Below are positions 1 to 64,000 of a stretch of DNA of 64,000 nucleotides, piece by piece; position 1 is the stretch's first letter; every line of letters begins with the position of its first letter. The notes below the pieces were generated by a model. It saw only the letters and a list, made by a program, of their open reading frames with translations. It was not told where the DNA came from and did not search any database. The DNA comes from Blautia parvula (GTDB lineage: Bacteria > Bacillota > Clostridia > Lachnospirales > Lachnospiraceae). The DNA lies in the NCBI RefSeq assembly GCF_020215665.1, contig NZ_CP084061.1:4865001-4929000 (forward strand). Direction: 5' to 3'. Made by a program: the position numbers and the translations under genes.

Positions 1-319
1 CCGGAAAGCTCTGTTTAAACTCCCTGTCGGAGAGCCGGGAAAAGAGGCAGGGGCCGAAATAAAGGGTAAAATTTCTGTCGATCAATGCAAGGGGAAGAGC
101 TGCACTGTAATATGCGTTGTTTTCCATGAAGAGAACAGGCAGGGGTACTGTATTTTTATGGGGCAGACTTTCCGGCAGCAGGGGGAAAGGGAAACGCTCC
201 ATGCCCTCCAGGTGCGGGAAGGTAAAACATATGCTGCTGTCAGGTGACAGGCAGCGTATGGGAATCTGTGTTAAATGATAAAGCAGACGGCAGTTATGGC
301 GGATGCTCCGGATGTCCAT
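1..319 (-). CDS. 5' part of a probable transcriptional regulator (runs off the left edge)
   Basis: An uninterrupted 106-codon frame starts at ATG 319 on the minus strand, with a GGAAGGAG ribosome site just upstream, and leaves the window. The visible part has a hydrophobic, cysteine-containing character (begins MDIRSIRHNCRLLYHL, later LYFGPC) and shows no DNA-binding domain. It resembles the N-terminal sensory part of AraC-type regulators that Lachnospiraceae often place divergently from glycoside hydrolase genes. The divergent position to the GH3 gene fits, but the identity is inference. The 194 bases between the two genes must hold both promoters. Confidence 0.5.
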   Translation of the reverse strand, partial: MDIRSIRHNCRLLYHLTQIPIRCLSPDSSICFTFPHLEGMERFPFPLLPESLPHKNTVPLPVLFMENNAYYSAALPLALIDRNFTLYFGPCLFSRLSDREFKQSFP

Positions 320-513
320 TTTAAGTTCTCCTTCCATGGCAGCAGACAGTTTTTTTCAGTATACCAGAAAAAGAAAGTAGTGACAAGAAATTGATATAAA
401 CAGCATGATTTTGATATTCTCCGGAGCATATACGTGGTATTTTAAGGGTATAGCTCATCATGCGGCACAGCCGTTGGAGAGCATGATGAATTTATGCAAA
501 GGAGCGAATAAGC

Positions 514-2790
514 ATGAAACGTGATGTGAAAGCAATTGTAAAACAGATGACACTGGAAGAGAAGGCGGGGATGTGTTCCGGTAAGGATTTCTGGCATTTG
601 AAAAGTGTGGAAAGGCTGGGGATTCCTGAGGTGATGGTCAGCGACGGACCTCACGGACTCAGAAAGCAGGATAAGGAGGCAGACCATCTCGGAGCAAATG
701 AGAGTATCAAAGCCGTGTGTTTTCCTACTGCCTGTGCGACTGCCTGTTCATTTGACCGGGAGCTTTTAGAGACTTTAGGTGAGACGCTGGGAGACGAATG
801 TCAGGCGGAGAATCTGTCTGTCATTTTAGGCCCGGCAGTAAATATTAAGAGGTCACCGCTGTGCGGAAGGAACTTTGAATATTTTTCAGAAGACCCGTAT
901 CTGGCTTCACAGATGGCTGCAGCGCATATAAAGGGTGTGCAGTCGAAAAATGTGGGAACATCCATCAAACATTTTGCGGCAAATAATCAGGAGCACAGAA
1001 GAATGTCATGTTCCTCTGAAATAGATGAGAGAACTTTCCGGGAGATTTATCTGGCAGCTTTTGAGGCCGCAGTGAAGGAGAGCAGACCCGATACCGTGAT
1101 GTGCTCTTATAATAAGATCAACGGAACATTTGCGTCTGAGAACCACAGACTGCTCACGGAAATTCTGAGAGATGAGTGGGGATTTGAAGGATACGTTATG
1201 TCTGACTGGGGTGCAGTGAACGACAGGGTAAAAGGACTGGAAGCAGGTCTTGACCTGGAAATGCCGGCAAGCGGCGGACATACAGATGCGGAGATTGTGG
1301 AAGCTGTGAAAACAGGTGTGCTTGATGAAGCGGTTCTGGATACAGCGGTTGAGAGAATCCTAAATATTATCTTCAAATTCTCAGATAACCGTCAGCCCGG
1401 CAAATTTGATAAGGAAGCAGATCACAATCTGGCAGCCAGAATCGCGAGAGAGTCCATGGTGCTTTTGAAAAATGATGGAATCCTGCCTCTGAAGGGAGAA
1501 GGACAGAAGATTGCGTTTATCGGAAAATTTGCAGAGAAGCCCCGGTTCCAGGGAGGCGGAAGTTCTCATATCAACTCCTTTAAGGTGACAAGCGCGCTGG
1601 ATGCAGTCAAGAAATACGCGGATGTGTCTTATGCACAGGGATATGACGTGAAAGAGGACAAAGTGGATGAAGCCATGTTTGCTGAGGCAGTGGAGACGGC
1701 TGAACATGCGGATATCGCTGTGGTATTTGCAGGTCTTCCGGATGCGTTTGAGTCTGAGGGGTATGACAGGGAGCATATGAGAATGCCGGAGTGCCAGAAC
1801 AGGCTAATCGCGGAAATCGTAAAAGTACAGCCGAATACAGTGGTGGTTCTTCACAATGGTTCCCCTGTGGAAATGCCGTGGGCAGATGATGTGAGAGGAA
1901 TCCTGGAGTCTTATCTCTGTGGACAGGCGGTGGGAGAGGCCCAGGCGGATATTCTCTTCGGCAGAGCCAATCCATGCGGTAAGCTGGCAGAGACCGTTCC
2001 CTATAAATTATCCGACAACCCGTCTTATCTGAACTTCCCGGGTGATGGGAAGACCGTGGAGTACAGAGAAGGAGTATTTGTGGGATACCGCTATTATGAT
2101 ACCAAGGAAATGGCAGTGCGTTATCCTTTTGGCTATGGACTTAGCTATACTACATTTGAGTACAGCGATCTGAAGCTGTCAGCAAAGGAGATAAAGGATA
2201 CGGACACTCTGACGGTTTCACTTAAGGTTAAGAATACCGGAAGTATGGCCGGCAAGGAGATCGTACAGCTTTATGTGGCAGATAAGACCAACGCTGCCAG
2301 CAGACCGGTTAAGGAATTGAAGAATTTTGTCAAGGTAGAGCTGGCGCCCGGTGAGGAAAAGGTTGTTGCTATGGAGCTGGATAAGAGAAGCTTTGCATGG
2401 TACAATACGGAAATTTCTGACTGGTATGCAGCCACCGGCACATATGAGATTCTTGTGGGAAGTTCCTCCAGGGATATTCTTTTAAAAGATGCGGTGCAGC
2501 TTACTTCTACAACGAAGATTCCTGTGAAAATCCACATGAACACCACCGTTGCGGAATTGCTCGCAGAGCCGAAGGCAAAAGAGATCATGAGCGGCCTGCT
2601 GAAAACCATGATGGCAAATATAGGTGCCGGTGATGAGGAAGGCAGTGCGGCAAGTGAAGCTATCTCACCTGAAATGTCTTTGAAAATGATGGAGAATTCA
2701 CCACTCAGGACATTCAGAAGCTTTGCGGGAGTGAGCACACAGGAAGTGCAGGCACTGATTGAGAAGCTCCAGGCAGCCGTGGATCAGTGA
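514..2790 (+). CDS. Glycoside hydrolase family 3 beta-glucosidase
   Basis: 758 residues with no signal peptide, so probably cytoplasmic; it would hydrolyse beta-linked glucosides or other short glycosides. The (alpha/beta)8 domain has the GH3 K152-H153 substrate-binding pair (KHFAANNQEHRR) and the nucleophile D231 in VMSDWGAV. The second domain carries ESEGYDREH (E413/E415, probable acid/base region). A fibronectin III-like domain lies around residues 555-640. About 100 further residues (helical, Met/Ala-rich) follow, which many GH3 enzymes lack. The ATG follows AAAGGAG at good spacing. Exact substrate cannot be read from sequence. Confidence 0.93.
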   Translation: MKRDVKAIVKQMTLEEKAGMCSGKDFWHLKSVERLGIPEVMVSDGPHGLRKQDKEADHLGANESIKAVCFPTACATACSFDRELLETLGETLGDECQAENLSVILGPAVNIKRSPLCGRNFEYFSEDPYLASQMAAAHIKGVQSKNVGTSIKHFAANNQEHRRMSCSSEIDERTFREIYLAAFEAAVKESRPDTVMCSYNKINGTFASENHRLLTEILRDEWGFEGYVMSDWGAVNDRVKGLEAGLDLEMPASGGHTDAEIVEAVKTGVLDEAVLDTAVERILNIIFKFSDNRQPGKFDKEADHNLAARIARESMVLLKNDGILPLKGEGQKIAFIGKFAEKPRFQGGGSSHINSFKVTSALDAVKKYADVSYAQGYDVKEDKVDEAMFAEAVETAEHADIAVVFAGLPDAFESEGYDREHMRMPECQNRLIAEIVKVQPNTVVVLHNGSPVEMPWADDVRGILESYLCGQAVGEAQADILFGRANPCGKLAETVPYKLSDNPSYLNFPGDGKTVEYREGVFVGYRYYDTKEMAVRYPFGYGLSYTTFEYSDLKLSAKEIKDTDTLTVSLKVKNTGSMAGKEIVQLYVADKTNAASRPVKELKNFVKVELAPGEEKVVAMELDKRSFAWYNTEISDWYAATGTYEILVGSSSRDILLKDAVQLTSTTKIPVKIHMNTTVAELLAEPKAKEIMSGLLKTMMANIGAGDEEGSAASEAISPEMSLKMMENSPLRTFRSFAGVSTQEVQALIEKLQAAVDQ

Positions 2791-2825
2791 TGTGAGAACA
2801 GCAGCAAATATGAATTATAATTTTA

Positions 2826-2861
2826 ACGGACAGGCGGGAAAGTATATTCCCGGCTGTCCGT
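2826..2861 (+). terminator. Hairpin after the GH3 gene
   Basis: The arms ACGGACAG-G-CGGGAA and TTCCCG-G-CTGTCCGT pair around a six-base loop with a single G/G mismatch. The T tail is weak (TTTGT), so termination efficiency is uncertain. Confidence 0.6.
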
Positions 2862-2932
2862 TTGTGGTATACTGTATGTGGCATAATTATTGAGAAAAAT
2901 AGCGGCAGTTAAACGGATGAGGAGGAATCAAT

Positions 2933-3916
2933 ATGTTTCGATGGGGAATTATGGGCGGCGGTTTTATATCATCCCAGTTCGCAAAAGGGCTGGAAGAAGT
3001 GGCGGATATGCAGGTGGAGGTACTGGCCTCCCGGTCCGGAAGGAATGATTACGGGATACAGGCAAAGAAATACTGCTGTTCCTATGAAGAACTGGTAAAT
3101 GACAAAGATGTGGATGCTGTTTATGTGGGGACCATTCATCCTCAGCATCTGGCGTGCGTCAAAGCCTGCTTAAAAGCAAAGAAACCCGTGCTGTGTGAAA
3201 AACCGGTGACAATGAATGCCCGGGAACTGGAAGAGATCCTTGAGCTGGCAAAAGAGAATCATACCTTTTTTATGGAAGCTATGTGGACAAGATTTATCCC
3301 TGCAATGAGAGAGCTGAAAAAGGAAATACAGGCAGGTGTGTACGGAAAAGTGCATAATATGCATTTTACATTTGGCGGGCCGGCCAAGCCGGAGACAAGG
3401 CGTCTGTTTGAGGCTGAATTGGGAGGCGGTGCGCTCCTCGATGTGGGTGTTTACGGTGTAAGCGTTGCGCAGTATCTTCTGGGAGAAACACCAGATGTGA
3501 TACACGCGTGGTCTGAAAAGAATGAGGAGACAGTGGATTTGAATACCTGTATCCAGATGACTTATCCCTGCGGATGTCTGGCGGATATGGTATTTTCCAT
3601 CAATAGAAAAGTGGACAACCGGGCAGTGATCATCACGGATAAGGCTGAACTGGAAATTCCGTATTTCTGGCGTCCCAATACGGTCTATCTGTTTGAACCA
3701 AATGAGGATTTCCGCACGGATACGCTGAAAGAAAAAAGAGTCGTCGAAGTGGCCGGAAACGGATACCATTACGAGGCACTGGAGGTAGAAAAAATGTTGA
3801 AAGAGGGCAGGACAGAGAGTCCGGTTATGCCCTGGGCGGAAAGCCTCCGGATCATGAGGGAACTGGATGAGATCAGAAGGATCTGCGGGATCTGCTATCC
3901 TCAGGATGCCAAGTAA
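2933..3916 (+). CDS. Gfo/Idh/MocA family NAD(P)-dependent oxidoreductase
   Basis: 327 residues. The N-terminal Rossmann fold begins at once (MFRWGIMGGGFISSQFAKGL, with a glycine-rich dinucleotide loop). The family motif CEKPVTMNA sits at E89-K90-P91, with the lysine that usually contacts nicotinamide and substrate. The C-terminal alpha/beta domain includes ELGGGALLDVGVYGV, typical of the substrate-binding half. These enzymes oxidise or reduce sugars, inositols or related polyols. The ATG follows GAGGAGG. It sits between GH3 and lactonase-like genes, which suggests a carbohydrate role; the substrate is unknown. Confidence 0.9.
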   Translation: MFRWGIMGGGFISSQFAKGLEEVADMQVEVLASRSGRNDYGIQAKKYCCSYEELVNDKDVDAVYVGTIHPQHLACVKACLKAKKPVLCEKPVTMNARELEEILELAKENHTFFMEAMWTRFIPAMRELKKEIQAGVYGKVHNMHFTFGGPAKPETRRLFEAELGGGALLDVGVYGVSVAQYLLGETPDVIHAWSEKNEETVDLNTCIQMTYPCGCLADMVFSINRKVDNRAVIITDKAELEIPYFWRPNTVYLFEPNEDFRTDTLKEKRVVEVAGNGYHYEALEVEKMLKEGRTESPVMPWAESLRIMRELDEIRRICGICYPQDAK

Positions 3917-3942
3917 AGTAAGAAAAAAGGAGATGAGACCGG

Positions 3943-5049
3943 ATGTCAGAAGGGAAACAGAAGTTTTTGATCGGTACATATACGGAAACCGTTATATTCG
4001 GTGACGGAAGCCGTTTTAACGGCAACGGACAGGGGATATATCTGGCTGAAATAGATATGACAGCAGGAAAAATGAAACAGGATCAGCTGATAGAAGGGAT
4101 AAAGAATCCCTCCTATGTCTGTGCAGATAAAGCAGGAAAAAGGATTTACGCGGTGAGTGAGCTGGAAGAGTATGAAGGACTTGAAAGCGGAGCTGTCAGT
4201 GTTTATGAAACCGGGAAGGACGGCATGATGAGGCTGGTGGACAGAAAACCTTCCATGGGAACCAATCCCTGTCATCTTTATCTGAATGAGGAGGAGAGGA
4301 TATTATATATCAGTAATTATGGCAGCGGTTCTGCCTGCGCATACAGGATAGGGGAAGACGGGCATTTCCGGGAACCGGCAATGGTGATACAGCATCAGGG
4401 ACATTCCGTTGATGAGGAGCGGCAGGAGGGACCTCACGTACATTCTATCCATCCATGCCGTTTTGCGGAAGGTGTGCTTGTGTGTGATTTGGGGCTGGAC
4501 AAAATAAGCCGTTGTGTGGTGCGGGAACAGAAGGGTGAATGGACTTTTACAGAGGTGGAGAGCTGGATGACAAAGCCCGGATATGGTCCGAGAATGCTGG
4601 TATACCATCCGTTTCTTCCCATGTTTTATGTAGTGCAGGAGATGGGAAACAGGGTTCTTGTATATGACTATGGAAGCGGCACACTTCAAGAAGTACAGGA
4701 TGTTTCCAGCCTCATGGAGAAGGACAGAAAAATACCGAATACAGCGGCGGAAATCCGCATTAATTCTGCCGGGACAAAGTTATATGTTTCCAACAGGGGA
4801 GCTGACAATATCAGTGTATATGATGTGGACCGTGAGGGAAGGCTTGCGCTCACAGGCAGTATCTCCTCCGGAGGAAAGACACCGCGCTGCTTTGCAGCGG
4901 CAGAGGACAGAGATTCGGGGATTACATATCTGGTCATTGCAAACCAGGATTCCAATGAGATCATTTCGGTGAAGCATATGGATTTCAAAGAGGCGGCAGC
5001 AGAAGACAGTATGCAGGTGGGTAGTCCTGTTTGTATCTGGCTTCTGTAA
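3943..5049 (+). CDS. Lactonase family seven-bladed beta-propeller protein
   Basis: 368 residues resembling the YbhE/Pgl lactonase family (cycloisomerase-2 type), which hydrolyses sugar lactones such as 6-phosphogluconolactone. Blade-like repeats are visible (GTYTE near the N terminus; later PSYVCADKAGKRIYAVSE, NPCHLYLNEEERILYISNYG and KLYVSNRGADNISVYDVD). It begins 26 bases after the oxidoreductase stop, with AAGGAG before ATG, so the two are probably co-transcribed. A dehydrogenase followed by a lactonase would make a two-step sugar oxidation. That pairing is inferred from order only. Confidence 0.86.
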   Translation: MSEGKQKFLIGTYTETVIFGDGSRFNGNGQGIYLAEIDMTAGKMKQDQLIEGIKNPSYVCADKAGKRIYAVSELEEYEGLESGAVSVYETGKDGMMRLVDRKPSMGTNPCHLYLNEEERILYISNYGSGSACAYRIGEDGHFREPAMVIQHQGHSVDEERQEGPHVHSIHPCRFAEGVLVCDLGLDKISRCVVREQKGEWTFTEVESWMTKPGYGPRMLVYHPFLPMFYVVQEMGNRVLVYDYGSGTLQEVQDVSSLMEKDRKIPNTAAEIRINSAGTKLYVSNRGADNISVYDVDREGRLALTGSISSGGKTPRCFAAAEDRDSGITYLVIANQDSNEIISVKHMDFKEAAAEDSMQVGSPVCIWLL

Positions 5050-5144
5050 GAAATGATGTCTGACGCAGTACGGCAGATTTAAAATTGTTTTGGTTTAAAA
5101 CAGAGAGTAAGGCGGCAGAATTCCGCCTTAGAAGGAAGAGGAAA

Positions 5145-6500
5145 ATGAAGAAGTCATACGAAATAGATATGTGCAACGGGCCGCTTTGGGGAAAGCTGCT
5201 GCTGTTTTCTGTGCCGCTTATTTTATCCGGTATTCTGCAGCTTTTGTTTAATGCGGCAGATATTGTGGTTGTGGGAAGGTTTTCTGGAAATCATGCTCTG
5301 GCAGCCGTGGGGTCTACCAGTTCTCTGATACAGCTTTTTGTCAATGTATTTATTGGGTGTTCCATTGGGACAAATGTTTTGGTCGGAAGGTTCTGCGGGG
5401 CGAAGGATTCTAAAAATGTAAGCGAGACAGTACATACATCTATTTTGTTCAGTATTGTCTGCGGCTGTATTCTTATATTTCTGGGTGTAGCGTTTGCCAG
5501 GCCAATGCTGGAGTGGATGGCAACACCTCCGGAGGTTCTGGGGCAGGCAGTGCTCTATATGAGGATTTTCTTTGTAGGGATGCCGGCTATGATGCTCTAT
5601 AATTTCGGTGCAGCGGTGCTGAGAGCTACAGGAGATACCCAGAGGCCTCTTTATTATCTGCTTCTGGCCGGAGTTATCAATGTGGTGCTGAATCTGTTCT
5701 TTGTTATTGTCTGCGGTCTTGGCGTGGCGGGTGTGGCGCTTGCTACGATTATTTCTCAGGCAGTGTCAGCACTTTTGATTCTGCGCTGCCTTATGCATAC
5801 AGAGGGAATGTGCAGGCTGGAACTTAGAAAGCTGAAAATACATAAAGACAAGTTAAAACACATTGTCCGCATTGGTCTTCCGGCAGGGATGCAGAGTGCC
5901 ATTTTTTCCATATCCAATGTATTGATCCAGTCCTCTGTAAACTCTTTCGGAGCCATTGCCATGGCAGGAAATACAGCAGCATCCAATCTGGAGGGGTTTG
6001 TATATACCTCCATGAACTCTATTTACCAGGCTGCATTGAGTTTCACCAGCCAGAATATGGGGGCCGGTAATCAGAAACGGATTAGTCAGATTTTATGGAG
6101 GTGTCTGGTGCTTGTGACGGTCATCGGAGGAATCTTCGGATGTCTGATGGTATTATTTTCACCGCATCTTCTTGGAATCTACTCCTCGGATGCAGAGGTG
6201 ATCGCTTACGGAATACAGAGGCTTAAAATCATATGTCTTCCCTATTTTCTCTGTGGTATCATGGAGGTGCTGGTGGGAAGTCTGCGCGGTATGGGATATT
6301 CGGTTCTGCCTATGCTGGTGTCCCTGACAGGGGCCTGCGGGCTTAGGATCGTCTGGATATTTACCATATTTGTATGGCAGCACAGTCTGTTTGTCTTGTA
6401 TCTGTCGTACCCTATAACCTGGGTGATCACTGCAGCGGCACATATGGTCTGCTGGTGCAAACTGCGGCAGATGATGAAAAAACGGCAGATGGCAGGATAG
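5145..6500 (+). CDS. MATE family multidrug/metabolite efflux transporter
   Basis: 451 residues from the ATG at 5145, which follows GGAAGAGG; an upstream in-frame ATG at 5085 lacks a ribosome site and would add an unlikely charged extension. About 12 hydrophobic segments fall in two homologous halves. MATE landmarks include [19 protein letters not shown] near the start, the VVGRFSG loop and [14 protein letters not shown] proteins export drugs or metabolites using Na+ or H+ gradients. The substrate is unknown. A second, different MATE gene is at 12671. Confidence 0.93.
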
Positions 6501-6516
6501 GAAAGGAGAGGTCAGT

Positions 6517-7032
6517 ATGGGGATTTTTAAAATTGAAACAGGCGATATTACAACGTATTATGTGGATGCCATTGCAAACGCTGCAAATTGTTCTCTTCTG
6601 GGCGGCGGTGGTGTTGACGGGGCCATCCACAGAGCGGCGGGACCGGGGCTTTTGAATGAATGCAGAGCACTTGGCGGATGTGAGACCGGACAGGCAAAGA
6701 TAACAAAAGGGTATCAGCTTCCTGCAAAATATGTGATTCATACTCCGGGGCCTGTCTGGAACGGCGGCGCTTTCGGAGAGGCGGAACTGTTGAAAAGCTG
6801 TTATGAAAACTGTATCCGGTTAACTCATGAAAATGGCTGCAGGACTGTGGCATTTCCATCAATCAGCACAGGGATTTACGGATATCCTCTGGAGCAGGCG
6901 GCTGAGATCGCAGTGAAGACGATTTACGAGGGACTGGAAAAGTATCCTGATATAGAAGAGATTATTATGGTATGTTTTAGTGAGAGGGTGGAAAAGGCTT
7001 ATAAAAAAGCGTGTTATGATTCAGCCGGTTGA
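6517..7032 (+). CDS. Macrodomain protein (ADP-ribosyl / O-acetyl-ADP-ribose hydrolase type)
   Basis: 171 residues forming a single macrodomain. It contains [30 protein letters not shown] and the C-terminal [12 protein letters not shown] phosphate loop, all typical of MacroD-type enzymes that bind ADP-ribose and remove it from O-acetyl-ADP-ribose or proteins. The key Asn in the NAAN motif and the Gly-rich loop are present. It starts 16 bases after the MATE stop behind GGAAAGGAGAGG, so it probably shares that transcript. The biological substrate is unknown. Confidence 0.92.
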
Positions 7033-7217
7033 ATTGTTATGTGGATCAGCCCATTAAAATTGTTGTTTGATGGGGGATGTCCTGTTGCTGCTTTTACGCA
7101 CAGCCTGTGCAGGAAATGTGCAGAACTGATTGGATAGTTGCAAAAAACGTATGTATTGTGGAGAAAACAGACAGGTGAACAGGCACCAGGGATAAGACGG
7201 GAAAGGAATTAAGGGAA

Positions 7218-8345
7218 ATGAAGAAATGGAAAAATTTATTAGCCGGGCTGGTGGTTCTGGCATTACTTTTGGTAGGATGCAGCTCCGTGGGGCAGACGGC
7301 GGATGGGAGCCAGCCGGAGGTCGGTGGTCAGCCTATAGGCGAAGCAGAAGGCAGCGGCCGGCTGAACGTACATTATCTGGATGTTGGGCAGGGAAATGCA
7401 GCGCTTCTGGAATCTGAAGGGCACTATATGCTCATAGACGGAGGAAACAGGAAAGCATCCTCCTTTGTGGTAAGCTATCTGAAGCGTCAGAATGTGGAGT
7501 CTTTGGATTACATATTGATATCCCACTTTGATGAGGACCACCTGGCGGGAGCTATTGGTGCGCTCTACCAGTTTCCGGCAGGAAAAGTCATCACGGCTGA
7601 TTATGAGACAGATTCTTCCATTTATAAGTCCTATCAGGATGCCATGGAGAAACAGGGGTACGAGGAGACGCATCCGTCCCAGGGCGATGTCTTTTCCCTT
7701 GGAAGTGCTTCCGTGAGGGTCATTTCTCCGATTTCTTATGGCCACGAGGACGAGAATGAGGATTCAGTGGGAGTGATTGTGGAAAATGGGGATAATCGTT
7801 TCTTTTTTGGCGGTGATATGGGGAAAACCGGTGAGAAACAGGTAATGGAATCCGGTGCAGATATTGCGGCAGATGTATTTCTTTTAAACCACCACGGTTC
7901 CTACCTGAGCAGCAGATTTCTGGAACAGATTTCCCCTTCCTATGCAGTGATAAGCTGCGGAGACGGCAACAGCTACGGACATCCCAGACAGGATACCATA
8001 AAGCTGTTGGAGGATGACGGGATTCCCGTATTCCGTACGGACAAACAGGGAACGATCATTCTCCACAGTGATGGAAAAACAATATCCTGGGAACAGGAAC
8101 CCTGCAACGATTATACACCCGGTACCAGGACTGCGAGCGGCGATAAAGAAGAGCCGTATGTGGAGGAAAATAACAGTGACGCAGAGCACTGCGACTATGT
8201 TTTGAACACACATACAAAGAAGATTCACCTGCCTTCCTGCTCGTCGCTGAAAGGAATGAAGGAAGACAATAAAGCTTATTATAAAGGCAGCAAAGACGAG
8301 CTGATAGATAACGGATATGAGGCATGCGGGAATTGTAAGCCATGA
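7218..8345 (+). CDS. Lipoprotein with ComEC/Rec2-like metallo-beta-lactamase domain
   Basis: 375 residues. A lipoprotein signal peptide (MKKWKNLL...LLLVGCSS, lipobox Cys 21) places it on the outer membrane face. The core follows the extracellular beta-lactamase-like domain of ComEC/Rec2: LDVGQGNAALLE, LIDGG, the metal motif SHFDEDHLAG, GGDMG and LNHHGS. The final 50 residues hold a small Cys-containing module (LPSCSSL ... EACGNCKP) often appended to secreted nucleases, and this suggests nucleic-acid or phosphodiester hydrolysis at the cell surface. No ComEC transmembrane channel is present. The substrate is unproven. Confidence 0.87.
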   Translation: MKKWKNLLAGLVVLALLLVGCSSVGQTADGSQPEVGGQPIGEAEGSGRLNVHYLDVGQGNAALLESEGHYMLIDGGNRKASSFVVSYLKRQNVESLDYILISHFDEDHLAGAIGALYQFPAGKVITADYETDSSIYKSYQDAMEKQGYEETHPSQGDVFSLGSASVRVISPISYGHEDENEDSVGVIVENGDNRFFFGGDMGKTGEKQVMESGADIAADVFLLNHHGSYLSSRFLEQISPSYAVISCGDGNSYGHPRQDTIKLLEDDGIPVFRTDKQGTIILHSDGKTISWEQEPCNDYTPGTRTASGDKEEPYVEENNSDAEHCDYVLNTHTKKIHLPSCSSLKGMKEDNKAYYKGSKDELIDNGYEACGNCKP

Positions 8346-8406
8346 GGCTGATTAAAAATAACGAATCAGTACAAACGATTGAATTTAAATGAAAAGAGGT
8401 GGAATT

Positions 8407-10293
8407 ATGAAAGCATACCAGATGAAAATAGCAATTAAAAATTCCCATCCACCCATATGGAGAAGGTTTATTGTTCCGGCCGGACTGAGTTTTTCACAGC
8501 TCAGTATCGTTCTCAACGAGGTTATGGGTTGGTGCGGATATCACTTGTTTAAATTTGAATATTATCACTTGAAGATAAGTATTGAAGAGGAATGTGAAGA
8601 CTTCGCAGATATGGATGATATGGAATATCTGGAGGCATCTGAAACAATCATAGATTCTTTTATGGAGCAGGAGGACTGGTTTTCTTATATATATGATTTC
8701 GGGGACTATTGGGAGCATAGGGTGACCATCGAAAAAGTCATAGAGGATTATGAGTTTGCCTATCCTGTTGTTTTAAAGTATAAGGGAGAAACACCGTATG
8801 AGGACTGCGGGGGTATTTATGGATATTATGATCTTCTGGAGATTCTGAAGGATTCCTCCCATCCTGAATATGAAAGTATGAAAAAATGGACAGAGGGACA
8901 TTTTACTCCAAAATATGATTTGGCAGAAGTGAATGCATCGTTAAAGCATATGGCTTTGGAAAATAAGAAAAGCAGTCCCATGATCCAGAGTGAGATTTAC
9001 GAAGATTTAACCAAGAAGGGAAGCGGTTTTAAAACTATTCAGGGCACAGCAAAAGATTGGGATTATAACAGAGATGAAGTCATGAGAACGGATGCATTAT
9101 CTGAAATGAGTAATCTTATTAAGGAGTATGAGTCGAAATACAGTCAGCTTAAAGAAGAGCTGGAAGCGAATTTGTCCGATGGATCACTCAGAGATATTTT
9201 AGAGGATTATCGGAAAGATGAGTTGCAGGAGATCTGTAAAATACATGGCATTTCCGGCTGCAGCAAATTATTAAAGAAGGATCTAATAGATTTTCTATAT
9301 CAAAAGCTTCTGTCAAAGGAAGTCATGTGCAGATGTCTGTTGTATATGAATGATGTGGAATTGTCACTTATGGATAAAGAGGTTACCGGTGTGGATGAAT
9401 CCGAAGATGTGTTGAATCTTGTGGAGAGCGGATATGCCGGAGCCACCTATATGGGAGCGGTGTACGTTCCGGAAGATGTGAAAGCTGCCTATTGTAAAAA
9501 CTGTGATGAGGAGTGGAAAGAAGAGCGAAAAAGGGTACAGGATATCTTTCTCCATATCAACGCCTGCGCAGAGTTGTATGGAATCTGCCCCATAGAACGA
9601 ATGATTTCCATGTATGAAAAGAACACGGGAAATACTATCTCAGAGACAGAGCTGCAGGAGTTTTGCATCCGAATCCCCGGATATTTAAAACGTTTTGAGA
9701 TAGTTGGGAACGAACTGGTTCAGGAACAGGTGATAGAAGCAGATAGAATACAGTATCTTAAAAATATACAGGGAATTAAGGCTTATTATACTCCAACAAT
9801 AGAAGAGATACAGACACTCGGAAGTTATTTCTATCTTCCTTTTGACAGGTATATGGATGCAATGGCAGATTTTTTCATGGAATTTTCGGAAGAGGAAGAA
9901 GAGGACGCCCGGGAATTATGTAGGAATATCCAGCGCATTATCCGTCTGGGGGGACAATTAGGAGATATAATGAGATATCTGGACAACGAGCTGATTATGA
10001 TCGACGAGGAGGACTTCCCTCAGCTTGCAGAAATTCTGATGAGAGTCTGGAATCACACACGTATGCATATGAACCGGGGATATATGCCGGATGAAATGTC
10101 ATATAACGGGGATGTAAAAACATTACAGGAAGAAGCAGACGAGATGGGATTTCAGCCGCTTCACGATGTGTCACGCGGAAAAGCGGAAATCATTGATTTT
10201 CAGGAAGAGCACAGGAAAAAGATATATCCAAACGATCCCTGCCCATGTGGTTCGGGCAAAAAGTATAAGCATTGTTGTGGTAAGAAAAAATAA
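8407..10293 (+). CDS. pRiA4b ORF-3-like protein with C-terminal SEC-C zinc motif
   Basis: 628 residues from ATG 8407, which has AAAGAGGTGG just upstream; an in-frame ATG at 8389 lies inside that ribosome site. The first 170 residues match the plasmid pRiA4b ORF-3 domain (PPIWRRFIVP, MGWCGYHLFKFEY, YDFGDYWEHRVTIEK). Around residues 255-300 is a short helical stretch (YRKDELQEICKIHGISG) resembling Rho-N/SAP-like nucleic-acid binding modules. The end is a canonical SEC-C motif (PNDPCPCGSGKKYKHCCG), which binds zinc. No defined function; the combination suggests a protein- or nucleic-acid-binding adaptor. Confidence 0.82.
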   Translation: MKAYQMKIAIKNSHPPIWRRFIVPAGLSFSQLSIVLNEVMGWCGYHLFKFEYYHLKISIEEECEDFADMDDMEYLEASETIIDSFMEQEDWFSYIYDFGDYWEHRVTIEKVIEDYEFAYPVVLKYKGETPYEDCGGIYGYYDLLEILKDSSHPEYESMKKWTEGHFTPKYDLAEVNASLKHMALENKKSSPMIQSEIYEDLTKKGSGFKTIQGTAKDWDYNRDEVMRTDALSEMSNLIKEYESKYSQLKEELEANLSDGSLRDILEDYRKDELQEICKIHGISGCSKLLKKDLIDFLYQKLLSKEVMCRCLLYMNDVELSLMDKEVTGVDESEDVLNLVESGYAGATYMGAVYVPEDVKAAYCKNCDEEWKEERKRVQDIFLHINACAELYGICPIERMISMYEKNTGNTISETELQEFCIRIPGYLKRFEIVGNELVQEQVIEADRIQYLKNIQGIKAYYTPTIEEIQTLGSYFYLPFDRYMDAMADFFMEFSEEEEEDARELCRNIQRIIRLGGQLGDIMRYLDNELIMIDEEDFPQLAEILMRVWNHTRMHMNRGYMPDEMSYNGDVKTLQEEADEMGFQPLHDVSRGKAEIIDFQEEHRKKIYPNDPCPCGSGKKYKHCCGKKK

Positions 10294-10318
10294 AACGATG
10301 TTCCTTCAAGAATATAAG

Positions 10319-10365
10319 AAAGACAAGATGCGGAGGCAGTGTCCGGAATCTTGTCTTTTTCTTTA
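10319..10365 (+). terminator. Rho-independent terminator
   Basis: AAAGACAAGAT and ATCTTGTCTTT form an 11-bp stem with a smaller internal hairpin, followed by TTCTTT. It serves the SEC-C gene and, being AT-rich on both sides, may also work for the convergent membrane-protein gene. Confidence 0.8.
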
Positions 10366-10381
10366 GGCATTTTTAGTGGGT

Positions 10382-11737
10382 TTAGTCATCAACCAATATA
10401 GCATTTGGATAGATATGTTCCATGCGTTCATCGGTAAAATGTTTATCCAGAAAACGTGTGACCGCATTTTCGGCAGACGATATATTGGAGTGGCGTTCCG
10501 TGTATCGGTTAAGCGCAAGGCCTGACATGATCATGTTGAATACCATGAACAAGATCATAAGCCATGTGATGGGAACTCCGGCTTTTTTCGGGATTTTTTC
10601 TATCAGTGCGGACAGCCGCGGGTAAAGAATTTTTAGCCAGATGACTGCGGCAATGCCCCAGAAAAAACAGTAAAGCAAGTTGATACGGCCTCCCAGATTA
10701 AAAGGAACGTCACTGTAATCCCAGAACACAGTACCGAAAACCAGCTCTGTAAACACACTGCATATGTATTCATAAGCTCCGCCTAATACGGTACCGAAGA
10801 TAAAAATATAACTGTCACTGCGATTGCGGTATTGATATAAAATAGCAGTCAGCAGTACACAGCCCAGGCCCCATACAATACTGAACGGCCCGTAGACGAC
10901 ACTGCTGCGGCTCATTAATTTACCGGTAGTTGCAAGGCAGAAAATGGTTTCCGTGATATCTCCAAGAAAAGCTCCGAGGAAAAACAGACAGACCAGTTTA
11001 TAGAACGAACAGCCGACAGCAAACACACCGGCGCGCTCTTTGGCTGCCTCAAGCTGCCGTTCCTTTTCCTGTCTGGCAGCTAATAATTCTTTCGCCTCCA
11101 GGCTGGGATAAGCCTTAGCCATATGTTTCTGTACCCATCCGGTCAGCCCTTCGCCCATCATATCTGCAGCCTTTTGCAGATTTTCAGATACACCCTCAAT
11201 GATAGAGAGTCTTCGCAGCCTGGAATGAACGGCTTTGATAGCCATAATCGTTCCTGCCAGATCGAGACAGAGAACCGCGTACAGGACAATTAACAATATG
11301 GTTCCCGGGTTGGAGGGAATCAAGACGAGCAGTTCCTTCAGGGATGGGTTGATAAAGGAAATACAGACTACGGCAGAGATTCCCCACACAACCGTGTATG
11401 GAAGGTTGACATAACCTCCAAATTGAAATCTTTTCCGTGAGTAATCCCACCATTTCCGGTGGAATATTTTCTCCAGAACAAAACCGGTAGAAAACGTGAT
11501 AACAGATGAAAGAATCACCCCGCCCAGAAAAAGAAAGAACAGGTGATTTCTGAGTTCAGGCAGAAAGACCGCAAATGCCACTGCGCCGAAACCATAAGCC
11601 GGACAATAGGGACCGAATAAAAAACCTACGTCAATGAACCGATGCTCCCTGACCGCCGCAACCGACGTGCCGATTGCCCAGCCAATGAAAGAATAGAGTA
11701 AGTAAAACCATAGAAGTTGGTATAGTGTGTAGTTCAA
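10382..11737 (-). CDS. Multi-pass membrane protein, putative ABC-transporter type IV family (PF06541-like)
   Basis: 451 residues with two homologous membrane halves. Each has the family signature of a short helix ending in a FxGxxxGxxxE-like or FGPYCPAYGFGA loop (residues about 40-50; again VYGPFSIVWGLGCV) and a WDYS motif (KWWDYSRKRFQFGG and FWDYSDVPFNLGG). The halves are linked by a charged soluble stretch with AKELLAARQEKERQLEAAK. Start ATG 11737 follows AAGGAGG. The family is named as a putative permease but its transport activity is not established. Confidence 0.82.
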   Translation of the reverse strand: MNYTLYQLLWFYLLYSFIGWAIGTSVAAVREHRFIDVGFLFGPYCPAYGFGAVAFAVFLPELRNHLFFLFLGGVILSSVITFSTGFVLEKIFHRKWWDYSRKRFQFGGYVNLPYTVVWGISAVVCISFINPSLKELLVLIPSNPGTILLIVLYAVLCLDLAGTIMAIKAVHSRLRRLSIIEGVSENLQKAADMMGEGLTGWVQKHMAKAYPSLEAKELLAARQEKERQLEAAKERAGVFAVGCSFYKLVCLFFLGAFLGDITETIFCLATTGKLMSRSSVVYGPFSIVWGLGCVLLTAILYQYRNRSDSYIFIFGTVLGGAYEYICSVFTELVFGTVFWDYSDVPFNLGGRINLLYCFFWGIAAVIWLKILYPRLSALIEKIPKKAGVPITWLMILFMVFNMIMSGLALNRYTERHSNISSAENAVTRFLDKHFTDERMEHIYPNAILVDD

Positions 11738-12009
11738 GTTATGCCTCCTTTTGGGTGATGCCGGATGATAAGGGTTTTAGTATACCATATACGCGGGGGG
11801 AAGGGATGTCAAGTATAAGTGTAGAGAGAATTTCCGGTGCGAATTGAGAGGGAGCATGGATTTATCGGGAGATTCGCACTTGTAGTGGGGCTGAAAATGG
11901 GAAGAAGGGGTGGTGGGGAGTGAGAGGAATCTGTGGAAATTAATTGTAAATATGAGAATAATATGATATTATATACAAGATGTAGTGAGGATGTTTGTGT
12001 ATTTTTGCT

Positions 12010-12239
12010 ATCGCTGCCTGCGCGGTGGCGTGGATTGAAATCCCCAAAGCCCGTTGGTCTCTGCGTCAAATGAAAATCGCTGCCTGCGCGGTGGCGTGGA
12101 TTGAAATAGGTTGACGTTAAAGACACCGGCATTGGAACCGTATCGCTGCCTGCGCGGCAGCGTAGATTGAGTTAAACCTGACACCCCGGTGCCGATGTTC
12201 ATATATAATCGCCCCTACGGCGAAATACAATCAAATATC
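12010..12239 (+). CRISPR. Orphan, partly decayed CRISPR array, type I-C-like repeats
   Basis: Two identical 32-nt repeats (12010-12041 and 12076-12107) begin ATCGCTGCCTGCGCGG and end GTGGATTGAAAT. A third at 12142-12173 has five changes toward its 3' end. A fourth position at 12208 keeps only ATCGC and a CGGCG core. All four starts are exactly 66 nt apart, so each spacer is 34 nt (12042-12075, 12108-12141, 12174-12207). The repeat form, with its central inverted repeat and GATTGAAAT end, is like type I-C. No cas gene is in the window. Degeneration at the right end suggests the leader is on the left, where 11940-12009 is A+T-rich. Confidence 0.85.
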
Positions 12240-12328
12240 CTACACTACATTAACTAATAATTTGCATTGACATACAACCAAATTTCCCGGCATACATTGT
12301 AAAAACAACGTTTCCGGGAGATTTTTCC

Positions 12329-12586
12329 TTGAAAAGTTATATAGAAGAACGTGCTATATCCATAGCCAACTACATCATTGAAAACAACGCAACAGTCCGC
12401 CAGACCGCCAGGGAGTTCAAGGTGAGCAAGAGTACAGTTCACAAGGACGTAACCGAGCGTCTGCTGCAGCTTAATCCTTCACTGGCAAAGTGTGCCCGCA
12501 AGGTCCTTGACGTGAACAAGCAGGAGCGTCATATCCGGGGTGGAATGGCTACCCGGGAAAAATATCTGCACAAGGTGCAAAATTAA
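12329..12586 (+). CDS. spoIIID: Sporulation transcriptional regulator SpoIIID
   Basis: 85 residues, the usual length. SpoIIID binds DNA and switches mother-cell gene expression during sporulation. The helix-turn-helix is clear (ATVRQTAREFKVSKSTVHKDVTERL, residues about 21-45), followed by the conserved basic C terminus (NKQERHIRGGMATREKY). The start is TTG 12329, the codon that gives the conserved N terminus KSYIEERA, behind GGGAG. It marks the organism as a spore-former. The adjacent genes are unrelated to sporulation. Confidence 0.95.
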   Translation: MKSYIEERAISIANYIIENNATVRQTAREFKVSKSTVHKDVTERLLQLNPSLAKCARKVLDVNKQERHIRGGMATREKYLHKVQN

Positions 12587-12598
12587 CGAAAGAGACTC

Positions 12599-12627
12599 TT
12601 GTTTTGACAAAAATATGGGCGTATAAT
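12599..12627 (+). promoter_or_regulatory. Sigma-A-type promoter for the second MATE gene
   Basis: TTGTTT and a perfect TATAAT are separated by 17 bases, ending 44 bases before the MATE start codon. Read from sequence only. Confidence 0.55.
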
Positions 12628-12670
12628 TGTTCCTATCAAAATACAAAAGCTTATTGTGAGGGGAAAACAA

Positions 12671-14005
12671 ATGAATCGATTCTTTTCAAATGCGGATTTG
12701 CGGAAGCTGATCATACCGCTGATTATCGACCAGTTTCTGCAGGCGTTTGTAGGACTTGCCGATTCTATCATGGTGGCCAGCGTAGGCGAGGCTGCCGTGT
12801 CAGGTGTATCCTTGATCGATACGGTTATGGTATTGATCATCAACATTTTTACAGCACTGGCTACAGGAGGAGCCGTTATCGCAGGACAGTTCATCGGGAA
12901 AAAGAAAGCTGAGCATGCCTGCCTGGCAACCAACCAGCTGCTGTCCTTTACCCTGAAAGCATCCTGCATCATTATGGTGCTTGGATATCTTGGGAAGAAC
13001 CTTATTATCAACGGAGTGTTCGGCAGGATTGAAGCAGACGTTATGTATAACTGCAATGTGTATCTGCTGATCGTATTTGCGTCTGTGCCCATGATTGCCC
13101 TGTACAATGCAGGTGCGTCTATTTTCCGTGCCATGGGAAATTCAACCATTGCAATGAAGACGTCCCTGCTTATGAACGCCATCAATCTGGGCGGAAATGC
13201 GCTGCTCATCTACGGATTCCACAGAGGTGTGGAGGGTGTGGCAATTCCCACACTTGTATCAAGAGGGGTTGCCTGTGTGGTAATGCTCTGTCTTTTAAAT
13301 AATCAGAGCAGGATTCTGCATATCCACCATCCGTTTTCATTCAAAACAGACTGGATGCTTCTGAAGAAAATATTATACATTGGTATACCAAACGGTCTGG
13401 AAAACAGTATGTTCCAGCTTGGAAAAATTTTGGTGCTCAGTATTGTTACGGGATTCGGAACCGCGTCCATTGCGGCAAATGCTGTGTCCAACAATGTGGC
13501 CACATTTGCAGTCCTGCCGGGAATGTCCATAGGATTTGCGCTGCTCACAGTGGGAGCACAGTGTGTGGGAGCCAATGATTTTGAGCAGGTACATTATTAT
13601 ACGAAGAAATTGATGAAGGTCGCCTATATTTCCCTGATTGGAATCAATATACTGCTCATGCTTGTAATGCCCTTTATCATCAGGGCTTACGGACTGTCAG
13701 CGGAGGCCAGCGGCTACGCTTATAAAATACTGATATATCATTCCATATGCGTAGTGACCATATGGCCGTTGTCTTTTTCGCTGCCAAACACTCTGCGTGC
13801 AGCGGCAGATGTGCGTTTTACCATGCTTTTGGCCATTGTTTCCATGTGGATTTTTCGTATCGGATTCTCAGTTCTGCTGGGTGTAAAGCTTCACTGGGGC
13901 GTATTTGGCGTGTGGGTGGCTATGACGATTGACTGGCTGTTCCGCGCTGTCTGCTTTACCATTCGATATATCAGAGGAAAATGGCAGCATCAGTCACTTG
14001 TCTGA
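12671..14005 (+). CDS. MATE family efflux transporter (second copy)
   Basis: 444 residues from ATG 12671 (GAGGGG upstream); an in-frame GTG at 12656 overlaps the ribosome site. The two-halved, roughly 12-helix MATE architecture starts with NADLRKLIIPLIIDQFLQ and has GLADSIMVASVGEAAVSGV, GASIFRAMGNS in half one, and AANAVSNN in half two. It is only distantly like the MATE at 5145, so the two are not a recent duplication. It may export a drug, dye or metabolite with Na+ or H+ coupling. Confidence 0.92.
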   Translation: MNRFFSNADLRKLIIPLIIDQFLQAFVGLADSIMVASVGEAAVSGVSLIDTVMVLIINIFTALATGGAVIAGQFIGKKKAEHACLATNQLLSFTLKASCIIMVLGYLGKNLIINGVFGRIEADVMYNCNVYLLIVFASVPMIALYNAGASIFRAMGNSTIAMKTSLLMNAINLGGNALLIYGFHRGVEGVAIPTLVSRGVACVVMLCLLNNQSRILHIHHPFSFKTDWMLLKKILYIGIPNGLENSMFQLGKILVLSIVTGFGTASIAANAVSNNVATFAVLPGMSIGFALLTVGAQCVGANDFEQVHYYTKKLMKVAYISLIGINILLMLVMPFIIRAYGLSAEASGYAYKILIYHSICVVTIWPLSFSLPNTLRAAADVRFTMLLAIVSMWIFRIGFSVLLGVKLHWGVFGVWVAMTIDWLFRAVCFTIRYIRGKWQHQSLV

Positions 14006-14078
14006 GGATATACATCTGTTTCGGATGCATTCATCCGCGGCAGTGTAATATATGAAAATACAAAAGGAGAAAATATCG

Positions 14079-15380
14079 ATGAAACAGGATATGATTGTCA
14101 TTCTTGACCTGGGAAGCACAGAGAACACCGTACTGGCGAGAGAAATCCGTGCTATGGGTGTTTACAGTGAGATTTATCCCCATGATATTACAAAAGAAGA
14201 GCTGGAAAAGCTCCCGAATGTGAAAGGTATTATCATTAACGGCGGGCCAAACCATATAGTTGACGGTGTTCGCATTGATGTAAGACAGGAGATTTATGAA
14301 GCTGGCAGTCCGGTAATGGCAATTGACCATGAACCGGCGGCCTGCAGTGAGAAATATCAGGACCTGAGCGAGGAACAGAGGGCTGAGATCCTGAAAAAGT
14401 TTGTTTTTGATACCTGTAAAGCGGAAGCAAACTGGAATATGAAAAATTTCGTCGCTGACCAGATCGAGATCGTCAGAGAACAGGTTGGTGATAAAAAAGT
14501 TCTTCTGGCATTATCCGGCGGTGTGGACAGTTCTGTAGTTGCAGCACTTCTGATCAAGGCTATTGGCAAACAGCTTACATGTGTCCATGTAAACCACGGC
14601 CTTATGCGCAAAGGAGAATCTGAGAGCGTCGTGGAAGTATTCAAAGACCAGATGGATGCGAATCTGGTTTATGTGGATGCCTCTGAGCGTTTCCTGACAA
14701 AGCTTGAAAATGTAGATGATCCGGAGCAGAAGCGTAAGATTATTGGTGCTGAATTTATCCGTGTCTTTGAGGAAGAGGCGAGAAAGCTGGAAGGCATTGA
14801 GTTCCTGGGACAGGGAACCATCTATCCTGATATTGTTGAGAGCGGAACCAAAACGGCTAAAATGGTGAAATCCCATCACAATGTAGGCGGTCTGCCGGAA
14901 GATTTACAGTTTAAGCTGGTAGAGCCTTTGAAACAGTTATTCAAAGATGAAGTGCGCGCATGCGGCATTGAGCTGGGACTTCCGGAAGAGATGGTGTACA
15001 GACAGCCGTTCCCGGGTCCGGGACTGGGCGTGAGATGTCTGGGCGCGATTACCAGGGAACGTCTGGAAGCAGTACGTGAATCCGATGCGATCCTTCGTGA
15101 AGAATTCAAAAATGCAGGACTGGATAAAAAAGTCTGGCAGTATTTTACAGTGGTTCCTGATTTCAAATCCGTCGGTGTGCGTGACAATGCCAGATGTTTT
15201 GAATATCCGGTAATCATCCGTGCAGTCAACACTGTGGATGCCATGACTGCTACCATTGAGGAAGTTGACTGGAAGGTACTTCTGAAGATCACAGACCGTA
15301 TCATGAAGGAAGTTAAAAACGTAAACCGTGTCTGCTATGATATGAGTCCAAAGCCGAACGCTACGATTGAATGGGAATGA
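14079..15380 (+). CDS. GMP synthase paralogue lacking a functional glutaminase domain
   Basis: 433 residues. The ATP pyrophosphatase half is intact: P-loop [12 protein letters not shown] (S146-S152), [39 protein letters not shown] and the dimerisation end PNATIEWE. It should make GMP from XMP, ATP and ammonia. The N-terminal class I glutaminase domain is shortened to roughly 100 residues. It keeps VILDLGSTENTVLAREI and IIINGGP, but AIDHEPAA stands where GICYG holds the nucleophile Cys, and the His-Glu region is deleted. It should therefore depend on free ammonia or a partner. Start ATG 14079 follows AAAAGGAG. A complete guaA lies 2.1 kb downstream. Confidence 0.9.
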   Translation: MKQDMIVILDLGSTENTVLAREIRAMGVYSEIYPHDITKEELEKLPNVKGIIINGGPNHIVDGVRIDVRQEIYEAGSPVMAIDHEPAACSEKYQDLSEEQRAEILKKFVFDTCKAEANWNMKNFVADQIEIVREQVGDKKVLLALSGGVDSSVVAALLIKAIGKQLTCVHVNHGLMRKGESESVVEVFKDQMDANLVYVDASERFLTKLENVDDPEQKRKIIGAEFIRVFEEEARKLEGIEFLGQGTIYPDIVESGTKTAKMVKSHHNVGGLPEDLQFKLVEPLKQLFKDEVRACGIELGLPEEMVYRQPFPGPGLGVRCLGAITRERLEAVRESDAILREEFKNAGLDKKVWQYFTVVPDFKSVGVRDNARCFEYPVIIRAVNTVDAMTATIEEVDWKVLLKITDRIMKEVKNVNRVCYDMSPKPNATIEWE

Positions 15381-15459
15381 TCCAAAACGCTGAGGTCAAA
15401 TGTGGAGATATTTGTGGTTAAACTTACAAATTAAAACGAAAGAGAAATGTGGGTAAAAT

Positions 15460-16137
15460 ATGAACAGTAAAATGTTTCAAGAACCAAAGGCTCCTGTAAA
15501 ACTGCCGGTCATGGAAGACGTGTCTTCTGTACTGGAAGCTGCGAAGGTTTCTGAGGAAGAAATTACAGGCTGCTGTTTTAAAGGAGTGTTTATCACTAAG
15601 TTTGATGGGAAACTGCTTCGTTTCAAAAGGGTAGCTTTTGAAAACTGTAAGTTTATCGGCTGTTTTTTCGATGAGGCCAGTTTCACTGATGTACGTTTTA
15701 AAAACTGCGATTTTTCCAACACCAGCCTCACGGATGTCTATTTTAAGAGATGTTCCTTTCAGTCCTGCAAGGCAGTTGGAGCTGATTTTTACGGCAGCCT
15801 TATGCGGCATGTGTCATTTCTGGAATGTAATCTTTCAGATATGAATCTGGACGCATCCAGAATGAGCTATGTTAAAATAAAGGACACGAATATGGAAGAG
15901 TCAAGCCTGAGCAAATGTGGGCTGGATAACATGGACTTACATCAGGTAAAGTTTGCCGGCACCAGCTTTTTCAAGACTGCGCTCAAGGGCGTGGATATGT
16001 CTGACTGTGATATGGACAAAATCATCATATCCGACGGCAAGGAGGAACTGAGAGGTGCTGTGCTCAATATGTCGCAGGCCATAGTCTGCGCAAAGCGGAT
16101 GGGAATTGTGATCAAAGAATTCGAGACAGAAAACTAA
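15460..16137 (+). CDS. Pentapeptide-repeat protein
   Basis: 225 residues. From about residue 45 there are tandem five-residue units with a central Phe or Leu/Met (FEDCKF-like: AFENCKFIGCFFDEASF, FKNCDFSNTSL, FKRCSF, ADFYGS, CNLSDMNLD). These predict a right-handed quadrilateral beta-helix. Such proteins can mimic DNA and protect gyrase, or act as structural modules. The repeats here are irregular and rich in Cys. The DNA-gyrase role is not supported by anything nearby. It starts 79 bases after the GMP synthase paralogue. Confidence 0.85.
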   Translation: MNSKMFQEPKAPVKLPVMEDVSSVLEAAKVSEEEITGCCFKGVFITKFDGKLLRFKRVAFENCKFIGCFFDEASFTDVRFKNCDFSNTSLTDVYFKRCSFQSCKAVGADFYGSLMRHVSFLECNLSDMNLDASRMSYVKIKDTNMEESSLSKCGLDNMDLHQVKFAGTSFFKTALKGVDMSDCDMDKIIISDGKEELRGAVLNMSQAIVCAKRMGIVIKEFETEN

Positions 16138-16210
16138 ATAAAAAATTAGCATTGACTAATGGGCCTGCTCTGGCATAAAATAACATAAACTTCTTTGCAC
16201 TGCATTTATA

Positions 16211-16308
16211 CTACAGTACAAACTGAGCAGGCACGGATGCTGGGCATCCGTATAGCCGGGTCACTTTTAGTGACAGCAGATGAGCATAGGGCATCTGTGG
16301 GACAGTAG
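16211..16308 (+). promoter_or_regulatory. Probable NiCo (czcD) riboswitch
   Basis: About 114 bases upstream of a cation diffusion facilitator is a compact multi-helix RNA: hairpin 16233-16250 (CGGATGC/GCATCCG type), hairpin 16260-16274 (GTCACttttaGTGAC), and hairpin 16276-16298 (GCAGATG ... CATCTGT). Junction strands read GAGCAGGC, TATAGCCGGG, GCATAGGG and GGGACAG. CTAC 16211 and GTAG 16305 can close a four-way junction. The architecture and G-rich junctions fit the NiCo riboswitch class, which senses Ni2+ or Co2+ (later work also proposes iron) and controls CDF exporters. Identification is from memory of the consensus, not a covariance search. Confidence 0.72.
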
Positions 16309-16421
16309 ATTACTTTATTGTTCCGCAGGTGCTTTTTAAATGGTTGGAAACAGCCCGGGTATTAAGAAGCAGCAGAGAAAGTTATGCAGTATCAAAGAAA
16401 CAATACCGGGGAGGATTTAAA

Positions 16422-17324
16422 ATGGAACAGGTAAGGAAAGAATTCGTTACGGATGAAAAGGCAAAGAAAATTGCACTTCATGTATCCGGAGTCAGTGTGG
16501 CAGGTAATGTGCTGCTCTCTCTCTTTAAACTGCTTGCAGGTATTATCGGTCATTCCGGTGCTATGATCTCTGATGCGGTACATTCTGCTTCCGATGTATT
16601 TGGAACGATCATAGCAGTTCTTGGGATCAGCATTTCCAAAAGAAAATCAGATGCCAACCATCAGTACGGACACGACAGACTGGAGTGTGTGGCTGCCATT
16701 GTGCTGGCTGTGATCCTGCTGGCCACGGGGCTTGGAATCGGGATCAGCGGTGTGGAAAAAATCATAAAGGGAAACAGTAAAGGGGCAGCGATACCGGGCG
16801 TTATCGCACTTGTGGCAGCTGTCGTTTCCATTGTGTTCAAGGAGTGGATGTATTGGTATACCAGAGCAGCAGCCAAGAAGATCAATTCCGGCGCTTTGAT
16901 GGCAGAAGCCTGGCATCACCGTTCCGACGCGCTTTCTTCTGTCGGAGCATTTGCCGGTATTTTGGGCGCAAGATTGGGTTATCCTATTTTAGATCCCATT
17001 GCCAGTGTGATCATATGTTTATTTATAGGAAAAGCGGCTTATGATATATTTAAGGATGCCATAGATAAGATGGTGGATAAATCCTGTGATGATGAGACTC
17101 TGGAACAGATGCGCGGCATTATTTCAAAACAGGCCGGCGTGCTGCATATTGATATGCTGCATACGAGGCTTTTCGGAGCAAAAATGTATGTGGATATTGA
17201 AATTTCCGCGGATGGCACGCTTTCCCTTGAGGAAGGACATGAGATAGCCCAGAAGGTACATGATGCCGTCGAAAAGGAGTTTCCGCTGGTAAAACACTGT
17301 ATGGTTCACGTAAATCCCGTATAA
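16422..17324 (+). CDS. Cation diffusion facilitator family metal exporter
   Basis: 300 residues from ATG 16422 (GGGGAGG upstream); an in-frame ATG 93 bases earlier would run through the riboswitch expression platform and is unlikely. Six transmembrane helices are followed by a C-terminal cytoplasmic ferredoxin-like domain. Metal-site motifs are present: MISDAVHSASDVFG in helix 2 and AEAWHHRSDALSSVG in helix 5, giving the D/H residues of a CDF site. It probably exports Co2+, Ni2+, Fe2+ or Zn2+ by H+ exchange. The upstream riboswitch points to cobalt, nickel or iron. Confidence 0.92.
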   Translation: MEQVRKEFVTDEKAKKIALHVSGVSVAGNVLLSLFKLLAGIIGHSGAMISDAVHSASDVFGTIIAVLGISISKRKSDANHQYGHDRLECVAAIVLAVILLATGLGIGISGVEKIIKGNSKGAAIPGVIALVAAVVSIVFKEWMYWYTRAAAKKINSGALMAEAWHHRSDALSSVGAFAGILGARLGYPILDPIASVIICLFIGKAAYDIFKDAIDKMVDKSCDDETLEQMRGIISKQAGVLHIDMLHTRLFGAKMYVDIEISADGTLSLEEGHEIAQKVHDAVEKEFPLVKHCMVHVNPV

Positions 17325-17416
17325 AATACAGTTAAGTAAGGTTCACGAAGAATGCGGCTTTGCAGGGGCGATTTTTGTCAGATATTCTGTTTTTAAGATA
17401 TGGAAGGGAAAATTTC

Positions 17417-17445
17417 TTGTAAATTGAAGCGGGATATTTTATAAT
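17417..17445 (+). promoter_or_regulatory. Sigma-A-type promoter of guaA
   Basis: TTGTAA and a perfect TATAAT with a 17-base spacer; the guaA start codon is 44 bases downstream of the -10 box. No purine riboswitch is visible between them. Confidence 0.6.
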
Positions 17446-17489
17446 GAAATCTAGTTTTGAGGAATGCAAAAGAACAGGAGGGCACTTTT

Positions 17490-19034
17490 TTGAAGAGAGA
17501 AACCGTAATTGTACTTGATTTTGGCGGCCAGTATAACCAGTTGATAGCAAGACGTGTTCGGGAATGCAATGTATACTGTGAGATCTATTCTTACAAGACA
17601 GATATTGAGAAAATAAAAGAAATCCAGCCTAAGGGAATTATTTTTACCGGAGGTCCTAACAGCGTGTATCTGGAGGATTCTCCCACATATACAAAAGAAA
17701 TCTTTGAGCTGGGAATTCCGGTTCTGGGAATCTGTTATGGTGCGCAGCTTATGATGCATCTGTTAGGCGGTCAGGTAGGCACAGCGCCTGTCAGGGAATA
17801 TGGAAAGATCGAGGTTACGGTGGAACAGTCTTCCAAGATGTTTGAGAACGTGTCCGAGAAGACAATTTGCTGGATGAGTCACAATGACTATATTGCGAAA
17901 GAAGCACCGGGATTTGAGATCATTGCCCATACATCGGACTGTCCGGTTGCAGCAGTGCAGAATCCGGAAAAGAACCTGTACGCGGTTCAGTTCCATCCGG
18001 AAGTGCTGCATACACAGGAAGGGAAGAAAATGCTTTCCAATTTTGTTTATAATGTGTGTCAATGCTCCGGTGACTGGAAGATGGACTCCTTTGTGGAGGA
18101 GAGCATCAATGCCATCCGTCAGAAGGTTGGAGACGGCAAAGTGCTGTGCGCGCTTTCCGGCGGTGTGGACTCTTCTGTTGCAGCGGTTATGCTGTCAAAG
18201 GCAGTTGGAAATCAGCTTACCTGTGTGTTTGTGGACCATGGTCTTTTAAGGAAGAATGAGGGCGATGAGGTTGAGGCAGTATTCGGACCGGAAGGCTCTT
18301 ATAACCTGAATTTCATCAGAGTAAATGCGCAGGAACGTTTTTATGAGAGATTAAAAGGTGTGGAAGAGCCGGAAGATAAGCGGAAAATTATCGGTGAAGA
18401 GTTTATCCGTGTATTTGAGGAAGAGGCGAAGAAGATTGGTGCGGTTGATTTTCTGGTGCAGGGAACGATTTATCCGGATGTTGTGGAGAGCGGAGTGGGC
18501 GGAGAGTCCACTGTGATCAAATCTCACCATAATGTGGGCGGCCTGCCGGATTACGTTGATTTTAAGGAGATTATCGAGCCGCTCCGTGACCTGTTTAAAG
18601 ATGAGGTGCGCAAGGCCGGTCTTGAACTGGGGATTCCGGAGTATCTGGTGTTCCGCCAGCCGTTTCCGGGCCCGGGTCTTGGTATCAGGATCATTGGAGA
18701 GGTAACTGCGGAAAAAGTGGAAATGGTGCAGGAGGCTGATGCCATCTGGCGTGAGGAAATCGCCAATGCAGGACTGGATAAGGAGATTGGACAGTATTTC
18801 GCAGCATTGACGAATATGAAATCTGTGGGCGTTATGGGGGATGAGAGAACCTATGACTATGCAGTGGCGCTGAGAGCGGTTACTACTACGGACTTCATGA
18901 CAGCTGAGAGTGCAGAGATTCCCTGGGATGTGATTGGGAAGGCGACAAGCAGGATTGTGAATGAAGTGAAGCATATTAACAGGGTTATGTATGATTGTAC
19001 GGGGAAACCGCCGGCTACGATTGAATTCGAATAG
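17490..19034 (+). CDS. guaA: GMP synthase (glutamine-hydrolysing), full length
   Basis: 514 residues, the normal length. It converts XMP, glutamine and ATP to GMP. The glutaminase triad is complete: C82 in GICYGAQ, and H169 and E171 in VQFHPEV. The ATP pyrophosphatase P-loop LSGGVDSS starts near residue 222, followed by the conserved [22 protein letters not shown] and [12 protein letters not shown]. The end PPATIEFE is the usual dimerisation tail. The start is TTG 17490 behind AGGAGG, giving the typical N terminus [17 protein letters not shown]. The 3' end of guaA is a known integration hotspot for genomic islands, and a conjugative element lies directly downstream here. Confidence 0.96.
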
Positions 19035-19041
19035 TAAACAG

Positions 19042-19081
19042 AAAGCCGTGAGGCCGCATAAACAGCGGGTTTCACGGCTTT
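19042..19081 (+). terminator. Terminator after guaA
   Basis: AAAGCCGTGA and TCACGGCTTT form a perfect 10-bp stem with an inner CCGC/GCGG hairpin. The T tail is short. Confidence 0.7.
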
Positions 19082-19082
19082 A

Positions 19083-19371
19083 ACTATAGGTCGTGGTACT
19101 ATTTTGGTACTATTATAATAATCAGAATATTTAGTGCTTTATTTTGTGAATAAAGAAATCATTTTTTATTGTATCATTTCTATAAATATTATAGAGATCA
19201 CTATCAAGAGGCTGGAGCGTTTGTTCTTAAAGGAACAGGCGCTTTTTTAGTAGATATTTAAGGAGAGGTTTGGAATGGAAGGAATAAACAGCAGTTAAAT
19301 CGAACGATATCAATGCTTTACATGCAAACTATAATACTTTATTATAAGTTGTATGAAAGTAAGGTGATGAA
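19083..19371. other. Non-coding junction between guaA and the conjugative element
   Basis: A+T-rich. It contains two direct copies of TGGTACTATT (19094-19103 and 19105-19114), which could be arm-type recombinase sites. A terminator-like hairpin lies at 19216-19247 (AGCGTTTGTTC / GAACAGGCGCT then TTTTTT). A ribosome site at 19261 leads only to a seven-codon frame (MEGINSS, stop), perhaps a truncated gene or leader peptide. I see no integrase. The left end of the element probably lies in this stretch, but no flanking direct repeat was found by eye. Confidence 0.4.
19216..19247 (+). terminator. Terminator-like hairpin with T run
   Basis: Eleven-base arms AGCGTTTGTTC and GAACAGGCGCT pair with one wobble and are followed by TTTTTT. 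No gene with a stop just upstream is recognisable, so it may terminate a lost gene. Confidence 0.65.
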
Positions 19372-19965
19372 ATGACAAAGAAAGAAATGCTGGAACAGCT
19401 CTCAAAAGAAAAGAAAGGGATCCTGAGGACAGCAGATGCCCAGGTATTAGGGATCTCCAGGCCCTACTTTTTGGAATTTATCCAAAAGCACGGATATGAA
19501 AAGATGGCCCACGGCATCTATCTGTCCCCGGATGCTTGGGAGGATGGGATGTATATCCTGCAGTCTAGATGTCCGCATGTTGTTTTTTCCCACGAGTCTG
19601 CTCTATACCTTTTGGGGCTGACAGACCGGGAACCTATGCAGCATACGGTGACTGTAAAAAGCGGCTATAAAACGACAAATCTAAAGGAAGAGGGGGTGAT
19701 CGTCCACATCGTAAAAAAAGAAAGATATCCGATCGGCATCACAGAGATCGAGACGCCCATGGGCCACATGGTGCGTACTTATAACGCGGAGCGTTCGATC
19801 TGTGATATTCTGCGCAGCCGCAGTCAGGTGGAGATCCAGGACAGGCAGACCGCCCTGAAAGAGTATGCCCGCAGCCGGAAGAAGGATATCCCTCTGCTCC
19901 TGGAGTACGCAGAGGAGTTCAAAGTCGATAAGATCTTAAAGATATATCTGGAGGTGTTATTATAA
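19372..19965 (+). CDS. AbiEi-family antitoxin / transcriptional regulator
   Basis: 197 residues. The N-terminal winged helix (KKGILRTADAQVLGISRPYFLEFIQKHGYEKMAHGIYLSP) and the following domain (FSHESALYLLGLTDREP, HIVKKERYPIG) are typical of AbiEi, the antitoxin of the type IV AbiE toxin-antitoxin/abortive infection system; it represses its own operon. The ATG follows AAGGTGATG. The stop codon is directly followed by the GTG start of the toxin gene, so translation is coupled. It stands at the left edge of the ICE, where it could stabilise the element and protect against phage. Confidence 0.88.
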   Translation: MTKKEMLEQLSKEKKGILRTADAQVLGISRPYFLEFIQKHGYEKMAHGIYLSPDAWEDGMYILQSRCPHVVFSHESALYLLGLTDREPMQHTVTVKSGYKTTNLKEEGVIVHIVKKERYPIGITEIETPMGHMVRTYNAERSICDILRSRSQVEIQDRQTALKEYARSRKKDIPLLLEYAEEFKVDKILKIYLEVLL

Positions 19966-20865
19966 GTGATCCACACATCAAGACAATTAAAAGCGCTGGT
20001 CCGTAACCGTTCCCATGGGGACAGCACGAAGGCGCAGCTGCTCATACGAAGTTATATCATGGAACGTTTTCTGGAAAGGATCTCCCTGTCGCCGTACAGG
20101 GAGAAATTTATTTTAAAAGGCGGAATGCTCATATCCTCCATGGTAGGGGTAGATTACCGTTCCACCATGGATATGGACACTACAGTCCGGAACATGCCCC
20201 TGTCTGCAGACCATATGGAAAAGATCATAAAGGATATCATCCGGATTCCCATCGAGGACGGCGTCACGTTTGGGATCAAAAAGATAACAGAGATCATGGA
20301 AGAAGAGGAATACGGGGGCATCCGCCTGCATCTGGAAGCTGTCCTGGATACCATGAAGATCCCCTTAAAACTGGATGTTTCCACTGGTGATATCATTACG
20401 CCGAAGGAGATCACGTATCAATACTGGCTGATGTTTGAGGAACGGACCATCCCGGTCCTGGCCTATAACCTGGAGACGGTATTAGCTGAAAAGCTCGAGA
20501 CCGTGCTGAGAAGGGGGACGGCCAACACCAGGCTCAGGGATTTTTATGACCTGTTCCTTTTGCAGAAAGAGTACAGTAGCAGCCTCATCCTCCCGGATCT
20601 GAAACAGGCTTTTACAGAGACCTGCCGGCAGAGGGAGACAGGAGCAGAAAAAGGGATGGATGTCCTGAACAGGATCCGGGCAGACCCGGGCATGGAGCGG
20701 CTGTGGGAAAACTACAGGCGGAAGTTTGAGTATGCAGAAGGCATATCCTGGGATGAGGTCATGGGAACCGTAGAAATGCTGTATCAGATGACAGCAGAAA
20801 AAAAGGAGGAAAAGAGCTTTGAAAAGAAAGAAAGCCCATATAGGGCGAAAGACAGGGATCTATAA
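19966..20865 (+). CDS. AbiEii/AbiGii-family nucleotidyltransferase toxin
   Basis: 299 residues. It shows the nucleotidyltransferase core of the AbiEii family: FILKGGMLISSM followed by STMDMDTTVRN (paired acidic residues for metal), then KLDVSTGD and the PVLAYNLETVLAEKLETVLRRG helix with RLRDFYDLFLL, all characteristic. AbiEii is a GTP-binding nucleotidyltransferase toxin that halts growth during phage infection. GTG start 19966 touches the antitoxin stop and has GGAGGTG upstream. Nothing looks broken. Confidence 0.88.
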   Translation: MIHTSRQLKALVRNRSHGDSTKAQLLIRSYIMERFLERISLSPYREKFILKGGMLISSMVGVDYRSTMDMDTTVRNMPLSADHMEKIIKDIIRIPIEDGVTFGIKKITEIMEEEEYGGIRLHLEAVLDTMKIPLKLDVSTGDIITPKEITYQYWLMFEERTIPVLAYNLETVLAEKLETVLRRGTANTRLRDFYDLFLLQKEYSSSLILPDLKQAFTETCRQRETGAEKGMDVLNRIRADPGMERLWENYRRKFEYAEGISWDEVMGTVEMLYQMTAEKKEEKSFEKKESPYRAKDRDL

Positions 20866-20900
20866 GAGAAGGAACTATAGTATGGGAGATACCATATAGA

Positions 20901-20938
20901 AGCTGGCCGCACATAAAAAATGCAGTCAGCTTTTTTTA
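20901..20938 (+). terminator. Terminator after the AbiE pair
   Basis: AAGCTG-GCC-GCA and TGC-AGT-CAGCTT form a stem with a small symmetric mismatch, then TTTTTTTA. It separates the AbiE operon from the ICE backbone. Confidence 0.8.
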
Positions 20939-20976
20939 TGCCCGGGATCCGATATCACGGAAAGGAGTTGGTCCCC

Positions 20977-21354
20977 ATGGAGAGGGAAGAAGCATGTTCT
21001 GCATCCCATGCCGCACACAGCAGCATTTTGGCCATTGCCGGGGCATATACCGGTCCGCTGCTGGAACACCTGTATGGGAAGGGACAGAAGACATGTGACA
21101 TGGAAGATATATATGAAGCTTTGAACGCACTGTATGAGACCAACCGGGTGGAGGAGGCTATGGGCCTTATCCGCGGACTGTTTGCCATAGGGGAGATGGA
21201 CTATCCCTATCCTCTGGAGGCCTTAGAAAGGTTCAGATCCGCGCGTGAGGCTTTTGTTTCCGAGTTTTTGGCCGGCTTCCAACGGAAGATCACAGAGAGA
21301 AGGAAAAGAGAGAAGTGTACAGGAAAGGAAGGAGGCAGATATGCCGCAGAGTAA
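20977..21354 (+). CDS. Hypothetical ICE protein ahead of parA
   Basis: 125 residues from ATG 20977, which has GGAAAGGAG upstream; in-frame upstream codons lie within the terminator. It is mostly helical with no membrane segment (AHSSILAIAGAYTGPLLEHLYG, MEDIYEALNALYETNRVEEAMGLIRGLF) and a basic C terminus. Its last 14 bases overlap parA, so it is probably the first gene of the partition operon. I do not recognise a family. A small regulator or partition accessory is possible. Confidence 0.72.
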   Translation: MEREEACSASHAAHSSILAIAGAYTGPLLEHLYGKGQKTCDMEDIYEALNALYETNRVEEAMGLIRGLFAIGEMDYPYPLEALERFRSAREAFVSEFLAGFQRKITERRKREKCTGKEGGRYAAE

Positions 21355-22168
21355 AGTGATCGCGGTCATCAACCAGAAGGGCGGCGTGGGGAAGACCACG
21401 ACTACCCTAAACTTGGGGGCCGGGCTTGTACGGGAGGGAAAGCGGGTGCTCTTGGTGGATGCGGACCCTCAGGGGGATCTGACCACATCCCTTGGCTGGC
21501 AGGACGGGGACCGCCTGGAGGCGACCCTTGGGACCCGGATGGGAAAGGCCATCGAGGATGTGCCGGTACCGCCGGAGGAGGGCATCCTCCATCATGAAGA
21601 GGGGATGGATCTGCTTCCGGCTAACCTGGAGCTGTCGGGAATGGAGCTGACACTGGTATCGGTCATGAGCCGTGAACGTGTCATGCGCAGCTGCCTGGAG
21701 CCATTAAGGGACAGGTATGACTACATCCTGATCGACGGGATGCCGAGCCTTGGGATGCTGACCATCAATGCACTGGCGGCAGCGGACAGTGTCATCATCC
21801 CGGTACAGTCCCAGTACCTTCCGGCGAAGGCCATGACTCAGCTGATCAAGACCGTGAACCGGGTAAAAAGAGGGATCAATCCGGGCCTGCGGATAGAAGG
21901 CGTGCTCCTCACACTGGTGGATCACAGGACAAACCTGGCGAAGACAACAGCAGAAGCACTCCGGAATGGATATGGGGATAAGCTGAAGATATATAGGACC
22001 GAGATACCGATCGCGGTGTCCGCAGCGGAAGCCACGACCGTGGGGCAGAGCATTTTTTCCTATGATGGGAAAAGCACGGTTGCCGCGGCATATGAGGCTT
22101 TGACAAAGGAGGTGCTTAAGGATGGCGAAAGGCAGCGGCATCCGGTTCACCCTGCCATCGAGCGATGA
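21341..22168 (+). CDS. parA: ParA/Soj-family partition ATPase
   Basis: 275 residues from ATG 21341 (AAGGAGG upstream). It has the deviant Walker A of ParA (NQKGGVGKTTTTLNLG, residues about 9-24), the A' motif VDADPQGDLTTSLG, and Walker B-like YILIDGMPSLGMLT, with VIIPVQSQYLPAKA following. ParA forms ATP-dependent gradients that position DNA with ParB. Its 3' end overlaps parB by 47 bases. On an ICE, ParAB may stabilise the excised circular form or act in other maintenance roles. Confidence 0.94.
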   Translation: MPQSKVIAVINQKGGVGKTTTTLNLGAGLVREGKRVLLVDADPQGDLTTSLGWQDGDRLEATLGTRMGKAIEDVPVPPEEGILHHEEGMDLLPANLELSGMELTLVSVMSRERVMRSCLEPLRDRYDYILIDGMPSLGMLTINALAAADSVIIPVQSQYLPAKAMTQLIKTVNRVKRGINPGLRIEGVLLTLVDHRTNLAKTTAEALRNGYGDKLKIYRTEIPIAVSAAEATTVGQSIFSYDGKSTVAAAYEALTKEVLKDGERQRHPVHPAIER

Positions 22169-23045
22169 GCTCTTTAAGACAGAGGAGGCCCGGGAGGAGG
22201 AGAAGCTTGAGAAGGTCGTGAACCTTCCCCTCCAAGCGATCTCCGATTTCCCCGGCCATCCTTTTAAGGTGCGGGACGATAAGGAAATGCAGGACCTGGC
22301 AGACAGTGTCAGGGACTTTGGCGTCCTCGTCCCTGCCCTGGTACGGCCGAAGGGGGACGGCTATGAGATGATCGCAGGGCACCGCCGCAAGCGAGCAGTG
22401 GAGCTTTCCGGCCGTTCAGAGATCCCCTGCATCATCCGGGATTTTACAGAGGAAGAAGCCACGATCATCATGGTGGATTCCAACCTGCAGAGGGAGCATA
22501 TCCTGCCGTCTGAGAAAGCGCTTGCTTATAAGATGAAATTGGAGGCTATGAAAAGACAAGGTCAGCGAAATGATTTAACTTCGGACCCAGTGGGACCGAA
22601 GTTTCGTTCTAATGAGGAATTAGCTAAAAAATCGGAAGAGAGTGTGACTCAGATTAAACGCTATATCCGCCTTACAGAACTGATCCAGCCCATCATGGAT
22701 ATGGTGGACGATGGAAAGATCGTTTTTCGGCCGGCGGTAGAGCTTTCCTATATCCCAAAGGATCTGCAGGAGACACTTTTGGATGCGATGGAATGTGAGG
22801 ACTGCACCCCGTCCCTTGCCCAGGCGCTCAAGATGAAGAGCTTTGCAAAAGAAGGGCGCCTGAGTGAGGATGTCATCTTTTCCATCCTGCAGGAAGAGAA
22901 ACCAAACCAGATAGAACAGTTCAAGATACCGAAAAAGCGCCTGAGCAAATATTTTCCTGAAGGGACGTCCGCAAAAAAGATGGAAGATACGATCTTAAAA
23001 GCGCTGGAGCAGTATCTGAAACGGCAGAGGAGCATGGAGCGGTGA
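22122..23045 (+). CDS. parB: ParB/Spo0J-family partition protein
   Basis: 307 residues. The ParB/Srx domain is present: VNLPLQAISDFPGHPFKV, LADSVRDFGVLVPALVRP, and box II EMIAGHRRKRAVELSG with the CTP-binding GxxRxxA-like core. A helix-turn-helix region follows (NEELAKKSEESVTQIKRYIRLTEL). ParB binds a centromere-like site and loads ParA. Around residues 148-166 the G+C drops and the sequence (NDLTSDPVGPKFRSNEEL) looks like a variable linker. The overlap with parA implies translational coupling. Its binding site is not identified. Confidence 0.93.
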   Translation: MAKGSGIRFTLPSSDELFKTEEAREEEKLEKVVNLPLQAISDFPGHPFKVRDDKEMQDLADSVRDFGVLVPALVRPKGDGYEMIAGHRRKRAVELSGRSEIPCIIRDFTEEEATIIMVDSNLQREHILPSEKALAYKMKLEAMKRQGQRNDLTSDPVGPKFRSNEELAKKSEESVTQIKRYIRLTELIQPIMDMVDDGKIVFRPAVELSYIPKDLQETLLDAMECEDCTPSLAQALKMKSFAKEGRLSEDVIFSILQEEKPNQIEQFKIPKKRLSKYFPEGTSAKKMEDTILKALEQYLKRQRSMER

Positions 23046-23284
23046 AGGTACGCCAAGGGGGGAGTCTATCCCGTCTCCCTATGGCAGGCCGCGTCCGGTT
23101 TTCCCCTCTCCACACCTCACCCCTTTCGTTACCAGCTATACCAGCTCAAAGAAAAAAATATGGCTTCCGGAACGTAGTGGTAAGGGATAGGGCTGGATGG
23201 AAGCGGGGATATGGAAAGAGACCTTGACAGTTTGTATGTTTTTTATGTTTGAATGGCGTGGTCACAAAGAAAGGAGGGCTGTAT
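23046..23284. other. Non-coding gap after parB
   Basis: A 239-base stretch with strong strand bias: 23054-23130 is C- and T-rich with GGGGGGAG and CCCCTCTCCAC tracts, followed by an A+T-rich part with TTGACA at 23224. A 61-codon frame crosses it without a ribosome site and looks non-coding. Its position directly after parB would suit a centromere or a promoter for the next operon; neither is shown. Confidence 0.3.
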
Positions 23285-23374
23285 ATGACACTGAAACTGG
23301 GGATCACAGTGCTGTTAGTGGTATTTATCGCAGGGGCTGTCATCTGGCTGAACCTGCGGCACAGAAAGAAATGA
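23285..23374 (+). CDS. Small single-pass membrane protein (29 residues)
   Basis: ATG 23285 stands seven bases after AAAGGAGG. The product begins MTLKLGITVLLVVFIAGAVI, one hydrophobic helix, and ends with a basic RHRKK tail. The size, membrane segment and strong ribosome site support a real small gene. Many conjugative elements encode such micro-membrane proteins, but I know of no function for this one. It is the first gene of the cluster that continues through radC. Confidence 0.62.
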   Translation: MTLKLGITVLLVVFIAGAVIWLNLRHRKK

Positions 23375-23415
23375 AGGCCGGCAGGATCATGACCGGCAAA
23401 AAGGAGGGATGCGCC

Positions 23416-23535
23416 GTGAAGGAGCAGGAAGAAAGGAAGGAGACAGATCTGCAGGGGCTGCGGGAACTGGTCCGCCAGCTTGAGGACGGGCAGATGCTCA
23501 CCGTGAGCCTGGGAGAGGAGGAGGACGATGCATGA
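23416..23535 (+). CDS. Small acidic helical protein (39 residues)
   Basis: GTG 23416 follows AAAGGAGGG at seven bases and gives a 39-residue, strongly charged helix (ETDLQGLRELVRQLEDGQM) ending EEEDDA. An upstream in-frame ATG at 23371 overlaps the previous stop (ATGA) but has no clear ribosome site, so GTG is preferred. It overlaps the radC start by eight bases. The fold suggests a coiled-coil partner protein; function unknown. Confidence 0.6.
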   Translation: MKEQEERKETDLQGLRELVRQLEDGQMLTVSLGEEEDDA

Positions 23536-24034
23536 GCTGGAAGTGGTGAAGATCCGTCTGGTAAAGGGTACCTCCCTGTATAGTGACAAAGAGCTGAACT
23601 CCCCTGAGGCTGTCATGGAGCTGATCGCCGGGGAGATGGCCTTATATGACCGGGAAGTCCTGTGCATCCTGAACCTGAAAACAGATGGGACACCCATCAA
23701 TCTGAACATCGTGAGCGTAGGCACCGTCAATCAGGCCATGGTCATCCCGGGGGATGTGTTCAAGAGCAGCATCCTGTCAAACGCGGACCACATCATCGCG
23801 GTGCATAACCATCCGAGCGGGAAGATCCTCCCGTCTAGATCGGATCTTTATATCACCCAGAGGCTGCGGCTTGGCGGGGAGCTCATGGGCATCCCGTTAT
23901 CTGATCATATCATCATCGGGGGAGGCAGCGGGCAGATGTTCAGTTTCCGGGAGCATGGCCTCCTGCAGGCGGATCCAAAAGAGATGGAACAGTTCTTCCG
24001 GTCAATGAAAAAAGAGGCATGCCGGGAGCGGTGA
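23528..24034 (+). CDS. RadC-family JAB/MPN domain protein
   Basis: 168 residues: only the C-terminal JAB1/MPN+ metal domain of RadC, without the N-terminal helix-hairpin-helix. The zinc site HNHPSGKILPSRSD is intact, preceded by AMVIPGDVFKSSILSNADHIIAVHNH and followed by LSDHIIIGGG. Such short RadC-like proteins are frequent on ICEs and anti-defence islands and may be involved in DNA processing or anti-restriction, but their biochemical role is not settled. ATG 23528 lies within the end of the preceding small gene. Confidence 0.88.
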   Translation: MHELEVVKIRLVKGTSLYSDKELNSPEAVMELIAGEMALYDREVLCILNLKTDGTPINLNIVSVGTVNQAMVIPGDVFKSSILSNADHIIAVHNHPSGKILPSRSDLYITQRLRLGGELMGIPLSDHIIIGGGSGQMFSFREHGLLQADPKEMEQFFRSMKKEACRER

Positions 24035-24050
24035 ACAGGAGGTGAGAGAA

Positions 24051-25016
24051 ATGGGGTATATCCCGCCCGAAATGGTTGAAAAGGCAAGACGGATGGACCT
24101 TCTGACGTATCTGCAGACCTTCGAGCCCGGAGAGCTGGTCCATGTCTCCGGAAACACGTATGCGACGGCCACCCACGACAGCCTTAGGATCAGCAACGGC
24201 AAATGGTGCTGGTTCAGCCGCGGCATCGGCGGACGTTCCGCTTTAGATTACCTTGTAAAGGTGAAGGGGTGTTCCTTTCTGGAAGCTGTAGAGACACTGA
24301 GCGGCATCCCATGTCCGGAGACACGGCCGGTCCATAAAAAAGAACCTGCCCCCAAAAGGCTTCTGCTGCCCGAAAGAGCGGAGCACGCAGACCGGGTCAT
24401 CGAATACCTTAAGAGGCGCGGGATCTGCCGGGAGGTACTGGAGTTCTGCCTGGAAACGGGCAGGCTTTATGAGAACAGGAACGGCCACAGCGCGGTCTTT
24501 GTGGGAATGGATAAGGAGGGGAGGCCGAGATATGCCGCCATCCGGGGCATGGGCGAAACTGGATACAAAGGGGATGCCTCCGGCAGCGATAAGCACTTTT
24601 CCTTCAGCATCCCGGGAAAATGCGGGACGCTCCAGGTCTTTGAGGGGGCGGTGGATGTGCTGTCCTATGCCACCCTGCGGATCCTGGATGAGAAGGACTG
24701 GAGGCAGGAGCACCTGCTTTCCCTTGGGGGCGTGTATGTCTCCAAAAGACCTATGGAACAAAGAAAACTCCCTGCGGCGCTGAAACAGTACCTGCAGGAC
24801 CATCCGGAGATCCGGACCGTGATCACGAACCTGGATGATGACAGGGCGGGGCGGGAGGCAGCTCTGGCCATCGAAAGGCTCCTGCCGGAGAAGTACCGGG
24901 TGTCCCTGCGCCTCCCGTTGTATGGGAAGGATGTCAATGACACCTTATGCCACAGGCTGGGGCTTCCGATCGTCCGGACGGTGCAGAAGGGAAAGAAAAG
25001 AGAAGAAGAAAGATGA
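24051..25016 (+). CDS. DUF3991/Toprim-domain protein
   Basis: 321 residues from ATG 24051, with AGGAGGT upstream. The N terminus (GYIPPEMVEKARRMDLLTYL) and following beta-rich part (WCWFSRGIGGRSALDYLVKVKG) match the ICE proteins carrying DUF3991. The C-terminal half is a Toprim fold: VFEGAVDVLSYATL with the catalytic-type Glu, then VITNLDDDRAGREAA with the acidic DxD. The arrangement resembles a DNA primase without a helicase. Role on the ICE is probably replication or processing of transferred single-stranded DNA (inference). Confidence 0.84.
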   Translation: MGYIPPEMVEKARRMDLLTYLQTFEPGELVHVSGNTYATATHDSLRISNGKWCWFSRGIGGRSALDYLVKVKGCSFLEAVETLSGIPCPETRPVHKKEPAPKRLLLPERAEHADRVIEYLKRRGICREVLEFCLETGRLYENRNGHSAVFVGMDKEGRPRYAAIRGMGETGYKGDASGSDKHFSFSIPGKCGTLQVFEGAVDVLSYATLRILDEKDWRQEHLLSLGGVYVSKRPMEQRKLPAALKQYLQDHPEIRTVITNLDDDRAGREAALAIERLLPEKYRVSLRLPLYGKDVNDTLCHRLGLPIVRTVQKGKKREEER

Positions 25017-25039
25017 CAGAAGGAAGGGAGGGGGAATGT

Positions 25040-25966
25040 ATGGAGAAATGGGGGTACAGGGAATACAGGCAATGGATCCTGTCCGAGATGCGGATGTATT
25101 ATCCACCCAATGAAGGCTTTGCCGTTTATACCCAGTGGATAGAAAAGAACAACATATCCCTGGAGGCGCTCATCATCCGGCATGTGACGGAACAGGAGGT
25201 GCCAGTCTTTTATCTGAAAGACTTTTATGGAGCGTACCGGGGCGGAGTGCCGCTGCAGGGGACTGCCATGCATATCTGCCGTCTGTATGAATGCCGCAGG
25301 CAGCTGCGGGCACCCTTTGGAGAGCTCAGTGACTTTGGGGCGGTGAAGGACAAGCTGCGCATACACCTGGTGGAAAAGGAGGGGAACCAGAGATATCTGG
25401 AGGAGGGTCCGTACCGGATCCTCACTTTAGGAGCCGCCATTGTGACAGCAGAGGTGCTGGACACACCAGATGGGAAGTTCTGCGCCCGGGTGACGGAGGA
25501 GCTGTTAAGAGGATACGGCATCTCTGATGACCGGTTGTTTGAGACCGCCATGGAAGAGACATGCAGGCAGGAACCGGCCTGTTTTTTTCCTTATGAAAGG
25601 GCAGGGAACGCCCTGGGGGAAGCACTCAAAGAGGATCTGGGAGCCGAGCCGTATCTGTACGTCCTGACGAACCGGTCGGGACAGTTCGGGGCTGCGGCTG
25701 CTTTATATCCGGGAGTCCTTTCGGAGGCCGGAGAGGTCCTGGGGGAGGATTTTTATCTCCTCCCGTCCAGTGTCCATGAGCTGCTGGCCATACCGAAATC
25801 TGAGGGGCTGAAACCGACATATCTGCGGAAGATCCTGCAGGAGGTGAACGCGGAAAGGACAGCGCCGGAGGAACAGCTCGGGAGCGAGGTCTTTGTCTAT
25901 CAGAGAAGAGAGGAGCGGATCGCACCGTGCATAGGAAAGATGAGAGAACGGGAGGAGAACAGATGA
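25040..25966 (+). CDS. DUF5688-family protein (first of two)
   Basis: 308 residues from ATG 25040, behind GGAGGGGG. It begins in a small-helix region, followed by ISLEALIIRHVTEQEVPVFYLKDFY. The second half carries the pattern EDFYLLPSSVHELLAIP near residues 240-260, shared with its paralogue at 26141, where the same words appear (EDFYVLPSSVHELILL; APEEQLSNEVFEY). The family is common on Lachnospiraceae conjugative elements and has no known function. Its stop overlaps the next start (ATGA). Confidence 0.8.
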   Translation: MEKWGYREYRQWILSEMRMYYPPNEGFAVYTQWIEKNNISLEALIIRHVTEQEVPVFYLKDFYGAYRGGVPLQGTAMHICRLYECRRQLRAPFGELSDFGAVKDKLRIHLVEKEGNQRYLEEGPYRILTLGAAIVTAEVLDTPDGKFCARVTEELLRGYGISDDRLFETAMEETCRQEPACFFPYERAGNALGEALKEDLGAEPYLYVLTNRSGQFGAAAALYPGVLSEAGEVLGEDFYLLPSSVHELLAIPKSEGLKPTYLRKILQEVNAERTAPEEQLGSEVFVYQRREERIAPCIGKMREREENR

Positions 25967-26154
25967 AGGAAAACGACAGAAAAGGAGCAGAAGAAAGGGT
26001 ACATGGAAAGCCATATACAGAGTGGGAGCCGAAAACGGACGCATACAAGAGGCTGAAGGCCTATTGGGAGAAGGCTGCCGGACTGGCGGAAAAAAAGACA
26101 GGACAGGGTGCCGGAGAGCTCAGGGAAAAGGAGGCGGGGCATGATGGAACATGA
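25963..26154 (+). CDS. Small charged hypothetical protein (63 residues)
   Basis: ATG 25963 overlaps the preceding TGA and follows GGGAGGAG. The product is hydrophilic and helical (EWEPKTDAYKRLKAYWEKAAGLAEKK), without a membrane segment. Its stop overlaps the next DUF5688 gene by 14 bases. Tight packing on both sides supports translation. Function unknown. Confidence 0.65.
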   Translation: MKENDRKGAEERVHGKPYTEWEPKTDAYKRLKAYWEKAAGLAEKKTGQGAGELREKEAGHDGT

Positions 26155-27055
26155 TATCTTTTATTTTCAGGAACAGCTTTTAGCCGGGTTAAGGGAATAC
26201 CTTCCCGCGGATGCCGGATATGTATACCGGATGGAGACAGTGGAAAAGAACAGGGAGACAAGGCATGCCCTGGTCATCGGGAAAAAGACAGACAGCATCA
26301 TCCCGACCATATATATGGAAGGGTATTTTCAGGCGTATGAGAACGGGTATCCCTTATCCAGCATCTGCAGGGATATCTGCCAGGACATCCTCACAAGGGA
26401 GCCGCCCCGGCTGGATATGGGGAAGGTGCAGGACTATGAGCAGATAAAGGAGAACCTGCGCCTGCGCCTGGTGAGCCGGGAGGATAACCGAAAGTACCTG
26501 GAACAGGGGCCGTACCGGATGGATACCATAGGGGCCATGGTGGTGTACGCAGACCTGGATGAGAGCCTGATGGGCCAGGAGATGGGCATGCGGATCACAC
26601 ATAGGCTGCTGCAGGGGTACGGGGTCACAGAAGGCCAGCTCTTTGACGAGGCCATGACCCAGACACGGATGCACTGCCCGTTCACCCTGCAGTCCATGGA
26701 CAGCCTGATCGAGGAGATGACGGGGATGCGGGGGCCCGGCGGCTGTGACATGCACATCCTGACAAACCGGGATAAGTTCTATGGCGCGTCCGTATCCCTG
26801 TATCCGGATACGCTCCCGAAGGTGCGGGAGATGCTGGGGGAGGATTTCTATGTCCTGCCTTCCAGCGTCCACGAACTGATCCTCTTACGTAAGTCCGGGC
26901 AGCATACTCCTTATGACCTGCGCGCCATGGTACGCCAAGTGAACCGGGAGCAGGTGGCGCCGGAGGAACAGCTGTCCAATGAGGTGTTTGAATACCGGGG
27001 AAAGGAAAGGCAGCTCCTGCCGTGCAGGATAAAAGAAAGGGAGAGGGAGCGTTGA
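26141..27055 (+). CDS. DUF5688-family protein (second of two)
   Basis: 304 residues; the start is ATG 26141 or the adjacent ATG 26144, both served by AAGGAGG. It aligns by eye with the 25040 protein along the whole length (IKENLRLRLVSREDNRKYLEQGPYRM here, VKDKLRIHLVEKEGNQRYLEEGPYRI there; HILTNRDKFYGASVSLYPDTL and YVLTNRSGQFGAAAALYPGVL). So this is an old tandem duplication. No catalytic motif is recognised. Function unknown; perhaps part of an ICE-specific complex. Confidence 0.8.
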   Translation: MMEHDIFYFQEQLLAGLREYLPADAGYVYRMETVEKNRETRHALVIGKKTDSIIPTIYMEGYFQAYENGYPLSSICRDICQDILTREPPRLDMGKVQDYEQIKENLRLRLVSREDNRKYLEQGPYRMDTIGAMVVYADLDESLMGQEMGMRITHRLLQGYGVTEGQLFDEAMTQTRMHCPFTLQSMDSLIEEMTGMRGPGGCDMHILTNRDKFYGASVSLYPDTLPKVREMLGEDFYVLPSSVHELILLRKSGQHTPYDLRAMVRQVNREQVAPEEQLSNEVFEYRGKERQLLPCRIKERERER

Positions 27056-27468
27056 GTGACAAAGGAGATACGATCCGCGTCCTGCTCGTGAGGCCAGGGA
27101 AAGCGCCGGAGGTCATGGAGATGGAGAACAGCCTGTCCGGGATGCAACGCGCGGTGGAAGGAAATATCGAGATGCTCCTGCCTTTTGAGGAGGAAGTGGC
27201 CCTTGTCTGTAATGAGGAGGGAAAACTGGACGGGCTGCCCTTGAACCGGGGCATCCGGGACCGGGAAGGGTGTCTGCTGGATATCGTGGCCGGGAACTTC
27301 TTTTTGTGCCGGGCCCCGAGGGACAGCAGTGCGTTTGAGAGCCTGACAGAAGGGCAGATAAAAAGATACAGGGAGATGTTCCGGTATCCGGAGATGTTCT
27401 TACAGATGGGACGGGAGATCTTCCCGATAAAGATAAAAGAACAGGAGACCGGCAGGGACAGCAGGTAA
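27052..27468 (+). CDS. DUF3846-family protein
   Basis: 138 residues. The start is taken as TTG 27052, overlapping the TGA of the previous gene and preceded by GGGAGAGGGAG. The protein begins with the DUF3846 pattern: RVLLVRPGKAPEVMEMENSLSGMQRAV and later EVALVCNEEGKLDGLPLNRGI. It ends with a segment resembling FRYPEMF. Such proteins accompany relaxase regions of Firmicute ICEs; no activity is established. Confidence 0.75.
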   Translation: MSDKGDTIRVLLVRPGKAPEVMEMENSLSGMQRAVEGNIEMLLPFEEEVALVCNEEGKLDGLPLNRGIRDREGCLLDIVAGNFFLCRAPRDSSAFESLTEGQIKRYREMFRYPEMFLQMGREIFPIKIKEQETGRDSR

Positions 27469-27489
27469 AAGAGCCGCAGAGGGACGGGG

Positions 27490-27575
27490 GCGTACATCAT
27501 ACCAGCAAGCATCGTGTTTGTGATACCACAAACACCGTTTACCAGGGGAGCGCCCCTGGGACCCTCTGCTATCAG
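27490..27575 (+). other. Candidate origin of transfer (oriT)
   Basis: A 123-base non-coding gap directly before the mobC-relaxase pair holds two hairpins. GTGTTTGTG and CACAAACAC (27514-27522, 27527-27535) are perfect 9-bp arms around ATAC. CCAGGGG and CCCCTGG (27542-27548, 27553-27559) pair around AGCG. GACCCTCTGCT follows. Inverted repeats near the relaxosome genes are the usual oriT layout for MobP-type relaxases. The nick site cannot be named from sequence alone. Confidence 0.5.
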
Positions 27576-27591
27576 GAAAGGAGGCAGCCGT

Positions 27592-27699
27592 ATGGCAGGT
27601 TTTATGGTGGGGTTTCTCATCGGCACCCTGTTCGGGGTGTCCATCATGTGTCTGGTACAGATCAACCGGTATCATGGAAAGGACGGGGAAGGGACATGA
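27592..27699 (+). CDS. Small membrane protein, DUF3789-like (35 residues)
   Basis: ATG 27592 follows GAAAGGAGG. The product is a single hydrophobic helix with glycine-rich packing (MAGFMVGFLIGTLFGVSIMC) and a short polar tail. It resembles DUF3789 proteins, which occur at this position beside mobC on many Firmicute elements. Its stop overlaps the mobC ATG (ATGA), so the two are coupled. Confidence 0.7.
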   Translation: MAGFMVGFLIGTLFGVSIMCLVQINRYHGKDGEGT

Positions 27700-28025
27700 G
27701 AAAACGGAACGTCCACATCCAGTTCTGGCTGGACCGGAAAGAAGCAGAACATCTGCAGAAGCTCGTAAAGAGGAGCGGCCTTGGCAGGGAGACGTATCTC
27801 CGGCAGCTGATAAGAGGCGTGGTCCCCAGGGACGCACCGCCGCCAGACTATCATGCCATGATGCGGGAGCTGTACCGGATCGGGAACAACCTGGACCAGA
27901 TCGCGGCGAAGGCCCACACCCTGCAGGTGATGGATGTGCAGCGCTATGACGAGGCAGTGAAGGAGTTCCGTGACGCTGTCCGCACCATCACAGAAGCCGT
28001 GGTCCTGCCGGAAAAGAGGAAGTGA
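27696..28025 (+). CDS. mobC: MobC-family relaxosome accessory protein
   Basis: 109 residues. A ribbon-helix-helix-like N terminus (KRNVHIQFWLDRKEAEHLQKLVKRSGLGRETYLRQLI) would bind oriT. The C-terminal helix contains the MobC hallmark RELYRIGNNLDQIAAKAH. MobC helps the relaxase open DNA at oriT. The start is ATG 27696, overlapping the previous stop; the end overlaps the relaxase start. Confidence 0.9.
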   Translation: MRKRNVHIQFWLDRKEAEHLQKLVKRSGLGRETYLRQLIRGVVPRDAPPPDYHAMMRELYRIGNNLDQIAAKAHTLQVMDVQRYDEAVKEFRDAVRTITEAVVLPEKRK

Positions 28026-29476
28026 TGGCAACTACATCTTTATGGAGCGTAAAAGGGTGGCTGGGGAAGGTGGTCATCTATGTGGAGGATCCAAAGAAGA
28101 CAGAAAACCCTGCCTTTTACGGGGATGACAGGCTTACCGGACAGCAGGAGCAGAGCCTTGAGGATGTCATCTCCTACGCGGTCAATGAAAGAAAGACAAC
28201 CGATACCGGGGAGACGGCATGCAGGGCCAGGGAGGGAGGAGCCGTAAAACAACGCTTTGTATCCGGCATCAACTGCTCGCCGCTGACCGCAAGGGAGGAG
28301 ATGATGGCGGTGAAGAAACGGTTCGGGAAGGATAACGGGGTCATGGCCTACCATGGGTACCAGTCCTTTGCCCCGGGAGAAGCAACGCCGGAGGCCGCCC
28401 ATGAGATCGGCGTCCGCCTGGCAGAGCGGCTGTGGGGAGACCGGTATCAGGTGCTGGTCGCCACCCATCTGGATAAGGAGAGCCACCTGCACAACCATTT
28501 CGTGGTGAACAGCGTATCCTTCCTGGACGGCCTGCGGTATTACCGCAGTGAAAAAGATTACTATGCCATGCGCAGGGAGTCGGACCGGTTATGCCTTGAA
28601 TACGGCTTGTCCGTCCTGCTCCCGGATGCAGCGCGGGGACGTCCCAGACAGTATGGGGAATGGAGGGCTGAAAAAGAGGAGAGGCCGACCTTTAGAGGGC
28701 TCATACGGTCGGATGTGGATGAGGCCGTCCATATGTCCAGGACAGAGCAGCAGTTCTTTCAGTATCTGCGGCAGAAAGGATACGACATCAAGTTTGGCAG
28801 TGACATCACGGTACGCCCGCCGGGAAAGGAGCGGGGGATGAAGCTGGCCCGGAACTTTGGCCCGGAGTACACCCGGGAGGCCATCTGCCGGCGTATCCTG
28901 GAGCATCCGGTAAGAAAACAGAGAGGGCCGGTACTAAGCAGCAGACAGGGAGCACGGCATGCCCGGCTTTTGGGAGACCGGAAGAAGGCGAAACACACCG
29001 GCGGCCTTCGCGGGCTGTACCTGTATTACTGTTACTGCTTAGGCACCCTGAACACCCGGGAGCGGCCGGGCATGTCTGAAAGGGCGCGTTTCCTTCTGCG
29101 AGAGGATCTCATGAAGATGGAGCAGATCTCCAGGGAGACCCGGTTTTTGTGCACCAGCCGTATCGACACGGCGGAAGCGCTGGCGGCCTGCAGAAAAGAC
29201 CTGGAGATCCAGATGGGGGAGCTTAGTAAGGCGCGTAGGCATCTGCGGAGCAGGAACCGGAGGGAGTCGGATGACGGGAAGAGAGAGGAGCGTAAAGAAG
29301 AGATCCGGGAGATGACCAGAAGGATCCGGAAACTCAGGGGAGAGCTGACGCTTTGTGACGGGATCGCCAGGCGCTCCGGCATCCTGAAAGAGACACTGGG
29401 GATCCTGCATGAGGAAGAACAAAAGGAGGGAAAGGAACATGAACACAGGGGGAGAGGCGGCCGAGCAGGTCGTTAG
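28025..29476 (+). CDS. MobP-type relaxase/mobilisation nuclease
   Basis: 483 residues from ATG 28025 (a GTG at 28022 is also possible). The relaxase domain (PF03432 type) has the metal-binding histidine cluster THLDKESHLHNHFV, H148/H154/H156/H158, preceded by YQSFAPGE, as in MobP relaxases. A probable catalytic Tyr lies in the N-terminal 60 residues (YVEDPKKTEN or ISYAVNERKT); I cannot tell which. The last 150 residues are charged coiled-coil. It nicks oriT and pilots the DNA into the mating channel. The coding frame is intact. Confidence 0.92.
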   Translation: MATTSLWSVKGWLGKVVIYVEDPKKTENPAFYGDDRLTGQQEQSLEDVISYAVNERKTTDTGETACRAREGGAVKQRFVSGINCSPLTAREEMMAVKKRFGKDNGVMAYHGYQSFAPGEATPEAAHEIGVRLAERLWGDRYQVLVATHLDKESHLHNHFVVNSVSFLDGLRYYRSEKDYYAMRRESDRLCLEYGLSVLLPDAARGRPRQYGEWRAEKEERPTFRGLIRSDVDEAVHMSRTEQQFFQYLRQKGYDIKFGSDITVRPPGKERGMKLARNFGPEYTREAICRRILEHPVRKQRGPVLSSRQGARHARLLGDRKKAKHTGGLRGLYLYYCYCLGTLNTRERPGMSERARFLLREDLMKMEQISRETRFLCTSRIDTAEALAACRKDLEIQMGELSKARRHLRSRNRRESDDGKREERKEEIREMTRRIRKLRGELTLCDGIARRSGILKETLGILHEEEQKEGKEHEHRGRGGRAGR

Positions 29477-30230
29477 GATGTCCCTGGAGACAGGGGAGGT
29501 GGCACTGAAGATCACCGGGCAGGCGGCAAAGCATCTGGCGGTCATGCTGTATGCGGTCCTAAAGGACCAGAAAAGGACAAAAGGCCGGGTACGCTTGGAA
29601 TCCCTGTGCCGGAACAGCCGTGAAGTGAAGGTCTTCACTGTCAGAAAGGAGGACGTGGGGACCTTTGTGCGGAGGGCAAGGGACTACGGGCTTCTTTACT
29701 GCGCAGTCCGGGGACAGAAGGACGGGATGGTGGACTTCATGGTGCGCCTGGAGGACGCCTCCAAGGCGGACCGCATCGTGGAGCGGTTCCGGCTGGCGTC
29801 TGTGGAAGAGAAGGATGTGAAGCTGGAAGTGGAGCATCCAAAGAGGAAACGGGGCAGGGAAAGCCGGGAGCAGAGAGGGGCAGCCCGCAAAGATAAGATC
29901 TCAAAAGCAGAGACGGAGCCAGAGACCGGGGAGGACGCTCTGCTGGAGGAGCTGCTTGGAGGACAGGAGGAGAGAAAAAAGGACCCTTTGAGAGCGGGGG
30001 CGGAAAAGCCCCGTCCGTCCGCGCCTATCTCAGGGACGCCAAAAAAAGAAGGGGATATCTCTAAAGAGCAGGAACAAAAGCGCCCCTCTGTAAAGAGACA
30101 GCTGCAGGAGATACAAAAGGAAAGGCAGGCATCAAAAGAGGGCAGCCGGATGAGACAGGCAGAGAGGAACAGCGCCGCCCACAACCAGCCGGGGAGACGA
30201 AAAAAGGACAGGGGCCAGAGAGTGAGGTAA
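29439..30230 (+). CDS. PcfB-like (DUF3801) conjugation accessory protein
   Basis: 263 residues from ATG 29439, behind AAAGGAGGGAAAGG. The N-terminal domain (MSLETGEVALKITGQAAKHLAVMLYAVLKDQKRTKGR and FTVRKEDVGTFVRRARDYGLLYCAV) is the DUF3801/PcfB fold. The C-terminal 110 residues are low complexity and highly charged, rich in Lys, Glu, Arg and Gln. PcfB of the enterococcal pCF10 plasmid works with the coupling protein PcfC. It overlaps the relaxase gene by 38 bases, which places it in the DNA-processing operon. Confidence 0.84.
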   Translation: MNTGGEAAEQVVRMSLETGEVALKITGQAAKHLAVMLYAVLKDQKRTKGRVRLESLCRNSREVKVFTVRKEDVGTFVRRARDYGLLYCAVRGQKDGMVDFMVRLEDASKADRIVERFRLASVEEKDVKLEVEHPKRKRGRESREQRGAARKDKISKAETEPETGEDALLEELLGGQEERKKDPLRAGAEKPRPSAPISGTPKKEGDISKEQEQKRPSVKRQLQEIQKERQASKEGSRMRQAERNSAAHNQPGRRKKDRGQRVR

Positions 30231-30235
30231 GGGAA

Positions 30236-31138
30236 ATGGAAGATCTTGACGCATTATTGAACACCGGTGCAGTGCCGCAGGATGAACGGACAGCCGACTT
30301 CATCGCGGAGAGCCGGGCAAACCGGAGCTTCTGCTATGAAACGGCAGAACGCGGAGCCCTGCGGGTGGCAGAAGACCCGGAGGCATTTAAGGCTTATCTG
30401 GATGTACAGAGCCGTTTCCTGCGGTATACGCCCAATAACGTGCTCCTGATACTGGAGCAGAAGCCGGAGGCAAGGAAACTGGGGAACATGGCCTACTGGA
30501 GGGATAAGAACACTTTTGTGAAACGGGCAGAGAGGAGCCGGCCCGTCTTCCTCCTGGAACCGGGGAAGGAATACCGGAGGGAGGACAACACCATCGGTCA
30601 GTATTACAATGCCAGGAAGCTGTATGACATCTCCCAGACCACGCTTGCGCCGTCAGAATGGGGACTGGGGAAAACGTATGGGGACAGGCAGCGGATACAG
30701 GCGCTCATCAGCCGGACCCCGGCAGCCATCCATACCGTGGAAAAGGAGCCTGAAGGTGCGGTGTTCGTGCCAAAAGAGCATAGTATCCTTGTACAGAAGG
30801 GCATGGGGGCAGAAGCCGTATTCCGGTGCCTTTCCAGGGAGCTGGCCCATGCAGAATTTGCAAACGGAGAGGAGGGATACGACCGGGAGTGCTGCGGGTT
30901 TCAGGCGGAATGTGTCTCTTATATCCTATGTAAGAGATACGGCGTGGAACCGGAAGGACCAAAAGACTTTGGTAAGGCACAAGCTCTTCTCGCGGGTCTT
31001 AGCCCTCAAAAGATCAAACAGGAGCTGGCCGTGATCCGGGATGCGGCGGGGAAGATAGCGGAACGCATGGAAAAAAGCCTGTCCGAACAGAAACGGAGAC
31101 AGAAGGGCCAGACGGACAGACAGCAGGAAGGGCGCTGA
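30236..31138 (+). CDS. ArdC-like antirestriction protein with a degenerate metallopeptidase motif
   Basis: 300 residues. The N-terminal part resembles the ArdC single-stranded-DNA-binding domain (YLDVQSRFLRYTPNNVLLIL, MAYWRDKNTFVKRAERSRPVF). The C-terminal part has the zincin-like region, but RELAHAEFANGEEG stands where HExxH is expected; the first metal His is Arg, so proteolysis is doubtful. ArdC-type proteins protect incoming ssDNA from restriction. The tail is basic and Gln-rich. The gene follows PcfB by five bases. Call is by domain resemblance. Confidence 0.72.
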   Translation: MEDLDALLNTGAVPQDERTADFIAESRANRSFCYETAERGALRVAEDPEAFKAYLDVQSRFLRYTPNNVLLILEQKPEARKLGNMAYWRDKNTFVKRAERSRPVFLLEPGKEYRREDNTIGQYYNARKLYDISQTTLAPSEWGLGKTYGDRQRIQALISRTPAAIHTVEKEPEGAVFVPKEHSILVQKGMGAEAVFRCLSRELAHAEFANGEEGYDRECCGFQAECVSYILCKRYGVEPEGPKDFGKAQALLAGLSPQKIKQELAVIRDAAGKIAERMEKSLSEQKRRQKGQTDRQQEGR

Positions 31139-31168
31139 GGCAGTGGGACAGAGAAAGGAAGAGCAGAT

Positions 31169-32998
31169 ATGAGAAAGGATAAGGGTCAGGGTGTGCTCCT
31201 TGCAGCCCTGGGGATACTGCCGGTGCTGTGGTTCTCACTCCTTGCGGCACCTCATCTTAAGGGCGGGCTGTCCGGGATCCTAGCGGGATTGACCACAGCA
31301 TTAGAGCATCCGGCCCAGATAAGATGGGTGGAACAGAGTCCGAAGACCGCGGTCTGTTTTCTGGGAGCCTATCTCATGGGCATTGGCATCTATCTGAGCA
31401 CCCGCCGGAACTACCGGAAAGGGGAGGAGCACGGCTCGGCCAGATGGGGGAGCGCCCGGGCCATGGACCGGCGATACGCGGACAGGCAGAAAGAGAAGAA
31501 CCGCATCATGACCCAGCACGTGTCCATCAGCTACAACAGCTATCGGCATAAACGCAACCTGCTGACCATGGTGGTGGGCGGGAGCGGTTCCGGAAAGACC
31601 CGGTATTACTGCCTGCCGAACCTGATGCAGGCCAACACCTCTTTTGTGGTGCTGGACCCCAAAGGGGAGAACACCAGGGCGACCGGGAACCTCATGAAAG
31701 CAAAAGGATATGAAATCCGGGTGCTGGACCTCATCAATATGGAGCGGTCACACTGCTATAACCCGTTTTGCTACCTGCGGACAGACCAGGATGTACAGCG
31801 GCTGGTCACAAACCTGTTCAAGGCCACCACACCCAAAGGGAGCCAGTCCAATGACCCCTTCTGGGACACTGCGGCCAGCATGCTCTTATCTGCCCTGATC
31901 TTTTATCTCTGGTATGAGGCACCGCCCCGGGAGCAGAACTTCCCCATGGTCATGGAGATGCTGCGGGCAGGGGAGGTGCGGGAGGATGATGACAGTTACC
32001 AGTCTCCTCTTGATGAGCTCTTTTCCAGGCTGGAGATGAAGGATCCGGAGCACATCGCAGTGAAATACTATAAGGACTACCATTCCGGTTCGGCCAAGAC
32101 CCTGAAATCCATCCAGATCACCCTGGCGGCCAGGCTGGAGAAGTTCAACATCCCAAGCGTTGCGGGGCTGACCGCCACGGATGAGCTGGACCTGCAGCTC
32201 TTAGGGGAGAAGAAGATGGTCTTATATGCCATCATCCCGGACAACGACACCTCCTACAATTTCCTCGTGAGCATCCTGTACACCCAGCTCTTCCAGCAGC
32301 TGTTCTACCGGGCGGACTACGTGTACGGGGGAAAGCTGAAGGTGCCGGTCCACTTTTTGATGGATGAGTTCTGCAACGTCTCCCTGCCGGATGACTATAC
32401 CAAGATACTGAGCGTCATGCGCTCCCGTGATGTGTCCGTCTCCATGCTGATCCAGAACGTGTCCGCTCTAAAGGCACTGTTTGAAAAAGACTGGGAGAGC
32501 GTCATCGGCTGCTGTGACGAATTTTTATACCTGGGGAGCAATGAGACGGCGGCCCATAAGCTCATCAGCGAGTCGTTTCTGGGGAAGCAGACCATCGACA
32601 TGAACACCTATGGGAAGTCCACCGGGCACTCCGGCAGCTACTCGACCAACTATCAGATCACAGGCAGGGAGCTGATGACGCAGGATGAGCTGCGGATGCT
32701 GGACAACCGGTATGCCCTTCTCTTTATCCGGGGGGAGCGCCCGGTCATGGACCTGAAATATGACATCCTGAAGCATCCAAACGTGGATCTTACCACAAAT
32801 GGGAAGGGAAAGCCGTACCGGCACGGGGAAGTGAAGAAAGCTTCGGCCAGCATCACCTTTGACGGCTGGCTCTTAGATACTACGGATCTTGATCTCTATG
32901 AGGAGGAGGCAGGGCAGTATGAACTTTTGAGTGAGGAGGAACTGGAACTTTTACTGGAGAAAACAGAGGAGGAGAAAGAACATGGACAAGAAGGATAG
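31169..32998 (+). CDS. VirD4/TraG-type coupling ATPase
   Basis: 609 residues. Two N-terminal membrane helices (about residues 8-30 and 65-85) are followed by the RecA-like ATPase. Walker A is VVGGSGSGKTRYY (G137-T144) and Walker B VHFLMDEFCNVSLP, with the TraG signature VVLDPKGENTRATGN between. It recruits the relaxase-DNA complex and pumps it into the channel. ATG 31169 sits behind GGAAAGAG. Length and motifs are normal for Firmicute ICE coupling proteins. Confidence 0.95.
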   Translation: MRKDKGQGVLLAALGILPVLWFSLLAAPHLKGGLSGILAGLTTALEHPAQIRWVEQSPKTAVCFLGAYLMGIGIYLSTRRNYRKGEEHGSARWGSARAMDRRYADRQKEKNRIMTQHVSISYNSYRHKRNLLTMVVGGSGSGKTRYYCLPNLMQANTSFVVLDPKGENTRATGNLMKAKGYEIRVLDLINMERSHCYNPFCYLRTDQDVQRLVTNLFKATTPKGSQSNDPFWDTAASMLLSALIFYLWYEAPPREQNFPMVMEMLRAGEVREDDDSYQSPLDELFSRLEMKDPEHIAVKYYKDYHSGSAKTLKSIQITLAARLEKFNIPSVAGLTATDELDLQLLGEKKMVLYAIIPDNDTSYNFLVSILYTQLFQQLFYRADYVYGGKLKVPVHFLMDEFCNVSLPDDYTKILSVMRSRDVSVSMLIQNVSALKALFEKDWESVIGCCDEFLYLGSNETAAHKLISESFLGKQTIDMNTYGKSTGHSGSYSTNYQITGRELMTQDELRMLDNRYALLFIRGERPVMDLKYDILKHPNVDLTTNGKGKPYRHGEVKKASASITFDGWLLDTTDLDLYEEEAGQYELLSEEELELLLEKTEEEKEHGQEG

Positions 32999-33311
32999 GA
33001 AAAGGAGGTACCCGGACCTCAGGAGACGATGGGTCATCCTTTTCTTTGCGGCAGTGATGCTGAGCGTCATCCCGGGAGCTGTGCCGGTGCTGGCATCCAA
33101 TGACCCGTTACAGGTAGTGAACAATTTGAGTGATTTCATCTTCGGACTCATCCGTGCCATCGGGATGATCCTTCTGGGACTCGGTATCATGCAGATCGGG
33201 CTGGCCTTAAAGTCCCATGACCCGTCCCAGAGGGCGAACGGGTTCTTAACAATGGCAGGCGGTGTCATCATCACCTTTACCAAAGAGATCCTGGAGCTGA
33301 TCACCGGGTAA
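32982..33311 (+). CDS. Small two-helix conjugation membrane protein (VirB2/Maff2-like)
   Basis: 109 residues from ATG 32982 (GGAGGAGAAAG upstream). It has a signal-like hydrophobic segment (WVILFFAAVMLSVIPGAVPVLA, written in two parts in the protein) and two further hydrophobic helices (FGLIRAIGMILLGLGIMQIGL and ANGFLTMAGGVIITFTKEIL). The layout is that of VirB2-type pilin subunits and of the Maff2 proteins seen at this place in Firmicute ICEs. It overlaps the VirD4 gene by 17 bases. Confidence 0.75.
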   Translation: MDKKDRKRRYPDLRRRWVILFFAAVMLSVIPGAVPVLASNDPLQVVNNLSDFIFGLIRAIGMILLGLGIMQIGLALKSHDPSQRANGFLTMAGGVIITFTKEILELITG

Positions 33312-33346
33312 GGGGATGACAAGAAGAGAGGAAAGGAGGCGGAGGG

Positions 33347-34186
33347 ATGGAAACAGACAGCTGGATCGTCCAGAACCTGCAGAACGCCCTGAACACCTGG
33401 AACCATAAGCTGGCGGAGATCTGGACCATCATCACCCAGACACCGGAGGAATTCCGGGGCGGGAGGATCTGGACGGTCATACGTGACATACACGGGGCAC
33501 TGCAGGCCATAGGCTATGCGCTGCTGGTCCTGTTCTTTGTTGTAGGTGTTGTCAAGACCTGCGGGAGCTTTGCGGAGGTCAAGAAACCAGAGCATGCACT
33601 GAAGCTCTTCATCCGTTTCGCCCTGGCAAAAGGGGCCGTGACCTACGGCATGGAGCTTATGACGGCCCTGTTCCGGATCACCCAGGGGATCGCAGGCTCC
33701 ATCATGGCCTCTGCGGGATTTTCAGACCCATCGGAGACACTGCTCCCGGACAGCATCGTGGAGGCGGTGGAGGACTGCGGTTTCTTAGATAAGATCCCTT
33801 TGTGGGCGGTGACACTCTTAGGGAGCCTGTTCATCACGGTCTTATCGTTCATCATGATCTTGAGCGTATACGGCAGGTTCTTCCGGCTCTATATGTACAC
33901 AGCCATCGGGCCGGTCCCTCTTGCCGCCTTTGCCGGGGAGCCGTCCCAGAACGTGGGGAAGAGCTTCTTAAAAGGGTACGCAGCCGTATGTCTGGAAGGG
34001 GCAGTCATCGTGCTGGGATGCATCATCTTTTCCATCTTTGTGGAGAGCCCGCCGGTGGTGGACAGTGATGCGGCTGCAGTGACACAGGTGTGGTCGTATG
34101 TGGGGGAATTGATCTTTGACATGCTGGTGCTCGTGGGTGCCATCAAGATGTCAGACCGGGTCGTGCGGGAGATGATGGGACTGTAG
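33347..34186 (+). CDS. TrbL/VirB6-like channel membrane protein
   Basis: 279 residues with about five to six transmembrane helices. The N terminus is soluble (ETDSWIVQNLQNALNTWNHKL), then ALLVLFFVVGVVKTCGS, a helix around residues 155-185 (AVTLLGSLFITVLSFIMILS), and the conserved loop FRLYMYTAIGPVPLAAFAG followed by GKSFLKGYAAVCLEGAVIVLG. This arrangement is typical of the polytopic inner-channel protein of Firmicute conjugation systems. ATG behind GGAAAGGAGG. It is the last gene of the plus-strand run before a 550-base gap. Confidence 0.84.
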   Translation: METDSWIVQNLQNALNTWNHKLAEIWTIITQTPEEFRGGRIWTVIRDIHGALQAIGYALLVLFFVVGVVKTCGSFAEVKKPEHALKLFIRFALAKGAVTYGMELMTALFRITQGIAGSIMASAGFSDPSETLLPDSIVEAVEDCGFLDKIPLWAVTLLGSLFITVLSFIMILSVYGRFFRLYMYTAIGPVPLAAFAGEPSQNVGKSFLKGYAAVCLEGAVIVLGCIIFSIFVESPPVVDSDAAAVTQVWSYVGELIFDMLVLVGAIKMSDRVVREMMGL

Positions 34187-34734
34187 AGAGATCTGGTTCT
34201 GGATATCAGAAGTTACCGGATATCCTGTCAGCGGATAAAAAAGTGGGAATGATGAAAAACGTAATGGATGGATATGGATCGCTGCCAAAAGGTAATGTGC
34301 GGAATCCACACGCTGCGATCCGGGTTTTAAACCTATCGAGTTCGATAGGTTAAAAAAAGGCCGGAGATAATGCCTTTACATTGATACTACAGTAATGAAA
34401 AGGCAGCGAAGCCAATAGGGAGCATATCAAAATCAGAAACATGTGGAGAACTTATGCTCATTTCAAAGGAGGACGCATGGGAAAACCAAGGGGGCGGTCT
34501 GCCGGGAATGCGGAGAGGTATCTATTTATCTTGAAGACCCGGAAAGATTAAAAGGAATTGAGACATAAAAGGTTATATGAGAGAACTATTACAAGAAAAA
34601 AATGAAGAGAACACCAGATAACGCCCGGTCATCTGGTGTTTCGCATCTTCACCATATAGGATCAGAACTATGGTTTTGTAAAAGATAGAAGCAGGTCTCC
34701 TGCCTTTTTTCTATGTAGAAATTTAAGTTTGCTG
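34187..34734. other. Gene-poor gap with palindrome and relic fragments
   Basis: It holds a perfect 10-bp palindrome, AACCTATCGA and TCGATAGGTT (34330-34339 and 34342-34351). A weak 33-codon frame starts at 34252. The frame at 34496-34567 reads VCRECGEVSIYLEDPERL, which looks like a zinc-ribbon protein tail with no upstream half. A hairpin AACACCAGAT/ATCTGGTGTT lies at 34610-34640, and a terminator GCAGG-TCT-CCTGC with TTTTTT at 34691-34711. The stretch looks like remains of a lost insertion or gene between two operon blocks. Confidence 0.4.
34691..34711 (+). terminator. Terminator upstream of the minus-strand gene
   Basis: A GCAGG/CCTGC stem around TCT, followed by CTTTTTTCT. Transcripts ending here come from the 34.2-34.6 kb relic area or read through from the TrbL-like gene. 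Confidence 0.72.
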
Positions 34735-35112
34735 TCAGATAACAGGCGTGTCATCATCGCAATAGCGCATATCACCATTGCCGTCAATGTAAACATCCGA
34801 CATGCTGACACCCATCTGTCTGGCCCTGCCGATCTGCCAGGCGATATCTTCTTCCATGGCCCGGGCGCGCCGTCTGTCCTTTATGGCTTCGGCAAGGGAG
34901 GAAAACCAGCTGAGGATGGTGATCAGAACGAGCAGGCCTAAGATCCCCAGTGCCAGCATCTCATGGGCGGAGGCCCAGCGGTTCAGGACCGTAGAGATCG
35001 CGAGGAAATAGAGCAGGGGAATGGTCAGGCGCAGTTTTCCGGCGGCTTTAAAAGCAATGGAAAGCAGTAACATCAAACAGGTGATACCAAGAGACACAAG
35101 TGCGTACATCAT
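34735..35112 (-). CDS. ICE membrane protein of unknown function, opposite strand
   Basis: 125 residues, start at one of two adjacent ATGs (35112 or 35109) with GGAGGGG upstream. It has three hydrophobic helices: LVSLGITCLMLLLSIAF, LTIPLLYFLAISTVL and MLALGILGLLVLITIL, then a cytoplasmic charged stretch (AEAIKDRRRARAMEEDIAWQ) and a polar tail ending CDDDTPVI. It is the only minus-strand gene inside the transfer block, and it lies between the TrbL-like and PrgI genes. No family recognised. A longer open frame to 35490 is an accidental extension over the PrgI gene. Confidence 0.65.
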   Translation of the reverse strand: MMYALVSLGITCLMLLLSIAFKAAGKLRLTIPLLYFLAISTVLNRWASAHEMLALGILGLLVLITILSWFSSLAEAIKDRRRARAMEEDIAWQIGRARQMGVSMSDVYIDGNGDMRYCDDDTPVI

Positions 35113-35218
35113 AAGATCCCCTCCAATCAGATGTGTTTTTTCTTTTAGTATAAAGGAAGGCAGAGACCGGCGCAACTGTATCAGGACGGTATTGAAAAAA
35201 TAGGATAGGAGAAGAACA

Positions 35219-35593
35219 GTGGAAGTAAAGATCAATAAGGAGATACGGGAATACACAGAGAACATGTTTTTTGGACTGTCCATGCGGCAGTTCTTTTTTT
35301 CTGTCCTGGCCTGCGGGGCAGCGATCAGTCTATACTTTTTTGCAAAGCAGTATCTATCAGATGAAGCGGTGAGCTGGATCTGCATCCTGGGGGCTCTGCC
35401 CTTTGTGTTCTTAGGGTTCTTCCGATACAACGGGATGACAGCGGAACAGTTCCTCTGGGCCTTTATAAAGTCAGAACTTTTGACCCCCAAGATCCTGGTG
35501 TTCCGTTCCGAAAATCTATACTATGAAGCACTGAAGCCCATGCGGAAGGCAAAAGAAAAGGAGGAGAGGAAGAAACATGATCAAGACGCTTAG
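35219..35593 (+). CDS. PrgI-family conjugation membrane protein (VirB3-like)
   Basis: 124 residues, GTG start 35219 behind GGATAGGAG. It begins with the family pattern VKINKEIREYTENMFFGLSMRQFFFS, has two membrane helices (residues about 25-45 and 55-75), then FRYNGMTAEQFLWAFIKSELLTPK. PrgI and VirB3 sit with the VirB4 ATPase at the channel base. It overlaps the VirB4 gene by 17 bases, so translation is coupled. Confidence 0.88.
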   Translation: MEVKINKEIREYTENMFFGLSMRQFFFSVLACGAAISLYFFAKQYLSDEAVSWICILGALPFVFLGFFRYNGMTAEQFLWAFIKSELLTPKILVFRSENLYYEALKPMRKAKEKEERKKHDQDA

Positions 35594-37895
35594 GCAGGCA
35601 GTCCTGCAGGAAAAAGAGCGCTTCCGGATACCCCGGAGTGTCCAGCATCTGATACCCGCAGAACGGATCTGGCCGGATGGGATCTTCCTGTGCGGCAGGA
35701 AATACACTATGATGTACCGGTTCACGGATATCAACTATGCGGTGGCAGGAAAAGAGGATAAGAAGTCCATGTTCTTTGCCTGGTCGGATATCTTAAACTC
35801 CCTGGACTGCGGCGCCGCGGCGAAGCTCACGGTCTTTAACCGCAGGATAAACCATAAGGAGTTTGCTAAACGCATCCTGCTCCCCATGCGTGGGGACGCG
35901 CTGGATGGATACCGGGAGGAGATGAACCAGATCTTATCTGACAAGGTGCGGGGCGCAAATGGAGTCGTACAGGAAAAATATATCACTATCTCTGTCTGCC
36001 GGAAGGACATCCAGGAGGCACGGAACTATTTTGCCAGGACGGGCACAGACCTGGCGGGCAGGTTTGCACAGCTGGGATCCCAGTGCCTCCCTCTGGATGC
36101 GGCGGAGCGTCTCCGGATCTTGTATGATTTCTACCGGGCCGGGGAGAAGGAGGATTTTTCCTTTGATATGAGGACAGCCATGAAAAGAGGCCAGAGCTTC
36201 AAGGACTGCATCTGCCCGGAATCCTTTGAGCATGGGAGCGACTACTTCAAACTGGGCGCACGCTATGGAAGGGTGCTGTTTTTAAGGGACTATGCCAACT
36301 ATATCAAGGACGAGCTGATGAACAAGCTGTCAGAGGTGAGCAGGAACCTGATGATGAGCATGGACATCATCAGTGTGCCCACGGACGAGGCGGTGAAGGA
36401 GGTGGAGAACCGGCTCTTAGGGGTGGAGACCAATATCACCAACTGGCAGCGCAGGCAGAACGCCAGCAATAACTTTTCCGCCATCATCCCCTACGACATG
36501 GAGCTGCAGAGGAAGGAATCCAAGGATTTTTTGAACGACCTGACCGTCCGGGATCAGCGGATGTTCTTCGGGGTCCTGACCCTTGTGCTGACCGCCGATA
36601 CCAGGGAAGAGTTAGAAAGAGACACTGAGTCCATCCTGGCACTGGGCCGGACAAATATGTGCCAGTTCGCGATACTTCGGGAACAGCAGATAGAGGGGCT
36701 TAATACAGTGCTCCCTTACGGGATACGGAAGATCCACGCCCTGCGGACCCTGAACACAGAGAGCCTGGCTGTCTTCATGCCGTTCAATACCCAGGAGATC
36801 ATGCAGGAGCGGGGCCTTTACTGCGGTGTCAACCCCATGTCCCACAACCTGATCCTTTTGGACCGGGGGAAACTGATGAACCCTTCCTGCTTTATCCTGG
36901 GCGTACCGGGGAGCGGAAAGTCCTTCCGGGCAAAACTGTTCATCATCCTGGTGGTGCTGGCCACAACAAAAGACCAGATCCTCATCTATGACCCGGAAGG
37001 GGAGTATGAGGCCCTGGTAGAAGCACTTGGAGGCGTGAGCCTGCCCATCGCTGCGGGAAGCTCCGTGAATCTGAACGCCATGGACATGGTGGCAGGGTAC
37101 GGGGAAAAGAACCCGGTCATCGACAAATCCCAGTTCATCCTGTCTCTGTATGAAAGGATCAGCAAAGGTGAGCATGTGGGGCCCAGGGAAAAGAGCATCT
37201 TAGATCGCTGTGTGGAACAGGTATATAAGCAGAAGGAAAAATACGGCATCCTTCCGTCTCTGCCAGAGCTGCGCAAGATCCTGCTCCAGCAGCCGGAACA
37301 GCAGGCAAGGGACCTTGCCCTGATGCTGGAGCTGTTCACAGAAGGGTCTTTGAACATCTTTTCCCAGCCGACGAACATCAATCTGAAGAACCGCATCATC
37401 TCCTTCAATACCAGGGATATGGGGGAAGAATTGAAAGAACTGGGCCAGCTGGTCATCACGGACCATATGATCAACCGGGTGACCGTCAACTGGGAGCAGG
37501 GCATCCGGACCCACATCTTCCTGGACGAGTTCCACACCCTCCTGCAGCAGGAGTACAGCGCGAATTTCTTCGACAGTGCTTACAGGCGGTTCCGGAAGCG
37601 TGATGCCTGGCTGACCAGTATGACCCAGAACGTGGAATATATCCTGGACTCTGTAAAGACCAGGACCATGCTGTCAAACTCAGAGTTCATCGTCATGTTC
37701 AACCAGTCCGAACCGGACAGGAAGGAACTGGCAAAGCTTTTGCATATCTCAGAACAGCAGCTGGCTTTTGTGACGAACGCACAGGCCGGGAACGGCCTTC
37801 TGCGGGTAGGGCATTCCCTGATCCCGTTCGTGAGTGACTTCCCAAAGGACAGCAGCCTGTATGGACTGATGAGCACAAGCCCAAGGGAGGACTAA
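35577..37895 (+). CDS. VirB4/TrbE-type conjugation ATPase
   Basis: 772 residues. Walker A LGVPGSGKSFRAKL with K448 is typical of VirB4/ConE, followed by LIYDPEGEYEALVE and, further on, Walker B HIFLDEFHTLLQ, and TQNVEYIL near the C terminus. The N-terminal 400 residues form the channel-binding domain. It powers assembly and substrate transfer of the type IV secretion channel. The ATG follows AAGGAGGAGAGGAAG. The sequence appears complete. Confidence 0.95.
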   Translation: MIKTLRQAVLQEKERFRIPRSVQHLIPAERIWPDGIFLCGRKYTMMYRFTDINYAVAGKEDKKSMFFAWSDILNSLDCGAAAKLTVFNRRINHKEFAKRILLPMRGDALDGYREEMNQILSDKVRGANGVVQEKYITISVCRKDIQEARNYFARTGTDLAGRFAQLGSQCLPLDAAERLRILYDFYRAGEKEDFSFDMRTAMKRGQSFKDCICPESFEHGSDYFKLGARYGRVLFLRDYANYIKDELMNKLSEVSRNLMMSMDIISVPTDEAVKEVENRLLGVETNITNWQRRQNASNNFSAIIPYDMELQRKESKDFLNDLTVRDQRMFFGVLTLVLTADTREELERDTESILALGRTNMCQFAILREQQIEGLNTVLPYGIRKIHALRTLNTESLAVFMPFNTQEIMQERGLYCGVNPMSHNLILLDRGKLMNPSCFILGVPGSGKSFRAKLFIILVVLATTKDQILIYDPEGEYEALVEALGGVSLPIAAGSSVNLNAMDMVAGYGEKNPVIDKSQFILSLYERISKGEHVGPREKSILDRCVEQVYKQKEKYGILPSLPELRKILLQQPEQQARDLALMLELFTEGSLNIFSQPTNINLKNRIISFNTRDMGEELKELGQLVITDHMINRVTVNWEQGIRTHIFLDEFHTLLQQEYSANFFDSAYRRFRKRDAWLTSMTQNVEYILDSVKTRTMLSNSEFIVMFNQSEPDRKELAKLLHISEQQLAFVTNAQAGNGLLRVGHSLIPFVSDFPKDSSLYGLMSTSPRED

Positions 37896-37972
37896 AGGTC
37901 AAAAGAAAGAAGATCGACAAATGAAAAAAGACAGGAGAGAGTGAGAGCTGACAGAAAGGGAGGATGAGGAAG

Positions 37973-38755
37973 ATGGACACTATGCTGCAGGTACCGATCG
38001 GGGAAAATGGGCATCTGAAGGAATTCTTTGAGATGTGCAGACAGGGAGGTCTGTCAAAAGAAGGGCAGGAGATCGAACAGCTCCTGCTCGTCCTGGAAAA
38101 CATGGAAAAGCAGTATGAGGCAGTGACAAGGGAGCTGCAGGAGGTAAAGGGAGAACTATCCAAAGTCAAAAACGGAAGTGTGAAAGGAAAGGCCCTGTCA
38201 CTGATCCGGCAGACAGAGTCCTATGTGGAGGAGGGAAAGGAGCAGGCGGTGGCCATCAAAGGCCGGATATTAGCCAGCATCGAGAGAGCAGTAGAGCACG
38301 CAAAAGATACAGGGACTCTCTTGATAGCCCAGGCCATTGACCTGACGCGGATACCCATTGCACTCAAACGTCTGCAGATCCGACTGGAACGGTCAGTGGA
38401 AGGGACGAGGCAGGCCGGAGAACGGTTACAGCTCATAAAGAAGGAATTTACCTTTGCCAGGACCCATCTGAAAAATATAGGAAGGGCTGTAAGACATGAG
38501 GAGCTCCTGCAGCCTATAACATCGGAAGATAAGGGACGGATGACCGGTGCGGAACGGACGCTGAAGGGGATCGAGGAAAAGTTCTCTGCCATGGAGAAAA
38601 AGACAGGGCAGGCACTGGATAAACTCTGCACATTCAAAGAGCATCTGGGGAGACCGGAGGGAGGCAGGGATTCTGTAAAAGGGACCCTCAGAGAGATAAA
38701 ACGGGAAAAAGAAACCCCGGACAAACGGGAGACTAAGGAAATGACGAGAGAGTAG
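37973..38755 (+). CDS. DUF6674-like ICE protein
   Basis: 260 residues from ATG 37973; GGGAGG upstream has correct spacing for this ATG but not for one nine bases earlier. It is predominantly helical and charged, with N-terminal FFEMCRQGGLSKEGQEIEQLLLVLENMEKQYEAVT typical of DUF6674 proteins found between VirB4 and the cell-wall hydrolase in Lachnospiraceae ICEs. The middle holds coiled-coil segments (RTHLKNIGRAVRHEELL). Function unknown; a role in mating channel assembly is an inference from position. Confidence 0.7.
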   Translation: MDTMLQVPIGENGHLKEFFEMCRQGGLSKEGQEIEQLLLVLENMEKQYEAVTRELQEVKGELSKVKNGSVKGKALSLIRQTESYVEEGKEQAVAIKGRILASIERAVEHAKDTGTLLIAQAIDLTRIPIALKRLQIRLERSVEGTRQAGERLQLIKKEFTFARTHLKNIGRAVRHEELLQPITSEDKGRMTGAERTLKGIEEKFSAMEKKTGQALDKLCTFKEHLGRPEGGRDSVKGTLREIKREKETPDKRETKEMTRE

Positions 38756-38783
38756 AGCAGGCTTGAGGGGCCTGTTCTTTTTC
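38755..38783 (+). terminator. Attenuator-like terminator
   Basis: GAGCAGGC and GGCCTGTTC pair around a short loop and are followed by TTTTTC, directly after the DUF6674 stop and before the next ribosome site. It may lower expression of downstream genes. Confidence 0.65.
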
Positions 38784-38799
38784 GTGAAAGGAGGAACAC

Positions 38800-39207
38800 A
38801 TGGAAAAGATACGATTTGCAAGCAGGGAGCATGAGGCATTTTATGAGCAGATGCTTAAGAGATGCGGGAACCGGGATTGTTATCATCAGGCATTTTTTTA
38901 TTGCCTGGGGATCGCAGCAGAGACAAGAGAGAATGTGGAGTCCCTGTTTGATCTTGACGAGGACTGCATCCGGTTTGAAGGCATGGAACAGGGATGGCAG
39001 ACCAGCGGGAGCCGGCGCCTCTGCCGTCTGGCTTATAATCTCTGGAACGGGTATATAGAGGAAGGAGCGGAGCGTATGTCAACACCTTATGGGCTGTTTG
39101 ACTGCAGCTATTCTCCTTATTTTATGGAGGCTGTCCGTATCCGGTATCCAGAATATTTCCGGGGAGACAGGACTTTGGCAGAGCTGCGGGAGAAACAGGG
39201 ACGATAG
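38800..39207 (+). CDS. DUF6075-like protein
   Basis: 135 residues. It starts MEKIRFASREHEAFYEQM, then CYHQAFFYCLGIAAETRENVESLFD, typical of the DUF6075 family on conjugative elements. It is helical with several aromatic residues (SYSPYFMEAVRIRYPEYF near the end) and no membrane segment. Ribosome site AAAGGAGG. No biochemical function known. Confidence 0.72.
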   Translation: MEKIRFASREHEAFYEQMLKRCGNRDCYHQAFFYCLGIAAETRENVESLFDLDEDCIRFEGMEQGWQTSGSRRLCRLAYNLWNGYIEEGAERMSTPYGLFDCSYSPYFMEAVRIRYPEYFRGDRTLAELREKQGR

Positions 39208-39223
39208 AGAGAAGGAGAGGAGC

Positions 39224-40724
39224 ATGGCGGATATAAGGACCAGAGAAAAAGTAAAGGATGTCCGGACCATCGACCGCCTGCAGGCAGCCACCCATCATGC
39301 AAAAGAGGGGTATGTACGCACAAAAGAACAGATGGCGGAGGAGGTCTCCGGCAGGGAATCCTCCCCTTCGGGATATGCCACGGATCAAATGGAAAGGGAA
39401 GTGGAAAGAGGTACGGAAACCGCTGTCCGAGAAGGAGCCAGAAGGGGCATGGCGGCCGTTTCTCTGACCTGGAAAAAAGTCCGGGATATGAAGGAGAGAA
39501 GGGAGGAGAAAACGGATACCAGTACGGATGGGACAGATGAAAAAAATAATGAATTTTTACCAAAGGAAACAGGGACAGATGCTTCTTCGGATATACCATT
39601 TGAAAGAGAGCAGGCAGGATGGGAGAGGTCGAGCCCAGCTAGGAGTAGCGGACATGACGAACAGGGGTCGGATACAGATCTCAGACAGAGGCAGTCAGCA
39701 GGACGTAACAGGATACAGGAAAGGACGGAGTCCGCCCGAAAGATCAGACAGTGGGATGAAGCGGAGGGAACAAAAGGCTGGAACAAAGGAGATGAGACCG
39801 GTCTCCTGCTTGATCAGGACGCAGAGACCGGAAAAGAGGGAAGGGAAAAGATCCTTTTTGGAAAAACAGGGGATGGAAAGAATGGATACAGAGACAGCAG
39901 GCTGTCAGGTATGAGGGAAGAGTCGTCCCTAAAACGGCAGGATGTCGTTGCCAAAAGGGACAGCTGGGTCCGTACAAAGGAACAGACGGGAAGAGATATC
40001 AAGGAACCTGCCCATGCGGCGGGGAACTGGAACCGGCCTTCCTTTAAACATATCTGGGGAGGCGGCAGGACAGTGAAGACGGGCGAGATCAGGGAAGGCA
40101 TCCAGGCATCAGCCTGGGCGCTGCCGGACCATGCCGCTTTCAGGCAGAAGGCCTGGGCCGTGCAGTCCTATCAGGCTGCCGTCCGGAAGGGGGTACAGAC
40201 AGCAGGAAAAAATACCCTTACCATCTCAAAGGGCATAGCTGCTGGGCTTCGGAAGACTGCGGCATCAGCCAAGGCGCTGGCAGAAGGAACAAAGGCCCTG
40301 GGCGGCCTGCTGTGGCCTGCCTGTAGTACCGCTGTCCTTATCATTCTGTTCATTGCTCTGTTCGGAGGCTTTTTTCTGACATCTGCAGGAAATGACCCGG
40401 AGGGGAATGGACAGACCGTAAGTCAGGAGATCATCGCCTACACACCTGTCATCACACAATATGCCCGGCAGTACGGCATCCCCCAGTTCGTCACAGCCAT
40501 ACAGGCCATGATGATGCAGGAGAGCGGCGGACAGGGGACAGACCCCATGCAGAGTTCCGAGTGTCCCTTTAACACACGATTCCCGAATTCCCCGGGAGCC
40601 ATCACAGAGCCGGAATATTCCATCCAGGTGGGCATCCAGTATTTTGCTTCCTGCCTGCAGGAGGCTGCCTGTGAGAGTCCTATGGACATGGACCGGCTGA
40701 GCCTGGCGTGGCAGGGCTATAACT
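39224..40724 (+). CDS. Cell-wall hydrolase (lysozyme/CHAP), exon 1, split by a group II intron
   Basis: First part of a conjugative peptidoglycan hydrolase of the Tn916 Orf14/CwlT type. ATG 39224 follows GGAGAGG. Residues 1-350 are charged and disordered, followed by a membrane helix (about 365-385, VLIILFIALFGGFFLTSA) and the lysozyme-like domain: YARQYGIPQFVTAIQAMMMQESGG with the catalytic-type Glu. The frame runs to ...AWQGYN and a first base of Tyr, where the intron begins (GTGTG at 40725). Without splicing it ends after a few intron codons at 40741. Joined to 45255-45853 it gives 699 residues. Confidence 0.9.
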
Positions 40725-41508
40725 GTGTGAAACGTTCCTAGCTGAAAAGGCTAGGCAGACAGCAAGTGCTGTTTAGAACTATTACTTTGAGAAATCAAAT
40801 GAGTGGGTAACGCCACAAAGGGTTTCCTCTAATACTCCGACATGCGGGAAAAGTTGATATTAACATGAACCGTATGAAGCTCGGTGAAGTCGGTTGAAAG
40901 TGACCGTAAAGCATTATCAAATGCTACGAAATCTGCTCAGAGGTGGGCGGTGTCACCCATAGACCGGGAGTCTATAAAATACTCATGGATAGAATGGGTT
41001 CGCAAAACTATTGGCGAGACGAACCTGACGAATCTCCGAATGTACGGGTCTATAACCCTAATGCACAGAAATGTGTATGCCACGTGCGTGGTGTCAGTGC
41101 GGACGAGTAAGATTAGTTGTTATGAAAATCCGTTTATTGTTAAAGGCAGTAACAAGCTGACAGGCTCAAAGGAGAATCCTAAAAGTATATGTAAAGATAA
41201 AAGTAATGGAACGTTGGAAGCTGCCAACATGGAGAAAATATCTTCTATGAAGTGGTTGAAAGGAAATCTTTTGTGAAAATAGCAGAAGTATAACTTTATT
41301 TATGGCAGTGAAAGCGGTGACATGGTACTGATGAAGCGTCTAACAAACGTGGAGGGACGGTCACTAGTCTATGAAAGATGTATCATTCATTCTTCTTAGT
41401 AAGTTGTTAGAATAAGGTTCTGGTGAGACTAAAAAGGGCAAACCTCAATTAAGGAGGAGCCAACTTATTAAAAAGACAAACAAACTAAGGTACGCTGAGT
41501 ATTATGAT

Positions 41509-42325
41509 ATGCAGTCTAAATTAGACCAATTATATATGCAAAGCAAGAATGGAAATAACTTTTATAAGCTGACAAAGCTTATGGAAAGTGAAGAAAATAT
41601 CCGATTAGCCTATCGGAATATAAAGAAGAACATGGGCAGTCATACTGCTGGTGTTGATGGAAAAACAATAGCTGACATCGAAGATTTGACAGTTGAGGAA
41701 GTTGTAACAAAAATACGGGAAATGTTCAAATGGTATGAACCTGAAAAAGTCCGAAGAGTGTATATCCCTAAACCTGATGGACGGAAACGACCGTTAGGCA
41801 TTCCCGCTATATGGGACAGGTTATTCCAACAATGTATTCTTCAGATTTTAGAACCTATATGTGAAGCAAAATTTCATCCACACAGTTACGGATTCCGACC
41901 AAACAGAAGTGCTCATCATGCAATAGCAAGAGCAAATCATTTTATGAATAATAAAGGGAACGGATACCATTATTGTGTTGATATGGACATTAAAGGATTT
42001 TTTGATAATGTAAATCATGGAAAATTGCTAAAACAAATGTGGACAATGGGAATACGAGAAAAGAAACTGCTTTCCATAATTTCCACTTTATTAAAAGCAG
42101 AAATTATCGGAGAGGGTAAGCCGATAAAAGGAACACCGCAAGGCGGTATATTAAGTCCGTTATTGGCAAATATTGTGTTGAATGAACTTGACTGGTGGAT
42201 TAGCAATCAGTGGGAAACAATCAAAACTATAAGAGAATATACAACACATAAGGGTGCAAGAAGAGCCTTGATGAGACAAAGGAAGAATCTAAAACATTGC
42301 TATATGGTTCGTTATGCCGATGATT
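41509..42325 (+). CDS. ltrA: Outer-intron reverse transcriptase/maturase, N-terminal part, broken after YADD
   Basis: The frame contains RT motifs (RRVYIPKPDGRKRPLGIPAI, FHPHSYGFRPNRSAHHAI, MDIKGFFDNVNH, GTPQGGILSPLLANIVLNEL) and stops just after YMVRYADD, where inner-intron sequence GTGCG begins at 42326; unspliced it would end ...DDCAPRRR and stop at 42357. ATG 41509 has no ribosome site. Fourteen in-frame codons upstream, ATT 41467 follows AAGGAGGAG and gives IKKTNKLRYAEYYDMQSKL, which looks like a normal N terminus, so an ATT start is possible. Joined to 44194-45152 the protein has 591 residues (605 from ATT). Confidence 0.86.
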
Positions 42326-44193
42326 GTGCGCCACGAAGGCGAGTCCAAGTAGCGTAGCTACTTGAAGACAGCTATGCTGTACAGATGATGGCGGAGGGCC
42401 CGCCGGAACCGCTATACAGGTGGAGGTTCCAAACCACCCTAAGGTGCTGTAGTCAAAAGCTATGGTATTGAGCGTTAGGGAAAAGGCAGATATAACTGTC
42501 AGGTGGGTGTGAAGGAGATGAATGAACATATAAACCGCTTACGGAAATGTCGAAAGCGTAGAGATTCCATCAAAACCAGGGGGTAGTCGTTAACCTGGGA
42601 TAAGCCTGGAGGAAACCTGTTTACTGTCCAGGCGGTGGGCGGCATAAAGGCGGCATGAACTTTACACAGGCATCTGTACGGAACGTGGGAACCCACGGGC
42701 TGATGTTAAGGGAGTATATCAAGCGGAAGAACCGTAAGATAAGAGTACCGATGCAGTCATGGGGGCAGATTGGGTTATAGTAGCGTGGAAGTTTCTGTAA
42801 CGGGAATGGAGCAAAGAACCCGAATTATCCGGCTTTAAGGATAAGTCAACTTTAGAAAGAAGGAGGAACTTATGCAAGAAGCAAAGCCATACAGTATTTC
42901 AAAGAAAGCAGTGATAGCGGCTTATCAAAGAGTGAAAGCGAACAAGGGAACCTATGGTGTGGACGAACAGTCCATAGAAGATTTTGAGAGGAAACTCAAT
43001 AACAACCTCTACAAAATATGGAACAGGATGTCATCCGGCACTTATTTTCCCAAACCTGTAAAAGCGGTAGCGATACCAAAGAAGAATGGAGGAACCAGAA
43101 TTTTGGGGGTTCCGACAGTAGAGGACAGAATTGCCCAGATGGTGGCGAAGCTGTACTTTGAACCATGCGTGGAGCCAATCTTTTATGAAGATTCCTATGG
43201 ATACCGTCCGAACAAGTCAGCCATACAGGCGCTTGAAGCCACAAGGACAAGATGTTGGAGAAAAGACTGGGTATTGGAGTTTGATATCCGGGGGCTGTTT
43301 GATAACATCAGACATGATTATCTCATGGAAATGGTAAAGAAACATACCAAAGAGAAATGGATAATCCTATATATCCAGAGATGGCTGACGGCACCGTTCC
43401 AAATGGAAGACGGGACGATTGTGGAAAGGAAATCCGGAACCCCGCAAGGCGGGGTGATAAGCCCAGTATTGGCGAACCTGTTCCTGCACTATGTGTTCGA
43501 TGATTTCATGGTAAAGGAATTTCCGACGATACCGTGGGCAAGATATGCTGATGATGGGATAGCGCACTGCGTCTCCCAGAAACAGGCGAAATACCTGCGG
43601 AGAAGGTTGGAACAGAGGTTCCAGAGTTATGGTTTGGAACTGAACCAGGAGAAGACAAGGATAGTGTACTGCAAAGACGATGACCGGAGAGGGAATCATG
43701 AGAATACTTCCTTTGATTTTCTGGGATACACATTCCGTCCAAGAGATGCAAAGAACAGGTACGGGAAGTTCTTTACAAACTTCCTTCCGGCAATCAGTGA
43801 GAAAGCAAAGAAAGCCATACGCAAAGAGGTAAGAGGATGGAAACTGCAATTAAAATCGGACAAAGACCTCTACGATATAGCAAACATGTTCAACCGTCAG
43901 ATACAGGGATGGATTAATTACTACACGCATTTCTATAAATCAGAAATATATGATGTGCTGAGGTACATCAATGGATGTCTGGTGAAATGGGTGCGGAGGA
44001 AGTATAAGAAGCGCAAGGCTAGACGAAAGGCGGAACACTGGCTCGGAGAGATAGCAAAGCGTGACAGGAACCTGTTTGCACACTGGAAATTTGGGATACT
44101 GCCAGCGGCTGGATGATGGGAGCCGTATGAGCTGAGAGGTTCACGTACGGTTCTGAGAGAGACTTGAGGGGAGGTTCCTCAGGTCTACTTACT
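42326..44193 (+). mobile_element. Inner group II intron nested in the outer intron's RT gene
   Basis: 1868 bases. It begins GTGCG. Domain V is at 44120-44153 (34 nt, with the AGC triad at 44121-44123 and arms CCGTATGA / TCACGTACGG). Domain VI has arms AGACTTGAGG / CCTCAGGTCT and a candidate branch-point A at 44187. The end at 44193 is set by reading frame: it joins GATGATT to TTAAAATC, giving YADDFKI and an intact 592-codon frame. The AY end rule would put the end at 44192, so the boundary is uncertain by a base. Candidate EBS1 AGTCAT 42755-42760 pairs with the exon end ATGATT, using one G-U pair. Confidence 0.87.
42872..44116 (+). CDS. ltrA: Inner-intron reverse transcriptase/maturase, intact
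   Basis: 414 residues, ATG behind AAGGAGG. RT motifs are complete: VKANKGTYGVDEQSIEDF, IPKKNGGTRILGVPTVEDR, DSYGYRPNKSAIQAL, FDIRGLFDNIRHD, GTPQGGVISPVLANLFLHYV, and the catalytic ARYADDGIAH. A maturase (domain X) region follows: NRQIQGWINYYTHFYKSE. There is no C-terminal HNH endonuclease, unlike the outer protein. It should splice the inner intron and drive retrohoming. It differs clearly from the outer RT, so the inner intron is not a copy of the outer one. Confidence 0.94.
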   Translation: MQEAKPYSISKKAVIAAYQRVKANKGTYGVDEQSIEDFERKLNNNLYKIWNRMSSGTYFPKPVKAVAIPKKNGGTRILGVPTVEDRIAQMVAKLYFEPCVEPIFYEDSYGYRPNKSAIQALEATRTRCWRKDWVLEFDIRGLFDNIRHDYLMEMVKKHTKEKWIILYIQRWLTAPFQMEDGTIVERKSGTPQGGVISPVLANLFLHYVFDDFMVKEFPTIPWARYADDGIAHCVSQKQAKYLRRRLEQRFQSYGLELNQEKTRIVYCKDDDRRGNHENTSFDFLGYTFRPRDAKNRYGKFFTNFLPAISEKAKKAIRKEVRGWKLQLKSDKDLYDIANMFNRQIQGWINYYTHFYKSEIYDVLRYINGCLVKWVRRKYKKRKARRKAEHWLGEIAKRDRNLFAHWKFGILPAAG

Positions 44194-45152
44194 TTAAAAT
44201 CTTCTGTCGAGATTATCCGAGTGCATTGAGATTGTATCATGCTACGCAAGATTTTATTGAAAGAAGATTGAAATTGGAAATCAGTCCCGAAAAATCAAAA
44301 ATAGTCAATCTTAGAAAACAGCGAAGTGAATTTCTGGGTTTTACTATGTATGTAAGACCAAAAAGAAATGGTTATGTGGCTTATAGTCACATGAGTGACA
44401 AGGCAATCAGACATGCACATGATAAACTAAAACAATCTATTAAAAGGATTGCAAAGGAACAATCACGTGACGCAGTGTGGAAATATAATACGGTAGTAAT
44501 GGGAATCCATAATTACTATGAAGTAGCCACGCACGTAAACAGAGATTTAGCCCATATGAGTCAACACCTTACAAAATCTTTATACAACAGGCTGAGAAGA
44601 GATTGGAGACCAGCGAGTAAAGCAGATTTATCCATAACACTTTTAAAACGTTATGGCAGGTATAATCCAAAATGGTATAAAGCTCACGATATGATTATCA
44701 TTCCTATATACACATGGAAACACAGGTATGCGATACAATTCAATCAAAATATCTGTCCATATACAAAAGAAGGAAGAGCCTTGATACACAATAATCTAAA
44801 AGCGGTGAGCAGGGAAGTTCTTATACACATACAGAGATATTATTGTGATTATCGTTCTATTGAATATAACGATAATCGTATCTCAAAATTTATTTCTCAA
44901 TATGGAAAATGTGCAATCAGTGGCGAAGAATTAACGTTGAGGGATTGGGAGTGTCATCATAAAGTTCCCTTGAAATATGGTGGAACAGACAAATATAACA
45001 ATCTTATTATTATGATACTACCATTTCATAAAGCAATTCATAAAAGGGATAGAAAAGAACTTGACAATCTAATGGAGAAGTATCAGTTATCAGAACAAAA
45101 AAGGAAGTTATGTATAGAATTACATGAACTGGCTAATCAATCAGAAAAATAG
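44194..45152 (+). CDS. ltrA: Outer-intron RT/maturase, C-terminal part with HNH endonuclease
   Basis: The continuation after the inner intron starts FKIFCRDYPSALRLYHATQDFIERRLKLEI, directly following YADD in normal group II RTs. It then has the GFTMYVRPKR stretch, the maturase X region (VVMGIHNYYEVATHVNRDLA), and an HNH module CAISGEELTLRDWECHHKVP with CHHK and later HKAIHK. The nuclease would cut the second strand during retrohoming. No independent ribosome site or start is seen at the beginning, so this part is made only from inner-spliced RNA. Confidence 0.88.
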
Positions 45153-45254
45153 ATACATTGGAGTAGATGGCACGCCGTATGAGGTGAAAGTCTCATGTAC
45201 GGTGTAGAGTGGGGGAAAATTCGGAGATAATATCAAAGAATTACCTATCACTAT

Positions 45255-45853
45255 ACGGAAATGGGTATATCACCTGGGCTGTCAGTAACTTTGGCGGCTA
45301 CAGCGAAGCCAATGCCCTGGTGTTTTCCCAGCAACAGGCCGCATCCCACGGCTGGTCCGGATATGGGGACCCGCAGTACGTGCCGCATGTGATGCGCTAT
45401 TACCAGTACCGTGGAGGCGGCATGGCAGAGGGCGGCCTGCTGGTACAGGTGGCCAAAAGTCAGCTGGGGAACCAGGGCGGGCAGCCTTACTGGAGCTGGT
45501 ATGGATTTGAGAGCCGCCAGCCATGGTGCGCCTGCTTTGTCAGCTGGTGCGCGGACCAGTGTGGGTATCTGGAGGCAGGGCTTGTCCCTAAGTTCTCTGC
45601 CTGCGAGGAAGGGATCCGGTGGTTCACAGAGAGGGGACAGTATCATCCGCGTGACCATGTACCGGAACCCGGGGACCTGGTGTTCTTTGACTGGGGAAGT
45701 GATGGCAGCTACGACCATGTGGGGATCGTGGAATATGTGGAGGCGGGGATGGTGCACACCATTGAAGGGAACACAAGCGACAGCTGTGCAGAGCGTTCGT
45801 ATCCCCTTGGAGACAGCCGTATCTGCGGTTTCGGAAGTGTGGGGCAGCTATAA
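45255..45853 (+). CDS. Cell-wall hydrolase (lysozyme/CHAP), exon 2
   Basis: Continuation of the split gene. The first two bases complete Tyr, then GNGYITWAVSNFGGYSEANA ends the lysozyme-like domain. The C-terminal CHAP domain (NlpC/P60-like amidase/endopeptidase) has the catalytic Cys in QPWCACFVSWCADQCGY and the His in YDHVGIVEYVEAG, then HTIEGNTSD. Joined length is 699 residues, normal for these bifunctional hydrolases. It opens peptidoglycan for the mating channel. Only after outer-intron splicing is a full enzyme predicted; alone this part has no start with a ribosome site. Confidence 0.88.
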
Positions 45854-45872
45854 ATGAGATCTGTCTGAAGAA

Positions 45873-45897
45873 AAAGTCCGGTACGCCGGGCTTTTTT
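45873..45897 (+). terminator. Terminator after the hydrolase gene
   Basis: Arms around TACG, AAGTCCGG and CCGGGCTT (one bulge), followed by TTTTT. It closes the transfer operon and isolates the surface-protein module. Confidence 0.82.
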
Positions 45898-46024
45898 TGT
45901 AAAGGAGGGGATGCCATTGCAGCAGGGATACGCCTTAAGAGCGTTTTGATTAAGAAATATCAGGTAGAAAAGGAATTTTAGGTGTAAGAAGAAAAAACAG
46001 GAAAGAGAATAAGGAGAACAGGAC

Positions 46025-46714
46025 ATGAAGAAAAATATGATCAAAGGCAGCATCGCAGTATTGGGACTTACCGCAGTTTTGACCACAGGAGGACTGATAG
46101 CTTACTTTACCGACACAGATGCACAGACCAATACATTTACGGTAGGGAAGATCGAGGTGGATCTGACAGAACCGGAGTGGGACAAGTATCCGGATACCGA
46201 TAAGGATGGGATCCCAGACCCGGCTGAGGACATGACACCAAATAAAACGATCAAGAAAGACCCTACGATCACCAACACAGGTGTCAATGACCAGTTTGTC
46301 TTTGCGACAGTCCAGGTGCCGTGTAAGAACATCATCGCGGTGGACCCGGACGGGACCAGAAAACCGGCGGCACTGACTGATCTGTATTCCTACACCACCA
46401 ATCCGGGCTGGGTGAAGCTCGGGACTTATGAAGTGAGGGATGGCTCCGGGGTGACAGCCCATAAATACTTATATACCTTTGCGGAGAATAATACGTGCAC
46501 TGCCCTGGAAGCAGAGAAATCCACAAACCCCATCTTCTCAAAGATCACATCAGTCAATGCGGTAGAGGGACAAGGACTGGAAGAGCAGCAGTTTGAGATG
46601 CCCATCGAAGTCTTTGCCATCCAGACCAGTGACCTGAACGGAGGGAAGACCTCACCGGCGGATGTATGGAAGGTCTACAGCAATCAGAACAGCATCACGG
46701 AACAGTTCAATTGA
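46025..46714 (+). CDS. SipW-dependent exported surface protein (TasA/camelysin-like)
   Basis: 229 residues. The SipW-type leader is clear: KKNMIKGSIAVLGLTAVLTT then GGLIAYFTDTDAQTNTFTVG, where the ITAYFTDTxxxxNxFTxG pattern marks cleavage by SipW-type peptidases. The mature part has beta-sandwich signs (IEVDLTEPEWD, DPTITNTGVNDQFVFATVQVP). Such proteins form matrix fibres or surface structures. A hairpin follows the gene at 46731-46753, which could let this gene be expressed more than its neighbours. It is first in a group of four related secretion genes. Confidence 0.85.
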   Translation: MKKNMIKGSIAVLGLTAVLTTGGLIAYFTDTDAQTNTFTVGKIEVDLTEPEWDKYPDTDKDGIPDPAEDMTPNKTIKKDPTITNTGVNDQFVFATVQVPCKNIIAVDPDGTRKPAALTDLYSYTTNPGWVKLGTYEVRDGSGVTAHKYLYTFAENNTCTALEAEKSTNPIFSKITSVNAVEGQGLEEQQFEMPIEVFAIQTSDLNGGKTSPADVWKVYSNQNSITEQFN

Positions 46715-46730
46715 GTACCTATGAAAGCGC

Positions 46731-46753
46731 ACAGGCCCCTGCACGGGGCCTGT
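46731..46753 (+). promoter_or_regulatory. Intercistronic hairpin between two SipW-type genes
   Basis: ACAGGCCCC and GGGGCCTGT pair perfectly (9 bp) around a five-base loop, with no T run after it. It may stabilise the upstream mRNA or reduce read-through. Confidence 0.5.
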
Positions 46754-46775
46754 CCTATAGAAAGGGGGATGCAGG

Positions 46776-47294
46776 ATGGAAAAGAAAAAGCTCGCAGTCC
46801 TTTTGGCAGTCCTTTTACTGGCAGGGGCAGCCGCCAGTGCCGGGATCTATGCGTACCTGTCTGCAGAGGACAGCCGGGTGAACCGTCTTACGTTTGGCCA
46901 GAACGTTATAGAGACAGAGGAAGAGTTTCCAACACCGGACCCGAAACCGGGGGACAGCATTGAAAAGAAAGTGAGAGTGAAGAACACGGGGGATGTCCCC
47001 TGTTTTGTCCGGACACAGATCCTGTTCTCAAACGGGGACGCAGAAGGCATATCCACCCTGGAGCTTAACGAAGCGGATTGGACAGAGAGACAGGAGGATG
47101 GGTATCACTACTATAAACACATCCTCCCTGTCGGGAAAAGCAGTGCCGACTTACTGACGGCGGTGAAGATCGCGGACAGTGCCCAGCTGGAAGAGCTGAA
47201 GGACTTTCAGATCATCGTGTACTCAGAATCCGTGCAGTCCGAAGGGTATGAGGAAGGGCAGTTCAGGGAAGCCTTTGAGAGCCTGACGCATTAG
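46776..47294 (+). CDS. Second SipW-dependent exported protein
   Basis: 172 residues from ATG 46776, behind AAAGGGGG. The leader is KKKLAVLLAVLLLAGAAASA with GIYAYLSAEDSRVNRLTFGQN, the shorter SipW pattern (xYLSxEDxxxNxLTxG). The mature domain contains VKNTGDVPCFVRTQI. No transmembrane anchor at the end. Likely a minor subunit or partner of the 46025 product. Leader cleavage is predicted by the peptidase encoded at 48503. Confidence 0.82.
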   Translation: MEKKKLAVLLAVLLLAGAAASAGIYAYLSAEDSRVNRLTFGQNVIETEEEFPTPDPKPGDSIEKKVRVKNTGDVPCFVRTQILFSNGDAEGISTLELNEADWTERQEDGYHYYKHILPVGKSSADLLTAVKIADSAQLEELKDFQIIVYSESVQSEGYEEGQFREAFESLTH

Positions 47295-47315
47295 GAAGTT
47301 TGGGAGGGATAGAAG

Positions 47316-48503
47316 ATGAAACGTAAGAAACTGGGGATCGCGCTGGGCGTCCTTTTGTGTGCCATAGCAGGCGCAGGCGGGATCTGGGCGTTTGCAGCTG
47401 CAGAGACATCTGTTACCAACAGACTGTCCACCTCCGTGGTGGATATCAAACTGGAGACTTATAAGGAAACGGGAGAAAGAGAGGTGCCCTTTACGGAAAA
47501 AGACCGGAATATCCAGATGATGCCCGGCATGGTCCTCTCTCAGATACCAAAGATCACCAACAAGGCCATTGACTGCTATGTCCGGGCCGGGATCGCCATA
47601 GAAGGAAAAAGAGAAGTGGAGCGGCCCTTATCCCTGGAGGATATCTCCGGCTTTTCAAAAGATTGGGTCAGGCATGGGGAATATTACTATTATACAAAGG
47701 TCCTGAAGCATGGGGAGGAGGCCAGCCTTTTCCGTACCATCACCATACCAAAAGAGTGGGATACCCAGTATGACGCGGACGGGGTGGCGGATTATTATAC
47801 CCTGAATGACTGGGATATCACCATAAAGGTGGATGCTGTCCAGGCAGCGAACTTCACGCCGGATCTTGGGAAAGAGGACCCATGGGGGACAGAGGGGGAG
47901 GACTATGTCATCCAGGAATGTATCCATGAGGATGGATATGAGCTCACCGCCTATCAAAAACGGGAACCGCTGGAACTTACAGTCGTATATGAGGGGGAGA
48001 GCAGAAAACTGATCGCCAGTCCGGAGGATTTCTTTTCCAGCCTGCCAAAGCTTGTGCCCGGTGACGAGAAAGAAGGAGTCTTCAGCATGAAGAACAAGGG
48101 GGAAAAGAAGCAGGACTTCTATTTCAGGACCGAGATCCTGGAGGAAAAGGACATCCTGGAAAAGATCCGGCTGAAGATCGACACTGGAGGAGAGACGATC
48201 TATGAGGGCCCCTTGAACGCAGAAAAACTGAACGGATACAGCAAGCTGTGTAGCCTGGAAAAAGGAGAGAGCCAGGATGTGGCCTTTCGGATCACAGTGC
48301 CGAAGGAGCTGGATAACCGCTATACTCTCAATGACTGTAAAGTGAAGTGGATGTTCAAGACGGCAGAAGAGCCGGAACATGCGGTGCCGGTGAAGACAGG
48401 GGATACCCTCTGGCAGGATGCCGTGCCGTATATCCTGGCGCTGGCCGGGGCGGGTGGTCTTGTCATTGCCGTCATCAGGAAGAAGAGGAGAAAGAAGTGT
48501 TAA
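47316..48503 (+). CDS. Third SipW-dependent exported protein, C-terminal membrane anchor
   Basis: 395 residues. Leader RKKLGIALGVLLCAIAGAGG then IWAFAAAETSVTNRLSTSVV, the SipW pattern. The middle consists of two beta-rich domains (AGIAIEGKREVERPLSLED, and LVPGDEKEGVFSMKNKGEKK). It ends VPVKTGD, then a hydrophobic helix (YILALAGAGGLVIAVI) and RKKRRKKC, a layout like a cell-wall sorting signal (xPxKTG in place of LPxTG). No sortase gene is in the window. Probably the base or tip anchor of the surface structure. Its stop overlaps the peptidase ATG. Confidence 0.8.
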   Translation: MKRKKLGIALGVLLCAIAGAGGIWAFAAAETSVTNRLSTSVVDIKLETYKETGEREVPFTEKDRNIQMMPGMVLSQIPKITNKAIDCYVRAGIAIEGKREVERPLSLEDISGFSKDWVRHGEYYYYTKVLKHGEEASLFRTITIPKEWDTQYDADGVADYYTLNDWDITIKVDAVQAANFTPDLGKEDPWGTEGEDYVIQECIHEDGYELTAYQKREPLELTVVYEGESRKLIASPEDFFSSLPKLVPGDEKEGVFSMKNKGEKKQDFYFRTEILEEKDILEKIRLKIDTGGETIYEGPLNAEKLNGYSKLCSLEKGESQDVAFRITVPKELDNRYTLNDCKVKWMFKTAEEPEHAVPVKTGDTLWQDAVPYILALAGAGGLVIAVIRKKRRKKC

Positions 48504-49006
48504 TGAATGCATTACGAGTGGCAGGAAAGAGTCTGGAACACCTGACAGCAGGGCTCCTGGTCCTGGCAGTCCTGCTCTTCTGGATGCCCCGTCTGTTCCA
48601 GATAACCCCATATACCGTCCTGAGCGGGAGCATGGAACCGGTCATCCGGACCGGGAGCCTGTGCTATATTGACCGGGCAGCTGTGTTTGATGAGGTGGAG
48701 GATGGGGATATCATCGCATTTGCACGTATGGACGGGAGCTGTGTGCTGCATCGGGCCATCCGGACAGAGGCAGGGAAGCTCCGGACAAAGGGGGATGCAA
48801 ACGGGGCAGAGGACCTGGCGGCTGTGAGCAGGGGAAATTTCCTGGGAAAGGAAGTCTGCTCCATTCCATATCTGGGATATGTGACCGTGTTCCTGCAGAA
48901 AAAGGAAGGGAAGGCGGCGGCAATGATGGCAGCGGCCGTTTTTTTTCTGGCAGGTCTGTTTGGGCAGGTCTGCCGAAAGGAGGGAAAAGAGTATGAAAAG
49001 ACTTAG
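48503..49006 (+). CDS. sipW: SipW-type signal peptidase I
   Basis: 167 residues from ATG 48503, overlapping the preceding stop (TAATG). The Ser nucleophile motif VLSGSMEPVIRTGSL is present, then DGDIIAF and CVLHRAI, where the His marks the ER/SipW type (S26B) rather than the Lys of ordinary bacterial peptidases. Membrane helices flank the domain (about residues 12-35 and 138-160). It cleaves leaders of the three upstream proteins. Gene order with its substrates mirrors tapA-sipW-tasA of Bacillus, though the substrates are different. Confidence 0.9.
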   Translation: MNALRVAGKSLEHLTAGLLVLAVLLFWMPRLFQITPYTVLSGSMEPVIRTGSLCYIDRAAVFDEVEDGDIIAFARMDGSCVLHRAIRTEAGKLRTKGDANGAEDLAAVSRGNFLGKEVCSIPYLGYVTVFLQKKEGKAAAMMAAAVFFLAGLFGQVCRKEGKEYEKT

Positions 49007-51515
49007 GAGGGTGCTGATCGTTCTATGCTTATGCCTGTCTGTCACGGTTTCAGGCCTGCCGGTATCTGCCATGGAGAAAACCGGTAACGAACCTGCAGAT
49101 ACTGCAGCTGAGGAAGAAAAAACGGGGACAGATGAGGCAGAAAAGAAAGAAGAGACAGAGGGTGACGACAAAAGGACAGAAGTACCGGATACAGACACGG
49201 AGGAGCCTTCAGAAACAGAAGAGACAGAAGGAAAAGGACAGAAAGAGAGACAGGAAGAAAATACGGAACAGACGAAAGAAGAGCAGACTGTCCAGGGAAC
49301 GCCGGAAGAGGAGCTGGGTGAAACCGGTCCGGAGGAAAAAAGCCGGGAGGAGAAAGAAACAGAGAAAAAAGCTGTACTGGAACAGATCGCCGGTCCGGAG
49401 GGAGCCTGCTTTGCGATCCAGTCAGACCTTGGCAGGTACCAGAGGTCCGTGGATAACGGGAGCAGCCAGCAGGTCAACAGTGTACGGTATGATAAGTTCT
49501 ATACGGATGTAGGCCTGGGAACCTCTTATGATCCGCAGCTCGCCATGGGGATCAAGTATATCGACCATGATAATGAGACACCGGACGCGGACGGGAAATG
49601 GCGCTATGTCTACTGCCTGAACTTCAATAAGTCCAGTCCTACCGGCCAGCACATGACTTATCAGGGGGGATGGACCAGCAGAAAGATCGCCTACTGCCTG
49701 TACTATGGAGCCATGTTCTGGGAACAGCCCTGCCGGTATCCGAAGTACAGGACAGGGGACTGGCAGTTAGATTATTTTGTCACCCAGGTAGCGGTCCATG
49801 TGCTGAACGGGGAATTTACTCTGTCCAGTGCCTTTGGGCAGATCGATGACGCGGCAGGCGCTACTGCAGACGAAAAGGCGCTGGCAAAGGACAGGATCAA
49901 TCTATTGGTGAATGATGCGAATGACGGAGGAAACTATGCAAGCTTTACCGGGGATGGCTGGTTTGATGCCAGTGCACAGGCGGCATTTCGTGTCACCACA
50001 CCGTCTGACTTTGCGGCTGTGACGGATGGCTATGCGACCGGATATTCCACACCAACCTTTAAGACGGCTTATGACCTGGACATGAAAGAACAGATTACCG
50101 GTTTCAATGTGACAACGACAAACGGGGTGAACGTACAGAAAAAGGATACGAAGACGTATTCGGATTTCCGGTTGTTCATTAAAACTGCACAGTACAAGTC
50201 CTGGCAGCTGACCGGCAAGACCGTGAGCACTACAGTAAAAGCAACGGCACCCAAGTGGTGGGGCGGAGGCATCTACACAGCACCATCGGGCAGTGAATAC
50301 CAGGACTGTGTCCTCTGGACGTATACCACCGCAGGGGGGAGCTTCACAAAGACAGCATCCTTTGACAAAAAGGTACCGAAGAAGACATTTACCCTGAACA
50401 TCCAGAAAAAGGACGCAGAGACCGGGGCGGGCCTTACGGGGGCAGTTTTTTCCTTGTGGGCTTATGACGGAAGCGTTTATAGCAAGAAGCTGGGGATATT
50501 CACAGATAAAGGCGGCGGAAAATATTCCTATACAGGGATCGACTATACGAAGACAAAGGACGGGTGGTTCCTGGTCAAAGAGGATAAGCCGCCAAAGGAT
50601 TATCACCCGGAATATGTCATCTACAACAATGCAGACAAGGAGAACTATGTAAAACATGGAGGACGGGAAGTGAAGCTGACTGTAGATGGATTTGAGTGGG
50701 ACGGAGTCCCGGATGGAGCCATATTCAAAGATACCCCAGTGACCCCGAAGGCAGATATCGTGGTCAAGAAAACGGACGCGGATACAGGAGAGATCCTGGA
50801 AGGGGCAGAGTTCCAGGTGCGGGAATGGGATAAGACCGTAAAGGCCTATAAGAAAACAGCGTACCGAACCTTAAAATATGACGCAGCCGCCAAACGGTAT
50901 GTCACGGAAAAACCGGTCGAACGGACTGACAGCAATGAGGGAAAATTTAAAGTCATAGAAACAAAGCTGCCCGAGGGTTATCAGTGTCCCTGGGAAAAGG
51001 AGATCGAGATCACGGAGAAAGGAACCGTGACTTTGAACCTGGAGGCAGTCAATCATCCGGAGAGAACATTGACCATCCATAAGAAAATCCAGGTGGATGA
51101 GATCACCTGGGCACATGGAAACCCGACTTTTCTTTTCTCAGTGAATGGGGTGGATATAGAGGGAAAAGAGCATTCTTATCACCGGGTAGTAGAATTTACG
51201 GAAGATTATGTGAGAGAGCATCAGACAGGCGGGTATGTGACACTGAGTACAACGATAACCGGTATCCCAGCTGGGGAGTACAAGATCATGGAAGATACCC
51301 CAGTCATGCGTTATGTCCTTACAGATGCTGTGGCAGGAAGTGAAAATGTATCTGTCGTGAAAAAAGATGTGGAAATGATCAATGGGTTCATGAAGATCCA
51401 AGCAGATGTATCAGCGGATCTAAGGCCTGCAGATGGAAACGTGACCTTTGAGAATCACAAAACACACTTTGATAAGGTGTCTCATAACAGTACGGTGATC
51501 AATGTGATCAAATAA
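48993..51515 (+). CDS. Large surface adhesin with thioester and SpaA/Cna-B-type domains
   Basis: 840 residues from ATG 48993 (GGAGGG upstream), overlapping the peptidase end by 14 bases. A signal peptide (residues 1-28) is followed by a Glu/Thr-rich stalk to about 130. The next domain holds YVYCLNF (C208) and YFVTQVAVH (Q265), the Cys and Gln of an internal thioester (TQxA domain). Two Cna-B/SpaA-like modules follow, starting LNIQKKDAETGAGLTGAVFS and IVVKKTDADTGEILEGAEFQ, with likely Lys-Asn/Glu isopeptide chemistry. It ends VINVIK without LPxTG or a membrane helix, so anchoring is unclear. Such adhesins bind host proteins covalently. Confidence 0.86.
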   Translation: MKRLRRVLIVLCLCLSVTVSGLPVSAMEKTGNEPADTAAEEEKTGTDEAEKKEETEGDDKRTEVPDTDTEEPSETEETEGKGQKERQEENTEQTKEEQTVQGTPEEELGETGPEEKSREEKETEKKAVLEQIAGPEGACFAIQSDLGRYQRSVDNGSSQQVNSVRYDKFYTDVGLGTSYDPQLAMGIKYIDHDNETPDADGKWRYVYCLNFNKSSPTGQHMTYQGGWTSRKIAYCLYYGAMFWEQPCRYPKYRTGDWQLDYFVTQVAVHVLNGEFTLSSAFGQIDDAAGATADEKALAKDRINLLVNDANDGGNYASFTGDGWFDASAQAAFRVTTPSDFAAVTDGYATGYSTPTFKTAYDLDMKEQITGFNVTTTNGVNVQKKDTKTYSDFRLFIKTAQYKSWQLTGKTVSTTVKATAPKWWGGGIYTAPSGSEYQDCVLWTYTTAGGSFTKTASFDKKVPKKTFTLNIQKKDAETGAGLTGAVFSLWAYDGSVYSKKLGIFTDKGGGKYSYTGIDYTKTKDGWFLVKEDKPPKDYHPEYVIYNNADKENYVKHGGREVKLTVDGFEWDGVPDGAIFKDTPVTPKADIVVKKTDADTGEILEGAEFQVREWDKTVKAYKKTAYRTLKYDAAAKRYVTEKPVERTDSNEGKFKVIETKLPEGYQCPWEKEIEITEKGTVTLNLEAVNHPERTLTIHKKIQVDEITWAHGNPTFLFSVNGVDIEGKEHSYHRVVEFTEDYVREHQTGGYVTLSTTITGIPAGEYKIMEDTPVMRYVLTDAVAGSENVSVVKKDVEMINGFMKIQADVSADLRPADGNVTFENHKTHFDKVSHNSTVINVIK

Positions 51516-51527
51516 AAGGAGTAAAAA

Positions 51528-51565
51528 CAGGTCCAATACTTCAGAAGAGAGAAGTATTGGACCTG
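51528..51565 (+). repeat. Perfect 15-bp inverted repeat after the adhesin gene
   Basis: CAGGTCCAATACTTC and GAAGTATTGGACCTG pair perfectly around an eight-base loop. There is no T run, so it may protect the mRNA 3' end or be a protein-binding site rather than a standard terminator. Confidence 0.65.
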
Positions 51566-51745
51566 TAATGCAAGGATCATATTTTTGAAAATATATACAA
51601 ACGAAAGGATAAAGTCCAGGTTTTTAATGGTCTGATCTATAAGTGTGTTTTTGGTCCATGGAAATGCACTCTATAATAAATATAATGTTGATGTCTATTT
51701 GAGCGATTTTTGCATTTACAGACATTGTAGTTCAGTAAAAGTGAT

Positions 51746-52057
51746 TTATTTTTCGTCCATTTTAATATAGGAATGGAGAAGATGCAGAACCACTTGTTTT
51801 TCTTTCGTGCTCAATTGATTTAGTGCCTGCAGTATCTCCTTATCCTCACCTTCTTCTACAAAATCAAAGAGATAGTTGGGGGAGAGGCTGAGAACTTCGC
51901 ATAACTTGATGATCACCTGTCCGCTTGGCACCTGCCCTGCTAAGATCTGTCTCATATAGCCAGGTTCTATACCGCATTTCACTGCCAGTTCATCAGTTTT
52001 CAGATTTAATGATTTTCTCTTTTCATTTACTTTCTTACCAAAACGTTTATCTATCAT
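51746..52057 (-). CDS. XRE-family regulator (first of a tandem pair)
   Basis: 103 residues from ATG 52057 on the minus strand (AAGAGG upstream); the frame continues upstream but has no start with a ribosome site. The HTH_3 domain is KRFGKKVNEKRKSLNLKTDELAVKCGIEPGYMRQILAGQVPS, then LIKLCEVLSLSPNYLFDFVEE-like region and a helical dimer end. Opposite to the ICE operons, together with its neighbour, it is placed to control sigma-factor or transfer genes. The target is unknown. Confidence 0.85.
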   Translation of the reverse strand: MIDKRFGKKVNEKRKSLNLKTDELAVKCGIEPGYMRQILAGQVPSGQVIIKLCEVLSLSPNYLFDFVEEGEDKEILQALNQLSTKEKQVVLHLLHSYIKMDEK

Positions 52058-52157
52058 TTTATGACCTCTTTTATGATATATATAACTTGTTAGTTTTAGT
52101 ATAAAACACAAGCGGAAAGCAATATATATAACAAAATCTGCTTTGTTCGATATAAAA

Positions 52158-52478
52158 TCACATATCTCCTTGTTCAAACTCGTTGAAAGAGTCCAGCAGG
52201 TGGAGCAGCAGATTTTTTTGTTTGGGCGTCAATTTATTGATCCTTGATATGATCTGTTCGTCTTTTCCGCTTTCATCAGTTATTTCAAATATGTAATCCG
52301 TTGTAATATGTAAGACTCGGCATATATTGACTAATACTGATAAACTGGGGACATCTCCGGATAAGATCTGACGCATATATCCTGGTTTTATATGACACAG
52401 ATCAGCGAGCTCATCCACTTTCAGACCTTTTTCCTTACGCCGCTGATTTATCTTTTCACCACATCTTTTATCTTTCAT
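52158..52478 (-). CDS. XRE-family regulator (second of a tandem pair)
   Basis: 106 residues, ATG 52478 on the minus strand behind GTAGGGAG. Its HTH domain (KINQRRKEKGLKVDELADLCHIKPGYMRQILSGDVPS) and tail (LTPKQKNLLLHLLDSF) match the adjacent XRE gene so closely in arrangement (LSTKEKQVVLHLLHSY there) that they are duplicates. The two are about 100 bases apart and could be on one transcript. They may bind similar operators. Confidence 0.85.
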   Translation of the reverse strand: MKDKRCGEKINQRRKEKGLKVDELADLCHIKPGYMRQILSGDVPSLSVLVNICRVLHITTDYIFEITDESGKDEQIISRINKLTPKQKNLLLHLLDSFNEFEQGDM

Positions 52479-52694
52479 GGATATTTCTCCCTACAATATT
52501 ATGTGAGTGATAATCTCATATTGCTGATTATATATGCTTTTCTTGACACGTGAACAGCACCGTAAACTCGAACAATGTCATAAATACACGAACAAATGAT
52601 GTGGACATGGTTTAAAATGGATGCTACTATATATATTATATTGTTAGTTATATCATTACACTGTATGCGCATGAAGGGATTGAAAAGGGACAAA

Positions 52695-53243
52695 ATGATA
52701 CTACTTTTTGTACAAATTATTGAAGAGGAGGGAGAACGGCTTAAATTCTTGAAAATATATGAAAATTATAGATATAGGATGTTATACATTTCCAAACAGA
52801 TCCTTAATGACCAGGGGCTTGCGGAAGATGCAGTGCAGGAGTCTTTTCTTTATCTAGCTGTCAATATCCATACCATAGACACGGATATCCTTTCGCCCAG
52901 GACCAGGAATTTTATCTATCTGGTAACGCGGCATAAATCCATTGATCTGCTCAGAAAAGCTAAAAGGGATATCAGTATCAGTGAGGAAAAACTGGAATAT
53001 CTGGCAGGCAGCTATAAGCATGTGGAAGAGATCATACTTGAAAGAGACGTGTATGCACATGTGCTCAGGAGTATTTTGGACCTGCCTCTCATCTACAGAG
53101 AATGTCTTGAACTTAATATCGTTTATGAGTTATCAGCGAAAAAAATAGCTATGTTAATGGGGATATCTTATGAGACAGTGAAGAAAAGGATATTACGCGG
53201 AAAAGCTCTTTTAAGGGAGAAGATAGATGCCGGATACAGATAA
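52695..53243 (+). CDS. ECF-like RNA polymerase sigma factor
   Basis: 182 residues from ATG 52695, behind AAAAGGGA; an in-frame ATG 99 bases earlier has no ribosome site. Region 2 is KIYENYRYRMLYISKQIL ... AEDAVQESFLYLA with FIYLVTRHKSIDLLRKAKR, and region 4 is LPLIYRECLELNIVYELSAKKIAMLMGISYETVKKRILRG. It would direct transcription of accessory genes. The following gene overlaps by 17 bases and has the form of an anti-sigma factor. Divergent from the XRE pair. Confidence 0.87.
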   Translation: MILLFVQIIEEEGERLKFLKIYENYRYRMLYISKQILNDQGLAEDAVQESFLYLAVNIHTIDTDILSPRTRNFIYLVTRHKSIDLLRKAKRDISISEEKLEYLAGSYKHVEEIILERDVYAHVLRSILDLPLIYRECLELNIVYELSAKKIAMLMGISYETVKKRILRGKALLREKIDAGYR

Positions 53244-53895
53244 AAGGATAAAGGAAGTCTGGGAGATAATAGTGGACGAACGTTCCGATACGATCCCAAG
53301 AGAAGAAGAGTTAAAAGACAGTCTATATTTTTCAAAAGAGTTTCCCGAACAGAGGACCAGGCATCTGCCTGAGAAATTCATTTATATAAGGGGAAAGACT
53401 TTTTCTAAACTGGTCGTCTGTATCGTTATTTTGATCATCCTGGCAAGTTCCGTAACGGTATACGCAGTTGTGCAAATGCTGGAAAGGCATATCAATGATA
53501 TCAATACAGATATCCGTTTGAGTTGGGAGAATATTGAAAAGACAGAGATAGAGGACAGGTATTTCCCTGTATACATTCCCCTGCAGTCTTATATTGCTAA
53601 AAAGGATATAACCGACAATACAACCATTGTGGAATATACAGACGGCCATCATGAGATCTGTTTTCGGCAGGAACTTTCCACCGGGGAAGGGAGTTTTGAC
53701 AATGAAAATACAGATGAGAGTCTTTTGACGATAAACGGAGCAGAAGCCGTCTATTTTGAAAAGCACAATGAGAAAACTTTGATCTTTTCTGATTATGGGT
53801 ATGTATTCTACATAGATACAAGTTCAGAAGACATAACAAAGGAGCAGCTGATACATATGGCAGAATCTATTGAAAAGGAGTCAGGATATGAATAA
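53227..53895 (+). CDS. Anti-sigma-like membrane protein with DUF4367-type extracytoplasmic domain
   Basis: 222 residues. A cytoplasmic N terminus of about 58 residues (begins MPDTDKRIKEVWEIIVDER) is followed by one membrane helix (about 60-85, LVVCIVILIILASSVTVYAVV). The outer domain has repeats of beta strands (YFPVYIPLQSYIAKKDIT, EAVYFEKHNEKTLIFSDYGYVF), like DUF4367. Overlap with the sigma gene supports an anti-sigma or sensor role; no ZAS (HxxxCxxC) zinc motif is seen, so the mechanism is inferred. Confidence 0.75.
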   Translation: MPDTDKRIKEVWEIIVDERSDTIPREEELKDSLYFSKEFPEQRTRHLPEKFIYIRGKTFSKLVVCIVILIILASSVTVYAVVQMLERHINDINTDIRLSWENIEKTEIEDRYFPVYIPLQSYIAKKDITDNTTIVEYTDGHHEICFRQELSTGEGSFDNENTDESLLTINGAEAVYFEKHNEKTLIFSDYGYVFYIDTSSEDITKEQLIHMAESIEKESGYE

Positions 53896-54316
53896 AAAAA
53901 TGAATCGTAAGCTTATCGTGGTTTGTCTGCTGGTTTTCCTATTAGTTGGTACAGACCGTTCGGTACAGGCATCTGCAGGGATAGATGCTGAGAATGTTAA
54001 AACAGTGATCGAACCAAGAAACACAAATATTAAATACAGCACGATTTCCTTGTCGTTATCGGATGGTACTGCGAAATGCAGTGCTTCAGTTACCGGCTAT
54101 TCTTCAAATACAAGCCATGTTTCCATTTATCTGTATCTGCAAAAGTATACCGGCAGTGGCTGGTCTAATGTGGCAAGCTGGTCTGATTCAGCAAATGACT
54201 ATACACTCAGTATGTATGAGACTACATCGATATCCAGTGGGAGGTATAGGCTAAAGGCAAGTTATTACGCGGAAAATGAGAATATTATAAAATACAGCAG
54301 TGAGAAAGTATATTAA
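53888..54316 (+). CDS. Small secreted protein of the sigma/anti-sigma cassette
   Basis: 142 residues from ATG 53888 (AAAAGGAG). A signal peptide (NRKLIVVCLLVFLLVGTDRS, cleavage probably near AQASA) precedes a beta-rich domain: STISLSLSDGTAKCSASVTG, HVSIYLYLQKYTGSGWSNV and SGRYRLKASYYAENEN. This pattern occurs in short exported Lachnospiraceae proteins with the DUF6147 look. It overlaps the anti-sigma gene by eight bases, suggesting an extracellular output or signal of the same circuit. Function unknown. Confidence 0.72.
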   Translation: MNKKMNRKLIVVCLLVFLLVGTDRSVQASAGIDAENVKTVIEPRNTNIKYSTISLSLSDGTAKCSASVTGYSSNTSHVSIYLYLQKYTGSGWSNVASWSDSANDYTLSMYETTSISSGRYRLKASYYAENENIIKYSSEKVY

Positions 54317-54329
54317 GGTGGAATGTGAT

Positions 54330-54950
54330 ATGGATAAAGATAATATAAATAAGCTGGATCCGGATGAGAACATTGTAGTAAGGATGGGGGGTAAGGTATA
54401 CATATATGAGAAAGGCTCACCGGAGTGGAAAGACTGGGAGAGTATACCATCTTATGATGATGCAGAGATGGTATATAGCCTGATGATAGGGGAGTATGTG
54501 GATGAGTTTAAAGCAATGATCCCTGAATACATAACAAACATTATCGTTGAAGAACCCCATCCGTCTTCGGAATCATCTAAGCTGCTGAACGAAGCATATG
54601 AGACATATAATAACCTTCTTAGCGCTTCAAAGGACGGCCATGCCGATGATGTATCAGGTATGGGTACATTATTTGAAAACTTATATGATCTGGTTCATAA
54701 TATTGTATGTACTTTTTATAAAGTAGCTTTTTATAGCCAGTCGAAGGAAGTATATTGCCAGGATGAAATACAGTGTCAAAAAGATTATGAATGTATGATC
54801 TGGAAATTGCTTTGCTATAAGGATAAGGTGAATTCTGATGCAGATAAGCAGAATATAGACAGGTTGATATATATTTTGAATGAGCAGATTAAGATATTTT
54901 ATGGGCGGGCAATGGAGTATGGAGTATATTTTCGGAAATATGAAAAATGA
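54330..54950 (+). CDS. Hypothetical cytoplasmic protein, last gene of the cassette
   Basis: 206 residues from ATG 54330, behind AAGGTGG. No signal peptide or membrane helix. The N-terminal part is short beta strands (NIVVRMGGKVYIYEKGSPEW), the rest helical with repeated Tyr and Cys (FENLYDLVHNIVCTFYKVAFYSQSKEVYC). It is A+T-richer than the ICE backbone. I do not recognise a family. It lies at the right end of the element, before the debris region. Confidence 0.65.
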   Translation: MDKDNINKLDPDENIVVRMGGKVYIYEKGSPEWKDWESIPSYDDAEMVYSLMIGEYVDEFKAMIPEYITNIIVEEPHPSSESSKLLNEAYETYNNLLSASKDGHADDVSGMGTLFENLYDLVHNIVCTFYKVAFYSQSKEVYCQDEIQCQKDYECMIWKLLCYKDKVNSDADKQNIDRLIYILNEQIKIFYGRAMEYGVYFRKYEK

Positions 54951-55260
54951 AGATATGTTCATTAAATCACTTAAAATATGGGAGTTGTCCATACTTAGCT
55001 TCTAGGATAAGAGATAATAGGAACGAGGCAAGTCAAACTAAATTAATCTGTTGTCCCTGCTCTTTTCATTTTAACAATAACGATGGCCTTTTCAGTAATT
55101 TTGAACCGCGTGATTGTGGCAGAAACTATTATTTTTGTATTCATAGCAGAATTCTTCGACCGTTCAATTTTTTATACATTATGTTCTGTTGATTAATTAA
55201 TAATTAGATGTTGGGGGCAAAATATTATGTTTCGCCCCCAACATCATTCAAATTATTCTA

Positions 55261-55410
55261 ATTGAAGAAATAGCTTATTATTTTGGATTCTGTTCCCAGA
55301 GCTATTATGGTAAGATATTTAAGAGATGAACAAAAATGTCTCCTAAGCAATACCGCTATCGCTATGGGAATCGAAAATTTATAGATGAGTTTGAACAAAT
55401 TTGGGAATAA
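55261..55410 (+). pseudogene. AraC-family regulator relic (C-terminal HTH, with in-frame TGA)
   Basis: The frame reads IEEIAYYFGFCSQSYYGKIF then KR-stop-TKMSPKQYRYRYGNR and ends EFEQIWE with TAA at 55408. This is the second AraC helix-turn-helix and its SPKQYR end, cut by TGA at 55327. Nothing upstream fits the rest of the protein, so this is a remnant, not a functional gene. Confidence 0.72.
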
Positions 55411-55767
55411 ATTATGTATACCTCCATTGTATAGACTTCAGCACCGGTATTGGTAGTATAAACGGAATTGCTTAATGCGTTCATATCCGCTATCTTTGCA
55501 GACAATGGTTGTTCGGGAAAAATATGTTTCAGTATTTTCTTGAATCTCCATAGTTGTTATTAAAGATATTCCTGACGTTCTTATAGTTTATGGAATTTTG
55601 TAATATGCAATGTATTGTTTGTTTTGCGATTACAGACATTTAGTAAATATATGTTGGAAGGACTTCTTTGATGATCAGCTAAAAAAGCTTTGAATTATTA
55701 GTAGATAAGTTCAGGCTTCAAGATGTAGAATTTTGTTGTAATTTAGCCCCTGGGCTTTATGTAAGAA

Positions 55768-55808
55768 AAGTACAGTAGATTGTAAAAATCTGTCTGTGCT
55801 TTTTTTAT
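55768..55808 (+). terminator. Terminator between the debris and the transporter tail
   Basis: AGTACAGTAGATT and AATCTGTCTGTGCT form an imperfect stem with wobble pairs, followed by TTTTTTTA. It may have ended a lost gene. Confidence 0.7.
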
Positions 55809-55814
55809 TGGCAG

Positions 55815-55995
55815 GAAGGTTTTCATTCCGGCGTGTCCCTTGTCTTCACCGGAATTGTTGTTTCCGTGCTTGCCACCCCGGCCCCGGAGTGTACGAAGAT
55901 CGTCCAGGGAACCATAGCGGCCGCAGCGGTTATCAATGAGATCATTGCTGTGGTAGCAGCGAAAAAGTGATTTGAGTGGGCCGGGGAATTCAGCT
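55815..55995 (+). pseudogene. Tail of a membrane transporter (perhaps a cation:proton antiporter), TGA-broken
   Basis: One frame reads FHSGVSLVFTGIVVSVLATP, then IVQGTIAAAAVINEIIAVVA, then AKK-stop-FEWAGE, consistent with a Gly-to-TGA change in an AKKGFEWAGE end. The alternating hydrophobic helix pattern with INEIIA is like the last helix of cation:proton antiporters, but the family is remembered rather than searched. Only about 60 codons remain and there is no start. It marks an old deletion at this junction. Confidence 0.5.
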
Positions 55996-57861
55996 TTGTT
56001 TCTTCCACTTCAATAAAAATGCAGAATTGACAATTACGATCACTGACCCGGTGTTATGAACAAGTGCTCCTACCACGGGATTTAAAATTCCTGTGATTGC
56101 CAGAATGATAGCAGCAAAATTTAACGTTAGAGAAAAAGTAAGATTGCATTTAATAACCAGCATCATGTGTTTCGCCAGAAGAAGCAGGTGGGGGAGTTCT
56201 TTAATATCATCATTGATCAGTGCAATATCAGCAGCATCCACAGCAATATCACTTCCTATTTTTGCCATGGCGATTCCCACGCCGGACATCTTCAGTGCAG
56301 GTGCGTCATTTATACCGTCCCCTATCATGCATACCTGATTTTTGCTGTCCTGGTAAGTACGGATCCAGTTTAGTTTATCTTCGGGAAGGCAGCCGGCATG
56401 GACTTCATCTATGGAAAGCTGTCGGGCAATATGGTGGGCTGCGTTTTCATTATCTCCTGTCATCAGGACCGGTGTGAAGCCGGATTCCTTAATTCCACTG
56501 ATTGCTGCAGCAGCATCTTCACGAAGGGTATCAGCCAGCGCAATAAATCCGGAAAAAATATGATTGACAGCAAAGTAGATGATGGTGCATCCGGTATTCA
56601 GATACTTTTGGGCTTCATCTGCCGCATATTCGGGGATGGAAATACACTTTTGGGCAAGCAGCTCTTTATTTCCCCCCAGAATTTCACGTCCGTCAGCCAC
56701 AGCCTGTACACCACGTCCGGGAAGCATTTGAAATTGTTCAGGCTGCGGCAGTTCTTTTTGTATTTCCTTTTTATAACACTGTACAACAGCTTTTCCGAGA
56801 GGATGCTCTGAACGGAGTTCCGCACAGGCGGCACAACCGTAGAGCTCCTGATCAGACAAATCCTGCAGGAAGCTCCTCACAGCAGCAACCTGTGGTGTCC
56901 CGTATGTAAGGGTCCCTGTTTTGTCAAATGTAATATGGGAGACATCCGCCAGGCGCTCCAGGGCATCCCCTTCCCTTACCAGAAAACCGTGTCTGGTTGC
57001 GTTGCCGATGGCAGCCATAATTGCTGTGGGTGTGGCCAGTACAAGTGCGCAGGGACAGAAGACTACTAAAATGGTAACGGCACGGATCAACTGCCCGGTG
57101 AACAGCCAGGTCAGTATTGCTGCGGTCAGTGCGATTATCACGATCCAGGTTGCAAAACGGTCAGCAAACCCTACAATTTTGGCTTTTCCGGCATCCGCAG
57201 ACTGGACGAGTCGAATCATCCGCTGAATGGAACTGTCCTCCCCGACTCTTGTTGCTTTCATATCAAAAGAACCAAACTGATTGACTGTTCCGCTGGAAAC
57301 CTGGTCTCCGCTTCCTTTATCCACAGGAAGGGATTCCCCGGTCATGACAGACTGGTCAATGGATGTCTGACCGGATAGAATGACACCATCCACGGGAATG
57401 GTTTCACCTGGCAGGACACGGAGAATGTCACCTTCCTGTACCAGTTTTGCGGGGATGATTTCTTCCGAGGAGCCAGTTACCTTCCGTGCGGTACGCGGGG
57501 TGAGATGAACAAGTTTTTCAATACCCGCCCTTGCTCTTGCTACAGTTAAATCCTCCAATAGCGCCCCAAGCTGCATAATAAATGCAATTTCTCCAGCAGC
57601 AAAATTTTCACCAATCATCAGGGAAGCTATCAGTGCGATGGATACCAGTACATCTGCTTTGATATCGAAAGCTGTAATAAGCCCTATGACTGCCTCCAGA
57701 ATGATGGGAACACCGCACAGGAGAATGGCAATCCAGGCAGAGGGAAAGGGAAATGGGTTAAAGCGGATAATACTTGCCAGCAGAGCAAGTCCGGAGATAA
57801 CAAGAAAGATGATATCGCGTTTGGTCCCTCCCCATTCTAACAGTTCTTCTAACTTTTTCAT
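55990..57861 (-). CDS. Heavy-metal translocating P1B-type ATPase
   Basis: 623 residues on the minus strand. Motifs: CPC in the metal helix (C269-P270-C271, [12 protein letters not shown]), the phosphorylation site FDKTGTLT (D313), [13 protein letters not shown], and [12 protein letters not shown]. No N-terminal HMA domain is present. The last membrane helix reads [20 protein letters not shown], not the copper-type or classic cadmium-type pattern, so the ion is not certain (copper, zinc and others are possible). ATG 57861 follows AAAGGAG. It faces a CsoR-type repressor gene and shares its operator sequence. Confidence 0.93.
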
Positions 57862-57884
57862 TGTAATGCTCCTTTCTCTAATAA

Positions 57885-57934
57885 TACCTGTAGGGGTATA
57901 TGTATAGTATACTTATAGGGGTATAGGCTGTCAA
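57885..57934 (-). promoter_or_regulatory. P-type ATPase promoter overlapped by two CsoR-type operators
   Basis: On the minus strand, TTGACA (57934-57929), a 17-base spacer and TATACT (57911-57906) make a near-perfect sigma-A promoter. Two operator-like sites, TACCTGTAGGGGTA (57885-57898) and TACTTATAGGGGTA (57910-57923), lie around and inside it. A third such motif is upstream of csoR. The repressor would block RNA polymerase until metal is bound. Confidence 0.72.
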
Positions 57935-57943
57935 GGCAAAAAA

Positions 57944-57976
57944 AGAAAACCAGCCATTTCCGATGACTGGTTTTCA
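57944..57976 (-). terminator. Terminator of the csoR-type gene
   Basis: On the minus strand GAAAACCAGTCAT and ATGGCTGGTTTTC pair around CGGAA and are followed by TTTTTTT. Confidence 0.85.
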
Positions 57977-57990
57977 AGGGTATTATTTCC

Positions 57991-58266
57991 TTAGATCATA
58001 TTGGCAAAGCGTTCCACCGCCTTTGTAAAGTTTGCAATCGTCTGGTCAGCATCACCGTGTTCGATTCCGTCTCTAACACAGTGATTGATATGGCCCTCCA
58101 AAACAACCTGGCCGACTCTGTGAAGCGCTGATTTGGCGGCATTTATCTGAGCGAGGATATCTTCACAGGGTACATCCTCATCCACCATTCTGTCGATTGC
58201 CTGAACCTGCCCGATGATTTTTTTTAAACGGCGGTGGAGATTATCGGCATCCATACACTGTTTCAT
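57991..58266 (-). CDS. csoR: CsoR/RcnR-family metal-sensing repressor
   Basis: 91 residues, ATG 58266 with AAGGAGG upstream. The four-helix DUF156 fold is clear: RRLKKIIGQVQAIDRMVDED, then VPCEDILAQINAAKSALHRV with the first Cys, and EGHINHCVRDGIEHG with the His and second Cys (the C-H-C set of copper-sensing CsoR). It binds DNA as a tetramer and is released by Cu(I) in CsoR proteins; RcnR-like members bind other metals. Here it probably represses itself and the ATPase. Three operator copies support this. Confidence 0.9.
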   Translation of the reverse strand: MKQCMDADNLHRRLKKIIGQVQAIDRMVDEDVPCEDILAQINAAKSALHRVGQVVLEGHINHCVRDGIEHGDADQTIANFTKAVERFANMI

Positions 58267-58287
58267 ACTACTACACCTCCTTTTTTG

Positions 58288-58342
58288 TACTATTAGGGGT
58301 ATGTGTATTTGATATTATGAGATAAGATGCCCGGATTGTCAA
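58288..58342 (-). promoter_or_regulatory. csoR promoter with a third operator
   Basis: Minus-strand TTGACA (58342-58337), a 17-base spacer and CATAAT (58319-58314) precede an operator-like TACTATTAGGGGTA (58288-58301), which shares TAGGGGTA with the two sites before the ATPase gene. Autorepression by CsoR is inferred. Confidence 0.7.
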
Positions 58343-58865
58343 GGCGTTTCTGGCAGATAGCCGGTTCTGACGTTAAGGCTGGAATAATTTTAAATTTACT
58401 TGTTGTGCTATATCATATTCTTTCCGTAATCAACACCGTAAGAGCGGAAAGAATGGCAGTATCTTGCTCTTCCAAACTTACAGACGGTAAGTGGAAAACT
58501 ATCAATCACAAAGTATTTGCTATGAGGTATGCTGAAAACATCGAACAATTTTTGTTGTAATAATTCAGTTATCTGTAAAAGGGCCCGCCGTGTACGATTA
58601 AATCGGCTGCGGCAGCAAAGCTTTAGAAAAAAGTGACAGTAATTCTTTTTTATATAAGACGATTAAAATATATTTATTAACCCCGGGATAGGGTTTTACT
58701 TATTCAAAATCGTGGAAGAAAAGGGCGAAAAAAGCAAAAAAAATTATAACCATAGGGGAGGCTTCCGAAATATAAAATTGAAGTTTATACTTTAAAGGTA
58801 CTGAATCTACTGAGCGGTATAAATAAAAGGACCTCTGTAATAAAGGATAAAAGAAGGGATAGAAA
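58343..58865. other. Non-coding gap between the metal system and the peptide transporter
   Basis: Low G+C. A 10-bp inverted repeat ATTCTTTCCG (58417-58426) and CGGAAAGAAT (58445-58454) is present. A 77-codon frame crosses part of it from 58327 but has no ribosome site. I see no tRNA, riboswitch or mobile element. Confidence 0.4.
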
Positions 58866-59861
58866 ATGAAAAAGAAAAAGCAATTCCTGATCAAGATCGG
58901 GAAAAGGCTGCTGGGTTTTGTGGGCGCAATGTTTTTATTGTCTGTTATCGTGTTCTATTTTGCCCGGCTGGCACCGGGGGACCCGCTGCAGTCTTTTTAC
59001 GGTGATGCAGTGGAATCTATGACGGTGGAGGAGCAGGACGCGGCAAGGATACGTCTTGGTTTGGACGGACCGATACATGTGCAGTATGTCAGGTGGCTGC
59101 AGAACGCGTTTCAGGGAGATTTCGGATTGTCTTTAAAATATAAGACGCCTGCCATGTCAGTAGTTGAGCCGCTTATCAGCAATACACTTATTTTAGGGGG
59201 AACGGCATACATACTTGTGTTTTTACTGGCAATCCTGCTGGCTATGTTCTGTGCCCGGTTTGAAGATACCTGGATAGACCGTGTCATCTGTAAAGTGGGT
59301 ACAGCAGCGTACTATATTCCCCCATTCTGGCTGGGGGTTGTCCTGGTGTTGGTGTTCAGTATCAATCTCCATATCCTGCCCAGCAGCGGTGCGTATGACA
59401 TCGGTAAAGCAAACGATATCGGCAATCGTATCCGTCATATGATACTTCCGCTTATCGTTATGATCCTGAGTCATCTGTGGTACTACGCCTATATGATCCG
59501 GAATAAGCTGCTGGATGAAGTGCGGAAGGATTATGTGCTGCTGGCACGAATGAAAGGGATAAGAAAAAATCAGATTTTATGGTTCCATTGTCTGAGGAAT
59601 GTGGCCCCCACTATTGTAAGTATTATGGCGATTTCCATACCACATGTTCTGAGCGGTACTTATATCGCTGAGGCTGTGTTCAATTACCCGGGCCTGGGGG
59701 CGCTCTCTGTGGAAAGCGCAAAATATCATGACTATAATCTCCTCATGCTTCTGGTACTGATTACAGGTGTTCTGGTCATAACCAGCAGTATTATAGCCCA
59801 ATTTGTCAATGAGGCGATTGACCCGAGAATGAAAGGAGCGGAGGTAGCGTCATGGAAGTAA
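58866..59861 (+). CDS. Oligopeptide/dipeptide ABC transporter permease (DppB/OppB type)
   Basis: 331 residues. ATG 58866 follows AAGAAGGGA. Signature elements: LLGFVGAMFLLSVIVFYFAR, then FARLAPGDPL, the EAA loop VLLARMKGIRKNQILWFHCL and LSGTYIAEAVFNYPGLGALS. The first of a five-gene operon, it forms one half of the membrane channel with the next permease. It overlaps the next gene by ten bases. Substrate (peptide, nickel or other) not certain. Confidence 0.92.
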   Translation: MKKKKQFLIKIGKRLLGFVGAMFLLSVIVFYFARLAPGDPLQSFYGDAVESMTVEEQDAARIRLGLDGPIHVQYVRWLQNAFQGDFGLSLKYKTPAMSVVEPLISNTLILGGTAYILVFLLAILLAMFCARFEDTWIDRVICKVGTAAYYIPPFWLGVVLVLVFSINLHILPSSGAYDIGKANDIGNRIRHMILPLIVMILSHLWYYAYMIRNKLLDEVRKDYVLLARMKGIRKNQILWFHCLRNVAPTIVSIMAISIPHVLSGTYIAEAVFNYPGLGALSVESAKYHDYNLLMLLVLITGVLVITSSIIAQFVNEAIDPRMKGAEVASWK

Positions 59862-60754
59862 GGAGTGATGGCTTCCGGATTGTAGGTGCTGATTACAGAC
59901 AGCATGTACCGGAGATGAAAAAACAGACATTTCGGCAGTGGATAAAAGGAAAACCCTTTATCTCCATTATACTTTTAGTGATCATTGTGGGGGGATGCCT
60001 CTTTGCCGAACAATTATACAACCATGACCCCAGTGATTTTTATCTGCAGAATCTGAACCAGGTCCCGGGAAAGGAATTTTATTTTGGAACGGATTCTCTG
60101 GGGCGGGATATATATTCCATGATCTGGTACGGCGGACGGGCTTCCATACTGATCGGCCTTTTGAGCACAGTCATCATTACTGTGATAGGCATTACATACG
60201 GATGTGTCAGCGGTATGTGCAGTGAGGCCATAGATGCTGTGATGATGCGCGTGGCGGAGCTTTTGAACAGCATCCCGTCACTGCTGCTGGTGCTCCTGTT
60301 TGTATCCGTCACAGGAGAACAGAACATTGTAAAAATATCTCTGGTGATAGGCGTGACCGGATGGTTCGGACTTGCCCGTATTGTCAGAAGTGAGGTCAGG
60401 CAGATCCGTTCCAGCGACTATGTGCTGGCTGCCAGATGTATGGGAAGCAGCTTTGGGCATGTCATGAAAAAGCATTTGATTCCCAACTTTGTGTCAGCGA
60501 TCATGTTTGTGGTGGTGTCCAGTATCAGCACCAGTATGTCCATGGAGTCCACGCTGAGTTTTCTGGGATTGGGGCTTCCGGTGGATGTGGTTTCCTGGGG
60601 TAGTATGCTTTCACTGGCAAATAAAGCGTTACTGCTGAATACATGGTGGGTCATCATCATACCGGGCCTGTTTTTGATCACAACATTGATCTGCATAACA
60701 AATATCGGTAATTATTTCCGAAAGGAAACAAATAAAAAACCAAGTAATTTATAA
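59852..60754 (+). CDS. Peptide ABC transporter permease (DppC/OppC type)
   Basis: 300 residues. The N-terminal extension (QTFRQWIKGKPFISIILLVI) precedes FGTDSLGRDIYSMIWYGGRA, the DppC pattern, and the EAA loop SDYVLAARCMGSSFGHVMKKH with STLSFLGLGLPVDVVSWG near the end. Second membrane half. ATG 59852 after GGAGCGGAGG, inside the end of the first permease gene. Confidence 0.92.
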   Translation: MEVRSDGFRIVGADYRQHVPEMKKQTFRQWIKGKPFISIILLVIIVGGCLFAEQLYNHDPSDFYLQNLNQVPGKEFYFGTDSLGRDIYSMIWYGGRASILIGLLSTVIITVIGITYGCVSGMCSEAIDAVMMRVAELLNSIPSLLLVLLFVSVTGEQNIVKISLVIGVTGWFGLARIVRSEVRQIRSSDYVLAARCMGSSFGHVMKKHLIPNFVSAIMFVVVSSISTSMSMESTLSFLGLGLPVDVVSWGSMLSLANKALLLNTWWVIIIPGLFLITTLICITNIGNYFRKETNKKPSNL

Positions 60755-60768
60755 GGAGAGTAAGGAAA

Positions 60769-62397
60769 ATGAAAAGAAAAGCAGCAAGTTTATTACTGGC
60801 AGCAGCTATGGTATGTACCATGCTGGCAGGATGCGGGAATTCCCAGGGTGGAGAGCAGAAAGAGGCAGAAACGGCAGGAACAGCGCAGGAGACAGAAAAA
60901 GATGCAGAGCCTGCAAAAGATGAATCGGACTTGTCAAATACTCTGGTTTATGCAGGAGAATCAGAAGATACGATCAATCCGCTTCTGAATAACCATGATG
61001 AACTTCCGAGTATCATCTTTTCAGGACTAATGAAATATGATGCGAATGGCGCACCTGTGGAGGATTTGGCTGAGAGTTACGAATACGATGAAGGAAGCAT
61101 GACATATACGTTTCATTTAAGAGAAGGTGTAAAATGGCATGATGGGGAAGCTTTTACCGCGGATGATGTTGTCTTCACTTATGAACTGCTGACAAAAGAT
61201 GAAAACCTGACAGCAAGCATAACCAGTAACTATGAGGACATCAAAGAGGTAAAAGCGGAGGATGCGGAAACGGTTGTCATTACAATGGGACAATATAATG
61301 CGGCTATGCTGGACAACTTTACCATGGGTATCCTTCCAAAACACCTGCTGGAGGGAGAGGATATCAATACAACCCCATTTAATCAGAAACCGGTGGGAAC
61401 AGGAAGGTACAAATTCGTCTCATGGGATACCGCAGGCGGCAGTATTACATTGGAAAAAAATGAAGATTACTATGATAAAGTACCGAATATTGACCGTGTT
61501 GTCTACAAAACCGTATCTGTAGAAAGCACAAAAGCAACAATGCTGCAGTCCGGAGAAGCTGATCTGGCTTGGTTAAATGCTAAATATGCAGACGAATTCA
61601 GAGGTAATGATAATTATACGAACTATGATTTTAAGACTGCAGATTACCGTTCTGTGTCCTGTGACTTCCGTACGGATTTCTGGAAAGAGAACGGAGACTC
61701 CATAGGAGTTCTGAACTATGCAATCGATAAACAATCCATTGTGGACAGTGTATTGAACGGTCATGGTTTTACGGCTTACAGTCCTCTTCAGGTTAACCCT
61801 TATGGCGGAAATGAAGCGGCTGATATCTATAGCTATGATTTAGACAAGTTCTCAGAAGAAATGGACAAACTAGGCTGGAAAAAGGGCGATGACGGAATCT
61901 ACGAAAGAAACGGACAGAAATTCTCCTTTAGTATCCAGGTACGTGATTATGAGGAAGAGCGTGTAGATATTGAGAACATCGTTTCACAGCAGTTGAAAAA
62001 GGCCGGTGTGGAATTAAAGGTGGAACTGGTGACAAAATTTGATTGGGAATCAGGATACAACGGCTTTTTAGCAGGCTTCGCATCCCAGTTTGATCCGGAT
62101 GGACTGTATAAACAATTCGTTACGGATGCCAGTGAAAACACTATGGCATATTCTAACGAGAAAGTAGATGAATTATTAAAAGCCGGACGTCACGCAAAAG
62201 ATCCGGAGGAGCGTAAAAAAGCATATCAGGATTTTGAGGTTGCTTACGCGGAAAATCCCGGACAGATCCTGATCGCATATCTGGACGGTAACTATGTGGC
62301 AGTAAAGGGCGTAGAAGGTCTGGACAACACAAGGATCCTCGGACACCACGCGGTCGGTGTTATGTGGAATATTGAGGAATGGACAATCAGCAGATAG
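60769..62397 (+). CDS. Extracellular solute-binding lipoprotein, family 5 (peptide type)
   Basis: 542 residues. A lipoprotein signal with lipobox LAGC (C22) is followed by an acidic linker (GGEQKEAETAGTAQETEKDA). The SBP_bac_5 core has LAESYEYDEGSMTYTFHLRE, GVKWHDGEAFTADDVVFTYE, and NYAIDKQSIVDSVLNG. It captures peptides (or nickel complexes in some relatives) at the membrane surface. Ribosome site AAGGAGAGTAAGG. It is separated from the permease gene by 14 bases. Members for nickel have a signature I cannot see here. Confidence 0.92.
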   Translation: MKRKAASLLLAAAMVCTMLAGCGNSQGGEQKEAETAGTAQETEKDAEPAKDESDLSNTLVYAGESEDTINPLLNNHDELPSIIFSGLMKYDANGAPVEDLAESYEYDEGSMTYTFHLREGVKWHDGEAFTADDVVFTYELLTKDENLTASITSNYEDIKEVKAEDAETVVITMGQYNAAMLDNFTMGILPKHLLEGEDINTTPFNQKPVGTGRYKFVSWDTAGGSITLEKNEDYYDKVPNIDRVVYKTVSVESTKATMLQSGEADLAWLNAKYADEFRGNDNYTNYDFKTADYRSVSCDFRTDFWKENGDSIGVLNYAIDKQSIVDSVLNGHGFTAYSPLQVNPYGGNEAADIYSYDLDKFSEEMDKLGWKKGDDGIYERNGQKFSFSIQVRDYEEERVDIENIVSQQLKKAGVELKVELVTKFDWESGYNGFLAGFASQFDPDGLYKQFVTDASENTMAYSNEKVDELLKAGRHAKDPEERKKAYQDFEVAYAENPGQILIAYLDGNYVAVKGVEGLDNTRILGHHAVGVMWNIEEWTISR

Positions 62398-62409
62398 GGG
62401 ATATAAGTT

Positions 62410-63435
62410 ATGGGAGCATTGTTGGAGCTTGAACATTTGTCGGTGAGTTTTGATACACCGAAAGGAGAAGTACAGGCGGTCAGAGATGTGTCTCTTACGG
62501 TTCAGGAGGGAGAAATCCTGGCCCTGGTAGGAGAATCCGGCTGCGGAAAAACGGTGATGAGCCAGTCGGTTTTAAAACTCCTTCCCGGCAATTCGAGAAT
62601 TAAGAGCGGAAAGATTCTGGTAGACGGCACAGATATTACGGATTATAAAGAAAAAGATATGCGTAATCTAAGGGGAACAACACTGTCAATGGTGTTTCAG
62701 GACCCTATGACTACCCTGAATCCCACAATGCCCGTAGGAAAACAGATCATGGAGGCCGTCCTGAAACATGAGCGTGTAAGCAGGGAGGAAGCTAAGAGAA
62801 GAGCCGTTGAGATGCTGGATCTGGTAGGAATTGAAGATGCCGAGCACCGCTATATGCTGCAGCCCCATTATTTTTCAGGGGGAATGCGGCAGCGGTGTGT
62901 GCTTGCCATTGCGCTGGCCTTAAAGCCGAGGCTTTTGTTTGCGGACGAACCAACCACAGCGCTGGATGTTACGGTACAGGCAAAGATCCTTGATCTGCTG
63001 CTTAAATTAAAAAACAAACTGGGGTTATCCATCGTGTTCATTTCCCATGATCTTGGTGTCGTGGCAAAGATCGCGGACCGTGTTGCAGTCATGTATGCCG
63101 GAAAACTGGTTGAGGTGGGCAAAGCGGAGGAGGTTTTTTATGATCCGCGGCATCCCTATACCTGGGGATTGCTGTCCGCCCTGCCGTCTCTGGCAAAAAA
63201 AGGTGAGGGCCTGAAGTGCATTCCCGGAATGCCCCCCATGCTTTTGGACCCGCCGAAAGGGGATGCGTTTGCTGTGAGAAATGAATTTGCGTTGGCTATA
63301 GACTATGAAGAGATGCCTCCTATGTTCCAGGTGTCGCCGACTCACAGTGCGGCTACATGGCTACTTGATAAAAGGGCGCCGAAGATTCAGCCCCCGCAGA
63401 TTTTCAGGGAAGAGAGAGCAGCAAATGAAAGATAA
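62410..63435 (+). CDS. Peptide ABC transporter ATPase (DppD/OppD type)
   Basis: 341 residues. Walker A GESGCGKT (G41-T48), Q-loop VFQDPMTTLNPTMPVG, ABC signature FSGGMRQRCVLA, Walker B LLFADEPTTALD, and H-loop FISHDLGVV. The C-terminal oligopeptide extension ends with ATWLLDKRAPKIQPP, typical of OppD/DppD though its usual Cys residues are not seen. It powers transport together with the next gene. It overlaps that gene by 11 bases. Confidence 0.93.
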   Translation: MGALLELEHLSVSFDTPKGEVQAVRDVSLTVQEGEILALVGESGCGKTVMSQSVLKLLPGNSRIKSGKILVDGTDITDYKEKDMRNLRGTTLSMVFQDPMTTLNPTMPVGKQIMEAVLKHERVSREEAKRRAVEMLDLVGIEDAEHRYMLQPHYFSGGMRQRCVLAIALALKPRLLFADEPTTALDVTVQAKILDLLLKLKNKLGLSIVFISHDLGVVAKIADRVAVMYAGKLVEVGKAEEVFYDPRHPYTWGLLSALPSLAKKGEGLKCIPGMPPMLLDPPKGDAFAVRNEFALAIDYEEMPPMFQVSPTHSAATWLLDKRAPKIQPPQIFREERAANER

Positions 63436-64000
63436 TAGAATTCTGGAAGTGAAAGACCTGAAACAGCATTTTCAGCTGAGAAAAGATTACACAGTCAAAG
63501 CAGTGGACGGAATCAGTTTTGAGATAAAAAAAGGTGAAGTGTTCGGAATTGTGGGGGAATCAGGTTCCGGTAAATCCACAATAGCCAGAACCATTATGGG
63601 GGTATATCCGCCTACGGAAGGTGAGGTATGGTTTAAAGGCCGGAAAATTTCAGACAAAAAAATATCTGCTGTTGATAAAAAAGATGTACAGAAGAATATG
63701 CAGATTATCTTCCAGGATTCTGCCGCAGCTCTAAATCCCCGTATGACAGCGGAGGAGATCATAGCAGAACCGGCAGTTGTAAACCATGTCTGGAAGACAA
63801 AAAAACAGATCCATGAGGAAGTGCAGCAGCTTCTTTCCTATGTGGGCCTAGACGCTTCATACTGCGACAAATACCCCAATGAGCTGTCAGGGGGCCAAAG
63901 ACAGAGAGTGGCAATTGCCAGAAGTATCTCAGTAAAACCGGATTTGATCTTGGCGGATGAACCCATCGCATCCCTGGATATCTCTATTCAGGCACAGATC
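63425..64000 (+). CDS. Peptide ABC transporter ATPase (DppF/OppF type), cut at the window end
   Basis: ATG 63425 in the end of the preceding gene. The visible 192 residues have Walker A GESGSGKSTIART, Q-loop IFQDSAAALNPR, signature LSGGQRQRVAIA and Walker B LILADEPIASLD. The start is partly typical of OppF (LEVKDLKQHFQLRKDYTVKA). The C-terminal half lies beyond base 64000. Confidence 0.92.
   Translation, partial: MKDNRILEVKDLKQHFQLRKDYTVKAVDGISFEIKKGEVFGIVGESGSGKSTIARTIMGVYPPTEGEVWFKGRKISDKKISAVDKKDVQKNMQIIFQDSAAALNPRMTAEEIIAEPAVVNHVWKTKKQIHEEVQQLLSYVGLDASYCDKYPNELSGGQRQRVAIARSISVKPDLILADEPIASLDISIQAQI

Follow-up and report, generated by a model that had tools for sequence, protein, structure and literature searches.

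A group II intron nested in the reverse transcriptase gene of another, and its probable membership of a family homing into reverse transcriptase active-site codons

In Blautia parvula, a conjugative wall hydrolase gene is interrupted by a group II intron whose reverse transcriptase (RT) gene is itself interrupted by a second group II intron. Is such nesting an accident, or does the inner intron have a preferred site? The window analysed is a stretch of 64,000 nt of assembly GCF_020215665.1 (contig NZ_CP084061.1, positions 4,865,001 to 4,929,000), and the features whose coordinates are given below lie on its plus strand. A sequence-only reading of this DNA had proposed the nested architecture, and had named beforehand a covariance-model check on both introns and a search for forms lacking the inner or the outer layer. 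The 5' exon (39089-40724) encodes the N-terminal piece of the hydrolase, with a Lysozyme_like domain (PF13702), and the 3' exon (45255-45853) the C-terminal piece, with a CHAP domain (PF05257). The same conjugative element encodes a VirB4-like ATPase of the CD1110 family (35577-37895); a VirD4-like coupling protein of the CD1115 family lies at 31169-32998. Forms without the outer layer were found: in all nine uninterrupted lysozyme/CHAP homologs (L085-L093) the two window pieces align exactly one codon apart, the C piece being aligned over 51 residues only in L091. The proposed interruption of the hydrolase gene therefore stands; the proposed restored frame of 700 codons does not, the count starting with the first ATG, at 39089, being 744 codons plus stop. 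The latter figure is coordinate arithmetic, the pieces having been translated apart and the halves left unjoined, and the former presumably came from a later start codon.

The covariance models matched D1-D4 and D5/D6 in each intron, all four matches being above the Rfam gathering score, and the two nested introns are thus real. The outer intron (40725-45254) matches RF02004 (D1-D4) at 40774-40978 with 171 bits and RF00029 (D5/D6) at 45170-45254 with 57.3 bits. It begins with GTGTG and ends with AT, and both ends agree with a second, 100% identical copy in the source genome (L001; G000:C1:194000-204000). The inner intron (42326-44193) matches RF01999 (D1-D4) at 42390-42504 with 113.5 bits and RF00029 at 44118-44193 with 56.7 bits, and begins with GTGCG. 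Both 5' ends agree with the sequence-only reading, which also placed domain V hairpins near 44120 and 45172. The outer RT is split into an N-terminal piece running up to YADD (41509-42325) and a C-terminal piece comprising the RT end and the maturase (44194-45152), in which an HNH match fell below Pfam's cut-off. Among 200 genomes of the family, relatives of this RT were at most 52% identical, the source genome's own copies aside.

The L001 copy (C1:198274-200935) provides a natural empty site for the inner intron. It aligns with the window as two abutting pieces of 1601 and 1062 bases with one base common to both, lacks the inner 1868 bases, and carries an RT open over 591 aa, in agreement with the proposed restored frame of 592 codons (591 aa and a stop). 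This is the form without the inner layer that had been sought, and with an inner-free form known for an intron lying within an intron, the locus is a twintron. The Rfam and domain matches, L001 and the uninterrupted homologs together support both the twintron layout and the conjugative nature of the host gene. The further claim, that the outer maturase and the hydrolase depend strictly on prior splicing of the inner intron, is weakened, because the intact L001 copy could supply maturase in trans. In addition, the inner intron lies within the ORF, by analogy in domain IV, and so need not break the outer ribozyme.

The inner intron encodes an RT/maturase of 414 aa (42872-44116) with RVT_1 and GIIM domains and no endonuclease domain, an HNH match being absent at E values up to 0.001. 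This RT is 58% identical to an intron RT on a Sinorhizobium meliloti plasmid, and the inner intron may be called class D-like on the strength of that identity. Group II introns have the consensus ends 5' GTGYG and 3' AY. With its 5' end at GTGCG, the inner intron ends in CT, outside the AY consensus. Boundaries one base longer on the 5' side, with a conventional AC end and insertion exactly after the YADD codons, were rejected: the base at position -1 is variable and changes together with EBS1 position 1, whereas the last T hardly varies.

Insertion took place in the active-site box of the outer RT. The proposed homing site, TATGCCGATGATT (IBS2 plus IBS1; 42313-42325), consists of the Y-A-D-D codons and the base that opens the following codon. 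Two loops of the inner intron can pair with all 13 of its bases: the proposed EBS2, GGCATA (42641-42646), with TATGCC, and the proposed EBS1 loop, AGTCGTT (42585-42591), with GATGATT. Among all 127,976 13-mers of the window, counted over both strands, 2 pair completely; one is the real site and the other, on the minus strand, is unoccupied.

The same box is occupied by most of the examined relatives of the inner intron, a recurrence that the sequence-only reading had missed and that is the main result here. The relatives considered were the 57 with a read 5' end, the window copy among them, all drawn from one query and including several metagenome bins whose taxon is possibly wrong. An RT active-site box with RT homology in at least one flank holds 43 of the 57 (24 with homology in both), or 40 of 54 once three rows with a repeated host gene are removed. 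RT homology was taken as E below 1e-3 against a small in-house RT panel, and by this measure none of the other 14 has an RT-homologous flank. The 43 boxes read YADD (36), FADD (4), LADD (1) and YADA (1), one being cut at DD by a contig end. They occur in Bacillota, in Pseudomonadota and in two archaeal-family genomes, where L040 (a bin titled Methanosarcinaceae) and L073 (a genome of the same family) are distinct loci in a YADD box. The hosts are mostly group II RTs, with a single retron-like RT, present on two viral contigs, in addition. When N-terminal host pieces were compared with protein models, the best was a group II RT in nine of ten and a retron RT in one, as also in PADLOC; the best NCBIfam score of this retron-like host was 110.9 bits, under the model cut-off of 235. 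This host argues against a target limited to group II RTs.

The 14 relatives found elsewhere comprise four that are retargeted, one other and nine near-matches (judged by eye); the six near-matches that are scorable form between 8 and 12 of the 13 pairs, where about 9% of the 13-mers in the window attain at least 8. As for the sampling, a set of 59 loci contributed 34 of the 57; seven more of its loci belong to a sister clade at D5/D6 (whose eighth row, L008, came from another search), and 18 lack a readable 5' end, eight of these having a 3' exon that looks by eye like post-YADD RT. L072, L094, L095 and L102 were left out as repeat fetches of places counted already, and L009, L096 and L010/L002 also stand outside the 57. 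In the tree, L100 is labelled a near-match and was placed in the RT box in the final count, the YADD labels of L021 and L042 come from the 3' exon alone, and L096 is labelled other though its site has no reading.

Of 40 host sites of the relatives, 35 were scorable, with a mean of 11.9 pairs out of 13. The first EBS1 base covaries with the -1 base: among 40 introns, two of them without a readable EBS1, the -1 base is A in four of five with T at EBS1 position 1 and in 2 of 33 with A or G there (Fisher p 0.001, in a test that treats introns as unrelated, L036 and L039 being sisters). Four introns with identical RTs and an altered EBS1 (AACCGTC) follow a matching altered exon (GACGGTT).

The site, the conserved loops and their ability to pair with it, its recurrence and the natural empty site are established, and we are confident that the inner intron is a member of a widespread endonuclease-less (class D-like) family homing into the codons of the RT active-site box. 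The homing site would read TAY-GCN-GAY-GAY plus one base, with EBS2 pairing to the Y-A codons and EBS1 to the D-D codons and the next base. G.U wobble pairs would accommodate third-position differences between Asp codons, so that an RNA would recognise a protein motif with little dependence on which of these codons is used. Since the loops can pair with YADD codons, insertion would be directed into the RT genes of other group II introns, producing twintrons, and into at least one retron-like RT gene. We infer that retrohoming proceeds by reverse splicing and that splicing of the inner intron restores the host RT.

An ordinary twintron, in which an intron landed by chance in the ORF of another and the nesting became an ordered two-step switch for the hydrolase, is in our view improbable. 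It would suit a single gene with two complete nested introns, and the available text on Trichodesmium reports sequential twintron splicing (PMC4649490); however, chance landing does not sit well with 43 of 57 relatives lying in this one box, and the open RT in L001 removes the strict dependence of a switch. We give still less credence to old vertical inheritance, whereby the introns have the site in common as descendants of a single nested pair duplicated together with its host intron: a host is indeed common to the row pairs L015/L018, L070/L071 and L035/L059, but the hosts' best panel matches differ (outer RT, RF02001-intron RTs, class D-like RTs), one host is retron-like, and five Pelosinus copies with identical RTs are spread over three separate RT genes, one of which holds two copies, and a single site outside RT genes. 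An assembly or alignment artefact is scarcely credible: although many loci lie on draft or metagenome contigs, the source genome is one contig, and the arrangement is also seen in a complete Pelosinus chromosome and in nine of ten fetched plasmid records (303 had a match, and the ten were all within the 20 listed).

A family homing into RT codons also carries an RT gene of its own. The active-site box of the inner RT, TATGCTGATGATG (43544-43556), pairs with its own EBS2/EBS1 at 12 of 13 positions, the last base being mismatched. In this RT, YADD is followed by Gly (in some relatives by Ala), which puts a G opposite EBS1 position 1, and we infer that the own gene is avoided for this reason. The -1 base is G in 34 of 35 readable own RT boxes versus 2 of 40 host boxes, and mean pairing is 11.5 versus 11.9 of 13, the last base making the difference. 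Perhaps, then, this one mismatch spares the intron itself. Such sparing is not absolute, since the insertions L075 and L083 have G at -1, and a class D-like RT hosts one of the two; five introns with T at EBS1 position 1 could also wobble with their own G. YADD-Gly is present in the sister clade too, and therefore did not arise as protection.

A single target common to all relatives was rejected: L009 and L103 lie elsewhere, and the sister clade, in 8 of 8 rows with read ends that represent six distinct sequences, lies between a D5-like hairpin and a D6-like one in another group II intron. We lean towards a joint reading, a bacterial and archaeal intron lineage specialised on the most conserved sequences of retroelements (YADD codons of group II and retron-like RT genes or, in the sister clade, the D5|D6 junction), with its own RT mostly spared by the one codon after YADD. 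The inner intron family would be parasites of parasites. The YADD motif is, to our knowledge, near-universal in RTs and not freely mutable, so the target would be hard to escape and would be expected in many kinds of retroelement, retrons included. One rule, guide loops complementary to active-site codons, would cover a recurrent sort of twintron, and both retroelement hyperparasitism and the discrimination of self from other genes by a site-specific element become directly testable. Some split RT genes annotated as fragments may be intron-interrupted.

RmInt1 has an insertion sequence as its target, unlike the inner intron, for which the target is RT genes. Like the inner intron, RmInt1 and class D (IIB3) have an RT-maturase without endonuclease, according to the accessible parts of PMC5894124 and PMC3552965. 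The outer intron resembles B.th.I1, a group II intron in the Tn916 ORF14-like gene of pAW63, a conjugative wall-hydrolase-like gene, where the portion available describes a single layer (PMC1196294) in contrast to the nesting here. The Trichodesmium twintron also lies within a protein gene and is spliced in sequence; its host is a cyanobacterium, and an RT-box target is not mentioned in the sections available (PMC4649490). A literature search, which subscription papers largely escaped, found, in the passages it covered, no mention of YADD codons as an intron target; Dai & Zimmerly 2003 (RNA 9:14-19), outside that coverage, may already name the archaeal site. Methanosarcina group II introns are reported to favour other group II introns' RT genes as insertion sites, the same type of host, and the two archaeal-family loci, L040 and L073, sit in the YADD box; as far as their available text goes, these accounts (PMC1712230, PMC4424553) mention neither the active-site codons nor the EBS logic, the range across bacteria, any retron-like host or the clade at D5/D6. 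In the twintrons of Thermosynechococcus elongatus, one intron family likewise homes to a conserved site of another; by the available part of that report (Mohr 2010, PMC2882425), the target is in domain IV, between the first start codon and the second, and the inner introns are ORF-less and from one genome.

The window (G000:C1:4865001-4929000, in a 6.25 Mb single-contig genome) carries two nested group II introns, both matched by Rfam models above the gathering score: the outer intron (40725-45254, plus strand) by RF02004 (171 bits) and RF00029 (57.3 bits), and the inner intron (42326-44193, plus strand), inside the outer intron's RT gene, by RF01999 (113.5 bits) and RF00029 (56.7 bits). The 5' end reads GTGTG in the outer and GTGCG in the inner intron. 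The interrupted hydrolase gene encodes a Lysozyme_like domain 5' and a CHAP domain 3' of the outer intron, and is assigned to a conjugative element because it lies behind VirD4-like CD1115-family and VirB4-like CD1110-family genes. Directly 3' of it, SipW-dependent matrix-like proteins and a SpaA-domain protein are encoded (46025-51515), apparently as surface cargo. The ORFs scanned, which are part of those in the window, included no drug-resistance gene beside the interrupted gene; two generic MATE transporter genes (5085-6500 and 12656-14005) lie upstream of the introns by over 25 kb, and a ComEC-like ORF (7218-8345) scored 112 bits with a beta-lactamase-like model, far below its cut-off of 590. 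Elsewhere in the window, a NiCo riboswitch (16213-16307) stands directly 5' of a cation diffusion facilitator gene (16329-17324), two guaA-like ORFs are present (14052-15380, matching chiefly the GMP synthase C-terminal part, and 17457-19034), and an AbiEi-like (weak match) and AbiEii toxin-antitoxin pair (19372-20865) precedes ParA/ParB-like and conjugation genes.

A second copy of the outer intron (2662 bp) was found in the same genome at positions 4275-6936 of L001, the locus G000:C1:194000-204000. It is identical to the window copy over aligned pieces of 1601 and 1062 bases, which abut exactly where the inner intron is absent, and its RT is open (591 aa). At the outer site, the N- and C-terminal hydrolase pieces lie one codon apart in 9/9 uninterrupted homologs. 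Since empty sites are known for both introns, both layers are precise insertions. Because the outer copies do not differ, the events separating them were probably recent. Each copy interrupts a different gene for a wall or surface protein and follows Gly-Tyr-Asn codons there (GGNTATAAC plus one base); the product of the second host gene contains EVTAPKGYN- and EQTAPEGYE-like motifs and by eye is SpaA-like. The proposal that the hydrolase depends on two ordered splicing events stands as a possibility but not as a necessity, because the second outer copy could supply maturase to the window gene in trans.

Relatives of the inner intron were collected by a pattern scan with its RT (59 loci in the genome collection), a viral scan (2 loci), a plasmid sample (10 loci added, among the matches listed), 60 genomes from the family to which the bin with L040, titled Methanosarcinaceae, belongs (one locus added, L073) and 398 genomes sampled at the phylum level (11 of them with matches, 14 in total). 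An RT-box insertion was called when the box, the Y-A-D-D codons and the first base of the next codon (42313-42325 in the window), stood at the insertion and one flank or both showed RT homology. The same codons recurred upstream of the intron 5' end: the RT box was occupied in 43 of the 57 rows whose 5' end was read, window included (40/54 after dropping three rows that share a host gene with another row), and 24 of these 43 had RT homology in both flanks. By the same homology test, none of the remaining 14 rows had an RT-like flank; they comprised nine near-matches (by eye), four copies of one retargeted intron and one other. The occupied boxes read YADD (36), FADD (4), LADD (1) and YADA (1), with one DD cut by a contig end. 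The box directly abuts GTGYG in both archaeal loci and in 9/10 plasmid loci (including Enterococcus, Vibrio, Sinorhizobium and Bradyrhizobium), the exception being L081 of Neochlamydia. A pattern of the box followed by the intron has a single match in the window genome, where the reversed control has none. One chromosome, that of Pelosinus fermentans JBW45, bears five copies with identical RTs (L014-L018): four lie in the RT boxes of three different RT genes, one of them hit twice, and the fifth at a TTTGCTGGCGACT site, where no flank is RT-like. On S. meliloti plasmid pMl3, two copies of one relative lie head to tail at a single YADD box (L080:1963-5684); 1861 bp each, they show no mismatch and may stem from repeated homing to one 5' exon.

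Alignment of the 5' parts revealed AGTCGTT in one hairpin loop and GGCATA, or a close form, in a second segment, the proposed exon-binding loops EBS1 and EBS2. Patterns for the two matched 48/57 and 52/57 rows, respectively, and each matched 41/43 RT-box rows. AGTCGTT is predicted to pair with exon positions -7 to -1 and GGCATA with -13 to -8. Among the 35 of 40 RT hosts scored, pairs were present in 34, 30, 28, 35, 35 and 17 at positions -13 to -8 and in 35, 35, 34, 35, 34, 35 and 30 at -7 to -1. Pairing is weakest at the Ala codon's free third base; opposite the third base of each Asp codon stands a G, able to pair with either T or C. In the window's plus strand, 13 pairs were reached at the real site only and 12 at five 13-mers, the intron's own RT box among them; on the minus strand one 13-mer, without a known intron at it, reached 13 pairs and three reached 12. 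Judged by pairing alone, some two perfect sites would remain in 64 kb, so the argument rests on recurrence in RT genes rather than on the pairing score. EBS1 begins with T in five rows, four of which have A at -1; where it begins with A or G, that base faces A at -1 in 2/33 rows (Fisher p 0.001, rows treated as unrelated). Four introns of one genome, G345 (L101, L104, L105 and L106), have identical RTs and an EBS1 changed to AACCGTC, and follow GACGGTT (ACCAGGGGGACGGTT) with no RT-like flank by the homology test. Judged from these sequences, they represent natural retargeting.

The family's own RTs mostly continue after the box with Gly or Ala, which places a G opposite EBS1 position 1 (34/35 own boxes versus 2/40 host boxes). 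That position is paired in 5/33 own boxes compared with 30/35 hosts. Apart from it, the own box pairs like a host box (mean 11.5 versus 11.9 pairs over all 13 positions). The last-base mismatch would spare the intron's own RT gene, with L075 and L083 as exceptions. Because Gly also follows the box in relatives with other targets, sparing looks like a useful accident.

A group II RT model was best for 9/10 host N-terminal pieces tested. The remaining piece, common to viral contigs L070 and L071, had retron RT models as best match, at scores under the curated cut-off, suggesting that the intron's host there is a retron-like RT gene. An NAD-dependent DNA ligase gene precedes this RT on L071, and SLOG, GIY-YIG and Thg1-like genes follow it.

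In the RT tree, a sister clade of eight rows (L043, L044, L047-L051 and L008; 52-54% identity, support 100/100) is inserted after a D5-like and before a D6-like hairpin in 8/8 rows (6 distinct sequences). These hairpins were called by sequence and folding, the covariance model being unusable because the insert splits it. In L044, L050 and L057 (the last without read ends), host D1-D4 and RT lie upstream of the insert; D1-D4 matched RF02001, which marks group IIC. The insert would split the host ribozyme of other group II introns. All sampled deep branches carry the YADD label, and the tree, on which a few target labels differ from the final row assignments, shows 11 target changes versus a shuffled mean of 19 (0/500 shuffles as low). 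This fits an old YADD target with later changes, gains being inseparable from losses.

The anatomy, site, pairing and recurrence of the inner intron are seen directly, and we infer its activity. Most likely, the excised intron and its RT would reverse-splice into a further RT gene at its YADD codons, copying would be primed by the replication fork, as passages of PMC4424553 describe for other endonuclease-less group II introns, and the intron would then splice out of the host RT mRNA.

Bacterial twintrons are already described in sections of PMC2882425, PMC4649490 and PMC4424553, and a passage of PMC1712230, citing Dai & Zimmerly 2003, notes that Methanosarcina introns tend to insert into the RT genes of other group II introns. 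The RT-box pattern may be easy to miss because, according to excerpts of their descriptions, one annotation pipeline excludes twintrons (PMC4028801) and another is unable to detect twintron outer introns (PMC8919778). For the outer intron, the pAW63 intron in a Tn916 ORF14-like gene, as presented in part of PMC1196294, is a single-layer precedent.
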